Positions 1 to 57,728 of a stretch of 57,728 bases of DNA are shown here, piece after piece (position 1 is the stretch's first letter; each line of letters starts with the position of its first letter). The notes beneath the pieces are model-generated. The model was not told where the DNA came from. It saw only the letters and a program-made list of their open reading frames with translations, and searched no databases. The stretch is from a virus. Location of the stretch: positions 1-57,728 of the IMG/VR virus record IMGVR_UViG_3300030430_005103; one strand, given 5' to 3'. The translations under genes and the position numbers were made by a program.

Positions 1-1
1 T

Positions 2-82
2 AAACCAAGAAAACGTAAAAAAGTTTCTGAAAAAGAAGTTAATGAGGCGTTAAACTATTTATTACAGAAACTTGGAGTGTAA
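2..82 (+). CDS. C-terminal fragment of an upstream protein
   Basis: This is the last 26 codons of a gene whose start lies outside the window. The frame is open from base 2 and ends at the TAA at 80-82. The visible tail is strongly basic (KPRKRKKVSEKE) and ends in a leucine-rich helix (ALNYLLQKLGV). The next gene's Shine-Dalgarno sequence lies inside its final codons, so the two are probably co-transcribed. The fragment is too short for a function. Confidence 0.6.
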   Translation, partial: KPRKRKKVSEKEVNEALNYLLQKLGV

Positions 83-86
83 ATTA

Positions 87-821
87 ATGATTGATCGCGA
101 TGAATTTTTAAAAGAACTAAAAGAAGAACAACGTTTTCGAAAAGTGATTCGTGGTCTTCTAGAAAATTATCTTTCTGAAAAGAAAGAAAAAGCAACACTT
201 GAAGAGAATAGACTTCGTGGTGTTATTCGATCTCTTATTAAAGAAGTATCTGGTGCGGCTGATGTTCCAGATAGCCAACCCCAAAGAGCAACAGGGATAA
301 ATGTTCTTGAGGATACTTTAAAAGTAATCATTCCAGTGATTGAAGATGCGTATAAAGGACTCACGACATCAAAGTCACAAAGAGAATCGTTTAGAGCACA
401 TGTTCTTAATGCAGTTGAAAACTCACTTGCACCAGTAGATGTTACATCAGGCGCTGATGAAAGTCAAGAAGAAAATGAACTTGAAGAAGATGTGTCTTTA
501 GATGTTGATGTTGAAGATGATAAATTTATTCCAGTTCGCGATCAAGATATGACACCAGAACCAGAAGAAACAGAAGAACCCCAGTCGTTTCAGGACTTAG
601 AGGGCATGAACATCACTGGTAGAAACTTTGCTTCAACAACATTTAATAAAGTTGAAAATCAAATTTTAGATGCTTATGAAAGTTTAGCTGATGATAAAGA
701 TCGCGATCTTTATAAAGAATATATGTTGACAAACCTCAAATTATATTTTGATAGATTTGAAGAAGAGCTGCAGCCAACGTTGCCAGAGCCTGATTCTCCA
801 GATTATGATCAAGGTGTTTAA
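87..821 (+). CDS. Acidic, charged protein of unknown function
   Basis: A 244-residue protein. I place the start at ATG 87 (MIDRDEF) rather than an upstream in-frame TTG at 72, because GGAG at 74-77 is correctly spaced for ATG 87 and would overlap the TTG. The N-terminal third is rich in Lys, Arg and Glu and predicted helical. The middle is very acidic with repeated Glu/Asp runs, and the C-terminus is a helical segment ending in a Pro/Asp-rich tail. Such composition occurs in phage scaffold or core proteins, but no family motif is recognisable, so that role is only a guess. Its stop overlaps the next start by one base (TAATG). Confidence 0.75.
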   Translation: MIDRDEFLKELKEEQRFRKVIRGLLENYLSEKKEKATLEENRLRGVIRSLIKEVSGAADVPDSQPQRATGINVLEDTLKVIIPVIEDAYKGLTTSKSQRESFRAHVLNAVENSLAPVDVTSGADESQEENELEEDVSLDVDVEDDKFIPVRDQDMTPEPEETEEPQSFQDLEGMNITGRNFASTTFNKVENQILDAYESLADDKDRDLYKEYMLTNLKLYFDRFEEELQPTLPEPDSPDYDQGV

Positions 822-1198
822 TGCCCTGGAAAAACAAAAGAAATAAAAAACCCTTTACAAAATATTCTAATTATAGTATAATAAAAAAATTAAAATCTGA
901 AAAGAAAATTACTGATAATACTTTAAATAATATTAATAATATTTCTTTAGAAGATTTAATAGCTATAAAATTAGAATTATCTACAAGATATTTATGTGGC
1001 AAATTATATGGTATACCTATATGGAGGTTAACCAGACATGCAGTTACAGATGCCCTTCTGAAAACAGCTTTAAGTATTGCAAGAACAAAAAAAGAAGCAG
1101 CTAGATTTTTAGGGGTTGACTATATGGAGTTTAATCGCTATATTAAAAAGTATAATACTATTTCATTTTTTGAGAAAGAAGAAAAAGAGGTTATATGA
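821..1198 (+). CDS. Small basic protein with Fis-type helix-turn-helix
   Basis: A 125-residue protein with a basic N-terminus (MPWKNKRNKKPF). Near the C-terminus, about residues 83-112, the segment TKKEAARFLGVDYMEFNRYI matches the pattern of Fis/NtrC-type DNA-binding helix-turn-helices (x-K-x-A-A-x-x-L-G-V, then a recognition helix). This suggests a DNA-binding regulator or a DNA-associated structural protein. It overlaps the preceding gene by 1 nt and the following gene by 4 nt, so it belongs to a translationally coupled run. The HTH call rests on pattern only; there is no known orthologue I can name. Confidence 0.7.
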   Translation: MPWKNKRNKKPFTKYSNYSIIKKLKSEKKITDNTLNNINNISLEDLIAIKLELSTRYLCGKLYGIPIWRLTRHAVTDALLKTALSIARTKKEAARFLGVDYMEFNRYIKKYNTISFFEKEEKEVI

Positions 1199-1425
1199 AT
1201 AATAAATTATTTAATGCAGCAAAAATAAAATACGAAGCTGAAGCTGAAGAAGCAAGAGCGATGTTGGATATGTTATTTACTCAAACTGTTATGGTTGGAG
1301 AACACACTGATATCTTAAAAGAAGTTGATAAATGGACTACAATATTAGCGGAAGCATTAGAATGTATTGATGCGCTAGATGATTTTGTTATGCACCGAAC
1401 AGAGGAGGGGCTGCAAACCCCTTAA
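1195..1425 (+). CDS. Small helical protein of unknown function
   Basis: A 76-residue protein overlapping the previous gene by ATGA, with the Shine-Dalgarno-like AAAGAGG just upstream. It is almost entirely predicted helix with alternating acidic and hydrophobic residues (YEAEAEEARAMLDMLF, then ILAEALECIDALDDFV), which suggests a small oligomerising protein. No motif is recognised. Confidence 0.65.
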   Translation: MNNKLFNAAKIKYEAEAEEARAMLDMLFTQTVMVGEHTDILKEVDKWTTILAEALECIDALDDFVMHRTEEGLQTP

Positions 1426-1439
1426 AAGGAGGGTTGAAA

Positions 1440-1646
1440 ATGTCGACAACAAGATTTACTTTAGATGGAAATGGAAAAAGAGCTTACATTGGTTCTCCAG
1501 TATATTACAAAAATAAAGTTTGGTTGTTAGAAGATATTCAATATCTCCGCTGGAATTCAGAACAATATCTAACCTTACAAGATCCAAAAAATAAAAATAA
1601 AAAAATTGAGTTTGTTAAAGCTACTTTAATATCGGCAGTTGATTGA
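1440..1646 (+). CDS. Small protein of unknown function
   Basis: A 68-residue protein. ATG 1440 is chosen over the in-frame TTG at 1434 because the strong ribosome site AAAGGAGGG (1425-1433) is properly spaced only for the ATG. The sequence alternates short beta-like stretches (RAYIGSPVYYKNKVWLLEDI) with charged turns and could form a small beta-barrel, but no family is recognised. Its stop overlaps the next start codon. Confidence 0.65.
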   Translation: MSTTRFTLDGNGKRAYIGSPVYYKNKVWLLEDIQYLRWNSEQYLTLQDPKNKNKKIEFVKATLISAVD

Positions 1647-2032
1647 TGGCAAGTAAATATGGCAAAAAAAGAAAGTCTATTCGTGCTTTTGAGCAAGAGC
1701 ATTGGTATGTAACAAATATTGACCATATTAGTTTAAAAGCTGAATTGACAACTGGAAGATTATTAATAACAATTATTCATGATAAAACTGAATATGCTTT
1801 TACTTTGCCCGATACGAAAACTTCAATAGCAAACAACAGACAACAAATTGACAATAAAATATCTTTTTATTTAGATACATTTTTTCAAATGGATGAATTT
1901 ACTTTTTTGCAAGCACACACAGATGAAGAAAACTATACAGATTATATGAATTTATATACAGACCTAATCTGGGTTAAAAACAAACTAGGTCTGACCATTT
2001 GGAATAGAAAAAAGTTTACTTATAGATATTAA
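1646..2032 (+). CDS. Hypothetical protein
   Basis: A 128-residue protein. ATG 1646 overlaps the previous TGA stop by one base and is preferred to the TTG at 1643. It has a basic N-terminus (MASKYGKKRKSIRAFEQEHW), a central beta-rich stretch and an aromatic-rich C-terminus ending TYRY. No family was recognised. It ends convergently with the minus-strand protease gene, overlapping it by 4 nt, and marks the end of the first co-directional run. Confidence 0.65.
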   Translation: MASKYGKKRKSIRAFEQEHWYVTNIDHISLKAELTTGRLLITIIHDKTEYAFTLPDTKTSIANNRQQIDNKISFYLDTFFQMDEFTFLQAHTDEENYTDYMNLYTDLIWVKNKLGLTIWNRKKFTYRY

Positions 2033-2784
2033 TTATCATTACATTCGTCTGGAATGCAAACCCATTCAGCCAATTCAGCTTTTGAAAGACCGCTTCTAAT
2101 AAACTCCATAAGCTCTTCATAAGGTGAAGAAATAGCAATATTTCTAAACTTTACTAAAACAGAGTGAACCATTCCTACTAATTCACCTTTAGAATTAAGA
2201 ATCATAGATCCAGAAGATCCAAAAGTAGCAGATAAAGAATAGACATCTTGGCCATCTTCCTCACCAGCATATCTACCTTCAAAGACTGGAACCATATCAT
2301 AATCAAACATACCTAAAGGAGCCGCTATATTATAAACTTTTTCACCTCTTTTTGGAGGTTTCATGGCCAGAGGTATAACCTCCACCCCTTCAGTTAAACC
2401 CTCGGCAAAAAGCAAACAAGCGTCAATTGACTGATCTTTTTTTAGAACAACCGCATCATATCTTTTTAATGATAATGTTGAAACTCTCATATGAATAGTT
2501 TGTTCAACCGATTCCAATAAACCCCTTTCGCCATCACAAACGTGCGCGGCGGTAACTATATAGGCGCCTTTGTCGGATAGTCTAACAACATAACCAGATC
2601 CCGAAGATCGTAAATCCATTGTGGCACAATTGTCTTTACCAAAGCATCTTTTTAACTGAACTGTTTTGCTAATAAACGCAAATCCTTCTCTTGGAAAATC
2701 ATTTTTTACACTTGAATTCATTGTGCCGCAAGAGAAAGTAAACAGCATAACGAACGCGAGGGTACCAACCATAACCCTACTCAT
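2029..2784 (-). CDS. Putative exported trypsin-like serine protease
   Basis: A 251-residue protein and the only minus-strand gene in the window. It starts with a signal-peptide-like segment (residues 1-19, hydrophobic core TLAFVMLFTFS followed by Cys19). The Cys hints at a lipoprotein, but the -3 position is not a classical lipobox residue. Trypsin-fold catalytic residues are recognisable: TAAHVC (His81), SIDACLL (Asp121) and FGSSGSM (Ser191). Four cysteines near these sites could form disulfides after export. A perfect AGGAGG (minus strand, 2793-2798) lies 8 nt before ATG. An exported phage protease would act in the host envelope or outside the cell, for example in lysis, superinfection control or degradation of a host protein; the target is unknown. 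It may be a moron-type gene with its own promoter. Confidence 0.8.
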   Translation of the reverse strand: MSRVMVGTLAFVMLFTFSCGTMNSSVKNDFPREGFAFISKTVQLKRCFGKDNCATMDLRSSGSGYVVRLSDKGAYIVTAAHVCDGERGLLESVEQTIHMRVSTLSLKRYDAVVLKKDQSIDACLLFAEGLTEGVEVIPLAMKPPKRGEKVYNIAAPLGMFDYDMVPVFEGRYAGEEDGQDVYSLSATFGSSGSMILNSKGELVGMVHSVLVKFRNIAISSPYEELMEFIRSGLSKAELAEWVCIPDECNDN

Positions 2785-2792
2785 TTTTTTAT

Positions 2793-2798
2793 CCTCCT
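2793..2798 (-). promoter_or_regulatory. Ribosome binding site of the protease gene
   Basis: CCTCCT on the + strand reads AGGAGG on the minus strand, 8 nt ahead of the protease ATG. It is the strongest Shine-Dalgarno near this gene and confirms the chosen start. Confidence 0.75.
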
Positions 2799-2822
2799 AT
2801 GTCTCTGAGAATTTTACTCTCA

Positions 2823-2830
2823 TATAAATA
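2823..2830 (+). promoter_or_regulatory. Candidate T4-type late promoter (TATAAATA)
   Basis: An exact match to the T4 late promoter core TATAAATA, in the 181-nt divergent spacer between the protease and phoH. In T4 this element is recognised by gp55, and a gp55-like protein is encoded at 19874-20572. Transcription from here would read rightwards into phoH with a leader of about 130 nt. A single 8-mer in AT-rich DNA can arise by chance, so support is moderate. Confidence 0.4.
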
Positions 2831-2875
2831 AATAAGGGAGCCGGAATGCTTTTCTCCTTTTTTATAAACAAAAAC

Positions 2876-2885
2876 ACTATTTATA
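2876..2885. promoter_or_regulatory. ACTATTTATA element in the phoH/protease spacer
   Basis: On the + strand this is ACTATTTA, the motif that recurs before tail genes at 29540, 48006, 48234 and 51765. Read on the minus strand, 2885-2878 is TATAAATA, which would point towards the protease gene. It may therefore serve either direction, or both. Confidence 0.4.
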
Positions 2886-2892
2886 ATGACTG

Positions 2893-2938
2893 CTTCTTCA
2901 GTTTAAATTAACTTGAAATAAGTGTTTTAATGAAGAAG
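2893..2938 (+). promoter_or_regulatory. Inverted repeat in the phoH leader
   Basis: CTTCTTCA (2893-2900) and TGAAGAAG (2931-2938) form a perfect 8-bp inverted repeat around a 30-nt AT-rich loop, 28 nt before the phoH start. A second short dyad (TTAAC...GTTAA) abuts the start codon. There is no T-tract, so a terminator is unlikely; an operator or a structured leader is possible. Confidence 0.3.
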
Positions 2939-2965
2939 ATCAAGTGTTTAACAAAGTGAGTTAAC

Positions 2966-4279
2966 ATGGCTAAAAAAATTTATATTCTTGATACGAGCGT
3001 CTGTTTAACAGATGCTAATTGTATTCGATCTTATGGTACTAACGATATTGTCCTTCCTTTAAAAGTTCTTGAAGAAATAGACAACAATAAAAAAAGACAA
3101 GACGGAGCCGGCACAAATGCGAGGATGTTGATTCGTGATCTTGACGCCCTTCGTGAGAAAGGTAGCTTGTCTAAAGGAGTAAGAATAGATAAAGGGAAAG
3201 GTATAATATGCGTGAAAATGGTCAAGCGTGAAGGAATACCGGAAGATTTAGATTTATCGGTGCCTGATAATGAAATCATTAGCGTTGCGTTAAACCAAAA
3301 AAATGAAAACCCAAAAAGAAAAGTAATCGTGGTCACACGAGACATTAACATGCGTGTTAAATGCGATTCTCTGGGTCTTCCGACTGAGGATTATAATTCA
3401 GATCAAGTTATAAAAGATACAGATAATATATACACTGGCTTTGTCGAACATTTGGTTGATGAGCCTGTTTTGGATAGGTTTTATAATGGAGAAGAAGTCT
3501 ATATTGAAGAAGAAGAGCTAGAGTTAAATCCAAATCAATTTTTAATGTTGATATCAAATCAAAATGAAAAAAAGACTGCTCTTGGAAAGTTTGAATCTTA
3601 TGAGAAACCCCTAAATTTGCTCAATCCCGGCAATAAAAAAAGACTTTGGGGTTTGAAATCTAGAAATAAAGAGCAGATTTTTGCTATGGATTTATTAGAA
3701 GACCCAAAAGTGAATGTGGTTACGTTAGTGGGTAAGGCTGGCTGTGGTAAGACCTTAATGGCAATAGCTGCCGGCCTTAGCCAAGTTGTGGAAAAAGAAA
3801 CCTATAGTCGCTTAGTAGTCTCCAGACCGATACAACCGATGGGTAGAGATATTGGCTTTTTACCAGGAACAATGGAAGAAAAAATGTCACCTTGGGTCGC
3901 GCCAATCAGAGATAATTTGGAATATCTAATGGCAAATGACAAGGCAACATTAGAAACTTATATGGATAGAGGTAAGATAGAAGTTGAAGCGTTAACTTAT
4001 ATAAGAGGTAGATCAATCGCGAATGCTTTTATCATTATTGATGAAGCTCAGAACTTAACCGCACATGAACTTAAAACAATATTAACTCGTGTGGGAGAAG
4101 GAACAAAAATAGTTTTGACCGGCGACATCGAACAAATTGATAATGTATATCTAGATGAAACCTCAAACGGTCTTACCCACGCTGTTGAAAAATTTAAAAC
4201 TTTTGAAATTTCTGGGCATGTTACGCTTCGAAAGGGTGAAAGGTCTAAAGTGGCGACAATCGCATCTAAAATTCTTTAA
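2966..4279 (+). CDS. phoH: PIN-PhoH fusion (PhoH2-type RNase/ATPase)
   Basis: A 437-residue protein. Residues about 5-140 form a PIN nuclease domain (YILDTSV with Asp9, then acidic positions near Glu38, Asp101 and Asp125). Residues about 225-437 form a PhoH ATPase with Walker A GKAGCGKT (256-263), Walker B FIIIDEAQ (355-362) and a sensor-like LTGDIEQID (384-392). PhoH2 proteins couple RNA unwinding to PIN-type RNase activity; short phoH genes are common in marine phages, and the full PIN-PhoH form is the longer architecture. The Shine-Dalgarno is weak (GTGAG) compared with neighbouring genes. Upstream lie the late-promoter-like and inverted-repeat elements described separately. The family call is firm; the role in infection is inferred to be RNA metabolism. 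Confidence 0.95.
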   Translation: MAKKIYILDTSVCLTDANCIRSYGTNDIVLPLKVLEEIDNNKKRQDGAGTNARMLIRDLDALREKGSLSKGVRIDKGKGIICVKMVKREGIPEDLDLSVPDNEIISVALNQKNENPKRKVIVVTRDINMRVKCDSLGLPTEDYNSDQVIKDTDNIYTGFVEHLVDEPVLDRFYNGEEVYIEEEELELNPNQFLMLISNQNEKKTALGKFESYEKPLNLLNPGNKKRLWGLKSRNKEQIFAMDLLEDPKVNVVTLVGKAGCGKTLMAIAAGLSQVVEKETYSRLVVSRPIQPMGRDIGFLPGTMEEKMSPWVAPIRDNLEYLMANDKATLETYMDRGKIEVEALTYIRGRSIANAFIIIDEAQNLTAHELKTILTRVGEGTKIVLTGDIEQIDNVYLDETSNGLTHAVEKFKTFEISGHVTLRKGERSKVATIASKIL

Positions 4280-4322
4280 ATTATCTCAAATATCTGTTAT
4301 ATTTACATAAAAGGAGAATCTT

Positions 4323-4613
4323 ATGACAGTACAAAATGAAAATCCTGATTTATTTGAACCAATACAGCCTGTGAATGAGATGAAAAAATGGTTGGTTAAT
4401 TATGTTGGAGAAAAAATAAATCCTGACAATGATGAAGTTAACGTTGAAATGATTATTCAAGTTATGGCCACTGAGTTTCCGGAATTTTTATTGGCAATCG
4501 CAGAAGAAAATTTTATACGAGGTTATCAACAAGGCTTAAGTGATGCTGATTTATCTGCGTCCGACGCTTTACCATCAGCGTTAGAAAATGGGGCTTTAGG
4601 ATATTCTAAATAA
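4323..4613 (+). CDS. Small acidic helical protein, unknown function
   Basis: A 96-residue protein preceded by a strong AAAAGGAG at 4310-4317 and ATG at 4323. The central stretch (about 35-75) is helical and hydrophobic (EMIIQVMATEFPEFLLAIAE, then NFIRGYQQGL); the ends are polar. There is no signal peptide or domain I can name. It is separated from phoH by 43 nt holding only a weak 6-bp dyad (AAATAT/ATATTT, 4288-4304). The next gene begins immediately after its stop. Confidence 0.7.
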   Translation: MTVQNENPDLFEPIQPVNEMKKWLVNYVGEKINPDNDEVNVEMIIQVMATEFPEFLLAIAEENFIRGYQQGLSDADLSASDALPSALENGALGYSK

Positions 4614-5294
4614 ATGAAAGATTATATAACAGAGGGTGTTCAAAAATCCAAGAAAAAACTTAAAAAATATAAAATTTACGGGCGCCCCTTTGTTTTTACC
4701 CAACCGTTCGAAAGAGATATTAATTTACAATATATTAAAGATAAAATTGAAACACTAACACCGGAGCATTTTTTTGATAATGTTGATGGTTTTTTTGTTG
4801 GGTATGTTAAAGAATTTTTTAAAAATGGTCGTGAATATAATGCCATGTTTAAAGATGGGGCGATATATCTATCCCCAGATCAAGATGATGAGAGAGATCT
4901 GCTAGATGATATACTTCATGAACTAGCACACGCTGTCGAAAAAAAACACCAAGATAAAATATATGGCGACGGCCGCTTAGAACGTGAATTTGTGGCAAAA
5001 AGAGTACATTTATACTATCGTTTAGGAGATAAAAATTACAATCTAGAGGACTATAGTAAGCCAGAATATGATTATGAATTTGATCAACATTTATACAAAA
5101 ATATTGGTTATGATAGGTTGAGAGGTATGTCAGCTGAGTTATTCTATTCACCGTATGCTATTACAGCCTTGAGAGAATATTGGGCAAATGGTTTTGAAAA
5201 CTATTTATTAGGTAGTAGAGGTAAATTAAAAGAAATTAGCCCAGTGCTTTATCAAAAAATAGATTCACTTTTTGATACTGAGGAGATGAGATGA
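4614..5294 (+). CDS. Putative zinc metallopeptidase (HELAH motif)
   Basis: A 226-residue protein with a gluzincin-type zinc motif HELAH at residues 102-106 (LDDILHELAHAVEKK). A downstream segment REYWANGFENYL (187-198) could supply the third ligand, Glu188. The combination HExxH plus E-Y/F-x-A-x-G-F-E recalls the short metallopeptidase domains related to anthrax lethal factor. There is no signal peptide, so it would act in the host cytoplasm or be packaged; a role in processing phage or host proteins is inferred. It follows the 96-aa gene directly and overlaps the next gene by 4 nt. Activity is not proven by the motif. Confidence 0.7.
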   Translation: MKDYITEGVQKSKKKLKKYKIYGRPFVFTQPFERDINLQYIKDKIETLTPEHFFDNVDGFFVGYVKEFFKNGREYNAMFKDGAIYLSPDQDDERDLLDDILHELAHAVEKKHQDKIYGDGRLEREFVAKRVHLYYRLGDKNYNLEDYSKPEYDYEFDQHLYKNIGYDRLRGMSAELFYSPYAITALREYWANGFENYLLGSRGKLKEISPVLYQKIDSLFDTEEMR

Positions 5295-5701
5295 AATATA
5301 TTTCTAGAGAAGAAAAAGATGATCGGGTGGTATTCACATTTAGTGTTGTGAATAGGTCACGAACAAAGAGGGTTTACTATCCGGTTGAAAAAATAATTGA
5401 AGCTATAAAAAATAAAAATAATTTGGATAATTATGTTTTCTTAGAAAACGAAAGTTCTGGTGTGGTAACAAATTCAAATCCAAAGGGTAAATACGTATTT
5501 AAAAAGAAAGTGGTTGACATTTTAAATGATAATGTTAAAATAAATAAAACAAAAATAGAAGCTGATGCTCCTGTTAAAAAAGAGCAAAAAAAAGAAGCTT
5601 CGTCGCCCTCTAAAACTTTGCCTTACGGACTTAAAAAAACAGAGCCAAAAACCAGGCCAAAGAAAAAAAGAGCGACAAGAAAGAAAAAAACAGAGGAATA
5701 G
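5291..5701 (+). CDS. Hypothetical protein with a very basic C-terminal tail
   Basis: A 136-residue protein. The first 75 residues look like a small beta-rich domain. The last 45 are a low-complexity Lys/Arg/Pro tail (for example TRPKKKRATRKKKTEE), of the kind that binds nucleic acids. It starts inside the metallopeptidase stop (ATGA overlap) and ends directly before the nuclease gene. A DNA- or RNA-binding accessory role is plausible but unproven. Confidence 0.65.
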   Translation: MKYISREEKDDRVVFTFSVVNRSRTKRVYYPVEKIIEAIKNKNNLDNYVFLENESSGVVTNSNPKGKYVFKKKVVDILNDNVKINKTKIEADAPVKKEQKKEASSPSKTLPYGLKKTEPKTRPKKKRATRKKKTEE

Positions 5702-6505
5702 ATGTCCCACATATCCTACTCAGAGCTTAAAGAGTGGACCACTTGTGCTTGGAAGCATAAATTAAACTATATTGACAAAATCAGACAGTTTAAAGGTAAT
5801 GAGCATACTGCTTTTGGTTCAGCACTTCACACAGTTTGTGAAGTTATAGTTCAAGACTACGATGAAAATAAAAAATCTAAAGACTTAGAAGAGCTTTTTG
5901 AGGCAGAATTTTTACAAAACCTACAAAAAATAAAATCTTCATCCGAAATAGAATTTTCAGCAGATCTTTTAAGTTCGATGCGCAAGCAAGGAAAACACCT
6001 AACACAGTTTATTTTACCTGCTCTTAAAAAACATTTTGGAAACTTTGAAATGATATCTGTAGAGGAACAGATATATGAGACAATAGAAAATAAAACTATT
6101 GATAAAAAGTTTAAAGGTTTTATCGATCTCGTAATATACACACCAGACACCAAAAAATATCACGTTATCGATTGGAAAACTTGTTCTTGGGGTTGGGACA
6201 GTCGCAAAAAAACTGATAAAATGATCACCTATCAATTAAGTTTATATAAACACTTCTGGGCCAAAAAACATAATAAGAACTTAAAAGACATTACAACTCA
6301 TTTTGCTTTGTTAAAAAGAACAGCTAACAAAAATAATGTAGAGATATTCAAAGTTACCAATGGTGAGAAGAAAATATCTAATGCCCTTAAACTATTGAAT
6401 AAAGCAGTGTATAATATCAATAAAAGCAACCACGTCAAAAACAGACTTTCCTGCTACGGCAAATATGGCGTGTGCGAATATTACAAAACAAAGCATTGCT
6501 CATGA
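5702..6505 (+). CDS. PD-(D/E)XK nuclease, Cas4/RecB-like with probable Fe-S cluster
   Basis: A 267-residue protein. RecB-family motifs are visible: YSELKEWTTC with Cys15; GSALHTVCE with His43; FKGFIDLV with Asp142; VIDWKT with Asp157 and Lys159; and YQLSLYK with Gln178. A C-terminal cysteine group (Cys251, Cys258, Cys266) with Cys15 fits the 4Fe-4S arrangement of Cas4 and AddB nucleases. The expected activity is single-strand or end-directed DNA exonuclease in phage recombination or replication. No CRISPR array or other cas gene is present, so it is not an adaptation module. It begins immediately after the preceding stop; the glycan cassette starts 8 nt beyond its end. Confidence 0.88.
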   Translation: MSHISYSELKEWTTCAWKHKLNYIDKIRQFKGNEHTAFGSALHTVCEVIVQDYDENKKSKDLEELFEAEFLQNLQKIKSSSEIEFSADLLSSMRKQGKHLTQFILPALKKHFGNFEMISVEEQIYETIENKTIDKKFKGFIDLVIYTPDTKKYHVIDWKTCSWGWDSRKKTDKMITYQLSLYKHFWAKKHNKNLKDITTHFALLKRTANKNNVEIFKVTNGEKKISNALKLLNKAVYNINKSNHVKNRLSCYGKYGVCEYYKTKHCS

Positions 6506-6512
6506 GGTTTAA

Positions 6513-7781
6513 ATGGATAAAAAAATTAAGGTCTTCACTCTTAGTGATATGCCTCTTAGTCCTAGTGGCGTTGGAACTCAAACTAGGTATATTTGTGAGG
6601 CGTTATTAAAAAGCGGTAAGTTCCAAATTCGTTCTTTTGGTGGTGCCATCAAGCATCCAAAGTATGACCCAATTAAAACAGAACAATATGGTGATGATTG
6701 GATTATGTTTCCGGTCGATGGATACGGAAGTAAAGAATCTGTGCGCTCTCTAATCCGACAAGAAAAACCAGACATTATGTGGTTTATGACAGATCCTCGG
6801 TTTTGGGGTTGGCTTTGGGAAATGGAAAACGAAATACGCCCTCTTATGCCAATGGTATATTATCATGTTTGGGATAATTATCCTTATCCAACTTTTAACA
6901 AGACAGCGTATGAGTCAAATGATTTTATTGCTACAATATCAAAAGTAACAGATGATATTGTTAAAACTGTTGCGCCTGAAGTAAAATCTCAATACATTCC
7001 ACATGCTGTCAATAGCGATATATTCACCCCTCTAGACAATGATGAAGAAATTGTCCAATTTAAAAAAATGGTTTTTGGTCCGTATCATGACCCAGACAAA
7101 TTTGTTTTCTTTTGGAACAATCGCAACGCTAGGAGAAAACAATCTGGATCTCTAATTTTTTGGTTTAAAGAGTTCCTTGATTCAGTTGGTCATGATAAAG
7201 CAACACTTGTTATGCATACAGAAGTTAAAGATCCTAATGGTCAAGATTTACAAGCAATTATTGAGCATCTAGGTTTAACTAATGGTGAGGTTTTATTTAG
7301 TCAATCAAAAGTAGATCTAAAAAGATTAGCTTTAATATATAACGTGGCCGACTGTACAATTAACATTTCCGATGCGGAAGGTTTTGGCTTGGCAACGCTT
7401 GAGTCTCTGTCATGCGGAACTCCAATTATTGTTAATATGACGGGTGGTCTTCAAGAGCAAGTTAAAAACGAAACTGATGAGTTTGGCATACCTTTATACC
7501 CAGCTTCACGCGCAATAATTGGATCTCAACAAATTCCATGGATATACGAAGATAGATTAAATGGTGATGAAGTTGTAGAGGCAATGAAAAAAATATATAA
7601 TATGTCAAAAGAAGATAGAAAAACTATGGGATTATTAGGTAGACAACACGTAATGAAAAACTATAATTTTGATACGTTCAGTAAAACTTGGGTTGACACA
7701 ATGTTAAATATTCACGAAGAAGAAGGTTCATGGGAAACTAGAAAGTATACTAAGCGTTGGACACTTAAGGAGGTTGCTTGA
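6513..7781 (+). CDS. GT4-type glycosyltransferase
   Basis: A 422-residue GT-B fold glycosyltransferase and the first gene of the glycan cassette. The N-terminal acceptor domain has the glycine-rich loop SPSGVGTQTRY. The C-terminal donor domain carries the family 4 signature, with DAEGFGLATLESLSCGTPII at about residues 285-304, including the two glutamates of the E-x7-E nucleotide-sugar site. GT4 enzymes are retaining transferases using NDP-sugars. There is no membrane segment, so it acts in the host cytoplasm. It overlaps the next glycosyltransferase by 1 nt. Donor and acceptor cannot be deduced. Confidence 0.88.
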   Translation: MDKKIKVFTLSDMPLSPSGVGTQTRYICEALLKSGKFQIRSFGGAIKHPKYDPIKTEQYGDDWIMFPVDGYGSKESVRSLIRQEKPDIMWFMTDPRFWGWLWEMENEIRPLMPMVYYHVWDNYPYPTFNKTAYESNDFIATISKVTDDIVKTVAPEVKSQYIPHAVNSDIFTPLDNDEEIVQFKKMVFGPYHDPDKFVFFWNNRNARRKQSGSLIFWFKEFLDSVGHDKATLVMHTEVKDPNGQDLQAIIEHLGLTNGEVLFSQSKVDLKRLALIYNVADCTINISDAEGFGLATLESLSCGTPIIVNMTGGLQEQVKNETDEFGIPLYPASRAIIGSQQIPWIYEDRLNGDEVVEAMKKIYNMSKEDRKTMGLLGRQHVMKNYNFDTFSKTWVDTMLNIHEEEGSWETRKYTKRWTLKEVA

Positions 7782-9040
7782 TGAAAGTTTTAGTAAGAGG
7801 TCCAGCTTTGACAAGGACCGGTTATGGTGAACATTGTCGGTTTGTTCTTAGAGCACTCAAAGATGTTGAAGGATTAGATTTATACTTATTACCGGTTAAT
7901 TGGGGTGAATCATCTTGGGTTTGGGAAAATAACGAAGAAAGAGATTGGTTGGATGAGATAGTCCGTAAAACTTCTATATATGCTCAACAAAATGGGCAAT
8001 ATGATATGTCAATTCAAGTTACTATACCAAATGAGTGGCAAAAAATGGCACCTGTGAATATAGGTGTCACGGCCGGTATTGAAACGACAAAAGTGGCGCC
8101 CATATGGTTACAAAAATGTAACGAAATGGATAGGGTTATCACGATTTCAGAGCACTCAAAACAAACTCTCATCAACACTGTTTACGAAGGTGTAGATCAA
8201 AGAACTGGTCAAAGAATGATACTTAAATGCGAAAAAGATGTGAGCATAGTTCATTACCCAGTTAAACATTTTGAATCTTTACCTGAGTTGGATTTAGATT
8301 TAAGCACTAAATTTAATTTTCTTACGGTAGCTCAGTGGGGACCCAGAAAAAATTTAGGAGCAACTATAAAATGGTTTGTTGAAGAATTTATCGATAACCC
8401 TGAAGTTGGATTAGTTGTCAAAACATCTGTAAGAGGTGGATACCTCATGGATAGGGATATGATATATCCTGAATTACAAAAAATTATTTCTAAATATGAA
8501 AATAGAAAGTGTAAAGTTTATTTATTACATGGAGATTTAGATGATAATGAAATGCATTCCTTGTATAATCATAAAAACATAAAATGCTTGATTAGCCTTA
8601 CTCGTGGGGAAGGTTTTGGCCTCCCTCTTTTCGAAGCTGCTTATTCTGGCCTCCCAGTTTTGGCAACAGATTGGTCCGGGCATTTAGATTTTCTATATAA
8701 GCCAACCAAAAATAAAAAAGGAAAAGAAAAGATTAAGGCTCATTTTGCTAAAGTGGATTACGATTTACAACCAATATCTGAAGATGCTGTTTGGGATGGC
8801 GTATTACAAAAAGATTCTATGTGGGCATATGCTCAACAAGGATCATATAAGATGAAATTGCGTGAAGTTTATAAAGATTATGGAAGATATAAATCGCAGG
8901 CCGCAAAACTTCAGAAGTGGATCGTTAAAGAATTTTCAGAAGAAAAAGTCTTTTCTGATATGCGAAATGCCATCATAGATGAAGAAACTAAAAACTATCT
9001 TGAATGGGTCGGTTCTTTAGAGGAATTAGAAGTTGCGTAA
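7781..9040 (+). CDS. GT4-type glycosyltransferase (second)
   Basis: A 419-residue GT-B protein. ATG 7781 overlaps the preceding TGA; an upstream in-frame TTG at 7778 is ignored. AAGGAGG lies just before the start. The N-terminus has RGPALTRTGYGEHCRF. The donor domain has TRGEGFGLPLFEAAYSGLPV at about residues 274-293 with the E-x7-E pair, followed by ATDWSGHLDFL. It is distinct from the first glycosyltransferase but the same architecture, so the two probably act in sequence on one glycan. Confidence 0.87.
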   Translation: MKVLVRGPALTRTGYGEHCRFVLRALKDVEGLDLYLLPVNWGESSWVWENNEERDWLDEIVRKTSIYAQQNGQYDMSIQVTIPNEWQKMAPVNIGVTAGIETTKVAPIWLQKCNEMDRVITISEHSKQTLINTVYEGVDQRTGQRMILKCEKDVSIVHYPVKHFESLPELDLDLSTKFNFLTVAQWGPRKNLGATIKWFVEEFIDNPEVGLVVKTSVRGGYLMDRDMIYPELQKIISKYENRKCKVYLLHGDLDDNEMHSLYNHKNIKCLISLTRGEGFGLPLFEAAYSGLPVLATDWSGHLDFLYKPTKNKKGKEKIKAHFAKVDYDLQPISEDAVWDGVLQKDSMWAYAQQGSYKMKLREVYKDYGRYKSQAAKLQKWIVKEFSEEKVFSDMRNAIIDEETKNYLEWVGSLEELEVA

Positions 9041-9881
9041 ATACGTCTTTGTAATGGACTTTTTTTTTAGTGAGTTTCAAGGTGGAGCAGAATTAAACGC
9101 TGAAACTCTTGCTAACTCTCTAAAACAAAACGGCGCAGAAATAGAATTAATTAATTCTTCTAAAGTCACAATTGATTTTATGAAACAAAGACTAAACGAT
9201 GTATTTGTTTTTGGTAATTTTGTTCTGTTGTCTGAAGAATCAAAAAGCTTTGCTATTGACAATTTAACTTATTTGATCTATGAGCAAGATCATAAATATT
9301 TAAAAACAAGAAACCCAATTTTCTTTCCAAATTTTAAAGCCCCAGCACATATGTTATGTAACATAGATTTTTTTAAAGCGGCGAAGAAAAATTTATTTTT
9401 AACAAAACTTTCAAGAGATGTATTTGTTGAAAATACCGGTTTAGACAATGTTTATAATTTAGGATGTTCAATATGGTCGAAAGAAGACTTAAACACGATG
9501 AGACAGCTATGCAATAGTGAAAAAGTTGATAAAGTTGCTGTGTTGGATTCAGATAATCCGATTAAAAAAAGAGCTAAAACAGTTGAGTACTGCAGTAATA
9601 ATAATTTAGATTTTGAATTAATAAAAGATAAAAACTATCACAAATTTTTAGAGAAGTTATCAAGATATAAAAAATTTATTTTCTTTACGGGTCACTTAGA
9701 AACGTGCGCTAGAATTCTCGTTGAAGCTAAAATGTTGAATGTTGAAGTTTCCTATCAAAAAAAATTAATTGGAGCAGCATCAGAACCTTGGTTTAAATTA
9801 TCTGGTTTGGAATTAATTGATGAAGTAGAAAAAATATGTGAAGAAATGCCGATAAAGGTAATGGAAATTGCTAATGAATAA
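9033..9881 (+). CDS. Shortened GT-B glycosyltransferase-like protein
   Basis: A 282-residue protein. The TTG at 9033 is taken as the start because AGAGGA lies 8 nt before it and the first beta strand (RKYVFVMDFFF) would be lost from the next ATG. The N-terminus shows the GT-B glycine loop EFQGGAELNAETLANSLKQ. The C-terminal half holds a weak E-x7-E-like segment (LETCARILVEAKMLNVEV). It is about 100 residues shorter than its two neighbours and its donor motif is degenerate, so it may be a divergent transferase or a non-catalytic partner. It overlaps both neighbours by 8 nt. Confidence 0.7.
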   Translation: MRKYVFVMDFFFSEFQGGAELNAETLANSLKQNGAEIELINSSKVTIDFMKQRLNDVFVFGNFVLLSEESKSFAIDNLTYLIYEQDHKYLKTRNPIFFPNFKAPAHMLCNIDFFKAAKKNLFLTKLSRDVFVENTGLDNVYNLGCSIWSKEDLNTMRQLCNSEKVDKVAVLDSDNPIKKRAKTVEYCSNNNLDFELIKDKNYHKFLEKLSRYKKFIFFTGHLETCARILVEAKMLNVEVSYQKKLIGAASEPWFKLSGLELIDEVEKICEEMPIKVMEIANE

Positions 9882-10731
9882 GTGGTTAACAATTCCAATA
9901 AAAGAAAGAAAGTTGATGTTTAGAAAGCTTGGCAAAAACAGAACTCGACAACAAAAAACAAAATTGTTTAAAAATATGTTTCAAGGCTCAGAGTCAGTTT
10001 GTTTTTTAACAGGGGTTAGTCTAAATGAATTTCCGGCCGATAAGATAGAAAAATTCTGCGAAAATAAGGCTGTTTTTGCTGTTAAAACTGCAGCTCAAAA
10101 GTTTCCAAACATTGTTGATATATGTATAACCAATTCTTATAATACTTTTCATTTTCCAGAGGATAGAAATTATTTAGTTTTTGCTAGGCAAGATATGCCA
10201 ATTAATCAACCCAACTGGGTTAATTTAGATTTAATAAAAAGAGACACATACTCTTTAAAGTTTAAAAACAACCCCGACATTCTTTGGGGCTCTGATATTT
10301 CTTGTGGTCATTCAAGATCAGTATGTAAAGCCAATCGCTGGCATGAGAATTCTTTAGACAATAATCCAGACAATAGAATATTAGGACCAGGAATCATGTT
10401 TGATACTGTCGCTGCAGTAATGGCACATACGGGTGTCAAGTTGATTAGTTTTCTGGGGTGGGATGGATCCAGGTTGAACGAAGAGGGGAAAATAAAACAC
10501 TTTTATGACATCGAGACTGACTACAAGCCAACAATGAATTATGTATCTGATGATTTTGATATGAAAAATCTTAAAGCTGACTTAATAGAACATGAGCAAG
10601 AAATTGGTCAAAAATCAGAAATTGACTTGACAAACTATCTAAAATCTAATAACATTAATATCGAAATACTTTCAAAAATGAGCAATATCAATTCTTGTGT
10701 TGATAGAAATTTTGTTCTTTATAAGGGATAA
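9874..10731 (+). CDS. Putative sialyltransferase-like (GT42/DUF115-type) protein
   Basis: A 285-residue protein; ATG 9874 is chosen over the TTG at 9868. A Rossmann-like N-terminal half (VCFLTGVSLNEFPADKI) is followed by GPGIMFDTVAAVMAHTGVKL and ISFLGWDGSRLNEEGKIKHF. This order (a G-x-S-L loop, a hydrophobic helix after a G-P-G or S-G turn, then a L-x-G-x-D strand) matches the pattern of GT42 sialyltransferases and DUF115 proteins. It lies directly before a NeuB-like synthase, which supports a sugar-transfer role. The assignment is by pattern and neighbourhood; it is not secure. Confidence 0.55.
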   Translation: MNKWLTIPIKERKLMFRKLGKNRTRQQKTKLFKNMFQGSESVCFLTGVSLNEFPADKIEKFCENKAVFAVKTAAQKFPNIVDICITNSYNTFHFPEDRNYLVFARQDMPINQPNWVNLDLIKRDTYSLKFKNNPDILWGSDISCGHSRSVCKANRWHENSLDNNPDNRILGPGIMFDTVAAVMAHTGVKLISFLGWDGSRLNEEGKIKHFYDIETDYKPTMNYVSDDFDMKNLKADLIEHEQEIGQKSEIDLTNYLKSNNINIEILSKMSNINSCVDRNFVLYKG

Positions 10732-10732
10732 A

Positions 10733-11560
10733 ATGAAAAAAGTTTACATAATAGCAGAAATAGGAATTAACCACAACGGCAGTTTGCAAACAGCTAAAAA
10801 ATTAATTGATTTAGCTTCTGTTGCTGGCTGTGATGCGGTAAAATTTCAAAAAAGAAACCCAGACGTTTGTGTACCTGATCATCAAAAAAATGTAATGAGA
10901 CAAACTCCTTGGGGAGAAATGACTTATTTAGAATATAAGTATCGTATGGAGTTTGGGAAAGAAGAATATGATGAAATCAATGTGTATTGTAAAGAAAAAA
11001 ACATTGATTGGTCTGCTTCTCCTTGGGATTTAGATAGTTTAGAGTTCCTAATGGATTATGATCTTCCTTGGATTAAGATTCCGTCTGCCATGATCACAAA
11101 TGAAAACTTGATGAAAGCATCTGCTGCTACTGGTAAAAAAATTATATTTTCCACTGGTATGAGCACTTATGAGGAGATTGACAAAGCTGTTGAATGGCTG
11201 GGGTCTTCTGAAACTCTTATGCTTCATTGTAATTCAACTTACCCAGCGCCTTTAGAGGATTTGAATTTAAGTTGTATTAAAACTTTAAAAGAAAGGTATG
11301 GTTGTGAAGTCGGCTATAGCGGCCACGAATTTAGATTAGGGACGTCTGTAGCAGCCATATATCTTGGAGCTACTTGTATTGAACGTCACATAACTCTAGA
11401 TAGAACAATGTGGGGCTCAGATCACATGTCTTCTGTAGAGCCTCAAGGTTTAATAAAAATGGTTAGAGGGATTAGAGAGTTAGAAGTTGCATATGGAGAT
11501 GGTGTTAAAAAAGTTACCTCCGGAGAGCTAGCGCCCAGAAAAAAACTAAGAGGTTATTGA
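10733..11560 (+). CDS. neuB: NeuB-like nonulosonic acid synthase, catalytic domain only
   Basis: A 275-residue protein; ATG 10733 follows AAGGGA and is preferred over an upstream in-frame codon at 10697. It condenses a hexosamine-derived sugar with phosphoenolpyruvate to make a sialic-acid-type nine-carbon sugar. TIM-barrel motifs are all visible: IAEIGINHNGS, AVKFQKR, SASPWD, IPSAMITN, FSTGMS, LHCNSTYPAP, GYSGHE and ERHITLDRTMWGSDH. Canonical NeuB is about 340 residues with a C-terminal SAF (antifreeze-like) domain; this protein stops at RKKLRGY just after the barrel, so that domain is missing. The exact product (sialic, legionaminic or pseudaminic acid) cannot be told. Confidence 0.9.
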   Translation: MKKVYIIAEIGINHNGSLQTAKKLIDLASVAGCDAVKFQKRNPDVCVPDHQKNVMRQTPWGEMTYLEYKYRMEFGKEEYDEINVYCKEKNIDWSASPWDLDSLEFLMDYDLPWIKIPSAMITNENLMKASAATGKKIIFSTGMSTYEEIDKAVEWLGSSETLMLHCNSTYPAPLEDLNLSCIKTLKERYGCEVGYSGHEFRLGTSVAAIYLGATCIERHITLDRTMWGSDHMSSVEPQGLIKMVRGIRELEVAYGDGVKKVTSGELAPRKKLRGY

Positions 11561-12309
11561 TGAAAGTTTCACCATATAGCCAAGGAGATGCCAACTTTAA
11601 AGACCTATCTAGAAAGAAAGCCTACCATATTTTCAAAGACTACAGCTTTTTTAAAGGCATATTTTCTGATAATGAAATCATATTTTCAAATTCAAAAGAA
11701 ATGATTTCAAAATATAAAAACAAAAAAATATTAGTTATAGGTGGTGGGCCTTCAACTAAAGAACTGTTAAAAGGTGATTACGAAACTGTCTTTAATCAAT
11801 ACGATTTTTTGTGGTCTTCAAATTCTTTTTTTTTAAATTCTGATCTGAAAAATATTAAAATTGATTTAGCCATGATGATGCTAGAGCCTGATTTATATTC
11901 GAAAGAGTTTGTTGAATATAGTAATAAATTTAAACCAACTATAGGCTTTGAATTACATGATAAATGGAAAAAAGAAAATTTTCAATATGACGATTTATTT
12001 ATGATGCAAACAAGATTTTATGGTATAATAGGCGTATGCCAAAGAATGATTATATTCGCCAATATTTTAGAGGCAAATCAAATAGGGTTTGTTGGTTTAG
12101 ATGGGTTGAAGAGTATGAAAAAAGGTGATCATTCGTTTGAGAAAAATAAAAAAACACTTCCGAGTATAACAAACGAAGAGACATTTCAATATCAATGTGA
12201 TGAGCTTTGGCGATATATAAACAACAATTTTAAAAAATCTAAAATTATAAACCATGGATTTGACAACCCGTATCATAGAGGACTAAAAGAGAGACTGAAT
12301 GAAAAATAA
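11560..12309 (+). CDS. Second sialyltransferase-like (GT42/DUF115-type) protein
   Basis: A 249-residue protein; ATG 11560 overlaps the NeuB stop. Around residues 56-66 it carries ILVIGGGPSTKEL, matching the nucleotide-sugar loop (G-x-G-P-S-x-x-x) of GT42 sialyltransferases and DUF115 proteins. A later segment, FYGIIGVCQRMIIFANILEA followed by GFVGLDG, mirrors the helix-strand-L-D-G arrangement of the other candidate. It sits between NeuB and the cytidylyltransferase, the natural place for an enzyme that uses CMP-nonulosonate. Activity is inferred. Confidence 0.55.
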   Translation: MKVSPYSQGDANFKDLSRKKAYHIFKDYSFFKGIFSDNEIIFSNSKEMISKYKNKKILVIGGGPSTKELLKGDYETVFNQYDFLWSSNSFFLNSDLKNIKIDLAMMMLEPDLYSKEFVEYSNKFKPTIGFELHDKWKKENFQYDDLFMMQTRFYGIIGVCQRMIIFANILEANQIGFVGLDGLKSMKKGDHSFEKNKKTLPSITNEETFQYQCDELWRYINNNFKKSKIINHGFDNPYHRGLKERLNEK

Positions 12310-12988
12310 AAACGATATATGTTTAGTTGTCCAGGCCAGAATGGGTTCACAGAGAGTCCCTGGTAAAATGCTTAAGCCTTTCAGCGGCACAACTTTGATG
12401 GATGTATGTTTAGAAAAGCTAAGTAAATCAAAAGTAATTCCAAATGAAAACATCTTCATATCTGTCTGGGAGAAAGAACTTAAAGCAGTAGCCCACCGTC
12501 ACAATTTAAATGTATTTAACAGAAGCGAGGAGTCTGCTTTTTCAGAAGGGACGCCAATGACTACCATGTATGAATGGTGGGATAAACTAGATTTTAAATA
12601 TTGCGTTTTAATAAATGCCTGCGCCCCATTTTTAAAGCTATCGACAATTGAAAAATTTTTCGAATCATATGAAAAATCTCAATCTGACGGAATGTTTGGA
12701 GTGATCGAAAAGAAAAATTATTTTTGGGACAATGATAGCAAATTGATGACGCAGTGGCCAGAGGGCCAAGCTGTTATGAACACAAAATTTGTTGGCAATA
12801 CTTATGAAGCTGCGCATTGTCTGTATGCTGGCAAGATGAGCGATATTGGCAATGGGATATGGATGGGGGATTTTTCTATACCTGGTGATATAGAATTGTA
12901 TCCAATGGAGGAAAAAGAGACTCTAGATATTGATTACCAATGGCAGTTTGACATGTGCGAGGTCTTGTATAATGGAGGGCACAGATAA
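12299..12988 (+). CDS. CMP-nonulosonate synthetase-like cytidylyltransferase
   Basis: A 229-residue protein, the usual length for NeuA/SpsF-type enzymes. The N-terminal CTP-binding signature VVQARMGSQRVPGKMLKPF is at residues 10-28. The acidic metal site near the C-terminus is ETLDIDYQW. It would activate a sugar acid with CTP, giving the donor used by the adjacent sialyltransferase-like proteins. The Q-A-R-M-G-S signature is closest to the SpsF branch, so a related sugar acid is also possible. The start lies 11 nt inside the preceding gene. Confidence 0.85.
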   Translation: MKNKNDICLVVQARMGSQRVPGKMLKPFSGTTLMDVCLEKLSKSKVIPNENIFISVWEKELKAVAHRHNLNVFNRSEESAFSEGTPMTTMYEWWDKLDFKYCVLINACAPFLKLSTIEKFFESYEKSQSDGMFGVIEKKNYFWDNDSKLMTQWPEGQAVMNTKFVGNTYEAAHCLYAGKMSDIGNGIWMGDFSIPGDIELYPMEEKETLDIDYQWQFDMCEVLYNGGHR

Positions 12989-14457
12989 TGTTTTATATTT
13001 TTGAAATGGCCAACAACCACCAAGGCAGCGTGGCACACGCTAAATTAATTATTGATAAATTCTCTAGTGTGGCTAAGCAAAAGAAAATAGATGCCGCCAT
13101 TAAATTACAATTTAGACAACTTGATTCCTTTATTCATAAAGATTTTAAAAAATCAGATTTGAAGTTTGTCAAAAGATTTAATTCGACTAGACTGACTAAA
13201 AAACAATTTCAAGAAATAATTCAATACACAAAACAAAAAGGTTTGTTACCAATGGCAACTCCATTTGATAATGAATCCCTACATTGGCTATCAGATTTAA
13301 ACGTTCCGATAGTCAAAGTGGCTAGTTGTTCTATTGACGACTGGGTTCTTTTAGAAGAACTGTCAAATATAAATAAAAAAATAATTATTTCTACTGGCGG
13401 CGCCTCAATAAAAGTTTTAAAAAAAGTTTATGATCTGTTTAAAAGTAAAAAAAGAGATTTTGCTTTTATGCATTGTGTTGGAGAATACCCAACACCAATA
13501 GAAAATTCAAACCTAAATAGAATTACACTTTTAAAAGAAACGTTTCCAGATATTGAAATTGGATTCTCAACTCATGAGGCGCCTCAAGCTAAAACAATGT
13601 GCCCACACGCAGTTGCCATGGGTTGTACAATTATTGAAAAACACGTTGGTGTTGAAACAGAAGAAATAAAATTAAATTTGTATTCAAACACCCCGGAGCA
13701 AATGGCCAACGTTATAGATGAGGTTGGTTTGATAGAAAAAGCTATGATGGGTGTGTCAAACAGTGAAAAAGATTCCTTATCTAAGCTAAAAAGAGGCGCA
13801 TATGTCAAGAAAACATTACCAGAGGGCACAGTTTTAAAAAGGGAACATTTTTATTATTGTATGCCAAAGCAAGAAAATCAATTAGATGCATCTGATTGTT
13901 ATAAATTGTTTGATAAAAAACTTAAAAAGAAAATTGAAAAAGATGCGCCGATAACTGCTGATCACATAGACAACGAACACTCAGAATTAATATTACAAAT
14001 CGTTAAAAAAGCTAATAAAATTTTGAATAATTCAAAAGTTCCAATATACGGAAACGAAAAAGTTGAAATATCATGCCATTACGGGATAGAGAATTTTTTC
14101 AAAAAAGGCGCCTTAATTATCGATAAAATTAACAGAGAATATTGTAAAAAGATAATTGTAATGTTTCCAGAACAATCTCACCCTGTTCATAGACACATAA
14201 AAAAAGAAGAGGCTTTTGAGTTGCTGAGTGGAGATTGTACTTTAAATTTAAACGGCACAGATATAACTCTTAAAAAAGGAAAACCGGTTTTGATAGCTAG
14301 AGGTGTAAACCACTCTTTTAAATCTAAAAACGGATGCGTCATAGAAGAAGTTTCCACTACTCATGTGATAGGAGATTCAATTTATACTGACCCCTTAATC
14401 AACAGTTTAAAAACCGAAGAAAGAAAAATAAAAATAAGTTTAAAAGAAATACTATAA
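12988..14457 (+). CDS. NeuB-SAF-cupin fusion, second nonulosonic acid synthase
   Basis: A 489-residue three-domain protein. Residues 1-245 are a NeuB barrel (FEMANNHQGS, KLQFRQ, MATPFD, KVASCSIDD, ISTGGAS, MHCVGEYPTP, GFSTHEAP and IIEKHVG). Residues about 260-330 form the SAF domain (RGAYVKKTLPEGTVLKREHF). Residues about 380-489 form a cupin with metal-type histidines (PVHRHIKKEEAFELL, then RGVNHSF). It is quite unlike the first NeuB, so the phage carries two different synthases. The cupin might isomerise or bind the sugar. Its ATG overlaps the preceding TAA by one base. Confidence 0.88.
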   Translation: MFYIFEMANNHQGSVAHAKLIIDKFSSVAKQKKIDAAIKLQFRQLDSFIHKDFKKSDLKFVKRFNSTRLTKKQFQEIIQYTKQKGLLPMATPFDNESLHWLSDLNVPIVKVASCSIDDWVLLEELSNINKKIIISTGGASIKVLKKVYDLFKSKKRDFAFMHCVGEYPTPIENSNLNRITLLKETFPDIEIGFSTHEAPQAKTMCPHAVAMGCTIIEKHVGVETEEIKLNLYSNTPEQMANVIDEVGLIEKAMMGVSNSEKDSLSKLKRGAYVKKTLPEGTVLKREHFYYCMPKQENQLDASDCYKLFDKKLKKKIEKDAPITADHIDNEHSELILQIVKKANKILNNSKVPIYGNEKVEISCHYGIENFFKKGALIIDKINREYCKKIIVMFPEQSHPVHRHIKKEEAFELLSGDCTLNLNGTDITLKKGKPVLIARGVNHSFKSKNGCVIEEVSTTHVIGDSIYTDPLINSLKTEERKIKISLKEIL

Positions 14458-14474
14458 CGTATGAAGGATTTGTA

Positions 14475-15380
14475 ATGAGAGAATCTAGTTGGCCGGAATA
14501 TTACTCCTTATGTAAAAATGAGTTTATAAATCAAAAACAAAAATCATCTATAGTTAAAAATATTTATGATCTTACAGTTGTAGAACATAATCAAAATGAC
14601 CCAGTTATCAATAGAGATGAAGCTTATTTTACAATTATAAATTCTATAGCTACTAAAGTTGATGCCTTACTTTCAGACAAATCAAAATATACTTTAAGAA
14701 ACCATTGTTACGCGCTAGATAATATTTGGCACTGCGAAGATGAACTTGTTCAATTGGGAGATTTTTTAATTCCTCAATTACAAGAAAAAGTTTTTGGTTC
14801 TTATATCCATGTCGATAATATCAAAATTTATAGAAATTTTGTGTCCAAACAAAAAGATTCATCTTCTTGGCTATGGCATTTAGATAACAACCCAAAAGAG
14901 CAAATAAAAGTTTTAATTTATTTAACTGACGTTGGTGCCGGCGATGGTGAATTTACGTATTTAAAAAACAAACAGGGAGAAGGTCTAAAAGTTCCAACAT
15001 CCAGAGTGTCATACCCAGACAATTGGAAAGAGCCATGGCAATTTCCACCTCCGTTTTTTTCTTTAGAAAATCTCAACAAATCATGGTATAAAGATAGAGT
15101 TCCAAAAAATATAATATCTAAACTGTGTGAAGAGGATGGATATTGTCCATATTCCGCACAAGGACCGAAAGGAACTTTATTTATTTTTGATAATAATATA
15201 ATTCACAAAGCAACGATCCCAAAAAACAACCATCGCGATGTTTTAATACTTCAAATAAAACCATCAATGATAAAAATATCACCAACTATTAATAAAAATA
15301 ATACTGGAAATGGCTGGAATCACACAACTTTTAATAAAGATCCTTCCATTTTAAATGTTTTAAAAAATATGATAGACTAG
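14475..15380 (+). CDS. 2-oxoglutarate/Fe(II) dioxygenase, PhyH-like
   Basis: A 301-residue protein with a double-stranded beta-helix iron site: HLD (His135, Asp137), a distal His in FDNNIIHKATIP (His244) and the 2-oxoglutarate Arg in NNHRDVL (Arg254). The order and spacing match phytanoyl-CoA-type dioxygenases. The segment LIYLTDVGAGDGEFTYL (147-163) is typical of the family. In this setting it probably hydroxylates a sugar or sugar-lipid, but the substrate is unknown. AAGGA precedes the start at suitable spacing. Confidence 0.82.
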   Translation: MRESSWPEYYSLCKNEFINQKQKSSIVKNIYDLTVVEHNQNDPVINRDEAYFTIINSIATKVDALLSDKSKYTLRNHCYALDNIWHCEDELVQLGDFLIPQLQEKVFGSYIHVDNIKIYRNFVSKQKDSSSWLWHLDNNPKEQIKVLIYLTDVGAGDGEFTYLKNKQGEGLKVPTSRVSYPDNWKEPWQFPPPFFSLENLNKSWYKDRVPKNIISKLCEEDGYCPYSAQGPKGTLFIFDNNIIHKATIPKNNHRDVLILQIKPSMIKISPTINKNNTGNGWNHTTFNKDPSILNVLKNMID

Positions 15381-15400
15381 ACTTATAAAAAGAGGCAATA

Positions 15401-16498
15401 ATGAACATTTTGATCCCAATGGCTGGCGAAGGGAGCAGGTTTAAAGTATCTGGAGTTGAAACACCAAAGCCGTTGATAATGGTTGACGACGTGCACATGG
15501 TTGAATGGGCAGTAAAAACTTTAAATATTCCCGGTAATTATATTTTCGTAACTAGAAATTATGTTAATAATGATAATAACAAGAAGTTAGACGCAGTATT
15601 AAGAAAAATTAAACCAAATTGTAAAATTATTAGAATAAATGAATTAACAAGAGGGGCCGCAGAAACATGTTTAGCGGCAAAAAAATTAATTGACAATGAT
15701 AACCCCTTGATAATCACTAATTGTGATCAGCTTATGAAATGGGATGCTGGTAGTTTCTTGTCTAGTTTAACAGGGGATGTCGACGGTTCTGTTGTAACTT
15801 ACAATTCTACAAACATAAAAAATAGTTTTATATCTTTTGATCATAACAATAATGTAATAGAAGTTAGAGAAAAAACTCCGATCAGCGATCACGCTTTGGT
15901 TGGCTTACATTATTGGAAGCATGGCTCTGACTTCGTTAGTTCAGCCGAAGAAATGATTAAAGAAAACGTAAAAGATGATGGAGAGTTTTACATCGCACCA
16001 ACTTATAATTTTCTAATAGCTAAAAATAAAAAAATATCATATTATCACTTAAAAAACAATCAATATATTTCTCTAGGAACACCAGAGGACCTATCCGTCT
16101 ATATTGGCAAAAAAAATGAATTTAAAGAAAATAAACCAAAAACAATTTTTTGTGATCTAGATGGTACTGTCTTAAAACACGTTCACAAATATTCAAACAT
16201 TGGTAAAATCAAACCTGAATTAAATGATGGTGTTATAGAAAAATTTGATGAATGGGACTCTTTAGGTCTAAAGATAATTTTAGTAACGGGTAGAAAAGAA
16301 TCGGCTAGGAAAAAAACAGAAGAAGATTTAGAAAGTCTAGGCATCCCGTATGATCAACTTGTAATGAATGTTGGAAATGGTCCGCGTGTCATGATAAATG
16401 ATAAGATATCTCAAGATTCTGGTGATCGCATACATGCTGTTAATGTCGTAACTGACTCTGGCTTCAGTTGTGTCGATTGGAAAAAATTTAAACTTTAG
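15401..16498 (+). CDS. Nucleotidyltransferase-HAD phosphatase fusion
   Basis: A 365-residue protein of two enzymes. Residues 1-240 are a sugar-phosphate nucleotidyltransferase: IPMAGEGSRF with TPKPL, the metal Asp in TNCDQ (Asp109) and EVREKTP. Residues about 245-365 are a HAD hydrolase with the nucleophile motif FCDLDGTVL (Asp252, Asp254), LVTGRKESARKK and a late acidic MINDK. It may dephosphorylate a sugar and activate another, which suits synthesis of an NDP-sugar or phospho-decoration. It sits 20 nt after the dioxygenase with its own AGAGG site. Confidence 0.85.
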   Translation: MNILIPMAGEGSRFKVSGVETPKPLIMVDDVHMVEWAVKTLNIPGNYIFVTRNYVNNDNNKKLDAVLRKIKPNCKIIRINELTRGAAETCLAAKKLIDNDNPLIITNCDQLMKWDAGSFLSSLTGDVDGSVVTYNSTNIKNSFISFDHNNNVIEVREKTPISDHALVGLHYWKHGSDFVSSAEEMIKENVKDDGEFYIAPTYNFLIAKNKKISYYHLKNNQYISLGTPEDLSVYIGKKNEFKENKPKTIFCDLDGTVLKHVHKYSNIGKIKPELNDGVIEKFDEWDSLGLKIILVTGRKESARKKTEEDLESLGIPYDQLVMNVGNGPRVMINDKISQDSGDRIHAVNVVTDSGFSCVDWKKFKL

Positions 16499-16512
16499 AA
16501 GGAGAATACATT

Positions 16513-17217
16513 ATGAAATTTAAATTTATTGAAATAGGCACATCAAATTTTAATACCATGGCCCATGATTTAAACAAAGGCAGAATCAAACTAGAGGATG
16601 ATTTTTGGGGAATGTCTATTGAACCAATGAATGATTATTTAGAGCAATTACCTGAAAACAAAAAATTAGTAAAAGTAAATTGTGCTATCGTTACAGATGA
16701 TAAAAAACAAACAGAAAAATTCTACTACGTTTCACCAAAGACAATAAGTGAACAAAAGTTTGTTAATGGAAAATCTTTGAGAGGAAGCAATTCAGTGGGA
16801 ACTCCACACATTTTACACACAAACTACATGGAAAAACATAATGACTACTTTTGCTCAGATGTTGAAGATATTAATGTCTTTAAAACAAGAAATCTTTTAG
16901 AAGAGGGTCTAGTTACGGTTGAAGATGTGAAATGTTTAACTTGGGGTAAATTAGTTGAAGAACACAACATCGAATTTGTAGAACATATAAAAATTGATGC
17001 CGAGGGAATGGATATGGATATTGTAGAAAGTATCCTACTTTTTTACTCAAACAACGGTCAACTTAAGCACCCTAAAATGATTGACTTTGAAGTGAACAAA
17101 ACCGTACCACTTGAAAAGAGATCTGGAAAAGCTTGGAGTGATTTTTTATCTTTAGTTGATAAAAGTGGGTATTCAATGGAAAAAATAGCACTAGCAGACT
17201 ATAGAATTACAAAATGA
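16513..17217 (+). CDS. FkbM-family methyltransferase
   Basis: A 234-residue protein preceded by AGAAGGAG. The N-terminus KFIEIGTSNFNTM is a SAM-binding motif I variant, GMSIEPMNDYLEQL is the acidic motif II region, and HIKIDAEGMDMDIV (158-171) is the conserved FkbM strand. FkbM enzymes O-methylate sugars and other small molecules. Beside glycosyltransferases and the dioxygenase, this fits late tailoring of a surface glycan. It overlaps the following cupin by ATGA. Confidence 0.85.
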   Translation: MKFKFIEIGTSNFNTMAHDLNKGRIKLEDDFWGMSIEPMNDYLEQLPENKKLVKVNCAIVTDDKKQTEKFYYVSPKTISEQKFVNGKSLRGSNSVGTPHILHTNYMEKHNDYFCSDVEDINVFKTRNLLEEGLVTVEDVKCLTWGKLVEEHNIEFVEHIKIDAEGMDMDIVESILLFYSNNGQLKHPKMIDFEVNKTVPLEKRSGKAWSDFLSLVDKSGYSMEKIALADYRITK

Positions 17218-17543
17218 AAATATATAAATTAAAAGATATGGTATCTGGGTGGTTTGTAGGTAATTTTGAACCCACTGCTTACAAAACAGAGCACTTTGAA
17301 GTTTGCTATAGAGTCCATCCAAAAGGTGAAAAGTGGGATCTTCATTATCATAAAGAGGGCACAGAAATAAATTTGTTAATTAAAGGTAAAATGACAATGC
17401 AAGGTAAAGAGTTATCTAGTGGAGATGTTTTTATTGTTTACCCATATGAAATATCTGATCCTGTTTTTTTGGAAGACTGTGCGATTGTATGTGTTAAAAC
17501 CCCGTCTTCCACTAAAGATAAATTTTGCTTAAAAGAGGCATAA
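17214..17543 (+). CDS. Small cupin-fold protein
   Basis: A 109-residue single-domain cupin. Metal-type residues appear in the first motif, DLHYHKEGTEINLLIKGKM (His-x-His and Glu). The second motif (SSGDVFIVYP) lacks the usual histidine. It is plausible as a sugar isomerase or epimerase or as a binding protein within the glycan cassette. It is translationally coupled to the FkbM gene, and its stop lies just before the next start. Confidence 0.75.
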   Translation: MKIYKLKDMVSGWFVGNFEPTAYKTEHFEVCYRVHPKGEKWDLHYHKEGTEINLLIKGKMTMQGKELSSGDVFIVYPYEISDPVFLEDCAIVCVKTPSSTKDKFCLKEA

Positions 17544-17544
17544 A

Positions 17545-17988
17545 TTGTTGTTAATTTCCCATAGAGGTAATATCACTGGTAAGAATAAAAACCTTGAAAA
17601 CACCACAGATTATATACTAAATGCTATTAATTTAGGGTACAATGTTGAGATAGATGTGTGGAATATAAAAGGCAAATGGTATTTGGGCCACGATAATCCA
17701 GATAACAAAATAGATATTTCATTTTTAAGAAATAATTTACTTTGGTGTCACGCCAAAAATTTAGACGCTTTAGCTCACATGGTTTCAGATAGAAATATAC
17801 ATTGTTTTTGGCATGAGGACGATAAAGCAACTTTAACAACAGAAAATTTTTTGTGGACTTTTCCTGGTGAAACGTTATATAATAATTCTATTAGTGTATT
17901 GCCAGAAATTTGTGGACAAACAAAAGAAGCGCTATATGAAAAACAAATATCTGGAATTTGCTCAGACTACATAGGGGATTATAAATGA
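17545..17988 (+). CDS. GDPD-like phosphodiesterase, short form
   Basis: A 147-residue protein started at TTG 17545 with AGAGG about 7 nt before it. The start of a glycerophosphodiester phosphodiesterase barrel is visible: ISHRGN (His6, Arg7), LENT, VEIDVW (Glu35, Asp37) and LGHD (His49). GDPDs are usually about 240 residues; this one is barely half of the barrel, so it may be a minimal family member or a degraded relative. The neighbourhood suggests a phosphodiester-linked decoration, but that is inference. Confidence 0.65.
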   Translation: MLLISHRGNITGKNKNLENTTDYILNAINLGYNVEIDVWNIKGKWYLGHDNPDNKIDISFLRNNLLWCHAKNLDALAHMVSDRNIHCFWHEDDKATLTTENFLWTFPGETLYNNSISVLPEICGQTKEALYEKQISGICSDYIGDYK

Positions 17989-18812
17989 AAATCGCGATGT
18001 GCTTTAATGGAAAAATTGGCGGTATCACGACTCAAAAAACAAATAATTTGTCTTGGCAAGATCCAAGAGTTTTTAGAGCTTCTTTAAAAAAATACAAAGA
18101 AAATATTATAGATTGTAACGAAGATGATGACATAGACGTGTTTATTCACTGTTGGGATTCGGAACATAAAGATGAGTTAATTGATAAGTTAAACCCGGTT
18201 TCGTATTTGTTTGAAGATTCTCCGCATTACTATGGTCACAAAATAGCACCTTATGTTAAAGGCCCGAACGGAAAAAAATTTTCAATTTATAATAAGTGGC
18301 TGTCTGTTAAAAAAACATTAGACTTAATGAATGTCCACTCCACAGTTAATAATGTAAAGTATGATTTTGTTATTTTGTGTCGTTTTGATGTTTCTTTTTT
18401 AGAACCTTTGGTGTTTTCTGATTTAAACAAAGACAAGTTTTACGTAACAAATTGGCACCAGTATTTTGCTAATGAAAACTCACATCAAATAAATGATAAA
18501 TTTGCTTGTTCTCCGAATTGGAGAGCCACAGAAGGGCACAAATATATATACAAAAAAGTTGGATATCCTGTGGATGATACTGGATTTATGGATTTGTGGT
18601 TTTTGTCTTCTCAAGAAAAAATGTTATTATTATCAAAGGTTTATGATAATTTAAACGAATTAGCTAGAGATAAGCAATCAAATGATCACTGTGGAAACTT
18701 TTCAAACCATAGGCACTTTAAAATCTATCTTGAGCAGCACGATATTATAAAAGACTTGGAGTATGTTTTAGACTTTCCAACTACCTGCTGTCATACAAGA
18801 TACTTATTATAA
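17985..18812 (+). CDS. Putative sugar transferase of unknown family
   Basis: A 275-residue protein. The opening (MKIAMCFNGKIGG), an IDVFIHCWDSE segment and YDFVILCRFDVSF, with its R-F-D strand, resemble uncharacterised glycosyltransferase-like proteins found in capsule and phage sugar clusters. No assigned CAZy motif is certain. It overlaps the GDPD-like gene by ATGA and is followed 10 nt later by a HAD phosphatase. A transferase role is inferred from context. Confidence 0.6.
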   Translation: MKIAMCFNGKIGGITTQKTNNLSWQDPRVFRASLKKYKENIIDCNEDDDIDVFIHCWDSEHKDELIDKLNPVSYLFEDSPHYYGHKIAPYVKGPNGKKFSIYNKWLSVKKTLDLMNVHSTVNNVKYDFVILCRFDVSFLEPLVFSDLNKDKFYVTNWHQYFANENSHQINDKFACSPNWRATEGHKYIYKKVGYPVDDTGFMDLWFLSSQEKMLLLSKVYDNLNELARDKQSNDHCGNFSNHRHFKIYLEQHDIIKDLEYVLDFPTTCCHTRYLL

Positions 18813-18822
18813 GAGGAATAAA

Positions 18823-19122
18823 ATGATAATATATGTAGATATTGATGAAACAATATGTGTTTCTCCAGAAAGCAGAGATTACAAAGAAGCACAACCCATA
18901 AAAGAAAATATTAAAAAGATCAACGAATTATATTATAATGGTGATACAATAGTTTACTGGACAGCAAGAGGCACCACAACAGGAATCAATTGGAGAGAAG
19001 TTACGGAAAAACAATTTAAAAAGTGGGGCGTAAAATATCATGATTTAAAATTTGGAAAGCCTGCTTATGATCTGTTCATCGATGACAAAAATATTAATTC
19101 TGAAAGATTTTTTAAGGAGTAA
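18823..19122 (+). CDS. Small HAD-family phosphatase
   Basis: A 99-residue HAD domain without a cap: nucleophile motif YVDIDETI (Asp6, Asp8), WTARG (Thr47), Lys79 in KFGKPAYD and acidic DLFIDDKN (Asp87, Asp88). This small type is typical of capsule and sugar-phosphate phosphatases. It is preceded by AAGAGGAA and closes the glycan cassette; the following genes are unrelated. Confidence 0.85.
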   Translation: MIIYVDIDETICVSPESRDYKEAQPIKENIKKINELYYNGDTIVYWTARGTTTGINWREVTEKQFKKWGVKYHDLKFGKPAYDLFIDDKNINSERFFKE

Positions 19123-19124
19123 AG

Positions 19125-19346
19125 ATGAGTGAAATTCAACATACAAATTTATCAAAACAAGCAATTGGTGCGCTAATGATGGCACTACAAAAATCTTTAA
19201 TGGAACAATCTGATATTGTTCCAGTTTTAGAAAACTTTAAGATTACAAATTCTCCTGAAGGTCTCGTTGTTTTAAATCCACCTCTAGTAAAAGTTAATGA
19301 GGATACAACGGCTGACTGGGATGCCGTTTGTGACCAATCAGAGTAA
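19125..19346 (+). CDS. Small hypothetical protein
   Basis: A 73-residue acidic protein with AAGGAG just upstream of ATG 19125. The first 25 residues form a hydrophobic helix (SKQAIGALMMALQKSLMEQS) and the rest is mixed. No domain is recognised. It opens a run of small genes that leads into the late sigma factor. Confidence 0.65.
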   Translation: MSEIQHTNLSKQAIGALMMALQKSLMEQSDIVPVLENFKITNSPEGLVVLNPPLVKVNEDTTADWDAVCDQSE

Positions 19347-19357
19347 GGGGAAATACA

Positions 19358-19606
19358 TTGCCAATTTATGTTTATCAGTGCGGAGATTGCTTAGGTGAGT
19401 GGAAAGAAAACCACTTAATGTCTGAATCAATAGATGAGTGCCCGTGGTGTACGTCTAAAAATATTGGACGCAAGCCGAGTAATTTTTCTTATAGCGTGAA
19501 TAAACAAGAAAAAAATAAAAAAACTGGTGATTTGACGAAAGAGTTCATAGAAAGCTCAAAGGAAGATCTTAAAAACCAAAAAAAGGAACTAGATAGTAGC
19601 AGATGA
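19358..19606 (+). CDS. FmdB-type zinc-ribbon protein
   Basis: An 82-residue protein. The TTG at 19358 is the start, supported by AAGGGG 7 nt upstream and by the family's conserved opening MPIYVYQC. Zinc-ribbon cysteines are Cys8-x2-Cys11 and Cys28-x2-Cys31. The C-terminal half is a charged helix. FmdB-like ribbons occur as small regulators and in many phages; the target is unknown. It overlaps the next gene by 4 nt. Confidence 0.8.
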   Translation: MPIYVYQCGDCLGEWKENHLMSESIDECPWCTSKNIGRKPSNFSYSVNKQEKNKKTGDLTKEFIESSKEDLKNQKKELDSSR

Positions 19607-19893
19607 CACACCTTTTCTTGGCCTTTTCAGTAGTTCTCAATTTTGTTTTTATCTGGTATATCGTTCAGCTTTTGAAGAGATTTTTAACTTTTCAAGAGGA
19701 GCTAGATAGTTTTAGTGAAACATTAGAAGAGTATAGAGATCATATCGATATCGTTAACGGTCTCGAACGCTTTTATGGTGATGAAACACTTGGTAATTTA
19801 CTTCGTCACTCAAAGGCACTAGTTGAGGAATGCCAGAGTTTTCAACGTGTCTTAAGACAAGAGGAAGAAGAGTATGCCGAGGAAGAGAACTAA
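19603..19893 (+). CDS. Membrane-anchored coiled-coil protein
   Basis: A 96-residue protein. Residues 3-26 form one strong membrane segment (FLAFSVVLNFVFIWYIVQLL). Thereafter it is an acidic helical, coiled-coil-like stretch ending in a Glu-rich tail. The orientation would place most of the protein on one face of the inner membrane. A lysis-related or membrane-tethering role is possible, but no holin or spanin family is recognised. Its end overlaps the start of the late sigma gene by 20 nt. Confidence 0.65.
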   Translation: MTHLFLAFSVVLNFVFIWYIVQLLKRFLTFQEELDSFSETLEEYRDHIDIVNGLERFYGDETLGNLLRHSKALVEECQSFQRVLRQEEEEYAEEEN

Positions 19894-20572
19894 AAACCAT
19901 TATTTCAGAAAAGAACATCAAGACGCAATAGTAGAGTATTGTCAAACACAAGAACCCAAGCGTCGAAATGAGCTTTATAAAGAGTTTATTGGCCCAGTGT
20001 TTGATGAAATGGTAGATAAAATTGTCTACACTTACAAATTTACCTCTCTCCCAAATATTGATTCTCTTAAAGACGATTGTAAAAATTGGCTGATTACAGT
20101 GCTTAACAACTTTGATCCAGAAAAAGGATCAAAAGCCTTTACTTACTTTAGTGTTGTTTCAAAAAACTGGTTTATAGCAGAGGTTAAAAAGACCTCTAAA
20201 AAGGCCAAAAGAGAAACTCATTTAGAAGAATATTTCTTAACTCACACCGATCAGTCCAACACTCCATCAATTCAACAATTGGTTGTTCATAATACTTATA
20301 TTGAGGATCGCAATAAGCATGAATTCTTTTTACATCTTAATGAGGAAATAAAATCCTGGAAAAAAATGCCTCTTCGTGAGAATGAAGTAAAGACCATACA
20401 AGCAATAGAGATTCTTTTTAGCGAAGCGAACAATATAGAAATTTTTAATAAAAAAGCTATTTACTTGTATATTAGAGAAATAACTGGTCTAAACACAAAA
20501 CAAGTTGTAAGTTCTCTAAACAAAGTAAGAAAACGTTACGCGGAGTTTAAAAAAGAATGGGACGATCAATAA
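19874..20572 (+). CDS. 55: gp55-like late-transcription sigma factor
   Basis: A 232-residue protein. Residues about 80-105 (FDPEKGSKAFTYFSVVSKNW and the following IAEVKK) match the sigma-70 region 2-like segment of T4 gp55 and cyanophage homologues. A C-terminal helical section (IYLYIREITGLNTKQVVSSL, about 195-214) is HTH-like. gp55 directs host RNA polymerase to TATAAATA late promoters. GAGGAAG precedes ATG 19874 inside the previous gene. It lies immediately upstream of the tail block it would switch on. Confidence 0.85.
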   Translation: MPRKRTKNHYFRKEHQDAIVEYCQTQEPKRRNELYKEFIGPVFDEMVDKIVYTYKFTSLPNIDSLKDDCKNWLITVLNNFDPEKGSKAFTYFSVVSKNWFIAEVKKTSKKAKRETHLEEYFLTHTDQSNTPSIQQLVVHNTYIEDRNKHEFFLHLNEEIKSWKKMPLRENEVKTIQAIEILFSEANNIEIFNKKAIYLYIREITGLNTKQVVSSLNKVRKRYAEFKKEWDDQ

Positions 20573-20853
20573 AAGATTTAGAAAACTATATTCAAGAAGC
20601 AATCAACAACATTCGCGACGACCGAGATATTACATCCACCCTCCTTACACAAGTTTTTGCAGAAATCACTAACGGCCAAGAAACTCATAAAGATTTGGGT
20701 TTAATCGCTGCCAAATATGTAGAAACTTTACAAAGATCTAATGAACAATTAGTAAAACTTACGTCTATTATGGCCAAGAAAACCGATTCTGGTGTAGAAC
20801 TATCAGAGGATGACAAACGAGAGCTTTTTGATGTAATTCAAGGGGATAAATAA
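20557..20853 (+). CDS. Small helical protein following gp55
   Basis: A 98-residue protein starting inside the last codons of gp55 (16-nt overlap), with GGAG about 12 nt upstream. It is almost wholly predicted helix, with charged ends. Its position suggests a late-transcription partner or a tail assembly factor. I compared it by eye with T4 gp33 and saw no convincing match. Function unknown. Confidence 0.65.
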   Translation: MGRSIKDLENYIQEAINNIRDDRDITSTLLTQVFAEITNGQETHKDLGLIAAKYVETLQRSNEQLVKLTSIMAKKTDSGVELSEDDKRELFDVIQGDK

Positions 20854-20855
20854 GA

Positions 20856-22976
20856 ATGCCTAAATTCTCTTTTGTTAAAAATAATTTTCAAATTAGATCT
20901 GGCACTAAAATCTATGATAAAAAAACATCTAGTTCTGTAGGGTTGGCCAGAGAAAAGATTAAAGACGCCAACTCAAGAGACGCGTTTATGGACGCTAATC
21001 TTCTGGTTGGTGATTTCATAATGCAGGTTTTCCCAGATAAAAATCTTGAAACTGATTATATGTTTGATGACTTCTTAGCGGCCGCCAAAATATCAAAAGC
21101 GTTTGATGTTAATAGCCCAAACTTTTCACCGTTTTTGGCAATTGTCAACATACCAGAGATAACCCACATATCCACTCCGGAATCAAACGACAGCACCCCA
21201 GAGTATAATCGCAAAATAAGAGATATAGTCGGAACATTAGGAGTATTTAAATTATACAACTACACCGGTAACGAATTTGCTGTCCCAAACTATGGAGACC
21301 CAGTACAAGTCACATTTAAAGATATGGACACATTTTCGGATCCTATTTTTATTAGACCAATGATCACTGGGCAGGTTAATTTTGCCGGCAGCCCTGGGCA
21401 ATCATCTGCACCTTCAAGCTATTATGACACATGTGGTTCAAAGCCAGCATTGAAAACTAAAATACCATTAGATAAAATAGCAAAAGAGGCCGCCGCCGCC
21501 GGCGACGATGAATTTGCCGCAGTCGTTGCCGAAACATCAGAATTGCTGGCAGAGTCAGCTGAACTTGATGCTGAGATATCAAAGTTAAAACCAATTGACC
21601 TTGGTTTGTCTGAGACTGGTTCAGAGGCTGTACAAAATATCGAAAATAGCACTCAAGACAAAGCTGCTAAAATTATTAAACTAGAAGAGGAAATTGTAAA
21701 TGTTGAATCTACAATTAATGCTTATTCAGAGCAAGCTAGTGCTATAGAGGCAAATTACGGTGGTGTGCCACCCGGTATATATGAAACAGATTATTTGGTT
21801 TACTTGGGACTACAAGAGTCGCTGGACAAAACAATATCTAAACGAGATATAATAAAAAATAAGCTGGATAGTTTAAAAAATCAACAAGAACAAGAAGCAG
21901 AAAAAAAACAAAGTAAAGCTGGTCCTTCCAAGCCAAGTCAACAAAAAGAAGATAAAAATACTCCTAACACAGCATCACCACCCCAACCAACACAAACAGC
22001 TTGTCGACCTCCTGGTAATTTTGATGTCAATAGTGGCCCATATCCAGATGATTTAAAGTGGGTAAAAATGTCTAATTTTGGTCCCAGAGTTTGGCAGATA
22101 AAAGGCACTGCCTATCACGGTTGGGGTACTGTAAAAATGCAAAGATACCTTAAAGGACTCAACAACGTTAGAGGTGGTGAAGATTTAGGTAGAGGATATA
22201 CTAATCCTATAGGTAAAAATGCGTCGAGTACAATGAAATCTAGACTAGCATTACCACCTGATATAAAGCCCGGTTGGTGGTTTGGTGATGTCTCCAGAGG
22301 CCGCTCAGGTGGAGATACATGGAACAGACACCTTACCCACCAAAGCGGCATCGGTGTTGATATTTCTATACCAACAAAAAATGTTGTAAATGGTAGGGTT
22401 TTTAGGGGTATGAATTTGAGAATCAATCCGATTCTCGAAAAGAAAGGTAAATCTTCTGCCAACTCACCAAAATTTTGGGGCATGAAAGGAACTCCAACGC
22501 TTACTAGAGAATACATAGATGAAGTTGCCTTGATGGACTATCTAAGATACTCAATACCTCTGTGCGAAAGAATTCTATTTGGCAAAGACCAGCTTAAATA
22601 TGCCATAGAATTAATGGAAAAGTGGGCTAGAGAAGGAATAAATGGATGGAGTTTAACAAGTAAGCATTACTTAGAAGCACAATGGGCCGCCCGTAAATGG
22701 CCTGCTGGTCAGAAGCCTAAAGAAACCTGTAGGCTTTATGGAGATGATCCCGTACATAATAACCACTTTCACATTCGTTTGAGAGGTCCGGGTATCGCCC
22801 CAGGTCCATTTACTAAGCATGGTCGACAGAGATATCCCGCCGACCAAAAGCCGGGTATGGATAAGCGCGGCGGAAGATATGGCACCAGGGGAACAACAAA
22901 AGATCAAGGTAATGGTCAAGTGGATCCAGGACAACCTGGTTACACTCAACCTAAAAGCACTTATAAGAAAGATTAA
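20856..22976 (+). CDS. Tail hub/spike-type protein with MepA-like murein endopeptidase domain
   Basis: A 706-residue protein. Residues 1-190 include an OB-fold-like stretch (PNYGDPVQVTFKDMDTF) as in hub proteins. Residues about 205-345 are Ala/Glu-rich helix, and about 345-385 a Gln/Pro/Lys linker. Residues about 390-660 form a LAS-family endopeptidase with zinc residues HLTHQSGIGVDIS (His495, Asp502) and HNNHFHIRL (His637, His639). LAS enzymes such as MepA cut D,D peptide crosslinks in Gram-negative murein. T4 gp5 carries a lysozyme in this place; here a peptidase appears to substitute. It is the first gene of the tail block. Confidence 0.82.
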   Translation: MPKFSFVKNNFQIRSGTKIYDKKTSSSVGLAREKIKDANSRDAFMDANLLVGDFIMQVFPDKNLETDYMFDDFLAAAKISKAFDVNSPNFSPFLAIVNIPEITHISTPESNDSTPEYNRKIRDIVGTLGVFKLYNYTGNEFAVPNYGDPVQVTFKDMDTFSDPIFIRPMITGQVNFAGSPGQSSAPSSYYDTCGSKPALKTKIPLDKIAKEAAAAGDDEFAAVVAETSELLAESAELDAEISKLKPIDLGLSETGSEAVQNIENSTQDKAAKIIKLEEEIVNVESTINAYSEQASAIEANYGGVPPGIYETDYLVYLGLQESLDKTISKRDIIKNKLDSLKNQQEQEAEKKQSKAGPSKPSQQKEDKNTPNTASPPQPTQTACRPPGNFDVNSGPYPDDLKWVKMSNFGPRVWQIKGTAYHGWGTVKMQRYLKGLNNVRGGEDLGRGYTNPIGKNASSTMKSRLALPPDIKPGWWFGDVSRGRSGGDTWNRHLTHQSGIGVDISIPTKNVVNGRVFRGMNLRINPILEKKGKSSANSPKFWGMKGTPTLTREYIDEVALMDYLRYSIPLCERILFGKDQLKYAIELMEKWAREGINGWSLTSKHYLEAQWAARKWPAGQKPKETCRLYGDDPVHNNHFHIRLRGPGIAPGPFTKHGRQRYPADQKPGMDKRGGRYGTRGTTKDQGNGQVDPGQPGYTQPKSTYKKD

Positions 22977-22997
22977 TTTGGAGATATAGAAAATAAA

Positions 22998-23978
22998 ATG
23001 AAGAAAAAAGCCTATGATGTTTCCAAACTAACATCAGAACAGAAAGTAAGACTTAGTTTAAGCAATCAAAGTGAAAATTTCTTAGGGATCAGAGGCGATA
23101 CTTTATTGGAGCCAGCTATTCTCCCTTTGAAATCTAAGTCTGAAAAAAGATTTATTGGTGAGAACGGGCAATGTATTTCTCTGATGAGAGATACCCCCCG
23201 CGCTCCCGGCAGTGGATATGGAGCACAAACCGGCGCCGGCGCAATATCTATTGGTGTTGGGTACAGTTCTGATGATCCGGCCAATGCGACAGCAACCTCC
23301 CCAGATGGTTTAGGTTTACAGCCGCTAGTCTCAGTGAGGGACCATAAAACTACAGCCGCGGAAATATATATTTCTCAAAAAACAGATGTTGATGATAATT
23401 TAAATCTGCCGGCCGGCAACATTGGAAAATTAAGAGCTAAATCTGCTATAACTTTGAAGGCAGATTCTATAAGAATAGTAGGTCGTGAGGGAATAAAATT
23501 TGTTTCTGGCGTGTCAGGAGAAGAAGCAAATTCAGGTGGAGGAATTATACGTAGCGTGCCTAGAATTAATTTTATAGGTGGGGAGGATGACAGTAACTTA
23601 CAGCCAATCGCGAGAGCACAACAGATGGAAGAGGTTATTTCAGACATTTATGAGCAAATAAGTGAATTAAATAGCATTTTGGATACCTTTATGACTACTC
23701 AAATCGAATTTAATGGTGAAGTTATGACCCATCAACATGGCAGTGTCGCTATTCAATCTGTAGGTGTGATTGCTGCTGGAAATCCTTTTGCCATTAATGA
23801 TGGTAAGACCGATATGTCTTATCAATTGCTTTCTTCTGGTATGAAAGCGATGTCAACAGAATACACAGCAAAAGTTGATGGAATAATGCAAAAACTTCAA
23901 TTAGCAGTAACTTCGTTTAATAGCAGTAACGCAGTGGGTCCAAAAAACCCCTCAAGTCCAAGTTTCTATACAACGTAA
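22998..23978 (+). CDS. Baseplate/needle-type structural protein
   Basis: A 326-residue protein. Residues about 130-190 have a short-repeat beta pattern (GKLRAKSAITLKADSIRIVG, then REGIKFVSG) like the needle or beta-helix region of phage hub proteins. Residues 205-235 form a helix and the C-terminus is Ser/Pro-rich. In some cyanophages similar ADSIRIVGR-type segments lie in gp5. Because the upstream gene has the enzymatic domain, hub functions may be split between two genes here. It is weakly annotated but clearly part of the tail operon. Confidence 0.65.
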   Translation: MKKKAYDVSKLTSEQKVRLSLSNQSENFLGIRGDTLLEPAILPLKSKSEKRFIGENGQCISLMRDTPRAPGSGYGAQTGAGAISIGVGYSSDDPANATATSPDGLGLQPLVSVRDHKTTAAEIYISQKTDVDDNLNLPAGNIGKLRAKSAITLKADSIRIVGREGIKFVSGVSGEEANSGGGIIRSVPRINFIGGEDDSNLQPIARAQQMEEVISDIYEQISELNSILDTFMTTQIEFNGEVMTHQHGSVAIQSVGVIAAGNPFAINDGKTDMSYQLLSSGMKAMSTEYTAKVDGIMQKLQLAVTSFNSSNAVGPKNPSSPSFYTT

Positions 23979-23991
23979 AGAGAGAAGAATA

Positions 23992-26900
23992 ATGAACTAT
24001 TTTAAAAGATGGTATATACAGCCGGTTATTACAAAAATAAATGATGATGTTGCGATTGAAATATTTAATAATAGGATCGCAGCAACAGCCCCCAGTGGCT
24101 ATGATTTTGAAAACATTCAATTTATACAATTGTTCTCGACAAGTGAAGATGGCAGTACACCGTCGTTTACTGAGTTGGCAGAAGATATAGCTGGTGAGAT
24201 CTATCACTGTAATGTAAAGTTTCCGTTGTCTGATATTAAGAAGATATGGTCTATAGAAGAGATAACTACTAGTGCATATGCTGAAGCAATAATAGAAAAT
24301 TATGGTGATTTTCAAACTGTGCTAAAGTCAAAAATAATGGAAAACTTTGTTACACATGAAGAAGACAAAATAAAAAAGGTAGGCCGATATCTTAAAAATC
24401 AATTAGAGGGAATGAGGCTTTCTGATCGAAGCGTTCGAGACGAAACATTGAGCGTAACTATATCACCCAATGATGGTTTAGCACTTTTTACAATGATTGA
24501 AAGAACCTCAGATATTTTCTTAAGTGGTCGTTATTATATTGAAACTGGCGAGGAAGAGGCCGGTTCAATAATGAGTTTTCAAGCTATCATTTTCTTACAA
24601 AAACAAGTTGTTGATGAACCCCGCATCGAAATAACTGATCAATTTTTCGCTGGGCCAGATAATATTAGTTTATTTGGTTTAAACCCTCTAGGTCTAAATA
24701 AGTTAAGAAAAGTAGCGTGTTATCCTGTTCCGAAAGAAGAAAGAAATCCAAAAGACGATGATTCTGGGGCAGAAACAAAAAGAAAAAAATTGACTCCAGA
24801 GGATATAAAAAAAAGAGAACTAACAAAAAAACAAAAAGCAGATATATCAAAAAAAGTTAAAGCAAAACTTCTACAAGTTAGCGACTCTGCTTTTTTGAAT
24901 GCTCTTTTAAACGCCGATAAAATAAGGACCACCAGAGATGCTTTTGATTTTGTACTTAATGTTTTCCCGTTAAGTCAAATTATTGATCTCGCAATTGATT
25001 GTTTAAAAAAATACTTACCAGATGCTCCAGATTTGGTTGTTTGTAATGTGATTATGAAAAACCTATCAGATGCAGAATTACAGAAAATTCTACGGTATGT
25101 AAATGTTAATGTTACGACTGATACAGTTGCGGCCGCATTTAAAGCACAACTAATTGATCAATTCGATGGCTCTGTGGAAGATGACTCATTGGGCTTTAAA
25201 GATTTCTTACTAACCCAGTTTAATTCTAATGTTGGCACAAAAGAAATAATTTGTGCCATGGTATTTGCTGCTATACCAGCAGCTATTACATTGTTGGCTT
25301 TATACACGAAGCAATCAATCTCAAATTTAACACCCGAGGGTACTTGCGGTGATCCTCTTTTGCCGACTGAAAAACAAGCGAAAAAGGCTTTAGAAAATCC
25401 AGTTAAAGATATACTAAATCAGATTGAAAAAGGTCTTAAAAGTCATCCAATATTGGGCTTTACAAGAAACTTACCTGATACTCTCTTGAAACAACTTATT
25501 TTATTTGTCGATCAAATTATAGTGAAGGCAATTGCTTTTATATTACAAGAGCTAGCGTATTTATGTGATGGATCAAGTAAAAGTGATTTTGCTAATGCCC
25601 CATCACAAGCTCAACCATTTGATAGTAATATTAATGATTTATTAATAAATAAGAATGACGATGCTGTTTATGACGACTTATTTAATTTCATAAACAACAT
25701 ATCATTTAATGGTGCCCCCGACGATGTAGACATCGAATCAATTAAAGATTTCTTTCAAGATATCTCCGACCTGTTAACGCTGTCTGAGTTGTGTGTATTG
25801 ATGACTGGCGAACCAACAGATCTCAGGTATAATCTTATTATTGATAAATTGCTTTATGGCCTTTTGTCTCTTGGAAAATACACACCTTTAAAAATAGTCT
25901 TAGACACGCGACAAAAAATTAAAAATTTTGTTAATGTTTTTGCTGAAAATTTTGATGAAGCGGCATGTAACGAAAGAATAGAGGATCTAACAAAGAGAAA
26001 AAAAATGCTGTCTGATCTGTGTGACTCAACCGACAATGCTTATATTGATGATTTGAAAAACAAAGCAGCACAAGATGCGATTGATGATTTATTAAATCAA
26101 GAAAAGGATCTTCTGGAGGATCTATTAAATACAATTAAAGATTTAACGTCTCCTGAAGCACCTGAAGTTTTTTGTGGGCCTGACGCAACGGCCCGCGGGG
26201 TACAGCCATTATTACCTTCTTTTCAAGATGCTAGTCAATTAAATATTGCTAAAAAGCACCTAGCTTCAGTTTTATCAATCGCCAATAAAACATTTGAAGT
26301 AGAAATAAATGGTTTTAAAACAGCATTAACAAGATCAAAGCAATTTGATATATCTAAAAACTCAATATCTGCCGTCTCAAAGATTTTCTCTAGTGGTATG
26401 GCAGGTAACATCGGCGGGGCTCTCAGCAAAACTTATGGTATAGACCCCACAACGGAAAATGAAGAGCCTGCTTTTGATAAGGAAGGTGTAGAAGCAAACG
26501 TTAAATATCTTTCCACTCAAAATAAATTGGTGGCCCCATTAGTCAATGAAGTTTTTACTTCAATAGGGTCTGAAAACAACTTGACAGTAATTCCTCTTGA
26601 AACTGGTCTGTATGGCAGCACAGTATTAAAGATATCAACATCATGGCAAAATAGCCAGTTAGACTATTATTTATATCTTCCATCATCCTCACAATTAAAA
26701 CCGCAAGGCTTTAATGATGAAGATTACATGATACCTGTAGATGAATTAGAAGGAGACGATGCAGATCGTCGATTGTCACCAAACGGAACAAAATTAGTGT
26801 TTTCTGCTCTTGATGATAATGAGGTGGCGGTGTATAACAGCTCTCTATCCAGCCAAAGCAGCGCCTATCCGCTAAAAAAAGGTAAAATATTTGGCACTGG

Positions 26901-29505
26901 AGGCGCCAATAATGAAAATCAATCATCTTTCAGTAGTGAGATTCAGAAAACTGTACAGGAAGACATAGGGTTTTTTGGTGACATAATAGAGAGAATAATC
27001 ATTGAGCACGCAGAATTTATTTCACAAAGCGATTTGTTTAAAAAGCAAATATTTAACAATTTACAATTGACAAAGAAGAATACATGCTCTCCAGCGCTTC
27101 TGAGTTTTGATGATATAATTGAAAAAACAGAAAGCAGAACAAAAGGAATAGAGTGTCAAGTAGGGTTTGGTGTATTACCTACGCCATCTGAGATTGTTCA
27201 CATCGCATCAATATATGAAGCAATAATGAGGGTGGTTGTACTTAATGAATTACTAAAAAGTTTCTTTGTCTTTGCTAGCTTTGGTCTCGATACGATACTA
27301 CCCGATTTTTCAGATAACGCCACCACTGCCGATTCTTTTTACTATAAATACCTATCAGAAGTAATAGGAGAAAGAATGGATGAATTATTGCCAAATGAGT
27401 TTAAAGAGGTTGTTGAAAGGGCAGTGTTATTAGTCGGGTCTTCTGATTTAGATATTAAAATAGACGATTTACAATTGTCTCAGGTTATCAAAAATAATGT
27501 TTTTAATTCAATGAAAATTTTACAAGATGCCATCAGAGATCGATTAAAACAATCCAATATCAAAACAAAAATTGGTGGCACCGGCGCGGAAGGAGAATTA
27601 TTTGAAGAGTATTCTGAACCAAATTCAACGGCTATTTATCAAAATATGTTACAAAACATACTACCAGTCGAACCTGAATTTAAAATTTTAGACCCGCCAT
27701 CAATACTTTCTATAGATATGGATCGTAAGCGTATCACAATTCCATCAGGATTTTATTCAGATAACCCAAGACTACAAAATGGCGGATTTTTTATTGAGAG
27801 GGGGCTGGAGATATTCAACAACAAAGATCAAGGTAAAAAAAGTAGTCTCGCCCCGGGGGAGGGCGGCCTAGTCGCTTTAAGTGCTCAAGAGCTAAATAAA
27901 CTTATCTCACTTTTACCCTCTAGAGAGTTCCTTGAAAGCGCAGGTGTAATAACACCAGTTGTCGCTGGAGCCTTGCAAGAAGCTGGCATTTTTGACATAG
28001 AAGGCCAAGAAGAGCAGGCAGCTGCCATATCACAATACAAAGAGTTTGTGGCGACTATTAATTATTACCTAAATAAAGGCTCGACTGAATTTGAAACATT
28101 TTCTAGTTATCCGGTGGATAAATTACAACAATCAAAAGCTTTTTATAATATGAGCAATATCGTTGGCAAATTGTCAGACACCGATGACGTGAAGAAAACT
28201 CCTTCTGTTTTTAAAAGTGAACCTTCGTTATCATCCACCAGTATACAGAACACTTCTTATATCTGGCAAAAATATCTATTTGGATTAGAGGTTGATGGGA
28301 CCGATGCTGGAAACGAAGGCTTGTCAACATTATTTAACCCAATATCTATTGGAGATAGAGAGGTAAATAATGACAATAATGAAAGCTTAAAAAAACTGAT
28401 CATGCTTATGGCCAGGAAGCAAGGCAGGATACCCATTAATAGTTCGGAGGCGGAAGAAATTAAACAAGTTTTCGTCGCCGCGCAAGCTTTTGCTGAAGAG
28501 GTGTCAAAGTCACTGTTGTTTGCTAACCCCGGCGCAGCAGATGGCGCTGACAACTCGGCAAAAAAGGTAATAGCTGAATTAACAGCGCTAAGTCCTGAAT
28601 TGGATTACGACACTTTAGTACAGTTTTTGAAAGGCAGACTCGAAAAAGTAGATACTTATTTTTACAAGCTTGGAAGATATGAGACTTTAAATTTATTAAT
28701 AAAAGTGGATACAACCCCAGCCACTACCTCCAGTCTTCAAACTTTATTTTCAAAATTGGAAAGTTTAGATATAAATTTATTCCCAGGCGATACTATTCTT
28801 GAGAGTGCTAAAAATAGACAAAGTTTTATACAATCTGTATTAGAAAGAAAATACTTTTTGCATGAGAACGGTGGCGCCACGTATTTTAAATTACCTGTGG
28901 CTTACAGGTATCAGGAAGTATCCACACTGGAGGAATATAAAACAAAGATTATAAACGATATTCCAACCGGCGATGCAGCTAGCGGATTCGCAGATCTGAC
29001 TTCCTTTGACTTGAGAGAAAGCTTTTTAAAACCTATCTTCGATTCAATCAATTATAAAGATCTGTTATCTTTTGTGTCTATTATGGTAACTGAAATATTA
29101 AGTAAAGAATATCCAACGCTTGATGATATTTTCAAAAATACAATTATAACTTTGGGCACAGGGATGAAACAAGCCACGGCCACCTCAAACAGATTAAATA
29201 ATCCTAATTTATACGAAAATAGTTTTGATGTCGATGCTTATGCTCAACCTGGATTTTCAAACCCAGATATGATATCTTTATTCTTAGAAGCAATAATAAA
29301 AGGTGTTGCTAATATGACGGATCCAACCTGGAGAACTCCATGGTTCTTCCCAGGGCCGTTAACTCCATTTGGAATTTTAGCTAAATTTTTAGAGGGAGAA
29401 GACGATCAAGGTATGAATCCTCAAAAAGCAGCAGCGAAAGCCGCTGCCGAAACTGATAGCAGTTCGGATGGCTCCGGAGCATACGATTGTCCGGATAAAG
29501 AATAA
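23992..29505 (+). CDS. Very large (1837 aa) tail/baseplate protein
   Basis: An uninterrupted 1837-codon gene preceded by AGAGAGAAG. The N-terminal 230 residues look globular and mixed, followed by a Lys/Glu-rich helical stretch (about 255-300). Two hydrophobic helices occur at about 420-445 (AAIPAAITLLALYTK) and about 500-525 (LILFVDQIIVKAIAFIL). Long helical sections and several Cys residues follow, with an Ala/Ser/Asp-rich tail. Position between the hub and gp25 genes makes a baseplate or tape-measure role likely; length and hydrophobic helices also suit a tape measure. No family was recognised, and the two roles cannot be separated by eye. Confidence 0.7.
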   Translation: MNYFKRWYIQPVITKINDDVAIEIFNNRIAATAPSGYDFENIQFIQLFSTSEDGSTPSFTELAEDIAGEIYHCNVKFPLSDIKKIWSIEEITTSAYAEAIIENYGDFQTVLKSKIMENFVTHEEDKIKKVGRYLKNQLEGMRLSDRSVRDETLSVTISPNDGLALFTMIERTSDIFLSGRYYIETGEEEAGSIMSFQAIIFLQKQVVDEPRIEITDQFFAGPDNISLFGLNPLGLNKLRKVACYPVPKEERNPKDDDSGAETKRKKLTPEDIKKRELTKKQKADISKKVKAKLLQVSDSAFLNALLNADKIRTTRDAFDFVLNVFPLSQIIDLAIDCLKKYLPDAPDLVVCNVIMKNLSDAELQKILRYVNVNVTTDTVAAAFKAQLIDQFDGSVEDDSLGFKDFLLTQFNSNVGTKEIICAMVFAAIPAAITLLALYTKQSISNLTPEGTCGDPLLPTEKQAKKALENPVKDILNQIEKGLKSHPILGFTRNLPDTLLKQLILFVDQIIVKAIAFILQELAYLCDGSSKSDFANAPSQAQPFDSNINDLLINKNDDAVYDDLFNFINNISFNGAPDDVDIESIKDFFQDISDLLTLSELCVLMTGEPTDLRYNLIIDKLLYGLLSLGKYTPLKIVLDTRQKIKNFVNVFAENFDEAACNERIEDLTKRKKMLSDLCDSTDNAYIDDLKNKAAQDAIDDLLNQEKDLLEDLLNTIKDLTSPEAPEVFCGPDATARGVQPLLPSFQDASQLNIAKKHLASVLSIANKTFEVEINGFKTALTRSKQFDISKNSISAVSKIFSSGMAGNIGGALSKTYGIDPTTENEEPAFDKEGVEANVKYLSTQNKLVAPLVNEVFTSIGSENNLTVIPLETGLYGSTVLKISTSWQNSQLDYYLYLPSSSQLKPQGFNDEDYMIPVDELEGDDADRRLSPNGTKLVFSALDDNEVAVYNSSLSSQSSAYPLKKGKIFGTGGANNENQSSFSSEIQKTVQEDIGFFGDIIERIIIEHAEFISQSDLFKKQIFNNLQLTKKNTCSPALLSFDDIIEKTESRTKGIECQVGFGVLPTPSEIVHIASIYEAIMRVVVLNELLKSFFVFASFGLDTILPDFSDNATTADSFYYKYLSEVIGERMDELLPNEFKEVVERAVLLVGSSDLDIKIDDLQLSQVIKNNVFNSMKILQDAIRDRLKQSNIKTKIGGTGAEGELFEEYSEPNSTAIYQNMLQNILPVEPEFKILDPPSILSIDMDRKRITIPSGFYSDNPRLQNGGFFIERGLEIFNNKDQGKKSSLAPGEGGLVALSAQELNKLISLLPSREFLESAGVITPVVAGALQEAGIFDIEGQEEQAAAISQYKEFVATINYYLNKGSTEFETFSSYPVDKLQQSKAFYNMSNIVGKLSDTDDVKKTPSVFKSEPSLSSTSIQNTSYIWQKYLFGLEVDGTDAGNEGLSTLFNPISIGDREVNNDNNESLKKLIMLMARKQGRIPINSSEAEEIKQVFVAAQAFAEEVSKSLLFANPGAADGADNSAKKVIAELTALSPELDYDTLVQFLKGRLEKVDTYFYKLGRYETLNLLIKVDTTPATTSSLQTLFSKLESLDINLFPGDTILESAKNRQSFIQSVLERKYFLHENGGATYFKLPVAYRYQEVSTLEEYKTKIINDIPTGDAASGFADLTSFDLRESFLKPIFDSINYKDLLSFVSIMVTEILSKEYPTLDDIFKNTIITLGTGMKQATATSNRLNNPNLYENSFDVDAYAQPGFSNPDMISLFLEAIIKGVANMTDPTWRTPWFFPGPLTPFGILAKFLEGEDDQGMNPQKAAAKAAAETDSSSDGSGAYDCPDKE

Positions 29506-29524
29506 CCATAAATTCGCTAAAAGA

Positions 29525-29547
29525 AAATAGTTTTTATAAACTATTTA
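29525..29547 (+). promoter_or_regulatory. Late-promoter-like site with inverted repeat before gp25
   Basis: The 61-nt spacer before gp25 holds AAATAGTTT (29525-29533) and AAACTATTT (29538-29546), a perfect 9-bp inverted repeat with a 4-nt loop. The right half includes TATAAACTATTTA (29535-29547), close to the T4 late pattern TATAAATA followed by CTATT. AAGGAG lies a few nt downstream, before the GTG start. It could be a promoter or a processing site; the stem is too AT-rich to be a good terminator. Confidence 0.4.
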
Positions 29548-29566
29548 TGGATAAGGAGAATCTTTA

Positions 29567-29989
29567 GTGGCCTTAACTTCAAGTAAAAATAAAACATTTG
29601 GTTATGATGCTGTTATACCGTTAAATCAAGATACATCTGACTTGTTTTATGAGCTTCATAAAACACTAAAATCAAAAGTACAACAAAATTTAAGAATGCT
29701 GTTGTATACCTCTCCTGGTGAAAGAATTATGATACCAAATTATGGTGTTGGGTTAAAAAGATTTCTATTTGAGCAATCTCCAGAATACTTGATAGATGAT
29801 AGAATAAGACAACAGGTATCTATTTATTTACCGGAGATTACAATCACTTCTTTAAACATTTCGCGTGATAACGCGCTGGCCATAAAAACAGGCGCCACAA
29901 ATAATTTGTCTGTGGAATTGATATATGTGATAAATGGCACCAATGTACGTGATTCTTTAATAGTTGTTGATGAATTAACTAAAGTTTAA
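29567..29989 (+). CDS. 25: gp25-like baseplate wedge protein
   Basis: A 140-residue protein of the GPW/gp25 family. It starts at GTG 29567 after ATAAGGAG. The family core is intact: NLRMLLYTSPGERIMIPNYG at residues 41-60, with the conserved GER turn, then VGLKRFLFE. T4 gp25 is 132 residues and sits in the inner baseplate wedge contacting gp6 and the sheath initiator region. The gene is directly followed by the gp6-like gene, as in other contractile tails. Confidence 0.93.
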   Translation: MALTSSKNKTFGYDAVIPLNQDTSDLFYELHKTLKSKVQQNLRMLLYTSPGERIMIPNYGVGLKRFLFEQSPEYLIDDRIRQQVSIYLPEITITSLNISRDNALAIKTGATNNLSVELIYVINGTNVRDSLIVVDELTKV

Positions 29990-30007
29990 CGAGGGATTTT
30001 TAAAAAA

Positions 30008-31804
30008 ATGGCAGAGAAAAAACCAGCAATAAATTATACAAGCCGAGATTTTACAACAATAAAATCAGACCTAGTTGATTATGCTAGAAGATACTATCCT
30101 GAGACATTTAGAGATTTTTCTGTAAACTCTTTTGGTTCTCTGATGTTGGACACTGTTTCATATGTTGGTGACATTCTTTCGTTTTATCTAGATTATCAAG
30201 TTAATGAAACTTTTTTATCAACTGCGTCAGAGTATGACAATATATTAAAAATATCCAGACAGTTGGGGCTTAAGCCAGATTTATCACCAGCATCATTTGG
30301 TGTTTTGACACTTTTTGTATTAATCCCGGCAGGTACAAATGGCGCCCCTAACTATGATTACGCCCCCACTTTAAAAGCCGGAAGTAAATTTTCGACTACT
30401 GATGGAAAATTATACACTTTGCTAGAAGACGTTAATTTTAAAGACATTGAACAAAATGAGATAGTGCCTGGTCAAATCAACAACCAAACCTCCGTGCCAA
30501 TTTCATACGTCATTAGGGCTAGAGGTCAAGCTGTTTCTGGAGAATTATTAACTCGTACCATAGAGGTAGGAGCTTATGAAAGATTCAGAAAGGTGGAATT
30601 ACCCGGCACAAATATAACAGAGGTAGTTTCAGTGGTAGACACTGAAGGTAATCCATATTTTGAAGTAGATTATTTAACTCAAAATATTATTTATGTTCCG
30701 ATACAAAATACTGGCCCAGACCGAGCAACTGTAGCAAACATTTTAAAACCTATAGCTGTACCCAGAAGATACACTGTAACGAAAGAAAGAGGTTCTCTGT
30801 TTCTACAGTTTGGTTTTGGTACTAATGAAGATAGCGAAGAGGTACTGGACCCATCAAAAGTGTTGGTTAATCAGCACGGCAAAAAATATATTTCTGATGA
30901 CTCATTTGATCCAGCAGCGCTGGTTAAAAGTGATAGTCTGGGTATTAGTCCTTCAAATACTACATTAACTATTATTTATAGGGTTAACACAACAGAAAAT
31001 ACGAATACGTCCGCAAATAGTATTATAAATGTCAGAGATAGTATTATGAGCTTTCAAAATGAATTAGAATTAGACATTACACTGGTTCAAAACACAAAAG
31101 ACAGTTTGGAGGTTATAAATGAAACAGCATTTGTGGGCTCTGCTCCCTTGCCAAACTCTGATGAACTAAAACAAAGGGCTTTTGGTGTTTATTCAATGCA
31201 GAACAGAATAGTGACTCAAGAGGATTTAGTAACGGCTGCCTATAATATGCCCAGCTCTTTTGGGTCAATATCTAAAGCTTCAGCACAACAAGATTCTGAT
31301 TCTTTCAATCAAAGAAATATAAACTTATATGTAATGGCTCGTGGCGCCGATGGAAAGCTTCAAAAAGCCAATCAAACTATAAAAAATAATTTAAAATCTC
31401 ACATCTCTAGATATAAAATGATTAATGACTCAATTGATATATTGGACGCAAACATTATAAATCTTTCGTTATTTTATACAATAGTTGCCTATCCAGATGT
31501 TGATAAATTTAGAGCCATAGATACATCGAAGAGAGATTTGAGTGTGTTTTTTGCGAGACGTAGAGATTATGAAATCGGAGAGTCCTTTTCGATAACAGAT
31601 ATTTTTAGTGTATTAAAAAACTCTGCGCTAGTTTTAGATGTGGTTGAAGTAAGCGTGTTAACAAAAACCGGGCCGCTACATGCTGATACAGGTTTTATTG
31701 CCGAGAATAACTTATCCGCCGATGGTCGATTCATTACTTGTCCATCAGATTCTATTTTTGAAATTAAATTTCCGAATAATGATATTATAGGGACAATTAA
31801 ATAA
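30008..31804 (+). CDS. 6: gp6-like baseplate wedge protein (baseplate J family)
   Basis: A 598-residue protein. The N-terminus (INYTSRDFTTIKSDLVDYAR, FGSLMLDTVSYVGD, FYLDYQVNETFLSTA) is typical of T4-like gp6 proteins. The middle contains the J-like segment SDELKQRAFGVYSMQNR and TQEDLVTAAYNMP. T4 gp6 (660 residues) is the wedge ring protein partnering gp25 and gp7. It starts 18 nt after gp25 behind GAGGGA and overlaps the next gene by one base. The call is firm at family level. Confidence 0.92.
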   Translation: MAEKKPAINYTSRDFTTIKSDLVDYARRYYPETFRDFSVNSFGSLMLDTVSYVGDILSFYLDYQVNETFLSTASEYDNILKISRQLGLKPDLSPASFGVLTLFVLIPAGTNGAPNYDYAPTLKAGSKFSTTDGKLYTLLEDVNFKDIEQNEIVPGQINNQTSVPISYVIRARGQAVSGELLTRTIEVGAYERFRKVELPGTNITEVVSVVDTEGNPYFEVDYLTQNIIYVPIQNTGPDRATVANILKPIAVPRRYTVTKERGSLFLQFGFGTNEDSEEVLDPSKVLVNQHGKKYISDDSFDPAALVKSDSLGISPSNTTLTIIYRVNTTENTNTSANSIINVRDSIMSFQNELELDITLVQNTKDSLEVINETAFVGSAPLPNSDELKQRAFGVYSMQNRIVTQEDLVTAAYNMPSSFGSISKASAQQDSDSFNQRNINLYVMARGADGKLQKANQTIKNNLKSHISRYKMINDSIDILDANIINLSLFYTIVAYPDVDKFRAIDTSKRDLSVFFARRRDYEIGESFSITDIFSVLKNSALVLDVVEVSVLTKTGPLHADTGFIAENNLSADGRFITCPSDSIFEIKFPNNDIIGTIK

Positions 31805-33657
31805 TGGGAATTAAAAGATATTACGCTACAAAAGATAATACGATTACAAACGCTTTTAAATCAAGTTTGCAAACCCGCGGCGTTAGCGGAAACATGGGCC
31901 AGTCTGACATCCTAGAGGTTTTTAGTATTTACGCTCAGGTTAGCTCAAGTACTGGGTTATCCTCAGAACTATCGCGAGTACTAATTGAGTTTGACACAGC
32001 GGCAATAAATTCAGATAGATCGACGGGCGTTATCCCGGCATCTGGTAGTGTTAACTTCTTTTTAAAAATGTATGACGCAGAACATACACAAACTACACCA
32101 AAAAATTACACCCTGTTGGTTCAGCCAATATCTCAATCTTGGAATGAAGGTCTTGGTCTTGACATGGAAGAATACTCAGATGAAGATGCGTCAAACTATA
32201 TTTCTGCTTCTAGCGGTGTTCCTTGGGCAGATATTACCGGTAGAGCTACTGCCTCAATTGAAACCGTAGCGAAGGAATTGCTTACTGCGGGGACGTTTAC
32301 ATTGACAGACGCTGCCGGAATCTCAACAACATATAAGTTTGTGACAGGTGTGAATGTATCGGCAAACACTACAGCGTATACTCCTGGTACCACTATCAAT
32401 ATTGGTATCGACGGTATGGCCGGGGGTGATGCGGGAGCCACCGCAGATCAAACTATTGCACGGATTAATGCCGGCACAAATATCGGCTTTACCGCATCAA
32501 AGACAGGTAATAATGTTCTTGTAACCCAGAATACTGCTGGTACCGTAGGCAACAAAACGAACACACAGGACTCAGGCATGGGCTCTTTCGTTGTAAATAG
32601 TTTCACCGGCGGAACTGATGTTGAAGGTGGCAGCTATGTTGATAGCGCAGAATATACTTTTACTCAATCTTTTGACACAGGTTTTGAAGATCTAGAAATA
32701 GATGTAAGTCACTTAGTTGAAGATTGGATTAAGGGACCTAGTAGTAGCGGGTTAAACAACTTTGGTTTTGGAGTTCGCCTGACGGGTTCAGATGAAACGG
32801 CAACAGATTCGTTTTACACTAAAATGTTTTTCGCTCGTGGTTCACAATTTTTTCATAAGCGTCCAGTCATTGAGGCAAGGTTTGACGACACAAAAAAAGA
32901 TAATCGCGGTGATTTCTTTTTAAGTTCATCATTAGTACCAGCATCTGACAACTTAATGAATCTTTATCTTTACAATGTAGTCAGAGGTCAACTAACAGAC
33001 ATTCCAGCAGTTGGGACAGGAAATATATTAGTTAGTATATATAGCGGCAGTACTGAACCATCTGGAAGTAAACTTTTTCTACCTGAAGGCGGTGGTGTGG
33101 TGGCCTCCGGAGATCTTAATATAACAGGATCTCATGTAGAAACCGGTATATACTCGTGTTCATTTGCTTATGCTTCATCGAGCATAACAACAATATTTGA
33201 TGTATGGCACAGTGCTTCAGTAGAATACCATACTGGCTCGGCCATTAAAGTACAGACATTCAATAGTCAAAATTATAACTTCGATCAGAGATACGTGTCT
33301 AAAGTCACAAACTTACGACCGACGTATAGTAGAGATGAAAAGGTCAGATTTAGACTTTACACTCGTCAAAAAGATTGGTCTCCGACTATTTATACAGTAG
33401 CGAATAACGAAATAGAAACAAGTATAGTTGACAATGCTTACTATCGCTTTACTAGAGTGAGCGACGATCTAGATGTTATTCCATTTGGGACTGGTTCCCT
33501 AAACCACACTCGACTATCTTATGATACGAGTGGTAGCTACTTTGATTTAGAAATGAACTTGTTCGATACTGATACTGTATACGAATTGTCTTTTTCTTAC
33601 TTAATTAATGGCAGCTACGTTGAGCAACCAGAAAGGTTTAGGTTTAGAGTAGAGTAA
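31804..33657 (+). CDS. Virion protein with CBM96/DNRLRE-like domain and an inserted module
   Basis: A 617-residue protein overlapping gp6 by one base. Residues about 1-320 resemble a DNRLRE/CBM96-like beta-sandwich (YYATKDNTI, SRVLIEFDTAAI, LLVQPISQSWNEG, VPWADITG, then IDVSHLVEDWIKG). Between VPW and GGSYVDSAEYTF, residues about 145-273 look like a separate beta module (FTLTDAAGISTTYKFV to VVNSFTGGT). The remainder is further beta-rich modules. A structural role in the baseplate or fibre region is likely. It has no T4 counterpart I recognise at this place. Confidence 0.72.
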   Translation: MGIKRYYATKDNTITNAFKSSLQTRGVSGNMGQSDILEVFSIYAQVSSSTGLSSELSRVLIEFDTAAINSDRSTGVIPASGSVNFFLKMYDAEHTQTTPKNYTLLVQPISQSWNEGLGLDMEEYSDEDASNYISASSGVPWADITGRATASIETVAKELLTAGTFTLTDAAGISTTYKFVTGVNVSANTTAYTPGTTINIGIDGMAGGDAGATADQTIARINAGTNIGFTASKTGNNVLVTQNTAGTVGNKTNTQDSGMGSFVVNSFTGGTDVEGGSYVDSAEYTFTQSFDTGFEDLEIDVSHLVEDWIKGPSSSGLNNFGFGVRLTGSDETATDSFYTKMFFARGSQFFHKRPVIEARFDDTKKDNRGDFFLSSSLVPASDNLMNLYLYNVVRGQLTDIPAVGTGNILVSIYSGSTEPSGSKLFLPEGGGVVASGDLNITGSHVETGIYSCSFAYASSSITTIFDVWHSASVEYHTGSAIKVQTFNSQNYNFDQRYVSKVTNLRPTYSRDEKVRFRLYTRQKDWSPTIYTVANNEIETSIVDNAYYRFTRVSDDLDVIPFGTGSLNHTRLSYDTSGSYFDLEMNLFDTDTVYELSFSYLINGSYVEQPERFRFRVE

Positions 33658-33658
33658 T

Positions 33659-36600
33659 ATGTCCTTAAAAGATTTATTTAAAGAACAAAATTATAAATAT
33701 CTCGGAGGCACCGCGGTTAATTCTTTAACCTCTAGTGGCGTGGAATCAGCAGAATTTATAGAAAAGTTTATAGAGGACAGGGATAGGTTTGTCCCGCTCA
33801 TAGATTATTCCAAGCCGGCCAATTTTGCTAGATTTGGATCTGCAGAAAAATATTACTATGATTCAATAAAAAGAACTTACGAAACCTATCCTTATGATGG
33901 CTCTAAAAAAGAAAAAATACTTTGGGAACTTTCTTCATCTAATCTAGATTTATATCTTTTTGAGAATGGATATCCAAGAACCACTGGTTACGCAGTTTTC
34001 TCTAACACTAGTGTCACCGCTACAGCTACCTCAACAAATTATAGTATATGGGGCTCTTATGGCGCTGCCGGTACTGGAACTTATGAATATGTTTCTTTCA
34101 ATGGAGGTCCTCATCCCGGCCAGGGAAATAAAATATATATTGATCCAGACACCGGTGAAGCACACTATAGAAAAAATGCTAACATATATGATTTATCAAA
34201 GAATAGAGAGTGTAACCTAAAGATAGGTGGAAACGATGGAAATACAGTAGAGTTTTGGCTTAAAAAAGCCGCTTTTGATACTGACGCTACCCAAACAGAG
34301 GTTATCTTTGATATCTTCACCACAAGTTCAATTTCTTCAAGCGCTGATTACGGAAGACTTACGGTTGAGATGTCTGGCCATGGCGCAGATACAAACACTT
34401 TATCTCCTTTTTATGTGACTTATATGTCTGGTACCAACGGCATATCAAAACAAAACATTGGCGCCTCTTTGACGACCGCTTCTATTGCTGATGACAATTG
34501 GCATCATTACTCACTTAGATTTAAAAACACCGATTCAAATGTCTCAGTTGACCTTTTTGTTGACGGTAAATTTAATCATAATGTCACAACAGGTACAACT
34601 GTAGATTATGTTAGTGGAACAATTGTTGGAACAATTGGTGCTTTAGCTACAAACCCATCGGGTACCACTATCCAACCACAGGCCGCCAAAGGCTGGGGTA
34701 AGCTTTCTGGCTCTCTAGATGAGTTTAGATTTTGGAAAGTCTGGAGAAATTCAAGCCAAATCCAAACTAGATGGTTTGATCAAGTCGGCGGGGGTACCAA
34801 CACTGATGAGGCAAATACCCATTTAGGTCTTTACTATAAATTTAATGAAGGTATCACAGAGAAAATAGAAACAGATTCAAAAGTGTTAGATTACTCTGGA
34901 AGAATTAGTAATGGCAGTTGGGTTGGATATTCAAGTGTCTATTCCAGAGAAACCGGTTCTGCGATTAATGAATCTGGGTTGACATCTTATACAGCAACAG
35001 AGTTTCAAGATCCGATATTATATTCATTTCATCCACAAGTTTTTTCTTTTATGGAAGAAAAAAGAAAAGAAGGTAAAGAGTATGATTATACAAATCCATC
35101 AACAATTTATTATTCTCTACCATCATGGATTTTAGAAGAGCATGAAACCAGCAAATCTGATGGCGATGGTATAATATCAAATTCTTTATGGAATCTAACT
35201 CAAATAATAAGTAGCTATTTTGACAATGTGTCAAACATGATGGACTCGGTGCCTCAACTAAGCCAGACTGATTATTTTAGTGGCTCTTTTAAACCAACTC
35301 CTTTCATGAGTAGAATTTTGGAGTCAAAAGGCTTTATAGCGCCAGAGATATTTAATGCGATAGAAGCTTTAGAATATTTTGAAAACAGAGATAACAACAG
35401 CATTTACACTGAAAAAATTTCAAATGTTAAAAATATAATTTATAAAAACATCTATAATAATTTGACTTTTATTAATAAATCAAAGGGGACTGAAAAATCA
35501 CTTAGAAACCTTATTCGTTGTTTCGGTATAGATGATCAGATATATAAATTAAATTATTATGCCAATAGTGTTGATTTTATTTTAGAAGACAACCACCGTT
35601 CCATCTCAAGCAAACTGAAACTAATTAATTTTAATACAATTAACAATTCAAATGCCTCAGTTTATCAATACTCTAGTAGCTTAAATCCTAACAGTAGGAC
35701 ATTTATATCAGCTAGTAAGAATTTTGATCCTGCCAGTTCAGTTGAGACTGGTTTGCCGTTTTCTGTTGAAGCTAATGTAGTATTTCCAATTAGAGTCGAT
35801 GAATCAAAGTACAATACCTTAGCACAGGGCGCCACTTCGCGGACATATAATTATCCCTTATTTATTACTTCCAGTCTTTTTGGTATGCACACGGCCATAG
35901 ACACAGAACCAGAAAGTACAACTTGGAATTCCAACGACTATGCTAACTTTGTTGTTAAAGCAATTAAGTCTAAAACTTTCTCTAATAAAGCAAAATTCGT
36001 ATTAACAGGGACATTGGGAGGTTTTATCCCAGAGTTGTCCTCTTCATACGTTGATGAAGTGTATAATGATTCAAATTGGAGTTTTTTGGTTTCTTTATAT
36101 TCAAAAGCATATCCGAATGCTACCCAAGTAGACGGCACTTCGACATCCGATTACGTTGTTCAATTTACTGGTATTCAAAAAGTCTTAGAACAAACAATAA
36201 ATGAGTTTACGGTAACAGGCACAATCACAGCAAATGAGGCAACTAAGTTCTTAGCCTCTCCAAAAAGAACATTTGTTGGAGCACATAGAACTAACTTTAC
36301 TGGTGCTTTGCTTCAGCAGTCAGATATAAAAGTAAACAACTTTAGAGTTTGGCAAAATAAATTAACCAAAGAGGACTTAAGCTTACATGCTTCGGATCCA
36401 ACAAACTACAGCATTAAAAATCCGGAACAAAATGCTTTTCTATTTAATGAATCTTTAAATGAGGTTTTTATACCCAATAAAGAAACTTTGTTGCTACATT
36501 GGGATTTTTCCACTGTGACTGGCTCCGACTCCGCTGGAAATTTTATAGTTGAAGATCTAACTTCTGGTTCAAATGATCAAATATCTAGGTATGGTTATTT

Positions 36601-39600
36601 AAACAACATTTCCAATAAACAGTTTACTGGTCTTGGTTTTGAATTTGCTGCTAATAGCACTGATGTTATATTTAAAGATGATTTTATTACTTCTAAGCAA
36701 AATTTACCAGAGACGATAAGTAACGAAGACACTGTTAAAGTGCTAACTAATGATGATATATATTATTATAGAGATATTCGACCAACGTTTTTTGACTTAT
36801 ATATAGAAAAGAGTCCATATCAAAACATTTCTGAGGAGATGTTAAAATTTATGTCAACGGTGGTTAGCTTTGCTGATCTTTTTGGTCGACCAATAGATAG
36901 ATATCGTAGTGAATATAAAGCACTTAACACATTAAGACAATTGTTCTTTGAAAGGATGGATACTCCAAATATTGAAAAATACATGGAGTACTTTAAGTGG
37001 TTTGACTTAGCGGTAACTGCAATGATTCAAAAACTAGCTCCAATGTCTTCTGGGTTAGATGAAAGGCCGCTAAGAAATATTATCGAATCTCATATTTTAG
37101 AGAGAAACAAATACGAGTCAAAATTTCCAACTTATGAGTTTAAGCAAAGTGACCCAGAGGGTTCTCTGTTTGGTATTAGTGAACTTACGTATCCATGGAA
37201 AGAGGGTCACGCCCCAGTAGGGGTTACAGTTGATGATGAACACCAAGATGATAACTGTGTTTGGTTTAAAGAGAGGGTAGAAAGAGGCACTGTTGTAACC
37301 AGTGGAGATTCAGCTGTTGATTCTGATAGACAAGAAATACTTAATGTTATCAACAATCAAAGTAACGCGACACTTCCAAACCTAAGTGGGTCAAGTGGAA
37401 CATATCAAGGATCTACATATGCTTTGCGCAGGTTTGCCCGACCTTATAAGGCCACTGCGCAAAATCAACCCCAAATACATGGCGGTGGTAATGGATATCA
37501 AAATAAGAAAGTTGGTTTTTGGGATTCAATTAGAAAGCGACCCACACCATCCTTACCCGGTGAAGGCGGCCTAATCTCAATTGAACCACCTGATTCAAAT
37601 CTTGAATCCTTTAAAAAGTGCGAGGACAACTTAGAATTAAATAAGGGCAAAAGAAAGTTTAAATTCTCTGCCGGGGTAGCTATTGACGGTGAAGAAAACT
37701 TTAGTGAGATATTTAAAGGTGATCTGGTATTTCCATTTAGTTTTTATAGTTCCTCAGTCACAAGCAATCCGGCCATGGCCGATCTAGCTGATTTTCAAGC
37801 AAATCTAGCTATAACCAACCTACATCACGACAGTTACGGTCCCTTTAAAGACGTTCCAATGCAGGGGCCATTTACAGAAAAATATGTAGGCGGCCGCTCA
37901 TATCGTCATGTAATGACAAACTTTACAGTAGACAATGAGCAGCCTGAAGGTGAAGGTGAAAGATTAGAGGGCTGGCGCCTGACTGCTTCAGCTGATGCTC
38001 TGGATTTGGTTAATGTTTCTCCGCATAATCCAAAATCTGTTTATTTCAGAGAGGAGTACGCAAAGCGACCGGTAAACATTAAAAATATTCAGCAAACAAC
38101 GGGCGCTGCTGAAATAGACTCAGAAACTTCATTCGCTCAAGGCACCGACGCAGCCGCAGTAACAAAGATAGGAAATTACACAAATACTTACGAAATTGTA
38201 ATGACTAATGGTCGTTCAATGAATAATCGCTATTTGGCAGAATCTGATGGACTCTTACCCACTAGCGGCACTGAGTCAACTACGGTTTCTGATATTGTTG
38301 ATTTTACGTTGCCTCGCCGTGACTTAACTGGATCTAACAAGTCGATCATTGTAAATCGTTTCTCAGCTCCAGGTGATCCCTCTACGATGGCCGAAGGTAT
38401 GCTAGATGTAGCTGCCGCAGAATTTAGTGTTTACAATGCGCTGCCTTTTAGAAATTTGTCTGTGCGACAACCCTTACAAGAGCTTTTAACTGATCACACA
38501 AATCAGTTTGGATTATTTAGTGACGCAAGAACTGTAGCAGACTTTGCCTTGTATAATGAATTTCATGATAGACAAGAAGCTTACCCTGGCGGTTCTTCCT
38601 CTATCCACGATCCAGATGATGGAAGTGGAGCCTCTTATCAAGGCACAGGCTCATTTCATAAAGTTAATAGAAACGCAAGAAAACAAATATTGTTTAGTGG
38701 ATCGACTGATGTTGCTGATGACAATTATTTAACAGTTACAAAAAATGATAATTTCTTTGTCCAGCACCAGATACCACAGACAGATGTGCAATATGCTTGG
38801 ATTACAGCGAGTCTAGTCAACAACTACACTGGTTCTGCGCTTTATGGATTTGAACAACCAGATTTTAGTAACGCTAGTCTTGCGTCTACCGATTTGACTT
38901 TTATTGAAAAAGGGGATCATGTTGCATACACTCGACGGTTTCAAGGTACATCTGAGACTTTCCCCAATAAGATACTGCTCTGGGGGGCCGATGAAAATTT
39001 CCTTCCAGCTACGGCATCCTTTGGTATACAAACGGCTCTTCGTGAGTCTACATACTTTGTTGACTTTGTTGGATTAAATTCCATTATTAATGAGCCAGTT
39101 TCTTCTAGTGAAAACACTTTAGGGTATCCAAGTCTCACTTTTACTCCCGTTGAAGATCTTGGCGTAGGCGATGAGTACCTTAGAGGAAATTTTAACTATA
39201 TCAATCCGGATACCATTGACGGGCGGTTCGTGGGCGGCGCCTGGATCGAGGGATTCATGATGGGAGGCGTCTTTCGAGTTGCTGGCGGACCTGCCCTGTT
39301 AAATGCGATTAATTTAAATAGAAATGGTCCATATGGTGGGGCTAACTGGAAACTTCATAGAAAGAGTGGCCACCCTGTGGTACGCACTCACAGAAAAGAA
39401 AATAGGTTGAGCTTCTTAAACTTCTCTCAAGTGGTTGGAAGTAATGGTCAAACAAATACTTTAACATCAATAGATTCTGTTATTGAGCCGCCCATAACGA
39501 GTAAATATAAGCAGTTAACCCATCTCGTCACTTATAGCCCCGCTCCCATTACAGTCGATAACCCGGGCGAATTAGTTAAAATTAATCACTCGTATATGAA

Positions 39601-42600
39601 CAATATTCGCTTCTTTACTGATCACGAAATTGATGATATTGACTTGGATGATAAGCTTTTGTCACCGAAGAGAAATATAAAAACAGAACAGCAAACGTTA
39701 GACATAATAAACTACTACCTGTTTAAGACAGATCATTTTGAAGGCGTTGACAAACTGAATCCAATAAAAGATTTACAAAGTTATATAACCAGAGAAACAG
39801 TCTATCCAAGAGAACAGTTCACTTATCTATCAAAAGTAAGACAAAGAGAAAATTATCAAAATGGCTTCTGGAGAGATAGTCGTGAAGAGAGGCATAATAG
39901 TGGAGTAAGCACTGTGGTCCGCCCCACGGATGGGTTTCCGAACCAAGCATCATCACCATTTTTAGGAACATTTACCACGCAGCTCGCCTCGCTCCCTACT
40001 TCGGAGCCTTTTGTCGATGGAGGTTCTTTAACAGCTAGTATTTGGCCTTTAGACGCTAGAAATGATTTTGTGACAAATTCTCCTGGTAGGATTAAAATTG
40101 ACACTGGGGAAGGTGATTTCAACTATATACCAAACTCCGACGTTTTGTACATACTTCGACCACCAGTATCTGCCTCTAGTGACGCGGCAGGTATTTTACA
40201 AAATAGTGTTTATCCATATTCAGTATATACTGCTGTAACCGGCGGCCTTTTTTCTGTCACTGGCAGCGGTGGCTCTAGTTTCTTTTCTTTTTTTGGTGAG
40301 CCAAATCCACCTCCACCGGACTTTCAGTATATTACTGGAATGCATTTGCTGCCTCAATACAATAGAAGAGTGGCCGCTATAATTCCAACTGATCCGGATC
40401 ATGAATATAAATTTGGTGACACTAAATGGGAAGCCGGAGAACAGTCGGGACTGGCTCCATTTTATGATACTTATGATGAATATGTTGATGATATTAAAAG
40501 AATTGCTAAAGATCACAGTTTGATTCCTGAATTTAGAATATCTGAGCACATGGACTATTATCTCAATGAAGCTCCTGAAGGCTTTTTAACAAAACCTGTT
40601 GAAGATAAATTAGGCTCGAAGGATTTTCTAGAAATAACAGGCGCCGCAATACAAGGAAGTGGTACTGGTAGCTTTGCTAGCACGTACTCCCATACAGACT
40701 TCTTAAAAACATTTTCAATTGTAAGTGATTTTTACGGAGATAAATCAACACCATCTAGAATAACACTATCCGCAGATGCGGTGTTAAAGTTTTTACCTTA
40801 TGATGGTTTTTATCCAGCAGATCGAACAGTTCAGGTAGCTAAACTTTTTTGGGAAAGTTATTCCTCCAGTTTTGCAATTGAGGGCAATTTAATAGCCGGC
40901 TTCGACGCAACACCGAGTAAACTTGATGTTGGAGATCTGATTAACCCAGCGGTAGCCGGCGCCATTAACCCAGTTTGGAAACCCTTATTTGCTCCTGGTA
41001 TACTTTATAATAGTATTAAATCTGGAATCGCAGTCGATTATCCGGTACATACCGGTTCTGCTATAGACGTGGCTTTTACTGGTGCGCCAAACCAAAGAAT
41101 ATCAGCCTCTTATTTAATAGATGTTCCTAGAATCACCACGGATTTTAACTATAGAGTCCCTTTTGAAGCCTTATTGGACCCTGAAGGCGAATTTGGAAAC
41201 AAGCTTTTTGTAGATAATGAACCGCACCCCTCTGCTAGTCTAAATATATCAGCATCATTAGCAGGAGCAGGAAAAGACAATTACAAACTAGCTATGAATA
41301 ATTTTTTAGCGTCAACCATTGACTTTTTCTTACCAGATGGGCAGATGTCAACGATTTCTTCAAAGTTTAGTGATACAGACGGTAATTTCGCCTCACAGTT
41401 TGATCCGGACACCAAAGCACAGGGGTTTCAAGTAGGTAAAGAGTATAGGATGAGATTAGTTTGTTTTAATGGTAGAATACAAAGTAAAAAAGAGTATGAT
41501 GACTTACTTGGAGATTTAATAGCATCTTCTGCCGGTGCCACTCGCTACTATTTCTCTGCCTCTTATGATTTAAATCCGCCAACTTGTGTTATGTACGCTC
41601 AAACTGGAGCCATTGCCGGCGACCATAATAAAGTAGCTGACTACTATGGATCATCTTTTGGACCTCCTGTTGCAAGTATTCACTTGGCGCAAAACACTAG
41701 CAATTCACGAGCTGCTGCAATCCCTAGTGGTAGAAGAAATTACGGAAGCGCGTCCTTTGAACCGTTTACGCCGCCTTATTACAATGGATATTCTCATATA
41801 GAATATATTTTTAGGCCACAAGTTGATTCTGATTTCCACAGTTTGCCAATTATATTAGATCAATTAACTCAATCTTATGAAAGATCAATGCTAGGTGAAG
41901 CTGGTTTCCCGTGTGAACCAGGATCTTTTGTTGTGCCCGTTGCCGGCGCCGCATCTACGGCAACTAAAAACGCCATGGTTATGACCGCTAGTTTCGATCT
42001 CTCTTTAAGCAAGCAGTTTTCAGTAACTACTGATGCTGATGGCAACCCGCTGGAAGTTGATCAAGATGCAAACAAAACTGGTTTTGCCTTGACTTTCCAA
42101 CCAAAATGGGAAACGCCGATATTGGACTTTAAGAATGCGAACGTTACACTTCCAACAATTGGATCTGCTTCGGTTGCTCAAGGCATGTGGCATCAATATG
42201 GCGTCAAACCCAAGGGGAAAGACGGAATTTATTTCCAAATACAAGATCTAGACTCGGCCGAGAAAGCAACACCATCGATGACTGGCTCTCTGGCTTTACA
42301 GCTTGGCCTTCCAACAACAAAAGTTAAGCTTGGTCGAGTGGCTCCCGTGAAGAAAATATCTGAGGCGATAGTCGCTATTCCTCATTATATTAATGAAAAC
42401 AATGAAGTATCAAAGTTTCCGATACCGTTGGGTTTTATAAACACAGCAAAAGAAATTGTTAAAAAACAAAACAAAGGTGTTAATACATCAGTGGAAAGCA
42501 ACTTTAGCCCTGATAAGTCTATTGTGGACATGGTAGATAAAATGCAGAGATTTGTTATCCCTCCGCATCTTGACTTTGTGACAAATGACTCAATAAAGCC

Positions 42601-43378
42601 ATTTGCGATGTTTATTTTTGAATTTAGTCATGATTTGAGCGAAACTGATTTAAGTAATATTTGGCAAAATTTAAGTCCAAATATAGCAAGAAAAGCTAAA
42701 ACAGCAAAAGCTACTTTACCGGTTGATATTCTTCCGTCCGCGCCCGGTGAAGATTTCGGTGGGCCTCCTCGCTCGATCATGAATAGATTTCCAGCAAGCA
42801 CCCGCTGGGTTGTTTTTAAAGTAAAACAAAAATCAGCAACGAACTATTTTGAAAAAACTGCTAATTCGGTTGACGATGATAAATTTAAATTTAATTTTAA
42901 GTTTAATGAAAATGAAAAAATAGTTCCATCCTTTAGCTACAATTGGCCATACGACTTTTTTAGTTTAATTGAATTAGGAAAAATAGATGCCAATGTAGAA
43001 AACAAACGCACTGAACCGATTAAACAACCAGGCGGTTATGAAGTAGCCGAGGGCACTGGGGTTATTGAGGCTAAAACAGACTTAGTTAACATACCAGAAA
43101 TTGCACCAGAACCACCTCCAATTGATGAGGCAGATGAGCCCGAAACCAGTCCACAACCCACAGTCTCACCGCAGAGCCAGATCGCAGCAGCCGCACAAGG
43201 CATCGGATCTGCGGGGAGTTCACAAGGCAACGCAGGCGCCGCCCTTCCAGCTGCGCCGGCCAATGAAAACACCGGTGGCGGTTCTGGAACTCAATTTGGT
43301 CTTCCAGAAACGACAACGGAGCTTGATACTGGACCAGGAAACTTCACGCCTCCAGGTGGAGGATATTTTGGCGGCTAA
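33659..43378 (+). CDS. Giant (3239 aa) baseplate/fibre protein with LamG-like modules
   Basis: One open gene of 9.7 kb, the largest in the window, starting 1 nt after the preceding stop. Residues about 176-372 form a LamG/concanavalin-like module (TVEFWLKK, DDNWHHYSLRFKN, DEFRFWKVWRN). A second, more diverged one spans about 693-945 (FSVEANVVFP, NNFRVWQNKLTKEDL, LLLHWDFS). Between them (about 600-640) lies KSKGTEKSLRNLIRCFGI, which resembles a stretch found in tail-protein-I-type baseplate proteins. The last 120 residues are Pro/Gln/Ala/Gly-rich. LamG modules bind glycans or proteins, so host-surface contact is plausible, but a wedge role like T4 gp7 is equally possible. Confidence 0.75.
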   Translation: MSLKDLFKEQNYKYLGGTAVNSLTSSGVESAEFIEKFIEDRDRFVPLIDYSKPANFARFGSAEKYYYDSIKRTYETYPYDGSKKEKILWELSSSNLDLYLFENGYPRTTGYAVFSNTSVTATATSTNYSIWGSYGAAGTGTYEYVSFNGGPHPGQGNKIYIDPDTGEAHYRKNANIYDLSKNRECNLKIGGNDGNTVEFWLKKAAFDTDATQTEVIFDIFTTSSISSSADYGRLTVEMSGHGADTNTLSPFYVTYMSGTNGISKQNIGASLTTASIADDNWHHYSLRFKNTDSNVSVDLFVDGKFNHNVTTGTTVDYVSGTIVGTIGALATNPSGTTIQPQAAKGWGKLSGSLDEFRFWKVWRNSSQIQTRWFDQVGGGTNTDEANTHLGLYYKFNEGITEKIETDSKVLDYSGRISNGSWVGYSSVYSRETGSAINESGLTSYTATEFQDPILYSFHPQVFSFMEEKRKEGKEYDYTNPSTIYYSLPSWILEEHETSKSDGDGIISNSLWNLTQIISSYFDNVSNMMDSVPQLSQTDYFSGSFKPTPFMSRILESKGFIAPEIFNAIEALEYFENRDNNSIYTEKISNVKNIIYKNIYNNLTFINKSKGTEKSLRNLIRCFGIDDQIYKLNYYANSVDFILEDNHRSISSKLKLINFNTINNSNASVYQYSSSLNPNSRTFISASKNFDPASSVETGLPFSVEANVVFPIRVDESKYNTLAQGATSRTYNYPLFITSSLFGMHTAIDTEPESTTWNSNDYANFVVKAIKSKTFSNKAKFVLTGTLGGFIPELSSSYVDEVYNDSNWSFLVSLYSKAYPNATQVDGTSTSDYVVQFTGIQKVLEQTINEFTVTGTITANEATKFLASPKRTFVGAHRTNFTGALLQQSDIKVNNFRVWQNKLTKEDLSLHASDPTNYSIKNPEQNAFLFNESLNEVFIPNKETLLLHWDFSTVTGSDSAGNFIVEDLTSGSNDQISRYGYLNNISNKQFTGLGFEFAANSTDVIFKDDFITSKQNLPETISNEDTVKVLTNDDIYYYRDIRPTFFDLYIEKSPYQNISEEMLKFMSTVVSFADLFGRPIDRYRSEYKALNTLRQLFFERMDTPNIEKYMEYFKWFDLAVTAMIQKLAPMSSGLDERPLRNIIESHILERNKYESKFPTYEFKQSDPEGSLFGISELTYPWKEGHAPVGVTVDDEHQDDNCVWFKERVERGTVVTSGDSAVDSDRQEILNVINNQSNATLPNLSGSSGTYQGSTYALRRFARPYKATAQNQPQIHGGGNGYQNKKVGFWDSIRKRPTPSLPGEGGLISIEPPDSNLESFKKCEDNLELNKGKRKFKFSAGVAIDGEENFSEIFKGDLVFPFSFYSSSVTSNPAMADLADFQANLAITNLHHDSYGPFKDVPMQGPFTEKYVGGRSYRHVMTNFTVDNEQPEGEGERLEGWRLTASADALDLVNVSPHNPKSVYFREEYAKRPVNIKNIQQTTGAAEIDSETSFAQGTDAAAVTKIGNYTNTYEIVMTNGRSMNNRYLAESDGLLPTSGTESTTVSDIVDFTLPRRDLTGSNKSIIVNRFSAPGDPSTMAEGMLDVAAAEFSVYNALPFRNLSVRQPLQELLTDHTNQFGLFSDARTVADFALYNEFHDRQEAYPGGSSSIHDPDDGSGASYQGTGSFHKVNRNARKQILFSGSTDVADDNYLTVTKNDNFFVQHQIPQTDVQYAWITASLVNNYTGSALYGFEQPDFSNASLASTDLTFIEKGDHVAYTRRFQGTSETFPNKILLWGADENFLPATASFGIQTALRESTYFVDFVGLNSIINEPVSSSENTLGYPSLTFTPVEDLGVGDEYLRGNFNYINPDTIDGRFVGGAWIEGFMMGGVFRVAGGPALLNAINLNRNGPYGGANWKLHRKSGHPVVRTHRKENRLSFLNFSQVVGSNGQTNTLTSIDSVIEPPITSKYKQLTHLVTYSPAPITVDNPGELVKINHSYMNNIRFFTDHEIDDIDLDDKLLSPKRNIKTEQQTLDIINYYLFKTDHFEGVDKLNPIKDLQSYITRETVYPREQFTYLSKVRQRENYQNGFWRDSREERHNSGVSTVVRPTDGFPNQASSPFLGTFTTQLASLPTSEPFVDGGSLTASIWPLDARNDFVTNSPGRIKIDTGEGDFNYIPNSDVLYILRPPVSASSDAAGILQNSVYPYSVYTAVTGGLFSVTGSGGSSFFSFFGEPNPPPPDFQYITGMHLLPQYNRRVAAIIPTDPDHEYKFGDTKWEAGEQSGLAPFYDTYDEYVDDIKRIAKDHSLIPEFRISEHMDYYLNEAPEGFLTKPVEDKLGSKDFLEITGAAIQGSGTGSFASTYSHTDFLKTFSIVSDFYGDKSTPSRITLSADAVLKFLPYDGFYPADRTVQVAKLFWESYSSSFAIEGNLIAGFDATPSKLDVGDLINPAVAGAINPVWKPLFAPGILYNSIKSGIAVDYPVHTGSAIDVAFTGAPNQRISASYLIDVPRITTDFNYRVPFEALLDPEGEFGNKLFVDNEPHPSASLNISASLAGAGKDNYKLAMNNFLASTIDFFLPDGQMSTISSKFSDTDGNFASQFDPDTKAQGFQVGKEYRMRLVCFNGRIQSKKEYDDLLGDLIASSAGATRYYFSASYDLNPPTCVMYAQTGAIAGDHNKVADYYGSSFGPPVASIHLAQNTSNSRAAAIPSGRRNYGSASFEPFTPPYYNGYSHIEYIFRPQVDSDFHSLPIILDQLTQSYERSMLGEAGFPCEPGSFVVPVAGAASTATKNAMVMTASFDLSLSKQFSVTTDADGNPLEVDQDANKTGFALTFQPKWETPILDFKNANVTLPTIGSASVAQGMWHQYGVKPKGKDGIYFQIQDLDSAEKATPSMTGSLALQLGLPTTKVKLGRVAPVKKISEAIVAIPHYINENNEVSKFPIPLGFINTAKEIVKKQNKGVNTSVESNFSPDKSIVDMVDKMQRFVIPPHLDFVTNDSIKPFAMFIFEFSHDLSETDLSNIWQNLSPNIARKAKTAKATLPVDILPSAPGEDFGGPPRSIMNRFPASTRWVVFKVKQKSATNYFEKTANSVDDDKFKFNFKFNENEKIVPSFSYNWPYDFFSLIELGKIDANVENKRTEPIKQPGGYEVAEGTGVIEAKTDLVNIPEIAPEPPPIDEADEPETSPQPTVSPQSQIAAAAQGIGSAGSSQGNAGAALPAAPANENTGGGSGTQFGLPETTTELDTGPGNFTPPGGGYFGG

Positions 43379-43415
43379 TCGCGAACCATGGCAGAGGAGG
43401 TTCTAATTATTAATA

Positions 43416-44546
43416 ATGAGCTATTTAGACCCAAAAGAACAAGTACTTGACCTGCAGCTTACACCATATGGTGAATTCTTGTTATCTGTAGGCAAATTAG
43501 ATCCAAAGTTTTACGCTTTTTTTGATCAAGACGTTATATATAATTCTGCCTTTGCGAACAACTCAAGTGAAGATCAAAATGATATTCAAGAAAGAATTTT
43601 AAATGAGACTCCAAGAATGGCCGCACAAAAATCACTTTCAGGACGAGAGGAAGATTATATTAATAAAAGATTTCCTCTTAGCAATCTTATGGATGATAAC
43701 ATGAAATTTTTGCAAGATGTATTTAATCCTGAATCTTTTAATTCTGCTAATTATACATTAGCCTCTGGTCTGACTGAGGTGGATATTTTAAATGTTATAG
43801 GGTCAACACCTGAACCTATGCAAGAAGCTTTAAAGCTGCAGCCTATGGGCAAATATGACTCCTCAAAGGGCTTCGCCCCAGCTTGGAATGTAAGTTTCTT
43901 AAAAACAGAGCTTTCATCATCTACAGATAGCCTGTCTATCTCTGGGTCAAAAGGCACTTTGGAATATAACATACCTCAATTAAACGCCAGCTTAGAATAT
44001 AAAATAAAAAGAAACTCAAAAGCTTATAATATTATAAATGAACCAGAAAACCTAGTCGGAGAAGTTGACCCTACAATCGCACCATCTAAAATTAATACGG
44101 TTGATAGAATAGATTTTATACAGTTCGAAAACGGAGGTTCAATTGAAACTTTACAAGATTTTTTAGTGATTAGACTAGAAGAGTCAAACACTTTCTTTGA
44201 AAAAGAAAACTTTGAAGTTGAAATGTTTGAATCTTCAACAGATCTGATCACTGGTAAAGAAGTGCTAATAAAAAAACCATTTTACAAAAACAAAGATGTA
44301 TTTTTAGAGGATGTTATCAAAGGATATGTGGCTCCTAACTCTGTAGAAAACTTTTTTGATATTGCTGTCGATAAAGAAATTGATCCAGAGGTAATTTGCC
44401 CATTAATTGGCATCGACAAAACAAAGCAATTTTATATAGCTAAGATGTTTGATTGCGAAGATGAGCCAATCATAAGCATTGATGATAATCAATTCAAACA
44501 AAATATATACTATGAAGATGATGATACAAAGGATGTTTGTGAATAA
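43416..44546 (+). CDS. Virion protein with short LD-L-T-G N-terminal motif
   Basis: A 376-residue protein preceded by AGAGGAGG. Its first 45 residues (MSYLDPKEQVLDLQLTPYGE, then KFYAFFDQDVIY) align with the start of the 314-aa protein at 51793 (MAFLDNSGDIILDAVLTDTG, then KFAFGDDEINY). The rest is acidic and mixed. The C-terminus has an acidic Asp/Glu tail. No family name is certain; a tail role is inferred from the cluster. It overlaps the next gene by one base. Confidence 0.7.
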   Translation: MSYLDPKEQVLDLQLTPYGEFLLSVGKLDPKFYAFFDQDVIYNSAFANNSSEDQNDIQERILNETPRMAAQKSLSGREEDYINKRFPLSNLMDDNMKFLQDVFNPESFNSANYTLASGLTEVDILNVIGSTPEPMQEALKLQPMGKYDSSKGFAPAWNVSFLKTELSSSTDSLSISGSKGTLEYNIPQLNASLEYKIKRNSKAYNIINEPENLVGEVDPTIAPSKINTVDRIDFIQFENGGSIETLQDFLVIRLEESNTFFEKENFEVEMFESSTDLITGKEVLIKKPFYKNKDVFLEDVIKGYVAPNSVENFFDIAVDKEIDPEVICPLIGIDKTKQFYIAKMFDCEDEPIISIDDNQFKQNIYYEDDDTKDVCE

Positions 44547-47500
44547 TGATATCTAAAAAAAGTTTTACAGAGAGGTTGCTGCCAAATGTTTTTGTAAAAA
44601 GCGTTACTCTAGATAGTGAGCTTAAGCCCGGTGGCTATAACAATGCAAACAAAAAGTTTAGTGCTTATGGAATCGCTCCAACTGATTCAAACCTTCAGTT
44701 CACTGGCATGGTCCCTGATGATACAATGATGAGCACAGTTGTTTTATCTTCAAAGTTTATAGAAAGCAGTACCTTCAAGGATGATATCACACAGCTTCTT
44801 GAATCAAACTCCAGTACATCTTTCGTAACTTACGTGCATCAAATTACCTCGCGAGAAGTTTACGAAGACTTTTTGGAAACGCTTTATACCCCAACGCTTT
44901 TATATCAGTCGGAAGGATTATTAACCGACTTCGCAGCTAAAGTTCTTGGGACTGTTTATGAAAATTCGCTGGATGACGGGATAGTAACACAAATGCGGCA
45001 GTTTGGTGAAGTTTACGACACTATTAATCAGGGCGAAACTGTAGGGTCAGGTACCCAGATACTGCCTAAACAAATTTTAAGCGACGGCACAGTAATAAAT
45101 GAGCTAATTACAGAGTTTGTTTTTGAGGGTATTCCAAAAAATGTTGATTTTTTAGCATATATTAGTTTCACTGCGATACAAATTACTATGCATTTGAGCG
45201 ACTATATTGATTCAGGTGCAGACTATGATGATTCTATGATGGATACATTGAGTGAAGTCTATGGGGGTTTTGCTCTTATATCAAGCGTATCTAAAGAAAT
45301 AGTATTACTAGATAAAAATTTACAAAATCAAGCTATTCAATTTAGGATAGCTGAATTTCCATCAAACGCCAATGTTTCAGCGCTATCTCAGTTTGGAAAC
45401 CCAGGAGAGGTTTGGGCCGGCGGCGTTCACATACACAATGGCAGATTTATGGCGGGTGGCTATCATTCAAACCAGCCGCATCCGTTTCTAGATTATTCAA
45501 TAGTAAAGAATTCTAGATTTGTTGATAATAGAATAAAACAAAAAGTACAACAAAATATCACCAACATTACCAAAACACTTGAGCACTTATACTCTTTTAT
45601 CTCTCCATATAAGAGTAGTGCGATCAATAAAAATCTGACTAAACAAAAAACAAAGTTTATAAGTGACTTGTATCTATCACAATCTCCAACGGGTGAAGTC
45701 TATGGGTCCTTTGTGGTTGATAAATCATCTGTGATATTAAACAAATCTCCTTTTTCTTTTTTACTCGACAACGCTAAGAGTTTAGATGAGTATTTCCCAG
45801 GGGCTAACCTTTATGATCAGGTAGCTGCTTTCTTTCTACCAGAGAACGCATTACTTAGATGTCAGGTTTATAAGGATGATGAGCTTTTAGGAACACTCGC
45901 CGGTTCTCAGCAACAAACCACAAGTCAATCGTCAGCGAAAGACACTTCGCTTGGTAATTCAAACACAATTAGTTTTACTCTAGTAAATGAACGCAATATT
46001 ATACTGCCTAAAAAAATAGATAATGGCTTCGCTGTTGAAAAAAATGACTATGATAAGTTTTCTTTTAGGCATGTAATGGCAGATCCTCTTTTAACAACTA
46101 ATAAATATTCCGTAGTTGTTGAATATTATGATTTTGGAAGCTCGTATGTTAAAGCAGCTCTGGAGGTATTAAACCTAATGAAAGGATATTTAAGCTATGT
46201 CTTAAAATATGCTAAAACCACACCCACAGATAATTCTTTTGTGGGTTTTGATAATACCACTGGAAACATAAAACAACAGACAATACAAAATTTAATAGAT
46301 AATGGCCTCGCTGTTGAAAAAGAAGATGGCGCCATATATCCAACTGGGTTCGACAGTTTGCCTTTTGATATATTGTTAATAATTCTATATAACCCAAAAA
46401 ACTTCTCGCGACGAGACTTCGGCGGAAATTTTATTGCTGAGTTCAGAAGCTATTTATTAAATTTAGCTGATTTGAGCACTACAAATATACAAAAATTATT
46501 AATATTGGATAACTTTTTGAATTTAATGATATCCAATCTAACAAATATCCTAGATACGTTTGGCGTAAAGCCAACAACTGTGTCAAATCCAAGTGATTAT
46601 TCTGAAGCAGTTACTACCTCTGTGAGCACCAGTCAACAAAAAATAATATCACTTAAATCAGATGTACAAGAAATAAAAATACATGATCACGGATATGATT
46701 TTACTGGCCTTATTGATTCAAATAGCGCAGCAGCAGATTACAAAGGCCGTCGCTCCACTGGTGGCAATATTGGACTTGTAGAAATAACAGTTGCAGATTA
46801 CGAGTTAGCAGTACAACAGTTAGCTAGGCAAGTTTTATCAATTCAACCCGATCAATCTTTTACCAATTCGATAGGCGGTACTTTTGAATGTATTAATATT
46901 ACCAAACAACAAACAATTTCAGATTCTTTATATTCTTACTTATGTGGACCAGGACTCGATATTGAAGCTTTCAAGTCATTTGTGCACCTACCTGGTATTA
47001 ATAAGGATTCTGAATATTTTACTCATCAAACAATTTTAACGGCCATATCTAAATTTAAATCAGAAATATTTGAAAGCCAAGGTGGTTATTACGCAACAAT
47101 CCCGGCGGACCTGAGCGAAATGTTAACGGCAGACTTGGTGGCCATTTTAAATAAAGATGGCACAAATTTATTTGATCTTACAACAGATCCAGAGTCAGCA
47201 TCATCCGAATCACCAAGCATTGTCCAAGAGGGGTTTCAAATTACTACAGTCTCAGAAGATTTTAGCGAAGAATTGCTTAATCCGTCAGATAATTCTAGTA
47301 ATTTTTTAGGTGATGTTAAGGGTAACAAGTTCAAGGTAGGCCCTGAATTTACTCTTCAAACAGTAGCGTCAAACATTAATAAAAATAAAATCAATCTCTT
47401 AACCGCTTTATTTTCTAGAAAAAGCATGACAAAACTAGGGCCGGGTGAATCTCTTAAATCATTTGTACTTCCTATGTCAAAAAACAATTTTGATCCTTTT

Positions 47501-47986
47501 GATGATACCACAAATTTTCAAGATCCTCCTTTACAGGTTCTCTGCTTGTCGCTAAAAGATCCAGCGGGTACAGTGTTTAAAAATTACATGAGCAATGGTC
47601 AGGGGTATATAGCCAACAGTAGGATTAACCCTGCTAGACTCTCTCAATTTTGGTTTATACATCAAAACATAGTTCGCGTTGAATATTTAAGCGGTTTTGA
47701 ATCATATCAAGTTGAAATACCGGTTAAAAGCACTTCTAGCAGCCCATACTCAGTGCCAGAAGAAGGTATTTATTCAGAGCAAATTACAAATTTAAAACGT
47801 CCAAAATGGAGGGTATTAAATAATCAAGTCATCACTACTCTCAAATCTGCCGGGGGGAGCGGCGACCCTCGGAGTTTAATCTGTCGACTTGTTCCATACG
47901 TATCAAACTATATTAATAAAAACTTAGTCAATGAATTTAAAATGCCATTAATGCATTCGTATTTTAAGTTGACATTCGAGAAATGA
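44546..47986 (+). CDS. Large (1146 aa) tail structural protein
   Basis: An uninterrupted 1146-codon gene; its ATG overlaps the preceding TAA by one base. The sequence is beta-rich with scattered Ser/Thr runs. One loop (EVWAGGVHIHNGRFMAGGYH, about residues 291-310) is His/Gly-rich, a pattern that can bind metal. No domain is recognised. Its size and position point to a baseplate or fibre component. Confidence 0.68.
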   Translation: MISKKSFTERLLPNVFVKSVTLDSELKPGGYNNANKKFSAYGIAPTDSNLQFTGMVPDDTMMSTVVLSSKFIESSTFKDDITQLLESNSSTSFVTYVHQITSREVYEDFLETLYTPTLLYQSEGLLTDFAAKVLGTVYENSLDDGIVTQMRQFGEVYDTINQGETVGSGTQILPKQILSDGTVINELITEFVFEGIPKNVDFLAYISFTAIQITMHLSDYIDSGADYDDSMMDTLSEVYGGFALISSVSKEIVLLDKNLQNQAIQFRIAEFPSNANVSALSQFGNPGEVWAGGVHIHNGRFMAGGYHSNQPHPFLDYSIVKNSRFVDNRIKQKVQQNITNITKTLEHLYSFISPYKSSAINKNLTKQKTKFISDLYLSQSPTGEVYGSFVVDKSSVILNKSPFSFLLDNAKSLDEYFPGANLYDQVAAFFLPENALLRCQVYKDDELLGTLAGSQQQTTSQSSAKDTSLGNSNTISFTLVNERNIILPKKIDNGFAVEKNDYDKFSFRHVMADPLLTTNKYSVVVEYYDFGSSYVKAALEVLNLMKGYLSYVLKYAKTTPTDNSFVGFDNTTGNIKQQTIQNLIDNGLAVEKEDGAIYPTGFDSLPFDILLIILYNPKNFSRRDFGGNFIAEFRSYLLNLADLSTTNIQKLLILDNFLNLMISNLTNILDTFGVKPTTVSNPSDYSEAVTTSVSTSQQKIISLKSDVQEIKIHDHGYDFTGLIDSNSAAADYKGRRSTGGNIGLVEITVADYELAVQQLARQVLSIQPDQSFTNSIGGTFECINITKQQTISDSLYSYLCGPGLDIEAFKSFVHLPGINKDSEYFTHQTILTAISKFKSEIFESQGGYYATIPADLSEMLTADLVAILNKDGTNLFDLTTDPESASSESPSIVQEGFQITTVSEDFSEELLNPSDNSSNFLGDVKGNKFKVGPEFTLQTVASNINKNKINLLTALFSRKSMTKLGPGESLKSFVLPMSKNNFDPFDDTTNFQDPPLQVLCLSLKDPAGTVFKNYMSNGQGYIANSRINPARLSQFWFIHQNIVRVEYLSGFESYQVEIPVKSTSSSPYSVPEEGIYSEQITNLKRPKWRVLNNQVITTLKSAGGSGDPRSLICRLVPYVSNYINKNLVNEFKMPLMHSYFKLTFEK

Positions 47987-48005
47987 GCTTTTTTGTTCAA
48001 ATTTA

Positions 48006-48013
48006 ACTATTTA
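48006..48013 (+). promoter_or_regulatory. ACTATTTA element before the 66-aa gene
   Basis: An exact ACTATTTA 11 nt before ATG 48025, directly followed by AAAGGAGAG. The spacing is tighter than at the other copies, so if it is a promoter the leader would be very short. Confidence 0.35.
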
Positions 48014-48024
48014 AAGGAGAGAAC

Positions 48025-48225
48025 ATGCAAGAATTTGCCACAACAGAATATAATATATTTTTACAAGCAATCTTAGATGGAACTTCTAATCAAGCAGGTT
48101 CGGCGTTTGGAACCACCGAAGATGATCAACTAGCTAATTTGGTTCTTCAGTATGGTGTTTCAGATGATCAGGCGGCACAAATTATTATCGACTACAATGA
48201 AACAATAGAAAATAATCAAAACTAA
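48025..48225 (+). CDS. Small protein of unknown function
   Basis: A 66-residue acidic protein with a strong AAAGGAGAG before ATG. It is helical and Asn/Gln/Asp-rich (LANLVLQYGVSDDQAAQIII). It is flanked on both sides by copies of the ACTATTT motif, as if it were its own transcription unit within the tail block. There is no domain to name. Confidence 0.65.
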   Translation: MQEFATTEYNIFLQAILDGTSNQAGSAFGTTEDDQLANLVLQYGVSDDQAAQIIIDYNETIENNQN

Positions 48226-48241
48226 TAGTCAAAACTATTTT
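48224..48241 (+). promoter_or_regulatory. ACTATTTT element with short hairpin before the 1169-aa gene
   Basis: AATAGT (48224-48229) and ACTATT (48234-48239) form a 6-bp inverted repeat with loop CAAA; the right half continues as ACTATTTT. It sits 12 nt before ATG 48254. Same motif class as the other sites, with one mismatch to ACTATTTA. Confidence 0.33.
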
Positions 48242-48253
48242 AAGGGTGAATAA

Positions 48254-51200
48254 ATGGCTGGTGAAGAAGAAATACTAAAAAGCATACAATACAATAATTT
48301 TATTTATCTTTTTAATGATCCATCCGATGTGGTGTTGGCTAAAAAACGCCCTAATAATACGGATCCGCCATCGCTTAAATATAGCGGTGAAGATTTTTAT
48401 CCACTCGAAGACTACCGGCGGGCAAACAGACTTTTAAAAGAACTTGCACCAACAACAACGCTCAGTACAACTCAGATTACACCTGAATCTTTAGGTTTAC
48501 AGAACACCCAGGTCGGCTCCTTAGAATCCAATCCCATTATTTTTCGGGATTTCGATGGCCAAGGCGACTTTCCAGTATTATTTTCAGCAGATGAAAACAA
48601 GGATCTAAAGCGCAACACTGATTTAGGCAATAGTTTTTTGAATTTCCGCGCAGCAAATATAACCAAAGGAACCGCAAGAGTAAATTATAAACGTACCAAT
48701 GACTTTGGACATAATCCACTAAAAAAACATAAACTTCAGGTAAGCACACAAAATGGACTATCAATATACGCTGTTTCTCACGAATTTAAAACAATGCGTG
48801 CGTCCATCGACGCCTTGACAGGCCAACAATCTTATCAGCTAATACCTGAAGATCTAGGCAACGTTGCGAGCCAAACCGATCTTGATGACGCCATGGCAGC
48901 TGCTAACAAATCAAATGGAAATTTCATTGTTAATCTAAGTAGTCCATCAGGCCCATTTTTATATAACGTACTGGATGCTTTTGGCGACGGCACTGAGGGT
49001 GACGAACAAGCAAACGCCCTTAAAACAATGATTGGAATACCGTCTGATGACCCACTGGACAATTCTGGTGTACTTAAACTAGAACCTTATACTAAGGTTG
49101 CTGGTAGTCTTACCGACGGCACCATTTATAGTGAATTTACTTTTACACAAAAATTTTATTTTGGTATCAACATACCTACCCCTCCCGCCATCGACGCGGC
49201 CTCGCCCGGACCACAAGTACTTGCTAAAAGATATTTATCCTATATATCAACCCCGCCGAATGAGGCTACTGCATACGATAATACTTTAATACAGACTAAA
49301 TATGAAAAACCATATAACGATCAATTCAAAATTATTGACAATTCCTGTACGAAAATTGGAGTGCCTTATGATTCACATTCGATCATAATAGATAAAGTTA
49401 ATTTAAATTCTTTCGGCGTTAGAAATACCGCACCGACATATGAAAGTTTTTATAATTATTTTGACCCTCAATATGAACCGGTGGTTTTATCAATCATAAA
49501 CCAAGGAATAATAAATGAAAACTCTCTCCCCAGTGTTTATGATTTTGTTTATCTTCCTTTACAAGAGGAATTTATGAGGACTTTTTTAGATCTACCAAAT
49601 GATGGTATACCTATTAAAGATACAAATATTTCTAATCTAAACACTTACTTAGATAGCTTATCTACATTTTATGGAGATTATATAGCCGGTTCAGATATTG
49701 CGCAAGATGATGAAGACCCCGCAGTATTGCCACCGAGTGCTGTTGGCTCTATAACACCACGAGATCTTGGTTTTTATATCGATCCTTATCTTGATCAGCC
49801 GGCAACTCAAGACTTGGATAACATTTTTCTTACACCGAAATCTGAGTTTTTAAAAAAAATTGAAGTAGATTCTAACGGGGGATTTGCAGACCAGCTTATA
49901 GAGTCAAAGAAAAATCATATCCCAAAGTGGATAGAAGAAATAAAATCAGGAATTTATTTTTGTGAAAAAACAATGCCAACCTTCAACGAAGCTCTAGAGT
50001 TTACAAATAGATTTCCTTTTGCCTCAACAATAAATATACCTCAAGAACAGCGCGGCCCAATAGCTAAATTATTTTCAGAATATGGTCTTTTAGATGCCAT
50101 TAACACTCACGCAGCCTCATTGGTGGTGCCAAATGAGTATTTGACTAGGGATCCCAACCAAATTACGCCGGGCAGTCGTGTGATAAAAACATATGCTAAA
50201 TTTTATGGTGGTATGATTAATGGCTATACTCCACGAAGATTTAATATGTTCAATGGTGTTAAATTAAAAACATTTAGAATGAATTTTTCTAGATTTGGGG
50301 AAACTGATTTTTTGGAGGGAGCTGACGCAACGGACAACAGATCAGATCTATATTTAGATAACTTTGAAAATGTAGGTATAGAAACGCCGAAAAATGTGTT
50401 TATTTACTCTGGTGAGGAAAGCACTTCTTCCACCACTGCATTTCTTAACATTTTAAGTATTTTGAAAAGCCAACAATTAAAAACCAAATTATATAACTTT
50501 TTTGAAGCTGGTGGAATGCGCACACCAAGGGATATACAAAATGGGAAATTTGCGCATCAAGAGACTTTAATGTATGAGATAGCTAAATATCAAATTGTTG
50601 AAGATCAAGAACAGTTTATTCAAAGTATATTTTTACCAATAGTTAATCAAGACAGTCTAAAATACGTAGATACACAAGTAGTTCCATACAAAAATTATTT
50701 TTATAAAATATTTGCCCACAAGGTTATTGTCGGAACAAGGTACAAACCAGATGATATAGAATTTTTTGAAGATCAAGTGGAAACAGACAATGAAACTGTA
50801 ATTCAGTTTCAGAACCTTAAAAAACCAGAGTTTCTTGGCTCTGGCTTTAGTGGCAAACTCCCGGAAAATAATCTGATCTACGAACACCAGTATCTAGTCG
50901 AACCTTATTTGCAGTTTGTGAGAGTGCCTTATTACAATACGCCTATGGTTAACGTACAAACTGACGCTATTAATTTTACTAGAATAGAAGATTTACCCCC
51001 AACACCACCAGAAGTTCAAGTAATACCATACAGAAATGTCAAAAATAAAATTTTATTTTTGTTAAATAATTCAACTGGTGAGTTTAAATCAACCGTGATT
51101 CCTATACTTGACACAGATTTAGATATATTTGATTTATGCGCTGTTAGTCAAGGAGTTAACCTTCCAAGTAAAGACTATTTAACTGAATTACAATTTAAGT

Positions 51201-51763
51201 CTGATGATATACCTAGAACTTATACAATATTTAGAATGGAAAAAAGACCGTCTTCTTATAAAGAATTTTTTGAAGATGATGACGCAATACAGTTTTCACT
51301 TTCTGACGGAGAGGCTTCTTTTGTTGACAATATAATTCCAAATAAAGATTATTATTACTGTTTTAGAACTACTGATGTACATGGTAAAATTTCTAATCCA
51401 ACAATTGTGTATAAAGTTATAATTATTTCTGAAATAAACAGTGCGCCTTATGTTAAAATAGAAACGTTTGATCCTCGTGATGAAGCCGGTCGAGCTAACG
51501 ATGAAAAACTATCGACCACAAAGACGTTTCAGAAGTATTTATTGTTGGGATTGAATAGATCGCAAAATACAGTTAATTATCCAAATATGGAATTTAATGA
51601 AGCGGGAGGAGCCCAAGGTGCTTATGATAGCCAACCGGTTGATATAGATTCAGCTGTGTTTGGTAAAAAATATAAATTAAGAATTACATCAAAGCAAACT
51701 GGAAGAAAAATAGATATAAATATAGATTTCAAAAATCCAAAAAATATCATAAATAATGTATAA
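48254..51763 (+). CDS. Large (1169 aa) tail structural protein with Fn3-like end
   Basis: An open 1169-codon gene; AAGGGTG precedes the ATG. The first two thirds are mixed without a known domain. Near the C-terminus, about residues 1010-1060, NIIPNKDYYYCFRTTDVHGK followed by ISNPTIVYKVIII has the pattern of a fibronectin type III or Ig-like strand set. Its place after the other giant genes suggests a tail or baseplate component. Confidence 0.68.
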   Translation: MAGEEEILKSIQYNNFIYLFNDPSDVVLAKKRPNNTDPPSLKYSGEDFYPLEDYRRANRLLKELAPTTTLSTTQITPESLGLQNTQVGSLESNPIIFRDFDGQGDFPVLFSADENKDLKRNTDLGNSFLNFRAANITKGTARVNYKRTNDFGHNPLKKHKLQVSTQNGLSIYAVSHEFKTMRASIDALTGQQSYQLIPEDLGNVASQTDLDDAMAAANKSNGNFIVNLSSPSGPFLYNVLDAFGDGTEGDEQANALKTMIGIPSDDPLDNSGVLKLEPYTKVAGSLTDGTIYSEFTFTQKFYFGINIPTPPAIDAASPGPQVLAKRYLSYISTPPNEATAYDNTLIQTKYEKPYNDQFKIIDNSCTKIGVPYDSHSIIIDKVNLNSFGVRNTAPTYESFYNYFDPQYEPVVLSIINQGIINENSLPSVYDFVYLPLQEEFMRTFLDLPNDGIPIKDTNISNLNTYLDSLSTFYGDYIAGSDIAQDDEDPAVLPPSAVGSITPRDLGFYIDPYLDQPATQDLDNIFLTPKSEFLKKIEVDSNGGFADQLIESKKNHIPKWIEEIKSGIYFCEKTMPTFNEALEFTNRFPFASTINIPQEQRGPIAKLFSEYGLLDAINTHAASLVVPNEYLTRDPNQITPGSRVIKTYAKFYGGMINGYTPRRFNMFNGVKLKTFRMNFSRFGETDFLEGADATDNRSDLYLDNFENVGIETPKNVFIYSGEESTSSTTAFLNILSILKSQQLKTKLYNFFEAGGMRTPRDIQNGKFAHQETLMYEIAKYQIVEDQEQFIQSIFLPIVNQDSLKYVDTQVVPYKNYFYKIFAHKVIVGTRYKPDDIEFFEDQVETDNETVIQFQNLKKPEFLGSGFSGKLPENNLIYEHQYLVEPYLQFVRVPYYNTPMVNVQTDAINFTRIEDLPPTPPEVQVIPYRNVKNKILFLLNNSTGEFKSTVIPILDTDLDIFDLCAVSQGVNLPSKDYLTELQFKSDDIPRTYTIFRMEKRPSSYKEFFEDDDAIQFSLSDGEASFVDNIIPNKDYYYCFRTTDVHGKISNPTIVYKVIIISEINSAPYVKIETFDPRDEAGRANDEKLSTTKTFQKYLLLGLNRSQNTVNYPNMEFNEAGGAQGAYDSQPVDIDSAVFGKKYKLRITSKQTGRKIDINIDFKNPKNIINNV

Positions 51764-51772
51764 TACTATTTA
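51759..51772 (+). promoter_or_regulatory. TATAATACTATTTA late-promoter-like site
   Basis: TATAATACTATTTA spans the stop of the preceding gene and is one base short of the T4-style TATAAATACTATT pattern. It lies 20 nt before ATG 51793, with AAAAGAGGAG between. This is the copy that best resembles a gp55-dependent late promoter. Confidence 0.45.
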
Positions 51773-51792
51773 GTTAAAAGAGGAGATTATAA

Positions 51793-52737
51793 ATGGCTTT
51801 CTTAGACAATTCAGGTGACATTATATTAGACGCTGTGTTAACGGACACAGGGCGCCTAAGACTGGCTCGTGGAGACGGTTCATTCAAAATTACAAAATTC
51901 GCTTTCGGAGACGACGAAATCAACTATGCTAGCTATAATGGCCAACATTTATCCGGATCAGCTTATTATGATTTAGAAATATTACAAACACCAATTTTTG
52001 AGGCGTTTACAAACAACACTTCTACAATGAAGTCAAAACTAATAAGCTTAACAAACAATAATCTTCTTTTTCTACCTATAATAAAACAAAATACGTTATT
52101 GTCCAATACTCAATTACCAGCTAGCAATGATGCGCTCGCCGCAGGCAAGTACACTGTTTTTGTTAATGATGACACAAAAGACGCTCTTCTTGCTGCAAAA
52201 AATACAACGCTCGCAAGTCTTTCTGGGTTCATTAACGGATATTCAAAGCCAGGAAACAATTACATTCGTGTGGATCAAGGATTAGACACAACTAAGATAT
52301 CTTCAGATTTCTCTATTGATCCGGAGTTGAAAGAAAGACAATATCTGGTAGAAGTTGATTCTAGATTCTTATTTCTATATGACTTACAAGGCAGTCAGAA
52401 CGCACAAGAGTCTTTTATAGATGATGATTTAATCGCAACTTATTACTTTACGCAGAACATTGGTTCTTATATTTCAGACTTAACACCAGGAGAAAACCCA
52501 GACACTGGAGACGAAAATATCTTAGGACCAAGAGGAACTAGATTTCAATTTGGACTACAAGCAGCAACTGATGTTAAAACTTCAGATTATTTATTTAATA
52601 CCATAGGAGTTGACGTATCAGAAGGTAGCCCTAGCAAAAGCTTCTCTGCCATAGATACTAGTATTAGAATCACAGGTGTTACAACGGGATACAGAGTAGA
52701 TATACCGGTAAGGGTATTAAAAGAACAAAATACTTAA
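51793..52737 (+). CDS. Virion protein related at its N-terminus to the 376-aa protein
   Basis: A 314-residue protein preceded by AAAAGAGGAG. Its opening (MAFLDNSGDIILDAVLTDTG, then FKITKFAFGDDEINY) matches the 43416 gene in pattern (M-x-x-L-D ... L-D-x-x-L-T-x-x-G ... F-x-D-x-x-I-x-Y). Similar starts are common among marine phage tail proteins. The rest is mixed; no enzyme motif is seen. Its own late-promoter-like site suggests high late expression. Confidence 0.72.
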   Translation: MAFLDNSGDIILDAVLTDTGRLRLARGDGSFKITKFAFGDDEINYASYNGQHLSGSAYYDLEILQTPIFEAFTNNTSTMKSKLISLTNNNLLFLPIIKQNTLLSNTQLPASNDALAAGKYTVFVNDDTKDALLAAKNTTLASLSGFINGYSKPGNNYIRVDQGLDTTKISSDFSIDPELKERQYLVEVDSRFLFLYDLQGSQNAQESFIDDDLIATYYFTQNIGSYISDLTPGENPDTGDENILGPRGTRFQFGLQAATDVKTSDYLFNTIGVDVSEGSPSKSFSAIDTSIRITGVTTGYRVDIPVRVLKEQNT

Positions 52738-52755
52738 TAACAAAAGGAAAAATAA

Positions 52756-54336
52756 ATGGCTACTACATTTAAAACTTTATTAAACAGCGATATCGCAAAT
52801 ACAAGAACACTTCTTCATGAGGCAATTCCAATCACAGGAACAATCATTTCAGGTACCTACGAGGACGAGAACATTAAGACGTTCGCTCATGGTATGTTCG
52901 AGGCAGTTTTTGATTATCCCTACTTAAGTTCATCAGCAAATCATATTTTTGATATTTCTGCCGGATATGCTTCTGACAGCATATTATCTGGAGCGGCCAA
53001 CACCCAAGGTAAGAAAAAAATGAACATATATAATCAACACGCTCAGGTGTTGGTTGGCTACGATGTTAGTGGAAATATTCAAAATTTTGACAGAGATGGC
53101 AACACAGGCACTACTGGTGATCAAATGAAAGAGTGTTTCTTTATTAATTTTTCTAGGCTTTTAACAAAGGATGAAATAAAAAAAGATTCATTCAGATTAG
53201 GGATGTTTGCCTCTTCTAGCGCAGTTAATGGTATAGTTGATGGCGGCGCCGCACTAACCACAGGCGTTAGAAATCAGCTAGAAGTCATTGGAGATTATGG
53301 CGCAGCGACAGAATATAAAGTTAATTCTCCTGCTGGAGAATTTGGATTGCTTTATAGTAGTTCTGCAACTCCACGAAACACCAACAATAATCCTCCAATT
53401 GGACACATTTATTACCAAGCTGGAATCGCAGTTATTACGGCATCTTTCTTTTCAGGTGCTTTCGGTGATCCGTCTAGCACAGCCGATAGAACCCAGTCTA
53501 GCGGGGAACTTGGAGTACAAGCATCCAGAACGGACGCAGTTTCTCTTGCGGCTGGCCCAGTAACCGCCGATGAGACAATTAGTATAACTTTCCCAGCTGG
53601 TTATCCCACCCTTGCTGAGACCACGGTTCAATTTGTATTCAAAAGCGCTGGCGATGTAAATACGGGAACACCAGATATCAATCAGGTTTTTGTAAGCCAC
53701 GGAGGTAGTGAGTCAGATAGCGCGACAAACTTTAGAAAAGCAATTAATGGTATAACCAATAATGATGGATCTGAAGATGTTAAATTTGGATCTAATCCGG
53801 CGTTTACTGATGGCAGCGGCTTTCAAATTCCAAACTTAACTGCGGCCGTAGGAAGCACCGCAGCGAAAGTTACGATTACTGCAGCCATCCCCGGTGGTAT
53901 TGGTGCCACTGGTAATAGCGTTGAATTATCAAAAACTGGTTCAGACATAACCATACTAAGTCCACTACAAAATGGTACTAACGCAGAACTGGCAGTAATG
54001 AATCGCTTGACCGGCTCAACGATTACTCAATTGGCAAATGGCTTTCGTTATAATTATGAAAATCTAGATTTTAATAATACGACAGAACTCAACTCAACCA
54101 TATATTTCTGTCGTGCTAATACTCAAGATTACAATTATAGTGCTAATCCAACTTACTTAGATGCGAGTGAGATTAGAGTTAAAAATAATAACCCCAAAGC
54201 CCAACCGGTTGCTTATATCACGACTGTTGGTCTTTACGGCTCTGATAATGAGCTTCTTGCTGTCGCAAAGTTATCAGAACCTTTAAAGAAATCACCTTCG
54301 AATGAAATTACTTTGAGGGTCAGACTAGACTACTAA
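52756..54336 (+). CDS. Tail protein with an inserted module, paralogue of the next gene
   Basis: A 526-residue protein with AAAAGGAA before ATG. Residues 1-236 and 410-526 are alignable to the downstream 401-aa protein; the shared C-terminus includes NYSANPTYL, AYITTVGLYGSDNELLAVAK and LRVRLDY. Residues about 238-410 interrupt this and resemble the insert in the 31804 protein (VQFVFKSAGD, SATNFRKAINGI, KVTITAAIPGGIGATGN). The insert DNA is visibly richer in G and C than the flanks. A structural tail role is likely; T4 equivalence is not clear. Confidence 0.75.
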   Translation: MATTFKTLLNSDIANTRTLLHEAIPITGTIISGTYEDENIKTFAHGMFEAVFDYPYLSSSANHIFDISAGYASDSILSGAANTQGKKKMNIYNQHAQVLVGYDVSGNIQNFDRDGNTGTTGDQMKECFFINFSRLLTKDEIKKDSFRLGMFASSSAVNGIVDGGAALTTGVRNQLEVIGDYGAATEYKVNSPAGEFGLLYSSSATPRNTNNNPPIGHIYYQAGIAVITASFFSGAFGDPSSTADRTQSSGELGVQASRTDAVSLAAGPVTADETISITFPAGYPTLAETTVQFVFKSAGDVNTGTPDINQVFVSHGGSESDSATNFRKAINGITNNDGSEDVKFGSNPAFTDGSGFQIPNLTAAVGSTAAKVTITAAIPGGIGATGNSVELSKTGSDITILSPLQNGTNAELAVMNRLTGSTITQLANGFRYNYENLDFNNTTELNSTIYFCRANTQDYNYSANPTYLDASEIRVKNNNPKAQPVAYITTVGLYGSDNELLAVAKLSEPLKKSPSNEITLRVRLDY

Positions 54337-54337
54337 A

Positions 54338-55543
54338 ATGCCTTTATACAAATTTGGTCCAAAAGATATCCTTAGAAATAGGATCAAAACCTATCCGAAC
54401 AATACCTTCTTTGTTCATAGCGCTAGTATATATTATGGCAACAGAAATCAGATTACGGGTGCCTTTGTAGATAATGTAACTCATGTTCCTACTGGTTTTG
54501 TTAGTCTGTATGAATTAAATATTGATAGAAAGTTTTCAGATCATACGTATGATCCAGATACAAACACCGGCAAAAAAACTAAAATATTTCCTTTCATATC
54601 AAAAGATTCGTCTTTTAATTCTTTCGCCACAATATCAACAAATAACTTTAATCAATTCCAATATGGTGATATAATAACAGGTAGTTATCCTTTTTCTGCT
54701 TCAATAACCAGAGAAACATTTGATGCTGGTACAAACCCAACCGGTTCACATCTGTTGGCTTTAAAGAACACTTTAAATTATTATAAATCTCTAAGCCCTA
54801 ATTATGCTTTTTCATCTTCATTAAGAGACTTAGCAACAGATGATGTTACACTGATTAGTATACCTAGCATTTTTTATGGTTCTAACATTCGTAAAAATTC
54901 TGTTAAACTAGATTTTTATATCTCTGGCACCTTGGTTGCTAGTTGTGAAGACTTGTATAGAAATGGAGAGCTGATACAAACTAGCGGCACTGCCCATGCG
55001 CAATCAAACGGCTCGGGATCTGTCGCCGGAGTAGTGCTTTATAACGAAGGTTTTGTGTTACTAACTGGAAGTTGGAGCTTAACTGAAGAAAATTATGATT
55101 TCGGACCAGCACCGAACCGCACCGGTCAATGGACTGATTTTGCGGCTGGGGCCAATGATGGCCTTTCTCCCGCTGATTTAACTTTATCAGCCAGCTTCGC
55201 TTTAAATTTTCAAGGTACGAATTATATTAATACTATGACTATGAATTGTGATGCTCCACTTGGAGAGTTAAACTACTCGCCAAATCCTACGTATATGACA
55301 TCTAGCTTGTATGGGGCGTTTTCAAGTAAAGAAGGTTATTTTCAAGATAATAAAATTGCGGTTAAAAATACAATTAGCTCTTCGTTTTACAACTATGAAG
55401 AAGATTTTAAACCACAGACATTTATAACAAAGATAGGCATATACGATAAAGATAAAAATTTGATAGCTATAGCCAATCTCGCGAAGCCAATTAAAAAAAC
55501 CGAAGATAGAGACTACACATTTAGATTAAAACTAGATATTTAA
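54338..55543 (+). CDS. Tail protein, tandem paralogue of the 526-aa protein
   Basis: A 401-residue protein directly after its paralogue (1 nt gap); the Shine-Dalgarno is weak, so translation may be coupled. The C-terminal 90 residues mirror the neighbour: NYSPNPTYM, QTFITKIGIYDKDKNLIAIA and KPIKKTEDRDYTFRLKLDI. VLYNEGFVLLTGSW corresponds to IYYQAGIAVITASF. It lacks the inserted module and so shows the ancestral form. It ends the tail block. Confidence 0.75.
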   Translation: MPLYKFGPKDILRNRIKTYPNNTFFVHSASIYYGNRNQITGAFVDNVTHVPTGFVSLYELNIDRKFSDHTYDPDTNTGKKTKIFPFISKDSSFNSFATISTNNFNQFQYGDIITGSYPFSASITRETFDAGTNPTGSHLLALKNTLNYYKSLSPNYAFSSSLRDLATDDVTLISIPSIFYGSNIRKNSVKLDFYISGTLVASCEDLYRNGELIQTSGTAHAQSNGSGSVAGVVLYNEGFVLLTGSWSLTEENYDFGPAPNRTGQWTDFAAGANDGLSPADLTLSASFALNFQGTNYINTMTMNCDAPLGELNYSPNPTYMTSSLYGAFSSKEGYFQDNKIAVKNTISSSFYNYEEDFKPQTFITKIGIYDKDKNLIAIANLAKPIKKTEDRDYTFRLKLDI

Positions 55544-55554
55544 GGAACCATTAT

Positions 55555-56067
55555 ATGATACTAGGATTAGATATAAGCACCAGCATAACTGGTTTTTGTA
55601 TCTTAGACGGTGAAGGAGAGATAATTCGCTCTGGAGTCTGGGATACAAGGAATAAAAATAAATTTGAAACATTTTTTGATAAAATTCAACATGTCAAAGA
55701 TGGCTTACAAGAAATAAAGGTACAGTATCCAATCCAACGAGTATTTATAGAGAAACCTTTTATGTTTTTTGGATCAGGAGGATCCACAGCAAAAACCATG
55801 GCAGCATTACAAAAGTTTAATGGTACAATCTCTTGGATATGTTATGAGACGTTCAAACATCAACCAACTTACTTTACTGCCCAACAAGCACGAAAACTTA
55901 ACGAAATAAAGGTAGAAAAAGGTAAAGATACTAAGAAACAAATATTACAATGGGTGCTTGACAACTACCCTGACTTCAGTGTAGAATATACACACAAGGG
56001 AAATCCCCGACCAAAATATTTTGATATTGCTGATGCAATAGTAGTAGCGAAGGCAGGGCTTAAATGA
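55555..56067 (+). CDS. RuvC-like Holliday junction resolvase
   Basis: A 170-residue RNase H-fold protein. Catalytic acids are placed as in RuvC: GLDISTSITGF (Asp6), VFIEKPFMF (Glu66) and FDIADAIVVA (Asp157, Asp160). A helical TAKTMAALQKFNG segment follows the second motif. It would resolve branched DNA made by recombination-dependent replication, the job done by gp49 (endonuclease VII) in T4. AAGGAA precedes the ATG by about 8 nt. It overlaps the next gene by ATGA and opens the DNA-metabolism block. Confidence 0.88.
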   Translation: MILGLDISTSITGFCILDGEGEIIRSGVWDTRNKNKFETFFDKIQHVKDGLQEIKVQYPIQRVFIEKPFMFFGSGGSTAKTMAALQKFNGTISWICYETFKHQPTYFTAQQARKLNEIKVEKGKDTKKQILQWVLDNYPDFSVEYTHKGNPRPKYFDIADAIVVAKAGLK

Positions 56068-56525
56068 ATTGGACTACCGGCGCAGGTAAATCCATAAACT
56101 TTTTCGATATCACACAAAAAATAAAATCTCATAATAAAAACAAAGGACAGGTTATAGTAGGAACAGATTCTCATGTAAAAACGGGAAAGTGTACCTTTAC
56201 AACCACTATTGTCTTAGTTGGAGCCCAAAATCAAAAAGGAGGTCTTTACTTTTATAAAATAGAAAAGTATAATGACCCTGATAGATTTTATAACCGCATT
56301 CTTAAGGAAGCTGAGAAGTCAATAAATATGGCAATGAAGATAACAGAATTGTGTCCATCAACAAATGTAGAAATACATATTGACATTTCACCAGAAGAAT
56401 GTAATAATAGAACCTCACCTATGGCTAAAATGCTAGTAGGCTACGCAGTTGGATCTGGATTTGCTTGTAAAATTAAGCCTGATTCTTTCGCAGCTTCGGT
56501 AGTCGCAGACAAACATTCTAAATGA
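56064..56525 (+). CDS. DUF458/YkuK-type RNase H-like protein
   Basis: A 153-residue protein. GQVIVGTDSHVKTGKC (Asp35), VEIHIDIS (Asp107) and the late ASVVADKHSK are the acidic strands of the DUF458 RNase H-like family. The family is largely uncharacterised; a nuclease role at replication intermediates is inferred from its place between the resolvase and the primase. It overlaps both neighbours by 4 nt. Confidence 0.8.
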   Translation: MNWTTGAGKSINFFDITQKIKSHNKNKGQVIVGTDSHVKTGKCTFTTTIVLVGAQNQKGGLYFYKIEKYNDPDRFYNRILKEAEKSINMAMKITELCPSTNVEIHIDISPEECNNRTSPMAKMLVGYAVGSGFACKIKPDSFAASVVADKHSK

Positions 56526-57448
56526 GAAATAAAAAAAATATATTACGAGAAGTTCTTGGGTCTGGATATGACTCAAGAGACGAAACACTTTATCACTGTC
56601 CCTTTTGTAAACATCATAAAAAGAAATTGTCAGTCAATGTTGTTAAAGGCTTTTTCAAATGCTGGGTTTGCGATACAAAAGGCGCCATATCTTATCTTAT
56701 AAAACGCTTTGGAACGATAGATGACCGTCATGATTGGGCCTTACTAGATCAAGAAGTAGACTTTTCTACAATGGATTTGATTTTTAATCAACCAGAAGAA
56801 AAGTTGCCTCCTGTAAATTTACCACCAGAATATATGTGTTTAGCGAAAAAAGGCTTACCTCCTGCTGCTAATGAAGCTATATCTTATCTGTGGTCGAGAG
56901 GTATAGGACAAAAAGATATTATTTACCATAAGATCGGATTTTGCTTGACAGGTAAGTATAAAAAGCGTATAATAATACCGTCCTTTGACGATGAGGGTAA
57001 TTGTAATTATTTCACGGCTAGGTCATATAGTGGTGATTGGCTATCTTATAAGAATCCTCCAGCGTCAAAAAATATTATTTTTAATGATCTTTTGATCAAT
57101 TGGAATGAGCCGATAACTTTAGTAGAAGGCCCATTTGATTCCATAAAGATGAAAAATTCTATTCCTATATTGGGATCAACTCTAAAAGAAACAACAAAGT
57201 TGTTCAAAAAGATTGTTGAAAAACAAACAAAAGTTTACATTGGTTTAGATGAAGATGCCTTAAATAAATCAATGAAAATCATATCTTTACTTCTTGAGTA
57301 TGGATTAGATGTCTATAAGCTAGACACTTCTGATATTGAAGATATCGGGTCCATAACAAAAACAGAAGCTGAAGATCTAAAACAAGAGGCATCACAGATC
57401 GATCTAGAAAGTATTTTTAATATTTATTGGAGTATGAATGAGCTATAA
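56522..57448 (+). CDS. DnaG-type primase (zinc ribbon plus TOPRIM)
   Basis: A 308-residue protein. The N-terminal zinc ribbon has YHCPFCKHHKKK (Cys26, Cys29) and FFKCWVCDTKG (Cys47, Cys50). The TOPRIM core holds LVEGPFDSIKM (Glu202) and IGLDEDALNKS (Asp243, Asp245). The length suits short phage primases such as T4 gp61 (about 340). It makes RNA primers for lagging-strand synthesis, normally with a DnaB-type helicase that would lie outside this window. It overlaps both neighbours. Confidence 0.92.
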   Translation: MRNKKNILREVLGSGYDSRDETLYHCPFCKHHKKKLSVNVVKGFFKCWVCDTKGAISYLIKRFGTIDDRHDWALLDQEVDFSTMDLIFNQPEEKLPPVNLPPEYMCLAKKGLPPAANEAISYLWSRGIGQKDIIYHKIGFCLTGKYKKRIIIPSFDDEGNCNYFTARSYSGDWLSYKNPPASKNIIFNDLLINWNEPITLVEGPFDSIKMKNSIPILGSTLKETTKLFKKIVEKQTKVYIGLDEDALNKSMKIISLLLEYGLDVYKLDTSDIEDIGSITKTEAEDLKQEASQIDLESIFNIYWSMNEL

Positions 57449-57728
57449 AATCGCCCATATCGCAGACACGCATATAAAAAATCTAAAATATCACACAGAA
57501 TATCGTGAAGTTTTCTCTAAGCTTTTCGAGCACTTACGTGAAGAGAAGGTGGATTATATTGTTCACTGTGGAGATATTGCACACTCCAAAACTAACATCT
57601 CTCCAGAGTTTGTAAAACTGTGCTCAGAATTCCTAAGTGGGCTAAATTCTATTGCACCGACCTATATAATACTTGGAAACCATGACGGCAACTTGAAAAA
57701 TAGTAGCCGAGAAGATGCTATTACTCCA
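57438..57728 (+). CDS. 47: SbcD/gp47-like nuclease subunit, N-terminal fragment
   Basis: The first 97 codons of a gene cut by the window end. ATG 57438 lies in the last codons of the primase gene. Metallophosphoesterase motifs are visible: AHIADTHIKN (Asp10, His12), HCGDIAHS and LGNHDG. In T4, gp47 pairs with the ATPase gp46 (SbcC-like) as a Mre11/Rad50-type recombination complex, so the partner gene is expected just beyond the edge. The expected full length is about 340 residues. Confidence 0.9.
   Translation, partial: MSYKIAHIADTHIKNLKYHTEYREVFSKLFEHLREEKVDYIVHCGDIAHSKTNISPEFVKLCSEFLSGLNSIAPTYIILGNHDGNLKNSSREDAITP

Follow-up and report, generated by a model that had tools for sequence, protein, structure and literature searches.

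An in-frame insert in a baseplate-region protein of an uncultured contractile-tailed phage as a probable member of a mobile domain superfamily related to the tail sheath extension domain

The window, by which we mean the whole stretch of 57,728 nucleotides analysed here (IMG/VR record IMGVR_UViG_3300030430_005103), is a fragment of the genome of an uncultured contractile-tailed phage. Two plus-strand genes at 29567..31804 code for a gp25-like protein that matches Pfam GPW_gp25 (E 5e-13) and for a gp6-like baseplate wedge protein that matches PHROG 219 (E 2e-16), which identifies the operon as part of the baseplate region of a contractile tail. The order of genes from there is a 617-aa protein (31804..33657), a giant 3239-aa protein (33659..43378) and a series that ends with proteins of 314, 526 and 401 aa, the last two at 52756..54336 and 54338..55543; all four genes with coordinates lie on the plus strand. 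The 617-aa and the 526-aa proteins each carry an insert, and the 401-aa protein is an insert-free paralogue of the 526-aa protein. The named phages nearest to the window, as judged by the 526 family, are the Flavobacterium immuto phages, Microcystis phage Mel-JY01 and Rhodothermus phage RM378, in which the members of the family are hypothetical proteins; immuto and RM378 point to Bacteroidota as the likely hosts. Elsewhere in the window, a cluster at 6513-14457 comprises genes for two glycosyltransferases, two NeuB-family synthases (one fused to a cupin) and one cytidylyltransferase, and looks like a phage-borne nonulosonic-acid pathway. A gene for a trypsin-like protease (2029-2784) is the sole long minus-strand frame with a family match.

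The insert in the 526-aa protein spans residues 259-412 (about 154 aa; 53530..53991, plus strand) and is in frame; the empty site in relatives, a profile match and composition all mark it. We refer to it as a class 2 module. Close homologues of the host protein were found at eight loci on viral contigs and represent seven distinct proteins. They are 350-376 aa long and, at all eight loci, the alignment has nothing opposite window residues ~259-412, hence the limits given above. A DNA alignment with locus L001 agrees, in that similarity picks up again at GCAGTAA..AATCG. Two of the loci (L003 and L004) come from different samples, and their proteins are identical over the compared locus; we therefore count them as one virus and not as independent evidence. 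The site is also empty in Flavobacterium phage immuto (337 aa) and in Microcystis phage Mel-JY01 (357 aa). A wider search of viral contigs gave more than 580 matches, and in the best 80 the site is empty as well; a few of the 80 are repeats of the same contigs, and rare further occupants are possible. Insert-free homologues as a whole measure 320-403 aa, both limits being open-frame lengths. Among about 90 homologues, then, the insert is private to this contig. The stretch at the insertion site is 11-57 residues long in the distant homologues and the best 80 matches, as against 186 in the window; the site is a loop that naturally varies in length. The original prediction had put an insert at 53467-53986 (residues about 238-410), breaking a region shared with the insert-free 401-aa paralogue. 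The insert is borne out, with slightly narrower borders, and so is the shared region: BLASTP of the two paralogues detects similarity over the C-terminal ~100 aa only, and profiles of the two families built without the insert align over 205 columns (Prob 99.7, E 2e-26), with the insertion site inside the alignment.

The GC content of the insert is 45%, compared with 37-40% in its flanks. This excess is explained by the richness of the encoded protein in Ala, Gly and Thr, since third-position GC is unchanged (0.31 in the insert, 0.30-0.31 in the flanks), and there is therefore no sign of a recent foreign source. We saw no flanking repeat or mobile-element gene at the junctions, and the donor of the copy was not found. 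Bacterial and archaeal genomes scanned with a consensus sequence (A7) yielded no relative and, at that sensitivity, no cellular source. When conservation was sorted by secondary structure, no contrast between loops and strands emerged.

The insert in the 617-aa protein, a class 1 module, comprises residues 148-273 (32245..32622, plus strand) and is absent or replaced in relatives. It is present in the related genomes G001, G002 and G004 and cleanly absent from the homologues in G005, G006 and G007; the site is occupied in most of the copies seen. Between G001 and the window, identity is 87% in the module and 88-90% in the flanks. In G002 and G004, the module is only 41-43% identical within flanks that are 84-88% identical, suggesting that in these phages it has either been exchanged or changes far faster than its surroundings. 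The 617-aa protein itself has a weak match to the NCBIfam family DNRLRE_dom (E 0.004, below the curated cut-off), a domain that the class 1 module would interrupt.

That the same mobile module had entered these two structural genes was proposed from short shared motifs, all of which were found (VQFVF and YKFV; ATNFRKAIN and ATADQTIARIN; VTIT..GGIGATGN and VLVT..GTVGN; NGT and GGT). To compare the inserts as families, we used five class 2 sequences (A5) and 27 class 1 sequences (A6). Their profiles align end to end over 111 columns (hhalign Prob 95.6, E 1.2e-8), and scores of 51.6-54.2 compare with a maximum of 16.8-21.0 among 100 column-shuffled controls, which preserve composition and conservation. 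A first comparison based on three class 2 sequences had given a Prob of 4.5, a picture later reversed by bridging copies, and the 526 insert of the window taken singly reaches a Prob of 9 against A6. The link between the 526 and 617 inserts thus depends on relatives of the 526 insert and above all on the two bridging copies at locus L063, which are matched by both class profiles. Class 2 copies found in G016 during a search of 24 related contigs are touched by the class 1 profile.

The module, of about 120-155 aa, has a predicted core of the order strand-strand-strand-helix-strand-strand. AlphaFold2 gave a confident model for the class 1 insert (pLDDT 90, pTM 0.86) and a poor one for the class 2 insert (pLDDT 44). 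Predicted strands and helix agree at 70% of the aligned positions, whereas shifted controls agree at 37% on average and at 50% at most. Since the class 2 model is weak, this agreement supports homology and is not a proof of fold. The fold comparison envisaged at the outset could be applied in part, with a confident fold for class 1 and predicted elements in register. The hhalign register and the low-confidence model together place a predicted helix, DSATNFRKAINGI, at 53710..53748 (plus strand), aligned to the class 1 helix ATADQTIARINAG. The part most conserved across both classes lies at 53836..53943 (plus strand) and consists of the paired strands NLTAA and KVTIT, a G-x-x-G loop and the stretch GNSVELSKTGS. 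On these sequence comparisons, we conclude that the 526 and 617 inserts are distantly homologous, as two divergent classes of one mobile domain superfamily. The proposal of a single shared module holds at the level of the superfamily and does not extend to recent copying between the 526-aa and 617-aa genes.

Among PDB sequences, the class 1 profile pointed to residues 90-181 of the Milano tail sheath (E 0.18). Residues 91-203 of that protein, gp20 (8fop), form an external sheath extension domain, set between segments of the sheath body (PMC10811340); the corresponding outward domain of sheaths, domain III, is structurally divergent (PMC11915804). We built a profile of the sheath extension domain (SED) from eight phages, and it matches the class 1 profile with a Prob of 92.7 (E 4e-7, score 44.9; shuffled maximum 15.0). 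With HMMER, the SED profile matches the module of a 617-aa-family (P3) protein at locus L065 (E 4e-8) and, reciprocally, the A6 profile matches sheaths (E 1e-6 to 2e-3). Class 2 has diverged so far that its own direct match is weak (Prob 17, score 26; shuffled maximum 19). Fold searches with the class 1 model found nothing significant in the PDB (best E 0.34, antibodies being among the best matches). In BFVD, a database of predicted viral proteins, there were 15 matches at E <= 0.001, including baseplate-J-like and uncharacterised phage proteins, and the tail sheath matches were weak (E ~0.05, Foldseek prob 0.90-0.97). On profile evidence, the module thus appears to belong with the sheath extension domain in one superfamily, directly for class 1 and by way of class 1 for class 2. 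It resembles the domain of the Mu, Milano, SfV and ST64B sheaths in the class 1 profile match, in the succession of a helix and T-A..G-V-I-T-L-T-A...G-x-x-G-N strands, and in being an insertion within a conserved body. It differs in that its hosts are proteins of the 526-, 617- and 3239-aa types and not the tail sheath protein, and in that it occupies many sites, in many copies, and is not fixed.

Neither the two inserts nor the 27 class 1 members had a match above cut-off in Pfam, PHROGs or NCBIfam; they were unmatched by the Ig-like families Big_1, Big_2 and FN3 (Pfam, NCBIfam) and by the carbohydrate-binding module families of Pfam. The class 1 model is not an all-beta sandwich, as a 13-residue helix lies between its strands. 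No catalytic or ligand-binding motif was found in the module. Against named phages, tblastn matched neither insert nor two further copies, a result to which low-complexity filtering may contribute, and gave two weak matches (E 5) for a class 2 module of G002. A PDB sequence match to 21nr (TLP-IPT, E 3e-5) was set aside because it is the sum of four repeats of ~10 bits each, none of them significant singly.

Further copies in related phages, which had been suggested as a check, turned up at numerous additional sites, most of them in the giant protein of the neighbouring gene. The superfamily occurs in at least three structural genes of this phage group, those for the 617-aa protein, for the giant homologues of the 3239-aa protein and for the 526-aa protein, and empty sites exist for all three. 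The giant protein is module-free in the window; its homologues carry one to six modules. Class 1 copies are found in the 617-aa family, and many related phages have one to several of them in the giant protein. Numbered as in the window protein, the module sites of the giant protein are ~247, ~320, ~780-838, ~971, ~1187, ~1440, ~1650-1679 and others. Three of these recur (~780-838, ~1187 and ~1650-1679), and each of them is occupied, depending on the phage, by class 1 or by class 2. In G016, a single frame of 4063 aa has three clear class 1 copies, one weaker copy and two of class 2; scans with degenerate patterns for additional class 2 copies led to G002, G004 and G016 only.

A tree was built from 32 class 1 copies. 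Those at site e or at site c clustered no more than under shuffled labels, and sister pairs joined two sites of one genome (G001 e/g, 98/93; G012 e/g, 95/90). For the 617-aa site, the tree requires at least three changes, with one large group of copies that is vertical. Two copies in G016 share 82% DNA identity and an identical run of 53 nt, and their similarity ends at the ATATI... and ...FTGG borders of the module. This pair is direct evidence for domain-sized copying within a genome or for gene conversion between copies. Because copies of the same genome are often sisters and, in this one pair, likeness stops at the borders, we conclude that in the relatives copies move as domain-sized pieces of DNA. 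Together, presence or absence at a defined site and residence in unrelated host proteins characterise the module as a mobile accessory domain.

That accessory domains are inserted in phage tail proteins, and that phages shuffle domains, is well known. Domain shuffling in tail proteins was surveyed, with known ECOD domains as the basis for naming, in a study of contemporary protein mosaicism (PMC10684548), and the module would be a product of the same general process. Ig-like domains (Big_1, Big_2, FN3) are found on the tail tube as well as on further structural proteins of phages (Fraser et al. 2006, as cited in PMC8718954), where weak binding of host carbohydrates is, according to the citing article, proposed and unverified. 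They are promiscuous accessory domains of the particle exterior, as the module may be; unlike them, the module has a central helix, sits within loops at many sites and matches no Ig library family. Carbohydrate-binding modules are inserted in the evolved Dit and neck-passage proteins of phages of lactic acid bacteria (PMC8540738, PMC6669499), and the loop insertion in a conserved tail protein, present or absent among relatives, is the same here, whereas the module matches no carbohydrate-binding family. The BACON arrays of crAss-like phages are also tail-associated and have multiplied by single-domain duplication and horizontal transfer (PMC6949934); the copies of the module, in contrast, are not in tandem, lie at separate sites and in separate genes, and belong to a different fold family.

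The reading that we consider fairly probable as a whole is that the 526 insert is one copy of a mobile domain that decorates the surface and has spread through the copying of domain-sized pieces. The module would fold on its own and stand out from the surface of the baseplate as a lobe. Present in many copies per particle, it might bind weakly and generically to polymers of the host surface, or give the baseplate a different outer shape, and selection by changing hosts would drive the gain, exchange and loss of copies. Surface exposure is suggested by the external place of the Milano domain and by the location of the insert in a variable loop, and a surface-exposed decoration would fit the match to the sheath extension domain. 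These two points, along with the role proposed for Ig-like domains, make decoration, through weak host adhesion or an altered outer shape, seem the likeliest function, one that we hold about evenly balanced against that of a neutral passenger. The reading is weakened by the low pLDDT of the class 2 model, by the low Prob of class 2 against the SED, by the lack of a significant PDB fold match, by the weakness of the BFVD matches to sheaths, by an adhesive role that is drawn from analogy and by the missing donor. It also seems possible, if rather doubtful, that in this virus group the SED-type domain is a self-spreading cassette, copied in frame as domain-sized DNA between non-homologous sites of the baseplate genes of a single genome, with a frequency sufficient for homogenising its copies and refilling the same exposed loops, so that the outer surface would change while the receptor-binding tip stays untouched.

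The module might instead be a neutral or selfish domain that exposed loops tolerate and recombination copies, serving as shape or filler and having no binding role. We regard this as a tentative alternative. Empty sites are common, the module occupies a wide variety of sites, only the window protein among about 90 homologues has the 526 insert, the module shows no ligand-binding motif, and several Ig-like domains of phages, for example in SPP1, are dispensable (PMC8718954). A mere passenger is harder to reconcile with the repeated refilling of the same few sites by different copies of both classes, with the constant preservation of frame and length, and with the 617-aa site, which is filled in most copies and where the module is swapped and not decayed. 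The two inserts could also be unrelated, and alike only as small Gly/Ala/Thr-rich strand-helix-strand folds, as the Prob of the single 526 insert and the poor class 2 model would allow; this is improbable given the full-length match of the five class 2 sequences, the far lower scores of composition-keeping shuffles, the secondary structure in register and the bridging copies matched by both profiles.

Two further explanations concern the 526 locus itself. An insert ancestral to the 526-aa family and lost in relatives is conceivable from one alignment, as a deletion in several lineages. Its absence from the eight close relatives, the two distant phages, the best 80 of the more than 580 matches and the paralogue family would call for many parallel losses, so that ancestry is very improbable and, within the present sampling, refuted. 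A chimera, in which the insert was joined to the contig by an assembly mistake, has in its favour that the contig is metagenomic and the copy single; it is scarcely credible, as both junctions are in frame, the location in a loop is sensible, third-position GC equals that of the host gene and related class 2 modules occur in related phages. The mobile surface decoration described above remains our preferred reading of the insert.

As far as the libraries and the literature searched show, the occurrence of this family in an accessory role is new, although an earlier description is possible; within the same scope, so are its relation to the sheath extension domain and the evidence of copying between sites. 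Domain mobility in phage tails is documented here by a family that is named, defined by a profile and datable; it shows empty sites, exchanged alleles and within-genome copies, and Pfam, PHROGs and NCBIfam have no model for it. If, as this suggests, the outer domain that varies among some tail sheaths is drawn from a larger pool of exchangeable surface domains, its structural divergence between phages would be explained. The clean pairs of genes with and without the module also provide material for asking what such decorations do.

Two observations on related contigs were made in passing. At locus L068 (G023), three frames in a row (681, 841 and 379 aa) carry class 1 modules and have no match among the window's tail proteins, so that the range of host genes is wider still. 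In the giant protein of G001 (L025), residues ~1930-2200 form an extra segment beside the second class 1 module; by eye the segment is LamG-like (TLSAWINAS...RWYHIAVTHDSS), and the window protein is without it. Modules of different types thus seem to use the same region of the giant protein.
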